DNA from: a virus
Direction: 5' to 3' (one strand)
IMG/VR virus record: IMGVR_UViG_3300030389_001340
Span: 1 to 21,800 of that record
DNA length: 21,800 bases
Shown piece after piece: positions 1 through 21,800 of the stretch. The notes beneath the pieces are model-generated. The model saw nothing but the letters and a program-made list of their open reading frames with translations. It was not told the DNA's origin and searched no databases. Position 1 is the first letter of the stretch; each line of letters begins with the position of its first letter. Position numbers and translations under genes: made by a program.

Positions 1-61
1 TAGGTGCATAATGGTCTAGTTGCTCTGGTTGAGCTTTTCTATTATACTTTCTTGGTTTCAT
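1..61 (-). CDS. 5' end of an unidentified late gene (partial, cut by window edge)
   Basis: The minus strand carries AATAGGAGAAGAAA immediately before ATG at 61, a good Shine-Dalgarno site, right after the stop of the 81-residue gene. Twenty codons are visible, starting MKPRKYNRKAQPEQ and rich in Lys, Arg, Gln and Pro; the rest lies outside the window. The position at the end of the tail-fibre operon would suit a lysis or internal virion gene, but the visible residues do not identify it. Confidence 0.6.
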   Translation of the reverse strand, partial: MKPRKYNRKAQPEQLDHYAP

Positions 62-75
62 TTTCTTCTCCTATT

Positions 76-321
76 TTATTTAATTTCAAACAATCTATCA
101 ATTTTCTCATCAAGCTTTTCAAGCCTATCCATGAGATTATTCATATCATCCTTGACCTCTGATTTAGTCACATATTCTTTTGCGACCTCTTCTCTTGTTT
201 TGTTTATTAATATATCTTGTCTTTTTAATTCTGAAGCATTTTGTCTAATACTATACATTAGTGGAGCAAGTACCAAAGTTATGAATACATTCCAGATAAT
301 GTATGGTGTTAGTAAATCCAT
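76..321 (-). CDS. Small membrane-anchored coiled-coil protein, possible lysis accessory
   Basis: This 81-residue protein has one hydrophobic N-terminal segment (about residues 4-24, PYIIWNVFITLVLAPL) followed by a charged helix (about 28-80) rich in Lys, Glu, Asp and Leu with heptad-like spacing, ending in DEKIDRLFEIK. The layout is an inner-membrane anchor with a coiled coil. Its ATG overlaps the TAA of the fibre gene (TAATG), so translation is coupled. Phages often put holins, pinholins or spanin parts directly after the tail fibre, so a lysis role is plausible, but one membrane segment and no recognised motif leave this as inference. A structural or superinfection-exclusion role is equally open. 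Confidence 0.7.
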   Translation of the reverse strand: MDLLTPYIIWNVFITLVLAPLMYSIRQNASELKRQDILINKTREEVAKEYVTKSEVKDDMNNLMDRLEKLDEKIDRLFEIK

Positions 322-3300
322 TATTTCACCAAATACTCCTCAACTGAATCAGAAATATCTCTCATCTTTATCCAGTTTGAATTAACTTGTTGTCCTACTT
401 TAACTCTTAGTTTACCTATTAAACCAATACAAGCCCATTCTTGTCTTTCACTTCTTGGAACATAGGTAAGTGATTCATCATAGCTTGAACTAATTTTTCT
501 TCTTCGTAAATTATTACCATTTTCATCTAGTGAAACAATTTCAACATCAGATGGAACTGATACTTCACTTGGAATCTGGTCTGATTGATATGAGTGCTTT
601 ATTTGTTCTGGTGTATCTGTACCATTATCTTTACTTTCTATCCATTCTGTTTGTGTGTAATCTTCATAAACATCTCTACCATACTCATCTTTTTCATACT
701 TTCCTTGCCAGTAAAGGTCTTGTGCATCACCAACTATAGCAGGGTTGCCAGAAACTACTCCAATAATATTGTCGCCTTCCTCTGCTACTTTTATTTTATT
801 ATTAACTATAGCTACTGAGCATCCAACTCTATCTTCATTACTAGAGTTTCCATCTTCCCATTCAAAATATTCAGCATAGTCAGCACCACCACCACTAAAG
901 CTACCATCTGCTGATACCTCACCATCTCCACGAACTTTGAACTTAGGGTCAGAAGCAAAGTTTGCAAATGCTTGAATCAAACTGAAAGCAGAACTTGAAG
1001 ACCTTTTTGATTGAATCTGTAAAAGGTTTCCACTAAATGATGTGCTTGATTGTGTAACTCTTAATGCTGGGTTGCCATCTCCTGTTCCTACACCACTAGA
1101 AAAACCTATATCAACATTACCATGTCTTGTTATTTGTATTAGTTCTGTACCATGTCTTGAGAACAAGAAACCTTTACCACCTACATCAGCAAAATCAGAA
1201 TCATCATTTTCTCTGACATTAAACTCCATATCATAAGTGCTACCATTTGATGTTGCTGCTCTAAATTGTGTTCTTGCACCATCTCCTTTCATTAAAATTG
1301 CAGGAACTACAGTAGAACTATCTGTATTACCTAATATTATACTTCCATTTGATTGTGTACTTGCATCAACATTTACACCACCACTTGAGCCAGTAAGAAC
1401 TGCTAATACACCTGTATCAGCTAAAGTGCCACCAAGTTTTGTTCTACCACCTGCATGAGTGATATTTCCAGAGCCATCTATATTTAATCTCTCTGAACCA
1501 GCTGTATCAAATCTTATTACATCTTCATCTGAGGATTCTTCTACTTGTATTTTTGTATCACTATCTGCATCTTCTATAGAAGTTGAAGAACCTCCTGAAA
1601 CTGAGAAGTCTAATGTTCCATCACCATCTTGATAAGTTACAGTTATACCTGATTCAGTATTAGAAGATACCATAGCACCTACAGTATCTTGAATAAATTC
1701 ATCAAGAGCTGTGCCATCAACAGTAATTGCATCAGCTTCTAAAGTACCATCAATATCTGCATTACCAGAAATATCTAATGAAGCACCATCTACTTCGCCT
1801 GTTACTGTAATACTATCTACATAAGCATCTTTAAAACGAACACCTGTTGTACCTAAATCGACATCGCTATCTGTCTGTGGTCCAAAAACACCATCTGATA
1901 CAAATACTTGTTCAGCATTAGCAGCATAAAAATGTATTTCATCTGCTGTTTCAAAGTCTATCTTTGTTTCATCATCTTCACCTATTTTAATATCTGTAGC
2001 TAGTAAAGAGGTAATACCTGTCTGAGCTGCATCTATTGTTAAGGTTAAATCAAATGGGTCTGCATCTGAACCATCACTTGTATCTGTAAAGTTTGTAGTA
2101 ATACCAGAACCAATAATTTTTAGTTCTTTACCATTGTCTATTGTAACTTCTGTGCCATCATCATCCTCAACTACAAAAGAAGTAGAAGAAGCTGCAACTA
2201 AATCTATAGTGCCATCAGCATCTTGATAAGTAGCTGTAATGTTTGTTTCTGTATTAGAACTAAACATAGCTCCAACTGTGTCTTGTATAACTTCTGTTAG
2301 GTCTATGTTTCCAGTACCATCAAAACTTACACCATGAATATTTCTAGCAGTTTCAAGTGCTGTTGCTGTTGCTGCATTACCTGTAGTGTCTTGATTAAGT
2401 GTTCCAATAACAAAGTCTAAAGTATTATCAGCATCATCGTAACTAACTGTAATTCCGGTTTCTGTATTTGAAGATACCATTGCTCCAACAGTATCAGAAA
2501 TAGTTTCTGCTAAAGTTACACCATCAATAGTTATAGCATCTGCTTCAAGAGTTCCATCAATATCAACATTACCTGAAACATCTAAACTAACAGCATCAAC
2601 TTCACCAGCTACAGTAAGCACCCCGTCAGCTAATGTCATTAGGTCTGTATCATCAGTATGTCCAATGGTTGTACCATTTATAATAACATTATCAACAGTC
2701 AAGGTTGTAAGTGTGCCAAGACTTGTAATATTTGATTGAGCTGCACCTGTTACTGTTGCTGCTGTTCCAGATACATTACCTGTAACATTACCTGTTAATG
2801 GACCGGCAAAAGCATCAGCTGTAACTGTGCCATCAAAAAATGCATCTTTAAACTCTAAGCTAGATGTTCCTAAGTCAATATCATTATTAGTTACTGGAAC
2901 TAAAGCACCATCTTGTAATTTTATCTGGTCTGCACCAGCTGCTCTAAATATAATATTATTGTCTGTAGCAAAATCTATATCGTTGTCGGCATCTCTACCA
3001 ATAACTAAACTTGTATTTAGTAAGGATGATATTGTTGTTTGTGAAGAACCAAGTACAAAATCAAGTGTATTATCACCATCTTCAAAAGTAACAGCAATAC
3101 CTGTTTCAGTGTTAGAACTTACCATACCTCCAACAGCATCCGTAATAACTTCATTTAAAGTCGCACCATTTACTGTAATAGCATCTGCCTCTAATGTACC
3201 ATCTATATCAGCATCTCCAGATATATCTAAAGAACCAGCATCTAGTTCTCCTGTTAATGTTACATTTCTAAAACTTGCAATATCTTTATTGCTATCTACT

Positions 3301-3872
3301 ACTACTGCTTTAGAAGCTGCAACAGTTCCTGCTGTAACTCCATCAATAGTTTCTAGTTCTGCTTCACTAATATCTGCTGAACCAATAACAAAACTTGTAC
3401 CTGTAATAGTTGTACCTGTAATAGCTGCTGCACTTGAGCCACCTATTATTGCTCCATCAACAGTACCACCATTTATGTCTGCAGTATCAGCCACTAGGCT
3501 ATCAATATTGGCAGTACCATCAATGAATAAATCTTTAAATTCTAAACTAGATGTTCCTAAATCAATATCATTGTTTGTTATAGGAACTATAGCTCCGTCT
3601 TGTATTCTTAATTGTTGAACTGAAGAGGATGATACCTCTACATAAAATTCTATGTGATTGTTTGATGTATCTATTAATACTTTGTTGTTTGGGGAAGTTT
3701 CTCCAGCATCTCCTATAAGACCTATGACTGGTCCTTCTGCTGTTGTACCATCGTGTTTGTGTCCTGTTGAATTATTAAATGCAGCTAATAATTGATTAAA
3801 CTCATTATTAAATAATGCTGCTGTGATGGTATCACCATCGTTGATTGTACTTTGTCGTGTATAACTTGCCAT
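321..3872 (-). CDS. Tail fibre/spike with internal repeats and C-terminal Peptidase_G2-type self-cleaving chaperone
   Basis: This 1183-residue protein is the largest in the window. The N-terminus (MASYTRQSTINDGDTITAAL, then STGHKHDGT) resembles virion-attachment domains of marine phage fibres. Residues about 100-800 are beta-rich Asp/Thr/Gly/Ser repeats: a unit of about 65 residues beginning near GEVDxxSLDxSG and DIDGTLEADAIT and running to SSNTETGI and DNTLDF occurs three times, with a partial fourth; NDIDLGTSSLEFKD recurs at about 100 and 330. From about residue 990, GADYAEYFEW, IIGVVSGNPAIVGD, WQGKY, YVPRSERQEW and IGKLRVKVGQ match what I know of Peptidase_G2, the intramolecular chaperone that trimerises fibres and is then cleaved off. 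It likely recognises the host surface. Cleavage position and receptor cannot be read here. Confidence 0.87.
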   Translation of the reverse strand: MASYTRQSTINDGDTITAALFNNEFNQLLAAFNNSTGHKHDGTTAEGPVIGLIGDAGETSPNNKVLIDTSNNHIEFYVEVSSSSVQQLRIQDGAIVPITNNDIDLGTSSLEFKDLFIDGTANIDSLVADTADINGGTVDGAIIGGSSAAAITGTTITGTSFVIGSADISEAELETIDGVTAGTVAASKAVVVDSNKDIASFRNVTLTGELDAGSLDISGDADIDGTLEADAITVNGATLNEVITDAVGGMVSSNTETGIAVTFEDGDNTLDFVLGSSQTTISSLLNTSLVIGRDADNDIDFATDNNIIFRAAGADQIKLQDGALVPVTNNDIDLGTSSLEFKDAFFDGTVTADAFAGPLTGNVTGNVSGTAATVTGAAQSNITSLGTLTTLTVDNVIINGTTIGHTDDTDLMTLADGVLTVAGEVDAVSLDVSGNVDIDGTLEADAITIDGVTLAETISDTVGAMVSSNTETGITVSYDDADNTLDFVIGTLNQDTTGNAATATALETARNIHGVSFDGTGNIDLTEVIQDTVGAMFSSNTETNITATYQDADGTIDLVAASSTSFVVEDDDGTEVTIDNGKELKIIGSGITTNFTDTSDGSDADPFDLTLTIDAAQTGITSLLATDIKIGEDDETKIDFETADEIHFYAANAEQVFVSDGVFGPQTDSDVDLGTTGVRFKDAYVDSITVTGEVDGASLDISGNADIDGTLEADAITVDGTALDEFIQDTVGAMVSSNTESGITVTYQDGDGTLDFSVSGGSSTSIEDADSDTKIQVEESSDEDVIRFDTAGSERLNIDGSGNITHAGGRTKLGGTLADTGVLAVLTGSSGGVNVDASTQSNGSIILGNTDSSTVVPAILMKGDGARTQFRAATSNGSTYDMEFNVRENDDSDFADVGGKGFLFSRHGTELIQITRHGNVDIGFSSGVGTGDGNPALRVTQSSTSFSGNLLQIQSKRSSSSAFSLIQAFANFASDPKFKVRGDGEVSADGSFSGGGADYAEYFEWEDGNSSNEDRVGCSVAIVNNKIKVAEEGDNIIGVVSGNPAIVGDAQDLYWQGKYEKDEYGRDVYEDYTQTEWIESKDNGTDTPEQIKHSYQSDQIPSEVSVPSDVEIVSLDENGNNLRRRKISSSYDESLTYVPRSERQEWACIGLIGKLRVKVGQQVNSNWIKMRDISDSVEEYLVK

Positions 3873-3875
3873 ATT

Positions 3876-5480
3876 TTATCTCCTGCCTGATGGTATGTAA
3901 TCAACATAAAAGCCATTTACAATGTATGAAGCTTTTGTATCATTACTTTGTATTCTAAAATTATTACTACTCCCACTACCTACTAAAGGTATTCTTACTA
4001 AAGGTTGTTCTGATGCTCCAAATTTATTAGTACCAAATACTGCTGTACCGAATACTGAAGGAGCTGGAACTGAGTCTAAAGTTATATCAGCTGGTTGAGG
4101 AATGTCCAAACTATCATAATCAAATCTTACTCGTAAGTCTGGTTGTATCTCATCCTCTGGACCAAAAGATATTTTTATATAATGTAAAGTCTTTAATGTC
4201 CCAAAATCACCATATTCATAGTTAGGTGTTTGGTATCTTGCATCTATTGCTGAACCATTAAAGTTATTACCTGTATCATGTAAATATACAAAACCATTTG
4301 TATCGCCATGATAATAAACTTCTACTCCATTGTTATCAAAGTTAGAACCTATCGCTGTAACTTCAATACCTAAAGTTTCTGACCACTGAAATCCATTAGG
4401 TCTTAATGTACCTATGATTCCTTTTTGTGAAGAATCAGAAGCACTTGTTTTTGTGTAATATAATCTGTATTGTGATTTTTCTCTTATTACCAGACTATTA
4501 ATTACAAAATCATTTATTGTCTCTGCTAAATCGCTTATAAGTGGTTGTATCTGTTTACTAATAGTTCCCAACTCCACATCGCCAATCCTTACAGTACCGG
4601 CAACTGTTCTAAGACCATCTGGTGCTAAAAATATTAAGTCACCACCAATCTCTTGAATACTATAACCACTTAAACATCCCACATTCTTTGTAACTGGAAC
4701 TACTGCTATGTTACTTGAATCATTTATATTTATTAATTTAAAAATACTATTCCTACAAAATATAAATAATTCGTTTCGGAAACTTTTAATACCTTCTACT
4801 TGGTCTTCTAATACTATGCTTCCTGAACCTGTAGATGTAAAATCATCTGGGTCTAAAGTTCCACTAAAAAATATAGTATTTAAATTATCTTCAACTCCAG
4901 CAGCTACTAAATGTTTATCATGCACTGCTAAAAATTTAACACCTTTTGTTCCTGTTACAGTAACTTCTGAAGAAAAGAAAGTTCTAGAAGTTAAGATACC
5001 AGTTCCTTCCATTCTAAAACTGTAAACTTTGTTAGCTCCATCTGCTATAAATACTGTGCCATAATCAGATGTAGCTGTGTCAAATAGAGCAAACTGTATT
5101 TGTCCTTGACTTGTTCTATTTAAAACACTTCTGCCAGTAAAAGTACTATGATTATCACCACTTCCTGATACTGAGCTTCTATTTATTTGTAACCAACTAG
5201 TTCCTGTATTACTAAAATAAATATCATCATCTACACAAGCTATAACTCCATCTGCGTAAGGAAATACTCCTAAGATAGTATCTGTAGAACCTGAAGGTTG
5301 AACAGCACTATCGCCACCAAACTTAGCAAAACCACTTACTCTTCTGTAGCCTCCTTTTACAGAAACTTCAAAATTTTGTAACTTCGTTGCTACTCCGGGA
5401 GTTCTTACTAAATCTAAAGCATTAGAAGCAGTAACCAATCCTCCATCACAAGCAACTGCGTAAGGTTGTGAACGAGCCAT
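3876..5480 (-). CDS. Tail tube/nozzle-like structural protein
   Basis: This 534-residue protein begins MARSQPYAVA and carries LQNFEVSVKGGYRRVSGFAKFGG at about residues 34-56. That element (an N-F line followed by a Gly-Arg-Arg-x-G turn) is typical of short-tailed phage nozzle proteins such as T7 gp12 and of related beta-propeller tail proteins. The remainder is beta-rich, with repeated short blade-like strands (FIADGANKVYSF, FRNELFIFCRNSIFKL, YHGDTNGFVYLHDT). It sits 2 bases downstream of the adaptor gene and 3 bases upstream of the fibre gene, the usual adaptor-nozzle-fibre order. It would form the tail tube end through which DNA passes. The family name is inferred from architecture and context rather than overall identity. 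Confidence 0.72.
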   Translation of the reverse strand: MARSQPYAVACDGGLVTASNALDLVRTPGVATKLQNFEVSVKGGYRRVSGFAKFGGDSAVQPSGSTDTILGVFPYADGVIACVDDDIYFSNTGTSWLQINRSSVSGSGDNHSTFTGRSVLNRTSQGQIQFALFDTATSDYGTVFIADGANKVYSFRMEGTGILTSRTFFSSEVTVTGTKGVKFLAVHDKHLVAAGVEDNLNTIFFSGTLDPDDFTSTGSGSIVLEDQVEGIKSFRNELFIFCRNSIFKLININDSSNIAVVPVTKNVGCLSGYSIQEIGGDLIFLAPDGLRTVAGTVRIGDVELGTISKQIQPLISDLAETINDFVINSLVIREKSQYRLYYTKTSASDSSQKGIIGTLRPNGFQWSETLGIEVTAIGSNFDNNGVEVYYHGDTNGFVYLHDTGNNFNGSAIDARYQTPNYEYGDFGTLKTLHYIKISFGPEDEIQPDLRVRFDYDSLDIPQPADITLDSVPAPSVFGTAVFGTNKFGASEQPLVRIPLVGSGSSNNFRIQSNDTKASYIVNGFYVDYIPSGRR

Positions 5481-5482
5481 AA

Positions 5483-6250
5483 TTAAAAATAAGTTCTATC
5501 GTCTGTCATAAACTTAGGAGCAGGATTTATTAAATTTGACTTCATATGTTTCATTGATTTTTTAAAATCCTCTAAAGCAAATGCTGCTTGTTGAGGAGAT
5601 TCTTTAAATTGCCAAATGTAATATCTTGCTCTTGAAGTTATAACATTACTATATTGTTCTGGTAATACTATAGTGTCATCATGTGCTGATAAAGCTGTGG
5701 GTTTTGTAAAGGCATAAAAATGCACATTATAAACTTTATCAGGTATAGGACTTAATCCAAATTTTCTATTATCTGGAGATTTAATTACAAATCTAGGTTC
5801 TCCAAATTGTTGATTACCAGCATCATCTTCGTTTTCGCTATCTCTGTAGTATCTTCTCCACTCATTAAGATTTACAAATCGTAAACCTTTTGATACATGA
5901 GGAGCTGATTCTCCAGAAACATTTATTGTTGTTAAGTAAAAATCATCCCAATCTACTGAAGCAAAGTCTGTTGTTAAACTTGAACTACTAGCATTTAATA
6001 AATACCATCTAGTTCCTGCTACAGTAGCAACTGTAGTATTACCATAAAAAGGGTCTGTACTACCACTAACTCCAGCTGAAAAAAAAGGTAACTGTGGTTC
6101 TTGATTAGCAATATCAAATATAGCTTTATTTACTGCATCTTTAACAAATGCTTGAAATCCTACTGCTCCTGCAAAACTAGAAGAAGTTAAAGGAACTTCA
6201 TTGAGTTCTCTTAGTAATTCATTTGTTAAATCAAGATATGTTGTTGCCAT
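5483..6250 (-). CDS. Head-tail adaptor (T7 gp11 / P22 gp4-like)
   Basis: This 255-residue protein starts MATTYLDLTNELLRELNEVPL and continues with a predicted helical region containing FVKDAVNKAIFDIANQEPQL. The pattern (a short helix with LLRELNE, then a second helix with a conserved Ala-Ile-x-Asp-Ile) is typical of podovirus gp11-type tail tubular A or adaptor proteins. A beta-rich middle (FYGNTTVATVAGTRWYLL) and a C-terminal helix (FALEDFKKSMKHMKSNL) follow. The length is close to P22 gp4 and T7 gp11. It would form a ring beneath the portal. The ATG at 6250 overlaps the TAA of the preceding small gene (TAATG). Confidence 0.78.
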   Translation of the reverse strand: MATTYLDLTNELLRELNEVPLTSSSFAGAVGFQAFVKDAVNKAIFDIANQEPQLPFFSAGVSGSTDPFYGNTTVATVAGTRWYLLNASSSSLTTDFASVDWDDFYLTTINVSGESAPHVSKGLRFVNLNEWRRYYRDSENEDDAGNQQFGEPRFVIKSPDNRKFGLSPIPDKVYNVHFYAFTKPTALSAHDDTIVLPEQYSNVITSRARYYIWQFKESPQQAAFALEDFKKSMKHMKSNLINPAPKFMTDDRTYF

Positions 6251-6372
6251 TATTTTTTCTTTTTCTTATTAGCTTTTAAAGATTTTTCTAAAATTTTAGC
6301 TTGTCCAGCATGACTTTTAGAAGCTTTCTTCAAGGCAGCTATTAATTTTTTAGTTTGTGCTTCACTAAGCAT
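6250..6372 (-). CDS. 40-residue Lys-rich protein of unknown function
   Basis: An ORF of 40 codons (MLSEAQTKKLIAALKKASKS, then HAGQAKILEKSLKANKK and a poly-Lys end) fills the gap between the basic small gene and the adaptor. Its stop TAA overlaps the adaptor ATG by one base, and its start lies 1 base downstream of the previous stop, so it fits the coupled-operon pattern exactly. It is predicted fully helical, strongly basic and Ala/Lys-rich. I do not recognise a family. Its position between capsid and adaptor would fit a minor head or head-completion factor, or a helper for making the adaptor; this is a guess. Confidence 0.65.
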   Translation of the reverse strand: MLSEAQTKKLIAALKKASKSHAGQAKILEKSLKANKKKKK

Positions 6373-6373
6373 T

Positions 6374-6571
6374 TTATCTACCTACTTTTTTCTGAGCTGC
6401 TTTATGTGCCTGTGTAAAAGTTTTACCTCTTTTCATCATATTAGCCATCATTTTCATATGTTTGCCTGTATGATGAACAGCATGTTTTTTCATAGTGTCT
6501 TGTTGTCTTTTTGTTAAAGAAGACAAATCAGCACCTTTTACAGTAACTTTCTTTTTAGGTTTCATTGGCAT
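6374..6571 (-). CDS. 65-residue basic His/Met/Lys-rich small phage protein
   Basis: I chose ATG at 6571 (MPMKPKKKVTVKGADLSSL) rather than an earlier in-frame start at 6604. It lies 1 base after the upstream stop and is preceded by GGGGAAGTAAA, a good ribosome site. The rest reads LTKRQQDTMKKHAVHHTGKH, then a Met/Lys segment (MKMMANMMKRG) and AHKAAQKKVGR. This pattern (His-His-x-x-Lys-His-Met plus Lys/Met helix) resembles short uncharacterised proteins I remember from marine phage and cyanophage head regions. The strong positive charge suggests nucleic acid contact. No function is established. Confidence 0.72.
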   Translation of the reverse strand: MPMKPKKKVTVKGADLSSLTKRQQDTMKKHAVHHTGKHMKMMANMMKRGKTFTQAHKAAQKKVGR

Positions 6572-6572
6572 T

Positions 6573-6815
6573 TTACTTCCCCTTATTTCTTTCTTGGTAT
6601 GCAAATCTCATAGTATTCATACCAGCTTTTTCTTGACAATGTTGAACAAATTCATCAACAGAAGAATAATCTTTCATTCCTTTCATATCTTTGTTAACTT
6701 TTTTACCTTCTTGATATGCCATTCTACCACCCATCATAGGTTTTCTTTCACTTCCATATCTCATAGGTTTTCTTTTTTTCTTCATTGCTTCTTTCATCAT
6801 TTTTTCGTAATCCAT
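6573..6815 (-). CDS. 80-residue basic protein next to the capsid gene
   Basis: The protein starts MDYEKMMKEAMKKKRKPMRY and has GSERKPMMGGRMAYQEGKKV around residues 22-41, a Gly-Arg-Met-x-Tyr-x-x-Gly pattern that I associate with small proteins of marine phage head regions. The second half (SSVDEFVQHCQEKAGMNTMRF) is helical and less charged. AAGGAATTATT precedes its ATG. It is the first gene downstream of the strong terminator after the capsid gene, so it and the genes that follow should be expressed well below capsid level. The function is unknown; a decoration or DNA-contact role is possible. Confidence 0.7.
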   Translation of the reverse strand: MDYEKMMKEAMKKKRKPMRYGSERKPMMGGRMAYQEGKKVNKDMKGMKDYSSVDEFVQHCQEKAGMNTMRFAYQERNKGK

Positions 6816-6826
6816 AATAATTCCTT

Positions 6827-6855
6827 AAAAAATGGAAGGGTCCGAAGACCCCTCC
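6827..6855 (-). terminator. Rho-independent terminator with UUCG loop after the capsid gene
   Basis: On the minus strand GGAGGGGTC, a TTCG tetraloop, and GACCCTTCC form a 9-bp stem (one G-T wobble), followed by A and six T. The UUCG loop closed by C-G is an especially stable tetraloop. It sits 9 bases past the capsid stop codon and should cut transcription after the capsid gene, separating high-copy head genes from low-copy connector genes. Confidence 0.92.
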
Positions 6856-6864
6856 TAACTATTA

Positions 6865-7848
6865 CTAGTCTATTGCATAAAATGCTGAAACTAATGCTTC
6901 AGGTCTTAGGACTTTTGCTCCATAAACATGCAATCCTCTAACAATATCACCAAATGAATCTGGGTCTCTTAGGACCTCAGTTGAGATAATTGTTTGAGCA
7001 GTTGCAACTGAAGAAATATGTCCAGCTAACACTTTACCACTTGCTGTAGAAGCAGCAGCAATATTGTTAGATTTGTACATATTAAATCCTCTCAACATTC
7101 CACTAGAAACTAAACCATTTCTAATAGAACCTTGACCTGCGTTAAAGTCAACACTTAATAACTTAGAACCAGATTGACCAAGCTGTTCATAAAAACTTGG
7201 TGGTGCAACGAACCATCTACCTTCTTCAGGTACATTTTGCTCGTCAAGCAATCTAGCCATGAAAGCCATAACATCTAATGGGTCTGTTCCTGTTCCGTCA
7301 GAACCTGTAAGGTCGACAGAGTTAGAACCACCTTGATGTTGAGCCATAGTTTGTGTAGCTGCTGCTGCATCTGCACCTATAATATGGTCTGGGCTTGAAG
7401 ATGAAACACCACTAAACATTGTAGCTAATACTGCTGAGTCAAAAGAGTCTCTTAGAGCATAAGCTGCTGATGATGTTGCCACCTCTTTAAAGTTAACATG
7501 TGACATTTTGCTTTCAATATCATCTACGATGAATTTAAAAGCTTTTGCTGAATCAACAACCAAAGATGTTTCTTGGTCTGTTAATTTTGTTGCAGTAGTA
7601 TCACTTCCTCTGGTGTAATCTGATACACTAATTTCAGGTTCTTTGATAATTAGTACAGAGTCACCAAAGTTTGAGATTTCTCCGGAGTAATCGGTATTTG
7701 TAATAGCTTCTACCACACTTGCTTTTCTGAAAAAGTTTAATACTTTAGCAGAATAAATTTGAGGTAAAAAGAAACTATTAGCTTGACCACTCACAGAGTT
7801 TCCGAAGTTTGCATTTGTATCTGGACTAGGTTCAAAATACTGTGCCAT
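6865..7848 (-). CDS. Major capsid protein (HK97-fold, P22 coat-like group)
   Basis: This 327-residue protein follows the scaffold gene and precedes a strong terminator, the normal site of a major head protein. The N-terminus (FEPSPDTNANFGNSVSGQAN, then FLPQIYSAKVLNFFRKASVV) looks like the N-arm and first helix of marine podovirus coat proteins. A spine-helix-like stretch (DDIESKMSHVNFKEVATSSA), an A-domain-like segment (WFVAPPSFYEQLGQSG) and the ending FGDIVRGLHVYGAKVLRPEA are typical of HK97-fold coat proteins. Its Shine-Dalgarno site (AAAGGAGGG at 7855-7863) is one of the best in the window, consistent with very high expression. Hundreds of copies would form the icosahedral shell. Confidence 0.9.
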   Translation of the reverse strand: MAQYFEPSPDTNANFGNSVSGQANSFFLPQIYSAKVLNFFRKASVVEAITNTDYSGEISNFGDSVLIIKEPEISVSDYTRGSDTTATKLTDQETSLVVDSAKAFKFIVDDIESKMSHVNFKEVATSSAAYALRDSFDSAVLATMFSGVSSSSPDHIIGADAAAATQTMAQHQGGSNSVDLTGSDGTGTDPLDVMAFMARLLDEQNVPEEGRWFVAPPSFYEQLGQSGSKLLSVDFNAGQGSIRNGLVSSGMLRGFNMYKSNNIAAASTASGKVLAGHISSVATAQTIISTEVLRDPDSFGDIVRGLHVYGAKVLRPEALVSAFYAID

Positions 7849-7885
7849 TTTTTCGTCCCTCCTTTGGGTTAAAAATTAAGTTAAT

Positions 7886-8743
7886 TTAATTAATTCTTCC
7901 TTCTTCCCAAGCTTTGTCGATTTCTTTTTCAAGTCTATCAAATTCAGCTGGAGATAAAGAAAGAATCTCCTTTTGTGTCCAAATCTTTGCTTCTTTTGGC
8001 TCGACATTGGTTGTCTTAGTAGACACCATATCGGCAGCCGAAGACTTAGATTCAGAGCCTCTTGATAGCTGTTTCTGTTTGCTAGTTATTCCCACATCTG
8101 ATTTAAATAAATCTATAGCTCGACTTGCTGCTTCTGGGTCATTAGAATTTTTATAAATCCAATTCTGTATAGACTCAGGTTGAGATTTTGCCCAATCGTG
8201 AAAATCATCACTGTTTCTAATATCATCAAAATCAGGATGCTTTGCTTTGAGTTCTTTCTCAGCATCTAATCTAACAAGTTGCTGTTCTCTTTCTTGTAAA
8301 AGTTTTACCTTTTCTTCAAGTTGTTTTGCTCTGCTTTCGCTTTGCATAGTAGCAACTGTTTCTACCACATCATAAACATCAGGATATTTTTGTTTAAACT
8401 CAGCAAGTTCTTCTTCAGATTTAGGTGGGGTATATTTTACCTGACCTTCTTTTGCTTGTTCTATAAGTTCAAGCTCTTTCTGTTTAAACTCATTAAGTTT
8501 ACTATCATAATGTTTTTTCAAATCATCATATCTTTTTTTGTAGTCGGGTCGCTTATAGTTACCTTTTTGTTCTACCTGAACTTCTGATTCCTGTTCAACA
8601 GACTCTTCAGTATTTTCTACTACAGTATTACTTTCAGGGTCTGGAAAGTACACATTTTCAGATGAAACAAATTGTTTATCTTCTACATCGTGCCAACTCT
8701 TTTTTAAGTTATATGGGTTAGCTTTTTCTTCTTTTTTAGCCAT
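7886..8743 (-). CDS. Scaffolding protein
   Basis: This 285-residue, highly charged protein has an acidic N-terminal third (VENTEESVEQESEVQVEQKG), a long helical coiled-coil region (about residues 65-165, rich in Lys, Glu, Gln and Leu), a Ser-rich linker (LSRGSESKSSAADMVS), and a short C-terminal helix (ILSLSPAEFDRLEKEIDKAW). Low hydrophobicity, coiled coil, a C-terminal coat-binding-like helix and the position directly before the major capsid gene are the signature of a procapsid scaffold that is expelled or degraded before DNA packaging. AATAGGAGAATAAG before the ATG supports the start. I see no protease domain. Confidence 0.82.
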   Translation of the reverse strand: MAKKEEKANPYNLKKSWHDVEDKQFVSSENVYFPDPESNTVVENTEESVEQESEVQVEQKGNYKRPDYKKRYDDLKKHYDSKLNEFKQKELELIEQAKEGQVKYTPPKSEEELAEFKQKYPDVYDVVETVATMQSESRAKQLEEKVKLLQEREQQLVRLDAEKELKAKHPDFDDIRNSDDFHDWAKSQPESIQNWIYKNSNDPEAASRAIDLFKSDVGITSKQKQLSRGSESKSSAADMVSTKTTNVEPKEAKIWTQKEILSLSPAEFDRLEKEIDKAWEEGRIN

Positions 8744-8833
8744 CTTATTCTCCTATTAAGTGCTTTAACAATCTTTCAAGGTAGCTGCTGTACATGCAGG
8801 GCTTGTCTTGTAAAGGTCGCCTTTCGGTTAAAT
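8744..8833 (-). other. 90-base spacer with small inverted repeats before the scaffold gene
   Basis: This is the largest gap in the late operon apart from the control region. It holds a perfect 12-base palindrome GTTAAATTTAAC (8827-8838, overlapping the upstream stop), a small hairpin AAAGG-CGA-CCTTT on the minus strand, and a weaker imperfect stem around TGCATGTACAGCA. No T-run follows, so it is not a standard terminator. It may be a processing or stability element at the head-assembly junction, or only a neutral spacer. Confidence 0.35.
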
Positions 8834-9613
8834 TTAACTACGGATATTTGGAGGTCCTAACATACTTTCTGTTATGAGGTTTTCTTCCTCTTCTCTTGCT
8901 AACAGTGGATTCACTGTAGAAACAGTTTCTGGTCGATTAATATTAAAAGTCATTTCAACTTCTTTTTTTCTCATATCAGACATGTTATCATCATCCATTG
9001 CTGAATGAGGACCACCATGTTCCATAGCTTTTCTATCTTCCCCAGCATCAAAAGCAGCTTCAGCATCCTTCATCATTTTGAGAAGGTTGTCTGAACCAAT
9101 CTGCTTTACTGATTTTGCTGTAAAGACAAATTCTCCATCCGATAACCTTGCAGGTATCGAATCAGAGGTCCCAGTGCCGGGTCCTTCGACTTCTCCGGCT
9201 CCAGTAAACTCCGAAGCTTTTTCCACTACTTTGTCGAATATCATACTCAACTCAGGATTAGCTTCTAGTTGTTCCATTAACATAGACTCTTCTTTGTCGG
9301 ATAGAGCTTCATCTATCACAAAGTCTACAAATTGTTGTTCCATTTGTTCATCAGGTATCATCTTATCTTCTTCAGACATCATCTTAGCTTCTTCACCATC
9401 AGCATACATAGCTTTCATTTTATCTTCTTCTTCTTTCATCAACTTTACCATGTCACCATCTGCTTTAGGTTCTCTCATTTCTTTTTTATCTTTAGCAGCT
9501 TCTTTCATAGGTTCTTCTTTATCACCATCACCATCTAAATCTAAAAAGTCTGGTTTTGAAACTTCATCACCATTTCTATATGAATATCTATCTTTATCTT
9601 TTTTTAGTATCAT
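8834..9613 (-). CDS. Acidic virion-associated protein with SDSIPARLSDGEFV motif
   Basis: The 259-residue protein begins with a basic stretch and DFLDLDGDGDKEEPMKEA (about 22-39, a Ca-loop-like Asp/Gly run), then a long Met/Glu/Lys/Asp-rich low-complexity helix region to about residue 90. GPGTGTSDSIPARLSDGEFV (144-163) is a motif that I know from phage tape-measure and other internal virion proteins, especially in marine phages. The remainder is charged. The start overlaps the stop of the 77-residue gene (ATGA) and has its own site (AAAGGAAG). It lies between portal and scaffold, so a portal-associated or injected head protein is the best guess. Confidence 0.65.
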   Translation of the reverse strand: MILKKDKDRYSYRNGDEVSKPDFLDLDGDGDKEEPMKEAAKDKKEMREPKADGDMVKLMKEEEDKMKAMYADGEEAKMMSEEDKMIPDEQMEQQFVDFVIDEALSDKEESMLMEQLEANPELSMIFDKVVEKASEFTGAGEVEGPGTGTSDSIPARLSDGEFVFTAKSVKQIGSDNLLKMMKDAEAAFDAGEDRKAMEHGGPHSAMDDDNMSDMRKKEVEMTFNINRPETVSTVNPLLAREEEENLITESMLGPPNIRS

Positions 9614-9843
9614 TTTTCTTCCTTTCTATTCAGGGCTTCCTGTATCTGTCCCTTGAGCTGCTCCAACTGTACCACTAAACGCATCTTCCCCTGCAACCGG
9701 TACATTTCCGATTCCGATGTTGCCACCACCAGTGCCTGTAGGTCCAAGCTCTTGAGGTTGTTGAGGTGTTCCAGTAATGCCTCCCATAGGTCCTTGTTGT
9801 TCACCAGTGGGTTCAGTTTCTTCGCCAATTTCTTGTCTAGCAT
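9610..9843 (-). CDS. 77-residue helical protein encoded inside the portal 3' end, in the +1 frame
   Basis: The ORF (MLDKKLAKKLNPLVNNKDLW, then ALLEHLNNLKSLDL and QGKMRLVVQLEQLKGQIQ) overlaps the last 218 bases of the portal gene on the same strand in another frame. It is very likely real: TAGGA lies 7 bases before its ATG, it ends in an exact ATGA overlap with the next gene, and its sequence is an ordinary well-mixed helical protein rather than low-complexity shadow. It resembles short accessory proteins that I recall near portal or tail genes of other podoviruses, with the LVxATSExEMxRLQGK pattern. It is probably a small helical virion or assembly factor; function is unproven. Confidence 0.78.
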   Translation of the reverse strand: MLDKKLAKKLNPLVNNKDLWEALLEHLNNLKSLDLQALVVATSESEMYRLQGKMRLVVQLEQLKGQIQEALNRKEEK

Positions 9844-11863
9844 TTTGCATTCCTATTATTTGTGCCATTATAGCTGCTTCTTCAGGGTCATTTAAAATCT
9901 CATCAGGGTCTAAATCTAAGCTATAAGCAAGTTCACTGACCAATTTAGAAATCTTAACAAATGGTGCAATAGTTGGATTTTGTGCAGTTTGTAAGAACAT
10001 TGTCAGTCTTTGACTTCTAACTTCTTTCTGCATCAAGCTATTGGTTCCTGTTGCCTTAACTTCTAAATCACCTTGTATATCTAAGCTACCTTCAAAGAAC
10101 TGCATATTCCATGCGAAATATGATTCTCCTAAAGGTTTTAACAAAAAGTCGTCAAGATTCTTAACAACTGTTTTGATATTTAAACTTGCTGCTCCAAGTA
10201 ACATTGACATACCAGAGGCAGTTCTTGTCATACTTTGAACTCCTGTCTGACCATGTGAATAACTTGGTATGCCAGTTTGTTCATCAGCAAGTTGTCTAAA
10301 CCTATCAAACATCATCATGTTTTCAGGTGCAGTGTTAGGAAACTTTAATCCATATATAGATTGTCCCGGCATTCCAGCTTGTCTTCTGAAAATTTTACCC
10401 GGAAAGATTTCCATTGATTGTCCACCTACTAATGCTGATTCATCAACATCAAATACCAAAGAACCTGATAATGCTAAGTTATCAATAGCCATTCTAGCAT
10501 GACCATTCATAATTTGTTGAGAATCGTTCATATTCTCAGCAACTCCTATACCAAAGAAATTATATGGATTTCTTTCGTAAGGAAAAGCATGATAAGGTAT
10601 TCTATATGGTGTAAACGGATTTATTACTGCTCTTAGTAACTTATCACCACAAATCCATGCGTTAATTTGCACTTCATCAAGCTCATCAATTTCGTCTGCT
10701 AATTCTATACCTACTTCTTCGGCATACTTAGCATCCATAATCCCCCAATATTCTAAGACTTCAAAAGCATTACCATAAGCATCTTCAGTATCATAATCTT
10801 CTTTTAACTGACTTTCAAAGTCTTTTTCAATATAGTTAGGTCCATTTTGAATCGCTTCTCTAATAGCTTCTTTATCAAAATAAGGCATATTTTTTAATGC
10901 TCTAAGTTGTGAAGTATTTAGTTTGTGTCTATGTATTACATACTCACATTCTTCGATATTTGTTGCTCCGGGTTCTGGGTAAAAATCCCAACAGCTTACA
11001 AATTCAATTCTTGGAACTCTAACTTGCACAGGTGAATATTGTCTTTCACCCATTTCATTCATTTGCCAATTATTAAGAGTTTTGTTAAAATTAAAAGGAC
11101 CCTTAATAATTCCTGTTCCTAATAGTGCTGCCTCAAGTAACGCACTTCTCATTTCTGAAGAACCATTTGATTCTTCTATTTGGTCATGGATAAGTTTTTC
11201 CATTCTTCTCGCAGCTTTTTGTGCTGGAGACATTTCAGGTGTTTGTGGATTAGGAACTAAACCTTCTTGTAATATTCCTAAATTTTCTGCTCGTTGTTCT
11301 AATGATAACTCATTTTCTTCAAACATCCCATCGCCAAAAGTAGCTCCGGGCTTTAAAACTTTACCATCACCTTCGTAACCGACATCAAAAGGTCCACCTA
11401 TCTGATTACCAATATTATCTGGCTCTATTTCCATAGGCTCAGACATTTCTATTCCGGGTTGAGGATTTTGAGAATCTAAATATACATTATCAAATTCACC
11501 TTCAGATATTTTAGTTTCACTAATACCTATCGGAAATTTACCAGTACCAAATAAAACATCTACTAACTGACCAAATGCAGCTAATACTTTTGTCTTTGTA
11601 ACTTTTACAAAAACTCTAGATTTTTCTGACTCTCTAAATTTAACTCTTTTACCATAAAGACCTCTATAGTTTTCGTAAGCCTCAAGCCATCTTGTTTCAT
11701 CAGAATCTCTTGCATCTTCTGCTAAACCAAAACGACTTTGTACTAAACCAACTAAATTAATTTTTTGGTCTGGTATAAGATTTAAATTTTTTCCAGCTTC
11801 ACCTTCAACATTTTCGTATATGTTGTCTGCGTTTAAAAAAGAATTTTCTGTTTCGTCTGCCAT
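9626..11863 (-). CDS. Portal protein
   Basis: This 745-residue protein directly follows the large terminase gene (3-base gap), where portal genes of podoviruses lie. Length matches P22-type portals (about 725). RDSDETRWLEAYENYRGLYG near residues 52-71 and RVFVKVTKTKVLAAFGQLVD near 83-102 have the helical, Trp/Tyr-rich character of the portal N-terminal region, and NPYNFFGIGVAENMNDSQQI at about 432-451 matches the central portal core known from this family. It would form the dodecameric DNA channel and the terminase dock. The last about 73 residues (GITGTPQQPQELGPTGTGGG and similar) are Gly/Pro/Thr/Gln-rich and appear disordered; that segment is also read in a second frame as a separate gene. 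Confidence 0.88.
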   Translation of the reverse strand: MADETENSFLNADNIYENVEGEAGKNLNLIPDQKINLVGLVQSRFGLAEDARDSDETRWLEAYENYRGLYGKRVKFRESEKSRVFVKVTKTKVLAAFGQLVDVLFGTGKFPIGISETKISEGEFDNVYLDSQNPQPGIEMSEPMEIEPDNIGNQIGGPFDVGYEGDGKVLKPGATFGDGMFEENELSLEQRAENLGILQEGLVPNPQTPEMSPAQKAARRMEKLIHDQIEESNGSSEMRSALLEAALLGTGIIKGPFNFNKTLNNWQMNEMGERQYSPVQVRVPRIEFVSCWDFYPEPGATNIEECEYVIHRHKLNTSQLRALKNMPYFDKEAIREAIQNGPNYIEKDFESQLKEDYDTEDAYGNAFEVLEYWGIMDAKYAEEVGIELADEIDELDEVQINAWICGDKLLRAVINPFTPYRIPYHAFPYERNPYNFFGIGVAENMNDSQQIMNGHARMAIDNLALSGSLVFDVDESALVGGQSMEIFPGKIFRRQAGMPGQSIYGLKFPNTAPENMMMFDRFRQLADEQTGIPSYSHGQTGVQSMTRTASGMSMLLGAASLNIKTVVKNLDDFLLKPLGESYFAWNMQFFEGSLDIQGDLEVKATGTNSLMQKEVRSQRLTMFLQTAQNPTIAPFVKISKLVSELAYSLDLDPDEILNDPEEAAIMAQIIGMQNARQEIGEETEPTGEQQGPMGGITGTPQQPQELGPTGTGGGNIGIGNVPVAGEDAFSGTVGAAQGTDTGSPE

Positions 11864-11866
11864 ATA

Positions 11867-13462
11867 TTAATATCCAAAAGTCGAATCTGCTGGATTAAAA
11901 TACGATTGTTCTTTTAATCTTTTTAATTCATCGTAAGTAGACTGCACTCTTGGTCTGCTCATTATCATATATCGTAATGCATCATAAGCATGGTCTGAGG
12001 CATGGGTATCTACATCTTCAGAATTATTTTTAGACAATGGAATACTTTGCAATTCTCTAATTAAATTCTTACAAGTATTAAAAATTTGTAATCTAGGTCT
12101 GCCACTAGGTTGCACTTTTAAATACTCATGTATTTGTATTTTTCCTTGTACTCTATTTTTATCTGCTCTTCTGAGTTTATGACCCATTTTTTGCAGAGTT
12201 TCTCCAACAGTAGGACCGGTTGTTCCTGTTCTTGCCCAAGCTGCAGTATCAAGTACCCCTGAAACTGAAACTGGGTCTTCTAGTTCCATACTAGATATTA
12301 TACTACCTAATTCTTCTCCTGTCAAGCCTTTTTGATATAATTCTCGATAAATTATCAAAGTTCCATCATTTATATCAACTGCACCCCATAAACAACAGCT
12401 CTCTGAAGCATAACCATAGTCTATTCCTTTTACTCTTTGCCAATGCACAGGTATCTCAAAAGGAGCCACTACATGATTTTCTACTTCAAATTCTGCAAAT
12501 GCTGCACCTTCTGCAATATCCCAATTACCTTCAAGTAATTGTCTTCTTTGTGTTGGAGGCAAAGATTGTAACATTTTTTCATATACACCATCTTCAGCAA
12601 GATATGGGTTATCAACTAATTTAGCAGGAATAAATTTTCTTGATAGACCATCTGCTCCCACAAAAGATGTATTATTTTCAGAAGGGTCTACATATCTTTT
12701 TTTAACCCAACTAGCACCTACACCTCCGGGATTAGCTGTGCATCTTAAATATGTTTTAATACTTTTATCTGTTGTTCTTAAACGAGATGCTAAATAATTC
12801 CAACCAAACTCTGTAGGTAAATGTGTTATCTCATCAAAACCTATCCAAGAATATGCTTGTCCTTGGTATCTATAAACATCTGCATCTTTTTCTAAGAAAC
12901 CAAATTCAATTTTAGCTCCTGATGGAAAGTTCCAAACTTTCTCAACTTCTCTAAATTTAGCACCGGGAAATGCTTGTGGATATAATTCTCTAGACTTATC
13001 AATAAGTTCTCTAAGTTCAGGCATAGACCTTCTAAGAATTAAAGCTCTATGTGCTTTCTTATGGCAGTATCTTAGAGGGTCTACTAACATAGCATAGGAT
13101 TTACCACCACCAGCAGCACCACCATATAAAACATCTTTTTCATCTGCAGCTAAAAAATCAGTTTGTGGTCCTTCGTTGGGTTGAAACAATACTGTATCTG
13201 AACTTATGGCATCAGCTACTGATTGTGGCAAATCTTTTAATTTATCTTCTGATATAACTTGATTATCTGAAGTATTGTCAAGTTTAGACAAAACTTCTTT
13301 AGATTTTTTTAAGGAATTTTTTTTGTTGTTTAAAGTTGTTTCCAACTTTTTAATTTGAGCTTCTTTGGTTTTTAAAGTTCGTTTAACTTTAGTTTTTTGA
13401 GCTTTTGCTTTTTTTACATCACTAAGAACTTCATCTAGTGTTGGTCTGCCTCTCTTTGCCAT
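11867..13462 (-). CDS. terL: Terminase large subunit (ATPase and nuclease)
   Basis: This 531-residue protein is the DNA-packaging motor. The Walker A loop is GGAAGGGKS at residues 114-122, Walker B is WIGFDE at 206-211, and a coupling motif TANPGG lies at 242-247. The nuclease (RNase H-fold) half shows GIDYG with D348, LDTAAW with D405 and HASDHAYDALRY with D490, the usual three acidic metal ligands. It would translocate DNA through the portal and cut it. Unusual is an N-terminal extension of about 80 residues before the ATPase core, very Lys-rich and predicted coiled coil (KRTLKTKEAQIKKLETTLNN). The first 32 bases overlap the preceding gene. Confidence 0.96.
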   Translation of the reverse strand: MAKRGRPTLDEVLSDVKKAKAQKTKVKRTLKTKEAQIKKLETTLNNKKNSLKKSKEVLSKLDNTSDNQVISEDKLKDLPQSVADAISSDTVLFQPNEGPQTDFLAADEKDVLYGGAAGGGKSYAMLVDPLRYCHKKAHRALILRRSMPELRELIDKSRELYPQAFPGAKFREVEKVWNFPSGAKIEFGFLEKDADVYRYQGQAYSWIGFDEITHLPTEFGWNYLASRLRTTDKSIKTYLRCTANPGGVGASWVKKRYVDPSENNTSFVGADGLSRKFIPAKLVDNPYLAEDGVYEKMLQSLPPTQRRQLLEGNWDIAEGAAFAEFEVENHVVAPFEIPVHWQRVKGIDYGYASESCCLWGAVDINDGTLIIYRELYQKGLTGEELGSIISSMELEDPVSVSGVLDTAAWARTGTTGPTVGETLQKMGHKLRRADKNRVQGKIQIHEYLKVQPSGRPRLQIFNTCKNLIRELQSIPLSKNNSEDVDTHASDHAYDALRYMIMSRPRVQSTYDELKRLKEQSYFNPADSTFGY

Positions 13463-13700
13463 ATTTTTTATCCATGTGTTTTTTAAGTCCGGCTTTTGAT
13501 AATGTTCGACCTACTTTGTAGTCTAGCCAATCTGATGCTGTTTGTAAACTTATCTCTTGTTTGTTTAACATGTCTTCAATAACTTCTAATGCTTCTAGTT
13601 GTTCTGGTACAGGTTTTAAATGTCCAACTACATTTGACTCCTCATAACCAAAAGGTATAGTTGATGAGGTTCTTCTTATATAACCATCAGGCAATAACAT
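13431..13700 (-). CDS. 89-residue helical protein upstream of terL, HTH-like
   Basis: The protein begins MLLPDGYIRRTSSTIPFGYE; the centre (VPEQLEALEVIEDMLNKQEI) is helical, and SLQTASDWLDYKVGRTLSKA with GLKKHMDKKYG at about residues 51-80 resembles a recombinase-type helix-turn-helix (helix, W-L-x-x-x-x-G-R, S-x-x-G-L-K-K). I recall similar elements next to, or fused to, the large terminase in marine phages. It overlaps terL by 32 bases and its ATG overlaps the upstream stop (TAATG). A DNA-recognition helper for packaging is a reasonable guess; no biochemical role is known to me. Confidence 0.75.
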   Translation of the reverse strand: MLLPDGYIRRTSSTIPFGYEESNVVGHLKPVPEQLEALEVIEDMLNKQEISLQTASDWLDYKVGRTLSKAGLKKHMDKKYGKERQTNTR

Positions 13701-13963
13701 TATTTTGTCCTACGATACTTTCTTACTTTTTTAGCTATTTTTTTAGGTTGTTTAGAAAACTGTTTACCTTTTTTAGTATCTTTTCTTTTTTTACGACTTG
13801 TTGCAGCATATTCAGCTGCTGTTAAAGACTTAATAGCTTTTTCAGGTAAATATCTTTCTCCAGTTTTAGCAGAAGGTTTGCCTGACTTAGTTCGCCATTT
13901 TTGATTACCCCATTCTACTAAACTCTTTTGAGACTTTTTTAAATTTCTAGTTTTTCTTGCCAT
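13700..13963 (-). CDS. 87-residue highly basic protein
   Basis: MARKTRNLKKSQKSLVEWGN, then QKWRTKSGKPSAKTGERYLP and EKAIKSLTAAEYAATSRKK; the C-terminal third is almost all Lys and Arg (GKQFSKQPKKIAKKVRKYRR). By my count 32 of 87 residues are Lys or Arg against five acidic ones. I recall near-identical short proteins in marine phage genomes, catalogued as a domain of unknown function. The charge, size and late-operon position suggest DNA binding inside the head or at the packaging complex, but this is inference. The TAA overlaps the next ATG. Confidence 0.82.
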   Translation of the reverse strand: MARKTRNLKKSQKSLVEWGNQKWRTKSGKPSAKTGERYLPEKAIKSLTAAEYAATSRKKRKDTKKGKQFSKQPKKIAKKVRKYRRTK

Positions 13964-13964
13964 A

Positions 13965-14156
13965 TTAAATTTTCCAAAAAAATGAAGACATTACAAACAA
14001 CCATGATACAACTTGCATAATAGTTGCTAACAAAATTACCTTAAACTGTATATCTGCTTGAGGTTTAAGCTCTTGTTCAAACCACTCTTGACACTCTTCA
14101 GGAGTTGCATCTCTTGTAACTTGTAAGTGTAATTCAAGTTGTTGTTCATACTTCAC
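13965..14156 (-). CDS. 63-residue protein with one C-terminal membrane helix
   Basis: The N-terminal half (MKYEQQLELHLQVTRDATPE, then ECQEWFEQELKPQADIQFKV) is acidic and soluble; residues about 40-62 (ILLATIMQVVSWLFVMSSFF) are a clear membrane segment with W-K-I at the end. It is the only obvious membrane protein among the basic micro-genes here. The ATG overlaps the stop of the upstream gene (ATGA). A tail-anchored protein with its main domain in the cytoplasm is expected. A holin-like or membrane-tethering role is possible; nothing identifies it. Confidence 0.75.
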   Translation of the reverse strand: MKYEQQLELHLQVTRDATPEECQEWFEQELKPQADIQFKVILLATIMQVVSWLFVMSSFFWKI

Positions 14157-14437
14157 TTTGTTTTTTTATGTTTTTTTCTAATAGCTTCTTTGCCTTTCTT
14201 AGCTATTCTTGCTTGTTCGTTTTTACCTGCAACCTTGGCTCGTTGTTCTAAGACAGTAAGTATTTGTATTTTACGAGCATAAGGTTTTTTTATTCTTTTA
14301 ACTTTAGCAACAGTTGCTCTAGCATCTGCTGGGGTTGCAAACTTTATACTAACTGTATCTTTAGGATTTTCGTCAGTATATAACCTACGACCACTACCTT
14401 TTGGTTTTTTTCCTGTTCCTTTTTTTGGGTCTGGCAT
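14153..14437 (-). CDS. 94-residue highly basic protein
   Basis: The protein reads MPDPKKGTGKKPKGSGRRLY, then TDENPKDTVSIKFATPADAR and ATVAKVKRIKKPYARKIQIL, ending in a Lys-rich tail (KKGKEAIRKKHKKTK). By my count about 30 of 94 residues are Lys or Arg against eight acidic ones. The central segment (DTVSIKFATPADARATVAKV) looks folded, while both ends look disordered. The start is used inside the 44-residue gene upstream in another frame, with AAAGGAT about 9 bases before the ATG. A nucleic-acid-binding role is inferred from charge only. Confidence 0.72.
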   Translation of the reverse strand: MPDPKKGTGKKPKGSGRRLYTDENPKDTVSIKFATPADARATVAKVKRIKKPYARKIQILTVLEQRAKVAGKNEQARIAKKGKEAIRKKHKKTK

Positions 14438-14528
14438 ATGGTGCTATCCTTTTTCCTGCTTTGTTATACTTTCCTGATTTCTTTTTTGCTATCGCAATAG
14501 CTGCTCTTTGAGCTGCACTACGAGACAT
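14394..14528 (-). CDS. 44-residue basic protein, overlapping its neighbour
   Basis: This short ORF reads MSRSAAQRAAIAIAKKKSGK, then YNKAGKRIAPYARPKKRNRK and KTKR. Three facts support it: GGAGG lies 9 bases before the ATG, the ATG overlaps the upstream TAA (TAATG), and the start MSRSAAQRAAIAIAKKK is a pattern that I associate with small marine phage proteins. It shares its last 44 bases with the start of the 94-residue gene in another frame, an overlap much longer than at other junctions here. It is another strongly basic peptide of unknown role. Confidence 0.62.
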   Translation of the reverse strand: MSRSAAQRAAIAIAKKKSGKYNKAGKRIAPYARPKKRNRKKTKR

Positions 14529-14722
14529 TATTTATAGCCTCCACCTTTAGCTTTATATTCTTTGGCTAAAAGCTGGGCTTTTCGAGCTGACCACTGACCG
14601 GGTTTACCACCTTTAGAACCGGCTTTAATCCTCTGGAAAAGCCTCTTACGCATAGTCGGCTTGGTATAATTACCAGCTTCATTAACACGAGACTTACTTT
14701 TTTTCTTTGCTTTTCTGGGCAT
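14528..14722 (-). CDS. 64-residue basic protein with GKPGQWSARKAQL motif (DUF5872-like)
   Basis: MPRKAKKKSKSRVNEAGNYT is followed by KPTMRKRLFQRIKAGSKGGK and PGQWSARKAQLLAKEYKAKG. The GGKPGQWSARKAQLLxxEYKxxGGGY element is one that I remember from a domain of unknown function (DUF5872, by memory) found in phages and in some large algal viruses. The shared element across such different viruses suggests a virus-specific role, perhaps in DNA condensation, but none is established. Its start lies inside the preceding gene by 29 bases. Confidence 0.8.
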   Translation of the reverse strand: MPRKAKKKSKSRVNEAGNYTKPTMRKRLFQRIKAGSKGGKPGQWSARKAQLLAKEYKAKGGGYK

Positions 14723-14858
14723 TGTTTACTCCAAATATTTTATCAAAATTATTTCTATATTCTTTTGTGTATACTCCGGGTCTAGCTTTAGAACCTTTAC
14801 CAGCTATAGTACCTGTTTTAAATTTTATTGGGTGTTCTTTACTATTTATTTGAGGCAT
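14694..14858 (-). CDS. 54-residue basic protein
   Basis: I place the start at ATG 14858 (MPQINSKEHPIKFKTGTIAG, then KGSKARPGVYTKEYRNNFDK). An earlier in-frame TTG at 14879 would add seven residues, but it lies inside the upstream gene and lacks a ribosome site at a usable distance, whereas ATG 14858 overlaps the upstream TAA (TAATG), the usual junction here. The protein is basic, with a Gly/Lys-rich N-terminal half and a short C-terminal helix (FDKIFGVNNAQKSKEKK). Function is unknown. Confidence 0.68.
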   Translation of the reverse strand: MPQINSKEHPIKFKTGTIAGKGSKARPGVYTKEYRNNFDKIFGVNNAQKSKEKK

Positions 14859-14986
14859 TATTTTCTTTTTAGTGTCCAAGCCTCGTTTCTAAACTTAGTT
14901 TTCTTTTTATCTGGAACATAGCGACCTTTTGAATCTCTATTTCTAACCCAGATAAAACCCAACCATTGTAATATTTTATCTAACAT
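14858..14986 (-). CDS. 42-residue basic protein
   Basis: This short ORF fills an otherwise unexplained gap: MLDKILQWLGFIWVRNRDSK, then GRYVPDKKKTKFRNEAWTLK and RK. It starts 5 bases after the upstream stop and its TAA overlaps the next ATG. The mix of an amphipathic start (LDKILQWLGFIWV) and a basic Asp-Ser-Lys-Gly-Arg-Tyr-Val turn is protein-like and resembles a short marine phage family that I faintly recall. The hydrophobic start could touch a membrane or a partner protein. Function is unknown. Confidence 0.66.
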   Translation of the reverse strand: MLDKILQWLGFIWVRNRDSKGRYVPDKKKTKFRNEAWTLKRK

Positions 14987-14991
14987 AATAT

Positions 14992-15306
14992 TTACCATTT
15001 AACTTTATCTGCCCACCATGCTGCTGACATCTTGCCTTTGGCAATATTCTTAGCATGTCGAGCTTTAAAAGATTTTCTTTTTGCTTTCATACGAGCCGAC
15101 TCACCTGCTTTAGGCTTACCAGCTGTACCTTCTAAAGTACCAACCTTTTTACCTTGTTGACCAAATCTTATAAGTTTTATCTTATGACCTTCTTGAGCTA
15201 AAACCATATGCGATTTAGTAGGATGTTTAGGAGTTCGTTTAGCTTTATTAACTCCTTTCAATCCATATTTTTTTAGCATTGCTGCTTTTCTATCGGCATG
15301 TGGCAT
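14992..15306 (-). CDS. 104-residue basic protein with SFKARHAKNIAKGKMSAAWW motif
   Basis: The protein opens MPHADRKAAMLKKYGLKGVN, continues with RTPKHPTKSHMVLAQEGHKI and KLIRFGQQGKKVGTLEGTAG, and ends with KRKSFKARHAKNIAKGKMSA and AWWADKVKW. I recall the pattern HPTKSHxVxAxEGxKxKxIRFGxQG plus KSFKARHAKNIAKGKMSAAxWxxKVKW as a family of unknown function shared by marine phages and some eukaryotic algal viruses. The central part is beta-like, the ends helical and basic. It is the best conserved of the micro-genes to my eye. A DNA- or RNA-binding structural role is plausible but unproven. ATG overlaps the upstream TAA. Confidence 0.84.
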   Translation of the reverse strand: MPHADRKAAMLKKYGLKGVNKAKRTPKHPTKSHMVLAQEGHKIKLIRFGQQGKKVGTLEGTAGKPKAGESARMKAKRKSFKARHAKNIAKGKMSAAWWADKVKW

Positions 15307-15488
15307 TAGTGTATAACTTTTTTAGGTTCCTCTTCTTCTACTCTTAATTCGTGTAATTCACCAACCAAAATTAATTCATACTCATAAGCAATCTTTTCAG
15401 CTTCTGCTAACGATTCTGCTCTTATATATGGACCAATAAACTTTTTATTGTCTAGTGGGTCTGTTATTTCAGTTAGGAATATCCTCAT
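15306..15488 (-). CDS. 60-residue small acidic alpha/beta protein
   Basis: MRIFLTEITDPLDNKKFIGP, then YIRAESLAEAEKIAYEYELI and LVGELHELRVEEEEP; a strand-helix-strand pattern with EAEKIAYEYELILVGEL. It is the only acidic gene in the stretch between the terminase subunits. GAGGA lies 8 bases before the ATG, and it overlaps the small terminase 3' end by 20 bases. Similar short proteins with an A-E-A-x-x-I-A helix and L-V-G-E-L strand are common beside phage terminase genes, as I recall. Function is unknown. Confidence 0.78.
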   Translation of the reverse strand: MRIFLTEITDPLDNKKFIGPYIRAESLAEAEKIAYEYELILVGELHELRVEEEEPKKVIH

Positions 15489-15894
15489 TATTTAAATCCT
15501 CATAATCAACATTTATTACTTCTTGTTTTTCAGGCAGAATAAAAATACCCCCTGACGAAGTATGATTAACATTAAGTCGTTCTGTTTTAGTAACACCGAC
15601 TCTATCTAATATATTTTGAGCTGCTTGTAGTTTATTATTAGCTTGTGGCACCGGTCTATTCGATTCCATAACTTCAATTAACTTAAAAGCTGCCCTAGGT
15701 GCAGACCTTGCAAGTACCTCCGAGGCTAAATCTATCACTTCATCTTTAAGACTTTTTAATACTTGTTGATGATTGCCTGAGTAACCTGCTAATTCGGCTG
15801 CTAGTTTAGGGTCGCCTTGTGTTTCCACAAGACAATCTAAGAACTTTTGTTGTTTCTCAGTAAGAGTTTTCTTACGAGGTTCTAAATAACTCAT
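15469..15894 (-). CDS. terS: Terminase small subunit, possibly leaderless
   Basis: The protein of 141 residues starts MSYLEPRKKTLTEKQQKFLD at ATG 15894. DPKLAAELAGYSGNHQQVLK (residues 28-47) is a helix-turn-helix as in small terminase subunits, followed by a helical oligomerisation region (SAPRAAFKLIEVMESNRPVP) and LDRVGVTKTERLNVN with a Gly-Gly-Ile-Phe-Ile-Leu-Pro ending typical of TerS C-termini. It would recognise the packaging site and load TerL. The open frame extends to TTG 15942, but a perfect promoter lies inside that extension, and the expected transcription start is the A of ATG 15894. Other starts are ATG 15900 and ATG 15909; none has a clear ribosome site. Confidence 0.86.
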   Translation of the reverse strand: MSYLEPRKKTLTEKQQKFLDCLVETQGDPKLAAELAGYSGNHQQVLKSLKDEVIDLASEVLARSAPRAAFKLIEVMESNRPVPQANNKLQAAQNILDRVGVTKTERLNVNHTSSGGIFILPEKQEVINVDYEDLNNEDIPN

Positions 15895-15900
15895 AAACAT

Positions 15901-15929
15901 ATTATACATTTTATTTACCAGTTTGTCAA
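15901..15929 (-). promoter_or_regulatory. Consensus sigma-70 promoter of the late operon (leftward)
   Basis: On the minus strand TTGACA (15929-15924), 17 bases, TATAAT (15906-15901): every position matches the consensus. Transcription would start about 7 bases after the -10 box, at or near 15894, the first base of the terS ATG. It should drive the whole leftward operon using host RNA polymerase. Confidence 0.88.
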
Positions 15930-15959
15930 TAGTATTAAGCAAATTGTGTAAAGTTTGCC

Positions 15960-15978
15960 AAACCCCTTGACAAATAAC
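15960..15978 (+). repeat. 19-base direct repeat containing a -35 box (copy 1)
   Basis: AAACCCCTTGACAAATAAC recurs at 16438-16456 as AAACCCCTTGACAAACAAC, 18 of 19 bases identical, both on the plus strand. Each copy carries the TTGACA of a rightward promoter, so the match extends beyond a -35 box and suggests a shared regulator site or duplication. Confidence 0.8.
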
Positions 15979-15995
15979 AAATAAAAGTGTATAAT
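15967..15995 (+). promoter_or_regulatory. Consensus sigma-70 promoter, rightward
   Basis: TTGACA (15967-15972), 17 bases, TATAAT (15990-15995) is a perfect consensus promoter on the plus strand, 38 bases from the equally perfect leftward one. Transcription would begin near 16002. The first gene in this direction starts at 16575, so the transcript would have a leader of more than 550 bases, beginning with a weak hairpin (GGTTGCATA 16015-16023 with TATACAACC 16033-16041). It may feed the first rightward gene or make a small RNA. Confidence 0.82.
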
Positions 15996-16194
15996 AAAAC
16001 TGTAAGTTTGGCAGGGTTGCATATACACCTAATATACAACCGAGTCAAACAAGTCTTATATATTCCCTTGCAAAACCTTGTTAAAAATTACATTAAAACT
16101 ACAGGCGATTTTATCTGGTTAACACTATAAATCTTTGTGAAATGTATGTCCATTATATATATACCAGTACACCCCCCATGGCACTCTGCCCACC

Positions 16195-16223
16195 CCTATA
16201 ACATATTTTACAAAGGTTGTCAA
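16195..16223 (-). promoter_or_regulatory. Probable second leftward promoter
   Basis: Minus strand TTGACA (16223-16218), 17 bases, TATAGG (16200-16195). The -35 box is perfect and the -10 box matches four of six. It would start near 16188 and reach terS through a leader of about 290 bases. An ACTGT-N8-ACAGT dyad lies just upstream. Confidence 0.5.
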
Positions 16224-16347
16224 TACTGTCTATTTATACAGTGCCTAGCCCTTACCACATTTTATAAACTTTGTCAAGTGTTTTAGCACATAACATAATT
16301 TTGCAAATTTGTCAAGGGTTTTAAAAAGATTTTACAAAACTTGACAA
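16205..16347. repeat. Four related 19-base motifs, consensus ATTTTACAAANNTTGWCAA
   Basis: ATTTTACAAAGGTTGTCAA (16205-16223), ATTTTATAAACTTTGTCAA (16259-16277), AATTTTGCAAATTTGTCAA (16297-16315, one base shifted) and ATTTTACAAAACTTGACAA (16329-16347) share a pattern. A weaker relative is ATTTTACAAAGTTGCATAA (16421-16439). Each of the first four ends on a TTGACA or its complement. They could be binding sites for a phage regulator that overlaps the -35 boxes. Confidence 0.6.
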
Positions 16348-16437
16348 ATTGAAAAAACTAGTTTACAAGCCCTTGCAAAATTTAATGAGCTTGTAAAATT
16401 AAAAAAATACATTTTGCAAGATTTTACAAAGTTGCAT

Positions 16438-16456
16438 AAACCCCTTGACAAACAAC
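16438..16456 (+). repeat. 19-base direct repeat containing a -35 box (copy 2)
   Basis: This is the second copy of the element at 15960-15978, differing at one base. The -10 position here reads TATGGC (16468-16473), weaker than in copy 1. Confidence 0.75.
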
Positions 16457-16503
16457 CCAAAAAATGATATGGCAAAAAAAGAGGGTTTTTTTTCATATAA
16501 CTA

Positions 16504-16532
16504 TTGACACCATTTATGAATATGTCATTATT
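16504..16532 (+). promoter_or_regulatory. Possible promoter of the first rightward gene
   Basis: TTGACA (16504-16509) with a weak -10 at 17 bases (ATTATT, 16527-16532), or TATTAC two bases further on. It lies about 45 bases before the gene at 16575, the natural place for its promoter. Confidence 0.45.
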
Positions 16533-16574
16533 ACTACATGAAGAAATTAACTACACATTTTAAAGGAGGAAAAA

Positions 16575-16859
16575 ATGTCAGAATTAACTATTCATAACGT
16601 GCAAAAAGTAGAAGTCGTGGAGATAAACAAACTTCACCACGAAGATGGTAGAAAATGTTATTGTGCTCAATTAGAAATAACATCTAGAAAATATATTACT
16701 GATTTAGAAGTGTGCAAGTGGGATAAAGAACACCTTACAGACGAAGGAAAAGATGCTGAACTTTCGGGATATGCTGATATAGTTACTAGATTATCTTTAT
16801 TTGCAGATAGTAAAGAGGCGTTAGAAGTAAAATTAAATGCTTTTAAGGAGGATGAATAA
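16575..16859 (+). CDS. 94-residue acidic protein, first rightward gene
   Basis: The start has a near-perfect ribosome site (AAAGGAGG, 16562-16569). The protein reads MSELTIHNVQKVEVVEINKL, then HHEDGRKCYCAQLEITSRKY, with a beta-strand-rich first half and a helical end (LSLFADSKEALEVKLNAFKE). Acidic residues outnumber basic ones. It is followed at once by a terminator, so it forms a one-gene unit. Strong translation and the position next to the control region suit an immediate-early host-takeover factor, but I do not recognise the family. Confidence 0.85.
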   Translation: MSELTIHNVQKVEVVEINKLHHEDGRKCYCAQLEITSRKYITDLEVCKWDKEHLTDEGKDAELSGYADIVTRLSLFADSKEALEVKLNAFKEDE

Positions 16860-16860
16860 T

Positions 16861-16884
16861 AGGGGGGTTTTTACCCCCTTTTTA
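16861..16884 (+). terminator. Rho-independent terminator
   Basis: A run of six G, a TTTTTA loop, five C and five T gives a stem of 5 G-C pairs (7 with A-T and G-T ends) directly after the stop of the 94-residue gene. Confidence 0.85.
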
Positions 16885-16895
16885 TTGGAGAAAAA

Positions 16896-17027
16896 ATGAC
16901 AGATTTAAAACAAGAAATAAAATTAAATCAAGATACTAAAAATGTTGGAGAAGTTCCAAACCTTGATAATGATGAAACTATATCAAGAACAATATTGACA
17001 CCTGAAGAAAGTCAAGGCATATTTTAA
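16896..17027 (+). CDS. 43-residue acidic protein
   Basis: TTGGAG lies 5 bases before ATG 16896. The peptide reads MTDLKQEIKLNQDTKNVGEV, then PNLDNDETISRTILTPEESQ and GIF. It is acidic, without Cys or Trp, and probably disordered. It lies between two terminators, so its transcript must either leak through the first or start inside 16861-16895; I see no clear promoter there. A small inhibitor peptide of a host enzyme is one possibility; no family is recognised. Confidence 0.7.
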   Translation: MTDLKQEIKLNQDTKNVGEVPNLDNDETISRTILTPEESQGIF

Positions 17028-17044
17028 AATAATATCTTGAAACT

Positions 17045-17072
17045 AACCCCCTGAAATATGGGGGTTTTTTTT
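17045..17072 (+). terminator. Rho-independent terminator, loop TGAAATAT
   Basis: AACCCCC, loop TGAAATAT, GGGGGTT and a run of eight T (from 17065). The loop sequence is the same as in the terminator at 17514-17542. Confidence 0.92.
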
Positions 17073-17092
17073 GTCTTTTAAAAGCTCTTATT

Positions 17093-17106
17093 TGCGTTCT
17101 AACGCA
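17093..17106. promoter_or_regulatory. 14-base inverted repeat TGCGTT-CT-AACGCA
   Basis: A perfect 6-base dyad with a 2-base centre lies about 66 bases upstream of the promoter at 17172. No T-run follows it. It has the size of an operator half-site pair, but no partner is known. Confidence 0.35.
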
Positions 17107-17171
17107 TTCTTTTACATTAAGCAAGGGTAGAGCAAGGGGGTAAAATAAACCTATATTTTTTTATTTAAACC

Positions 17172-17199
17172 TTGACAAAGGTTTTAAAATGTGCATACT
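17172..17199 (+). promoter_or_regulatory. Promoter overlapping the next gene start
   Basis: TTGACA (17172-17177), 16 bases, CATACT (17194-17199; four of six). The upstream terminator at 17045 isolates the next gene, so a promoter is needed here. Transcription would start near 17206, inside the frame as opened at 17189 and next to ATG 17207. Confidence 0.55.
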
Positions 17200-17494
17200 T
17201 GATAATATGAATATTAAAGTAAAAAATATTACTAATGCGAATGGCAACAAAGTGCCAAATCAATTTGAAATAGTAGCACATGGCTCTACTATTTTTCAAA
17301 GTTATAATTCTACTATTGCTCTAGTTTCAGAAAATAGTAAAATATATTTAGATAAGTTTTATTGGGATTACTCAATTACTACTTTAAAACATCTGTATAA
17401 TTTCTTGGCACAATGGGGTTATGACCTCAACAAAAAGAAAGTATTACAGCTAATAGAAAAGGGGGAATTTGAATTAACAAATTTAAATAAATAA
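17189..17494 (+). CDS. Small phage protein, DUF8033-like (YWDYS-x-TT motif)
   Basis: The protein contains PNQFEIVAHGSTIFQSYNST, IALVSENSKIYLD and KFYWDYSITTLKHLYNFLAQ, a pattern (F-Q-S-Y, I-A, L-D-x-x-Y-W-D-Y-S-x-T-T-x-x-x-x-x-F-L) seen in many phages and, as I recall, named DUF8033. No function is established. Two starts compete: ATG 17189 has AAAGG at 7 bases (101 residues), while ATG 17207 (MNIKVKNITN, 95 residues) fits the overlapping promoter, which would remove the ribosome site from the RNA. The gene has its own terminator and looks like an independent transcription unit. Confidence 0.82.
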   Translation: MCILDNMNIKVKNITNANGNKVPNQFEIVAHGSTIFQSYNSTIALVSENSKIYLDKFYWDYSITTLKHLYNFLAQWGYDLNKKKVLQLIEKGEFELTNLNK

Positions 17495-17513
17495 TAAATC
17501 CATAATCCCCAAT

Positions 17514-17542
17514 AAACCCCTTGAAATATAGGGGTTTTTTTT
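17514..17542 (+). terminator. Rho-independent terminator, loop TGAAATAT
   Basis: AAACCCCT, loop TGAAATAT, AGGGGTTT, then eight T (17535-17542). The stem has 8 pairs. Loop and layout repeat the terminator at 17045. Confidence 0.92.
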
Positions 17543-17586
17543 ATTTTAAATGTCTGAAAAATTTGCGTATATCTCCCCATTATATA

Positions 17587-17615
17587 ATACTACAACAAAA
17601 ATATTTTTGTGTCAA
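17587..17615 (-). promoter_or_regulatory. Possible leftward promoter facing the early cassettes
   Basis: Minus strand TTGACA (17615-17610), 17 bases, TAGTAT (17592-17587; four of six). It would transcribe leftward, antisense to the genes at 16575-17494. No minus-strand gene is seen there. Confidence 0.4.
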
Positions 17616-17666
17616 GTCTTTTATGTCATAATTTTTATTTATATTATATTATAACTTATACTTATG

Positions 17667-17834
17667 TATAGATATTATTTATAGTATGTTATAAATTATA
17701 GTTATGTATAAATAATATTTATATTTAATTATTAATTTTAATTATGTTGTAAGATATAAACAATATTTATATTACAATATAAATTTTAGTTATGTATAAA
17801 CAATATTTATATTATGTTATAAGTTTGATTGTGA
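17667..17834 (+). repeat. Four AT-rich direct repeats with 40/48/40-base period
   Basis: Units begin at 17667, 17707, 17755 and 17795. Units 3 and 4 share the exact 20 bases TATAAACAATATTTATATTA; unit 2 has TATAAATAATATTTATATTT; unit 1 is more diverged (TATAGATATTATTTATAG). Units 1 and 3 end in TAGTTATG just before the next unit. The near-constant spacing of about four helical turns is iteron-like. Confidence 0.78.
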
Positions 17835-18147
17835 CAATTATGTGACATTTATTATAAAATGCTTGACATTTACAGAACAGTTTAGAAAAAGTTTTTAGTG
17901 CTAGGATATGCATATTTAATAAACAGGTCTTAAAACTCAAATATGACAACGAGAGAAACAATTTTAATTTGTCAAGGGGTAAAGTAAAAAAGTATGTATT
18001 ATTTTTTATTATAAGATAATTAAAAAAGTTCTTGCATTTTAACAAAAGTTGTGATAGTCTTTATTACAATACTTTATAAGTATTATTATTAATAATTTTT
18101 ATAAGTATTATAATATTTAAAATATTATAATTAATTATAAATATTAC

Positions 18148-18176
18148 TTGACAATATAAAATTTATAGAGTATTAT
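18148..18176 (+). promoter_or_regulatory. Strong sigma-70-type promoter of the right operon
   Basis: TTGACA (18148-18153), 17 bases, TATTAT (18171-18176; five of six). Transcription would start near 18183, 26 bases before the first gene of the operon. Confidence 0.8.
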
Positions 18177-18208
18177 GTGTTTGTTAATTGTATTAATAGG
18201 ATTGAAAT

Positions 18209-18418
18209 ATGTTAAATGTAAATGTTTCCGACCTGTTTTTTAACTTTGAGCATGAGCATTATGACAGAGTAATGTATACCATTGACCCAACGCAAGAGGA
18301 AATTTACTTAGCCCTCAAAAGAGATGCAAGTTTTTTCTTAGATTGTTTTGGCGATTTTAATATTAACTTTGGTTATACTGTTGATGACTTATGCAAAGAT
18401 TTTTTAAGTAGGTTATAA
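18209..18418 (+). CDS. 69-residue acidic protein
   Basis: MLNVNVSDLFFNFEHEHYDR is followed by VMYTIDPTQEEIYLALKRDA and SFFLDCFGDFNINFGYTVDD. The protein is acidic and aromatic-rich, ending in a short helix (LCKDFLSRL). AGGA lies 7 bases before the ATG, and the strong promoter at 18148 is directly upstream. It is the first gene of the operon and is separated from the second by a long hairpin, so its level may be set apart from the rest. No family is recognised. Confidence 0.78.
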   Translation: MLNVNVSDLFFNFEHEHYDRVMYTIDPTQEEIYLALKRDASFFLDCFGDFNINFGYTVDDLCKDFLSRL

Positions 18419-18420
18419 TT

Positions 18421-18467
18421 TTTAAACCCTATGTTTAGTAAAATCTTTATTAAATGTGGGGTTTAAA
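18421..18467 (+). ncRNA. 22-bp RNA hairpin between genes, possible processing or attenuation site
   Basis: Bases 18421-18442 pair with 18446-18467 in an unbroken 22-bp stem closed by a 3-base loop (ATC). The outer nine pairs are perfect (TTTAAACCC with GGGTTTAAA). The upper part has four G-U wobbles that would be mismatches on the minus strand, so the plus-strand RNA is the likely functional form. No long T-run follows, which fits an RNase III-type processing site or leaky attenuator better than a standard terminator. Confidence 0.75.
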
Positions 18468-18516
18468 TTTACTACTTAACAAATACTAATTTTAAAACTT
18501 AATAAGGGTTTTTATT

Positions 18517-18828
18517 ATGATAGATAAATTACTATTCGATAAAAGAAAATTTAATGTTGTAAAAAATAATGGCTTTTATATTATACAACATAAAAGTAGT
18601 GGCACAGTCTTAACAGAAAAAGTTAGACAAAAGTTTGATGTTAAAAATTTAGTCTTGACTTTTACAAATAATTGTGTTAGATTGGAAAGTATAAAAAGGT
18701 ATAATGATTTTGGCGATACCATAAACAGTAAAGGCAAAGTTATTAAAACAAGAAATGCTAGATATACAATTCATGCTAGAGATACCAAGCAGAAATTTCC
18801 TAGCTTTCCCAAATTTTTAGGAGTGTAA
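18517..18828 (+). CDS. 103-residue basic protein of unknown function
   Basis: AAGGG lies 8 bases before the ATG. The protein reads MIDKLLFDKRKFNVVKNNGF, then YIIQHKSSGTVLTEKVRQKF; a beta-rich first half is followed by NDFGDTINSKGKVIKTRNAR and YTIHARDTKQKFPSFPKFLG. It is basic, unlike its acidic neighbours. The IxxHxSSGTVLT line looks like an exposed hairpin. I do not recognise a family. It is coupled to the next gene with a 1-base gap. Confidence 0.78.
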   Translation: MIDKLLFDKRKFNVVKNNGFYIIQHKSSGTVLTEKVRQKFDVKNLVLTFTNNCVRLESIKRYNDFGDTINSKGKVIKTRNARYTIHARDTKQKFPSFPKFLGV

Positions 18829-18829
18829 A

Positions 18830-19054
18830 ATGCAAAAAGATAATAGAAAACATACGATTGATAATGACATTAATTTAAGTGTTAGAATTAAAGAGTTAGA
18901 AAATTTAGTTAATGAAATTCAAAGAACTAAAAATTGGATTGAGGGTGCTTTGTTTTGTGAGCCAAATTTACCTCATCATAAAAGAAGATTAAAAAAGTTA
19001 ATGAACTTAGCTGAAATTAAATTGCATCAAGCAAAAAATAGGGCTTTTTGTTAA
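18830..19054 (+). CDS. 74-residue helical protein
   Basis: MQKDNRKHTIDNDINLSVRI is followed by KELENLVNEIQRTKNWIEGA and LPHHKRRLKKLMNLAEIKLH. Two long helices with a Phe-Cys-Glu-Pro-Asn-Leu-Pro turn suggest an alpha-hairpin or coiled-coil dimer. TTAGGAG lies 6 bases before the ATG. Function is unknown. Confidence 0.75.
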   Translation: MQKDNRKHTIDNDINLSVRIKELENLVNEIQRTKNWIEGALFCEPNLPHHKRRLKKLMNLAEIKLHQAKNRAFC

Positions 19055-19062
19055 GGAGTAAT

Positions 19063-19638
19063 ATGAATAAGAATAATTTAAAAGACTTAAACGATACCAT
19101 TAAAATGGGCAACAAATTATTAAATACTTATGTGGGAGATGTGCCTCACAAATTTAATAAAGATGGAAGTAGAAATAAAAATGTAAAAACACATGAAGAT
19201 TTCTATAAGACTAAATCTGGTTTTACCATTGTGCATGAACGACAAGATGGTAGTTCACCTTTAGATGATAGTAATAAAAACTATGGTATGTATGGCAAGG
19301 GCATTTGGTTTGATTTAGAAAATGGTTATAAAGTTTCTATTCAATTTGGTAAAACTAATTATTGCTCTAACTATACTAATAGAATTGGAGAAAAAGAATT
19401 ACCATTTGACTATGTGTTAAAAACAACAGAGGATAGCACAGAAGATGAAAGATTTACGACTTCTATGACTGCCGAAGTTTTAGTTATGAAACCTAACGGA
19501 AAATGGCTAGAGCCATACAAAAAAGATGGAGAAGTTAGGTATAATCAAAGCTATAATAATGTTTCCGAGGTTATAGAAATTCTTAATTATGCTAATAGTT
19601 TAGAGCCAAACAACTATGGCAGAGTGGCTAAGAAATAA
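19063..19638 (+). CDS. 191-residue protein, conserved-looking, unknown function
   Basis: I use ATG 19063 (MNKNNLKDLNDTIKMGNKLL), which follows AAGGAG by 5 bases; an in-frame TTG at 19048 lies inside the previous gene. The middle has GMYGKGIWFDLENGYKVSIQ then FGKTNYCSNYTNR, followed by a strand with MTAEVLVMKPNGKWLEPYKK and a helix (VSEVIEILNYANSL). This order (strand around GYxVSIQFG, a Cys-Ser-Asn turn, an AEVxVxxxxGxW strand, a V-x-E-V-I-x-I-L helix) recalls uncharacterised early proteins of other marine phages. Largest gene of the right operon. Function is unknown. Confidence 0.8.
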   Translation: MNKNNLKDLNDTIKMGNKLLNTYVGDVPHKFNKDGSRNKNVKTHEDFYKTKSGFTIVHERQDGSSPLDDSNKNYGMYGKGIWFDLENGYKVSIQFGKTNYCSNYTNRIGEKELPFDYVLKTTEDSTEDERFTTSMTAEVLVMKPNGKWLEPYKKDGEVRYNQSYNNVSEVIEILNYANSLEPNNYGRVAKK

Positions 19639-19648
19639 AAGGAGTAAT

Positions 19649-19858
19649 ATGAAAATAAATATAAATATAGAAACAGATAACTCAGCATTTTGGAATCATT
19701 GTGAGAGTTCCGAAAATCCAACATTTGAATATGCTGAAGTTGAAAGAATATTAAAAGAGATAATGCCAAAATTTGAGCATAGAGATTTTGGAAAATGTAT
19801 TGATATAAATGGGAATACAGTTGGCACATATACTGTTGAAAGAGATAATGAGGAGTAA
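19649..19858 (+). CDS. 69-residue acidic protein
   Basis: The start at ATG 19649 (MKININIETDNSAFWNHCES) has AAAGGAG 5 bases upstream; an in-frame ATG at 19616 lies inside the previous gene and lacks a site. The C-terminal half has VERILKEIMPKFEHRDFGKC and IDINGNTVGTYTVERDNEE. The strand, helix, strand-turn-strand order (ending DxNGNxVGxxxV) is typical of small phage accessory proteins of unknown function. Confidence 0.78.
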   Translation: MKININIETDNSAFWNHCESSENPTFEYAEVERILKEIMPKFEHRDFGKCIDINGNTVGTYTVERDNEE

Positions 19859-19859
19859 T

Positions 19860-19979
19860 ATGAAAAAATTATTTGACAAATTAGATTATGTGTATGATAA
19901 TCATTTTTATAAAGTTAAACTATTTCAATTTAGTTTAGTGATATTGTTTGCAATAATTGGATTAAACATTGTAAGGTAA
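19860..19979 (+). CDS. 39-residue single-pass membrane peptide
   Basis: The ORF begins MKKLFDKLDYVYDNHFYKVK and ends LFQFSLVILFAIIGLNIVR; residues about 21-37 form one membrane helix. GAGGAG lies 4 bases before the ATG (19852-19855), overlapping the end of the previous gene with a 1-base gap between them. A positive N-terminal part with a hydrophobic tail suggests insertion with the N-terminus in the cytoplasm. Possibly a membrane-remodelling or superinfection-exclusion peptide; unproven. Confidence 0.66.
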   Translation: MKKLFDKLDYVYDNHFYKVKLFQFSLVILFAIIGLNIVR

Positions 19980-19984
19980 AAATT

Positions 19985-20224
19985 ATGAATAGTAAAAGTT
20001 ATGAAGATAAAAATTATGAGTTGTATAGTATTGAGAAAGATTTACTAGAAGAATTAGAAGATAGCAAAGAAAAAATATTAGCAGATGATGATGTTAATTA
20101 TAGTAATAAAATGGCATTTTATAAAATCGTAATAACTACTCAAGAGCGAATGAATAAAACTACTGACAAATATTTAAGTGAGGTTGCTAATTCATGGTTA
20201 GCAAAGCAACAAGAAAAAGAATAA
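19985..20224 (+). CDS. 79-residue acidic helical protein
   Basis: MNSKSYEDKNYELYSIEKDL, then LEELEDSKEKILADDDVNYS and IVITTQERMNKTTDKYLSEV. It is acidic, mostly helical, with no Cys. AAGG lies 8 bases before the ATG. It is the last gene before a 292-base gene-free stretch. Function is unknown. Confidence 0.75.
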   Translation: MNSKSYEDKNYELYSIEKDLLEELEDSKEKILADDDVNYSNKMAFYKIVITTQERMNKTTDKYLSEVANSWLAKQQEKE

Positions 20225-20257
20225 AAATAAAAACATATACTTATTTTAATTTTACTA

Positions 20258-20286
20258 TTGACAAGATTAAAAAATTATGAAACAAT
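20258..20286 (+). promoter_or_regulatory. Possible promoter of the second right-hand block
   Basis: TTGACA (20258-20263), 17 bases, AACAAT (20281-20286; four of six). It would yield a transcript with a leader of about 220 bases before the gene at 20517. Confidence 0.45.
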
Positions 20287-20516
20287 AATTATTAATTTGG
20301 GGCGAGAATGTTAGCGTAGCTCTAGGAGGTCGTGTTTTTTGGTAATGACATTTGACTAATAACTATAAACTATAACCTATACTTTGTATAAAAAACCAAA
20401 TGCTAACAGGGGAATGAGTAGATTTTTTATCAAAAGTTTCCCTTTTATTTTCTGTAGTAAAAGACTACTACTACATAAAAAAGTGTAGTCTGTTTAAACT
20501 AGCCAAGGAGGGCGAT
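20287..20516 (+). other. Gene-free leader with competing inverted repeats
   Basis: TGTTAGC (20309-20315) can pair with GCTAACA (20402-20408). Near the end GTAGT (20454-20458) can pair with ACTAC (20464-20468), and the same bases can instead pair as AGACTAC (20462-20468) with GTAGTCT (20485-20491). These last two cannot form together, as in an attenuator. The strong ribosome site AAGGAGG (20505-20511) follows. No tRNA or known riboswitch was recognised. Confidence 0.45.
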
Positions 20517-20708
20517 ATGTTTAGTATAAAAACTTTTAGTGGTAATAATTACCTCAATACTAGATACACACATTGTAGTATTCTAGGTTTTAAATTTAGA
20601 GTTGCATATCATAAGAGAGGTATGCAAAGTAAGTATGGCACTTATGCTACAGGGCGAGGCAGAGTATTTAACTTTGGTAAGCACTACCTTTCATTCATAG
20701 GTGTATAA
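20517..20708 (+). CDS. 63-residue basic protein
   Basis: AAGGAGG lies 5 bases before the ATG. The protein reads MFSIKTFSGNNYLNTRYTHC, then SILGFKFRVAYHKRGMQSKY and GTYATGRGRVFNFGKHYLSF. It is beta-rich, basic and aromatic, with a Lys/Arg/Gly loop that could contact nucleic acid. The stop overlaps the next ATG (TAATG). No family is recognised. Confidence 0.78.
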   Translation: MFSIKTFSGNNYLNTRYTHCSILGFKFRVAYHKRGMQSKYGTYATGRGRVFNFGKHYLSFIGV

Positions 20709-20929
20709 TGATAGACGATAAAGATATTAAGGCACAAGCAGACTTAATAACTGATGGTATAATGGGGGGTAGTGAGTGGCAGACATACCCCCTGCCAATA
20801 ACAATAGTCGAAGCAATAAATACTATTGATGATGTTATTACTAGAGAAGTTGCTTGGGCAGACGGAGATACTTCAGACATAGAAAAATCTTGGAGTATGA
20901 TATTAGAAAAGATAGGAGAACTAACATGA
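20708..20929 (+). CDS. 73-residue acidic protein
   Basis: MIDDKDIKAQADLITDGIMG is followed by GSEWQTYPLPITIVEAINTI and DDVITREVAWADGDTSDIEK. It is acidic and helical. Start and stop overlap both neighbours (TAATG before, ATGA after), a strong sign of a real coupled gene. Function is unknown. Confidence 0.8.
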   Translation: MIDDKDIKAQADLITDGIMGGSEWQTYPLPITIVEAINTIDDVITREVAWADGDTSDIEKSWSMILEKIGELT

Positions 20930-21294
20930 CTGATATAACAAATGCAGATGATGTAATAGATAGTAGAGATATACTTGAATATATAGAAAAGTATAAAGAC
21001 GATAAAGACTTTGAGGAAGAAGTAAAAGCATTACAAGATATGGTAGATGAGTATTGTAATAACTATACTAATACTGACCGAACTTATGATGGCTTGGAGG
21101 ACTTAAAGTGTGGATTGACTTTCATTAGAGATAGTTATTTTGAAGATTATATGTGGGATTACTTTCGTGAAGTTAATCAAGTAGATGAGGCTTTAGAATG
21201 TTATATAGACATTGAGGCTTTTGCTCGTGACCAACAATACGATTATGATAGTGTTAATTTTAGTGGCATAGACTATTGGTTTTATAACCATTAA
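20926..21294 (+). CDS. 122-residue acidic protein with ArdA-like C-terminus, possible anti-restriction factor
   Basis: The start at ATG 20926 (MTDITNADDVIDSRDILEYI) overlaps the previous stop (ATGA) and has AGGAG 7 bases upstream; the open frame extends further up to 20854 but lies inside the previous gene there. The C-terminal half has SYFEDYMWDYFREVNQVDEA and LECYIDIEAFARDQQYDYDS, resembling the E-x-Y-F-x-D-Y and Y-I-D-x-E-A-F-x-R-D-x-x-x-D signature of ArdA-type antirestriction proteins. It is very acidic, as expected of a DNA mimic. It is shorter than typical ArdA (about 165 residues) and similarity covers only the end, so the family call is tentative. Confidence 0.72.
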   Translation: MTDITNADDVIDSRDILEYIEKYKDDKDFEEEVKALQDMVDEYCNNYTNTDRTYDGLEDLKCGLTFIRDSYFEDYMWDYFREVNQVDEALECYIDIEAFARDQQYDYDSVNFSGIDYWFYNH

Positions 21295-21320
21295 AGGAGA
21301 AAAAGAAATGAGTAATTATT
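21291..21320 (+). repeat. Exact 30-base repeat of a translation start (copy 1)
   Basis: The 30 bases holding AAAGGAG, spacer, ATG and the first four codons (M-S-N-Y) are repeated exactly at 21599-21628. Both copies start a gene. Confidence 0.92.
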
Positions 21321-21619
21321 TTGTAATACATACAGTTAATAGAGATGGTCAGTTTATATATTATGATAAATTATTTATAAAATCTAATTTATCTATGAAA
21401 GAACTTGAAACTGACGAATTTGAAATGAAGTTCTTAGATTGGGAGTTTGGTTTAGACGAGCCTATATCAAAAGATGATGAAGAATTTTGGTCAGATGGTA
21501 GGTGTGTTTGTATTGAAGATATTTATGAAGTTGATGTAGAAGATATAACTTTATTAAAAAAGTATCACTACTTTATTGATTTAGATAACGCTATGAATTT
21601 AAAGGAGAAAAAGAAATGA
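21308..21619 (+). CDS. 103-residue acidic protein
   Basis: MSNYFVIHTVNRDGQFIYYD is followed by KLFIKSNLSMKELETDEFEM and WSDGRCVCIEDIYEVDVEDI. The order strand, strand, helix, then D-G-R-x-x-x-I-x-D strand and a final helix recalls uncharacterised early proteins of phages. AAAGGAG lies 9 bases before the ATG. The stop overlaps the next ATG (ATGA). It is strongly acidic (EFGLDEPISKDDEEF). Function is unknown. Confidence 0.8.
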   Translation: MSNYFVIHTVNRDGQFIYYDKLFIKSNLSMKELETDEFEMKFLDWEFGLDEPISKDDEEFWSDGRCVCIEDIYEVDVEDITLLKKYHYFIDLDNAMNLKEKKK

Positions 21620-21628
21620 GTAATTATT
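21599..21628 (+). repeat. Exact 30-base repeat of a translation start (copy 2)
   Basis: Identical to 21291-21320. It overlaps the end of the 103-residue gene, so the same bases also encode its Lys-rich C-terminus (NLKEKKK). Confidence 0.92.
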
Positions 21629-21800
21629 GGAATAGTAATGGTAAGTATCAAGAGTTAGGAGATAAACTAATGGAGTTGATACCTGATATAGATGAGGTAG
21701 AAAATGCAGAGGATAATCCTAAACTAGAAAGGTTTAGAAAACTTGTTAATGCTTACTACGATTTATATAACAATGGTGGTGGTAATGAGAATAGAAGAGC
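21616..21800 (+). CDS. 5' part of an acidic protein (partial, cut by window edge)
   Basis: The frame opens at ATG 21616 (MSNYWNSNGKYQELGDKLME), continues LIPDIDEVENAEDNPKLERF and RKLVNAYYDLYNNGGGNENR and runs off the window without a stop. It shares its start region exactly with the previous gene. It is acidic and helical, with a Gly/Asn-rich turn. No family is recognised. Confidence 0.75.
   Translation, partial: MSNYWNSNGKYQELGDKLMELIPDIDEVENAEDNPKLERFRKLVNAYYDLYNNGGGNENRR

Follow-up and report, generated by a model that had tools for sequence, protein, structure and literature searches.

A palindromic repeat array in an AT-rich gap of an HTVC103P-type podovirus is probably a replication start or an early-gene switch

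We describe a 714-bp non-coding gap (positions 17495-18208, 17.8% GC) in an HTVC103P-type podovirus that is probably either a replication start or a switch for early genes. A cis-acting replication start is our best reading, though we give it slightly less than even odds; an operator array comes close behind, and both readings could hold together. The anatomy of the site, with its repeated sites, meltable DNA, promoter-like sites and a self-loading replisome of the T7 kind, fits a replication start.

The window, by which we mean the whole 21.8-kb virus record analyzed (21,800 nucleotides), is a fragment of an HTVC103P-type podovirus. SAR11 bacteria are the hosts of cultured HTVC103P-type phages, and the window virus probably infects abundant ocean bacteria. 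The window portal protein is 60-64.5% identical to those of the Pelagibacter phages HTVC115P, HTVC103P and HTVC104P, and shares about 50% identity with that of Puniceispirillum phage HMO-2011; no isolate phage matched window positions 16000-21800 at the DNA level. One report describes the HTVC103P-type group as joining an HMO-2011-type capsid and packaging module to replication genes of its own (PMC8528129). Genes for tail, capsid, portal and terminase proteins run leftward at 321-15942, and small rightward genes start at 16575. An ArdA-like anti-restriction protein is encoded at 20854-21294 (PHROG 2059, E 6e-6; the Pfam ArdA match is below cut-off), and a homolog is present in the record of the relative L108. 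A C-rich element (ACACCCCCCATGGCACTCTGCCCACCCC) at 16160-16200, within the gap next to TerS, is a possible packaging site or TerS leader; comparable stretches are found at roughly the corresponding position in L127, L132, L164, L120, L009 and HTVC104P.

The preliminary description had placed the repeats in a gene-free, very AT-rich setting, which the 714-bp gap bears out. The gap does not separate divergent operons; it lies inside the rightward arm, with ORFs 17189-17494 and 18209-18418 on either side. Its features are as follows.

17514..17537, + strand: hairpin resembling an intrinsic terminator, downstream of ORF 17189-17494 and retained in L083, L084 and L085
17640..17835, no strand assigned: zone A, AT-rich repeat array, 11.2% GC
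17667..17683, + strand: unit 1 core, TATAGATATTATTTATA, two differences from the consensus; L085 has one unit fewer here
17707..17723, + strand: unit 2 core, TATAAATAATATTTATA, a perfect palindrome
17755..17771, + strand: unit 3 core, TATAAACAATATTTATA
17795..17811, + strand: unit 4 core, adjoining the TGTGACA pair and recognisable in the aligned near relatives
17830..17847, + strand: TGTGACAATTATGTGACA, two copies of an 11-bp-phased motif (the TGTGACA pair)
17863..17990, + strand: conserved TTGACA-led element of about 120 bp, following zone A
about 18060..18175, no strand assigned: zone B, a second easily melted AT zone with 9/18/25-bp repeats
18148..18176, + strand: best sigma-70-like promoter match of the region, TTGACA-17-TATTAT (11/12), ahead of ORF 18209-18418

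Zone A holds four copies of a 17-bp near-palindrome, TATAAAYAATATTTATA, starting at 17667, 17707, 17755 and 17795; the 40/48/40 spacing is as first noticed, and the 20 identical bases reported for units 3 and 4 are indeed there (TATAAACAATATTTATATTA). The core is a near-perfect dyad with 8-bp arms around a 1-bp centre, a symmetry that the preliminary description had not mentioned. Compared with itself by ungapped alignment, the 714-bp stretch gives a best score of 40.5, at offset 40, far beyond its dinucleotide shuffles (n=500; mean 12.1, maximum 19.0; 0/500 reach 40.5), and Tandem Repeats Finder reports a period of 40 bp and 4.8 copies at the array. The four repeats exceed the minimum of three direct repeats of a binding site by which an iteron origin is recognised. 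Because of their dyad symmetry, the repeats would be expected to bind a protein. The dyad is largely confined to this locus: when up to two mismatches are allowed, all four places found in the near relative G001, and nine of 13 in G003, fall inside zone A.

Iteron origins also have an easily melted AT-rich region next to the repeats, and one is present here. Stability was calculated from nearest-neighbour energies in windows of 100 bp, and zones A and B proved, by a wide margin, to be the two least stable 100-bp stretches in the record studied here and in G001 (46.8 kb), G002 (25.5 kb) and G003 (36.6 kb): they stand at about -0.90 kcal/mol per step, the third-ranked stretch at about -1.03 (-1.00 in G003). 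The least stable 100 bp of our record is 17636-17736. In three of the six isolates (HTVC115P, HMO-2011 and CRP-1) the least stable stretch of the genome is found roughly 1 kb or less from where the leftward module ends; in HTVC103P and HTVC033P the second least stable lies no more than 0.6 kb from that point, and in HTVC104P the stretch near it ranks fourth in instability.

The hairpin at 17514-17537 is terminator-like and may close the upstream unit. A promoter at 17831-17858 had been proposed to lead to no gene; the match is present, weak (10/12 consensus positions, 18-nt spacer), and points at ORF 18209, 350 bp on. The -35 of the better match at 18148-18176 is kept in L083, L084 and L085, and promoter-like matches across the region are in modest excess (31 against 21.8, sd 6.0, in shuffles). 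Zone B lies 0.4 kb from zone A, and its repeats, at about 18060-18145, differ from those of zone A. The motif of TGTGACAATTATGTGACA makes longer arrays in other relatives, and the element at 17863-17990 is tandemly duplicated in L108 and L193. We rejected a coding role for this element: the frame 17867-18016 is open with no ATG, is interrupted by an in-frame stop in L084 and shows no concentration of substitutions at third positions. A structured RNA was likewise rejected, the fold z-score of 0.30 not exceeding shuffles, and Rfam gave no match anywhere in the window. For ORF 18517, considered as a candidate regulator gene, a single-sequence structure prediction reached a pLDDT of 41, too poor a model to use.

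All five near relatives that reach the site (L083, L084, L085, L108 and L193) keep the repeats, in two to four copies; their absence from close relatives had been named beforehand as an observation that would count against an origin. L083, L084 and L085 were also recovered by ORF 18517 alone, and L108 by terminase similarity alone; L003, the nearest by portal, stops about 330 bp past TerS and is outside this count. The gap is 92-97% identical to that of the window in L083, L084 and L085, the last with one unit fewer. L108 and L193, which are 95.5% alike, differ by one 49-bp unit; they retain a related array, with about 80% identity to the window over the element beside it, and at that level of identity one can still recognise, in L108, the unit next to TGTGACA as well as the TTGAC element. 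A gap of about 0.7-0.9 kb persists among the near relatives while the cassettes around it change: ORF 17189 on the left is replaced in L083 and L084, and ORF 18209, the first gene on the right, is missing in L084. In L009 (83% TerS identity) the array can no longer be made out at this position. Between TerS and the array, L108 carries a leftward 211-aa gene (PHROG 6361; G001 reverse coordinates 12019-12654), so that the divergence point and the GC-skew minimum have moved beside the array.

Constraint on 17690-17835 is suggested by two comparisons and contradicted by one. Substitutions number 0/146 in this interval against 21/322 fourfold sites for L083, and 5/146 against 38/444 for L084; for L085 they number 4/134 against 3/281. 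Since the gap diverges more than fourfold sites in this one of three comparisons, purifying selection is not established.

We extended the comparison to a non-redundant set of 73 relatives that contains the window and its own family. Of 80 loci, 28 were set aside for having too little DNA right of TerS; 81 sequences were reduced to 73 by dropping seven near-duplicates and one short sequence. Among 26 loci with at least 1.5 kb, 22 entered the set (L066, L074, L078 and L015 were left out); HMO-2011 and CRP-1 are outside it. Gap counts cover gaps of 180-1400 bp that are not cut by the end of a contig or 5-kb stretch, and rest on ORFs of at least 48 aa with ATG starts, so some gaps may hide short or GTG/TTG genes. 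Repeats scoring above all 100 shuffles were found in 45/69 gaps touching TerS, 5/27 starting 0.2-1.1 kb from it, 19/50 starting 1.1-2.3 kb from it (14/45 when the window's own family is left out) and 3/44 farther than 2.3 kb. At least one such gap lies within 2.3 kb of TerS, in what we call the hub, in 57/73 relatives; none was found there in the other 16, including the isolates HTVC115P and HTVC033P.

The type of repeat in the hub varies, with GTACCTT tandems (L026, L024 and L031), 33-bp units with TTGCACC (L077) and 8-bp units (L010). In the gap that matches the window's by gene order, L054 has one DnaA box, L056 four, and L059 and L060 two each; the four in L056 adjoin a 20%-GC stretch. The genes on both sides of the gap are homologous in L054, L056, L059, L060, L077 and L031, which indicates that the repeat type has been exchanged at an orthologous site. 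Pairs of TTGAKGGC adjoin the lineage-specific repeats of L005, L056 and L031 (gap 1.4-1.9 kb right of TerS), and similar sequences can be seen by eye in L054, L077 and L063.

Clusters of DnaA boxes (TTATNCACA, at least two in 150 bp) occur in 11/73 relatives, among them L107 of the window's own family; shuffled sets averaged 0.13, and a reversed control motif formed no clusters in the 73 relatives. The boxes are mostly near TerS, with 51/56 in the first 2 kb of stretches of up to 5 kb, and four of the five boxes in the whole records G009 and G007 are at the hub. An origin draws its strongest outside support from these predicted DnaA boxes, which lie in the corresponding hub of relatives and favour that reading. 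No DnaA box was found near the hub in the six isolates. The window has a single TTATNCACA, at 10254, outside the gap. DnaA boxes were rejected as the window's own array type: it holds no strict box, relaxed boxes (one mismatch) in the gap are at chance (2 against 2.16), and the box cluster of a DnaA-dependent origin is absent.

The TGTRACA motif recurs in pairs at 11-bp spacing (24 pairs in 11/73 relatives; shuffle mean 0.05), 15 of them in the hub. In the first 2.3 kb, pairs no more than 45 bp apart are spaced only by 11, 21-22, 32, 43 or 45 bp. In L155 and L169, TGTRACA arrays flank an AT-rich core on both sides, about 560-800 bases right of TerS. Repeats with the 11-bp phase also lie 2.6-4.4 kb out in L072, L168, L169, L171, L070 and L068.

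The window ends before the replication genes, which could be followed in its near relatives. G001 and G003 encode a primase-helicase of 559 aa and a polymerase of 575 aa, both of which match T7 proteins best among solved structures, and G001 thus carries a replisome of the T7 gp4/gp5 type. The top structure entries for the primase are labelled 'DNA primase/helicase', which we take to be T7 gp4. One source counts T7 gp4 among the helicases that do not depend on a separate loader (PMC3401641). The same polymerase family was found in 17 of the 19 records searched, in one as a fragment with 49% identity. The five longest rightward ORFs of G001 and G003 encode the large ribonucleotide reductase (RNR) subunit, the polymerase, the primase-helicase, the small RNR subunit and a Cas4-like exonuclease; the rest are shorter than 200 aa, and none above that length is unassigned. 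A T7-type origin would come with a phage RNA polymerase and its promoters; no such polymerase was seen in the contigs of G001 and G003, which are incomplete. The protein scan covered 20 window proteins (PHROGs; 10 also with Pfam), 9/54 ORFs of G001 and 11/47 of G003, and among these no initiator or iteron-binding gene, no repressor or other regulator gene, and no ParA/ParB or integrase was recognised. In 6/6 isolates the GC-skew minimum falls 0.08-1.7 kb beyond the leftward module, on its right side; genes change direction there too, so skew does not tell an effect of replication from one of gene orientation.

If the gap is a replication start, a dimeric DNA-binding protein from host or phage would bind the dyad array in zone A and bend or unwind the DNA, so that zone A, zone B or both would open. 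A transcript made by host RNA polymerase from promoter-like sites lying between and beside the zones may help opening or supply a primer. Copying by the T7-like polymerase would begin once the T7-like primase-helicase had loaded itself on the single-stranded DNA so exposed. Observed are the repeats with their symmetry, conservation and changing copy number, the two stability minima, their position and the T7-like replisome genes of near relatives; the start of replication here, the binding protein, the transcript and the opening zone are inferred. Of the origin design proposed in the preliminary description, the repeats, the meltable DNA and the promoter-like sites are present and were kept in the near relatives, which supports that design in part; the priming transcript is predicted from promoter-like matches, and an operator array would account for much of this anatomy as well. 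Against an origin count the lack of a recognised initiator among the scanned proteins, the lack of DnaA boxes in the window's array, the confounded skew and the occurrence of 11-bp arrays at several sites. The divergence of the L085 gap, the 16 relatives with no such hub gap, the three isolates whose least stable stretch lies away from the hub and the loss of a recognisable array in L009 also weigh against it.

These points leave room for a regulatory role, a serious possibility if a somewhat less probable one, in which several repressor or activator dimers, of phage or host, bind zone A and control the early rightward promoters (17831-17868 and 18148-18176), the AT zones serving as upstream promoter elements and long leaders. 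Dyad symmetry suits a dimeric regulator, and dyad sites do stand beside a promoter, itself identified by consensus match, in a region bounded by a terminator on one side and, on the other, by the best promoter match before the early genes. The 11-bp-phased TGTRACA repeats farther out in six relatives are what a multi-site regulator would give, and the type of iteron differs among relatives without a change of polymerase family, a pattern that a specific pairing of initiator and replisome would not simply predict. However, the zone-A dyad is nearly confined to its locus, unlike a regulon, and no repressor gene was recognised among the scanned proteins. Operators alone also do not explain the two stability minima or the DnaA-box clusters of relatives; DnaA can regulate transcription too.

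The remaining explanations are less probable still. The array may have no dedicated function and be a mutational by-product of a gene-poor, AT-rich cassette junction whose repeats expand and contract by recombination or slippage. The AT-biased genome, the swapping of adjacent cassettes, the changing number of units and the excess divergence of the L085 gap all suit this account, but we consider it unlikely, given a gap whose length persists though the cassettes on both sides change and a TGTGACA-side unit and TTGAC element that can still be recognised in L108. Packaging sites of other phages can have repeats near terS, and the gap that touches TerS contains repeats in many relatives, so recognition by terminase was also considered. 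The array stands 1.7 kb away from TerS with variable genes between them, and the gap adjacent to TerS (15943-16574) is a different one with a C-rich element of its own; this distance makes a packaging role for zone A very improbable. Least probable of all is a partition or nucleoid-anchoring site, an alternative raised earlier on the precedent of repeat arrays in centromere-like sites: the scanned part of the gene set contains no ParA/ParB or integrase, and no rightward ORF longer than 200 aa lacks an assignment in G001 or G003.

As a replication start, the gap would share features with several known systems. Like the iteron origins of plasmids and lambdoid phages, it has several direct repeats beside an AT-rich unwinding region and varies in copy number by whole units; unlike them, it has no recognised Rep/O-type initiator, its dyad units are 40-48 bp apart and the replisome is T7-like. 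The primary origin of T7 is an A/T-rich cluster at positions 3761-3821, as cited within PMC12839067. At both sites, promoter-like sequences adjoin an AT-rich region near the beginning of the rightward arm, and the near relatives of the window have gp4-like primase-helicase and gp5-like polymerase. They differ in that no T7-type RNA polymerase was seen in the near-relative contigs and in the repeat array added here; we know of no repeat array in the T7 primary origin. The boxes of L054, L056, L059 and L060, in the gap corresponding to the window's, resemble oriC-type origins with DnaA boxes, whereas the window's own array lacks such a cluster. The parts are of known kinds, and we have not found their combination described, namely a dyad array, two unwinding zones, a replisome of the T7 kind although no phage RNA polymerase was seen, and repeats exchanged at an orthologous gap. 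Among the papers on these phages that are open without subscription, we came across none that describes an origin or the repeats reported here.

A located origin would make the replication start of HTVC103P-type phages testable and would provide a cis element for replicons in hosts that have no genetic tools. The orthologous gap with its exchanged repeat types, DnaA boxes included, offers a concrete case for how a T7-like replisome is aimed. We also put forward, as a doubtful but possible extension, that the hub is a swappable origin cassette in which lineage-specific repeats serve a conserved, self-loading T7-like replisome. The sets exchanged would include TATAAAYAATATTTATA dyads, 11-bp TGTRACA arrays, GTACCTT tandems and host DnaA boxes. 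If this is true, a phage could adopt a new start signal, the host's own included, with its replication proteins unchanged.
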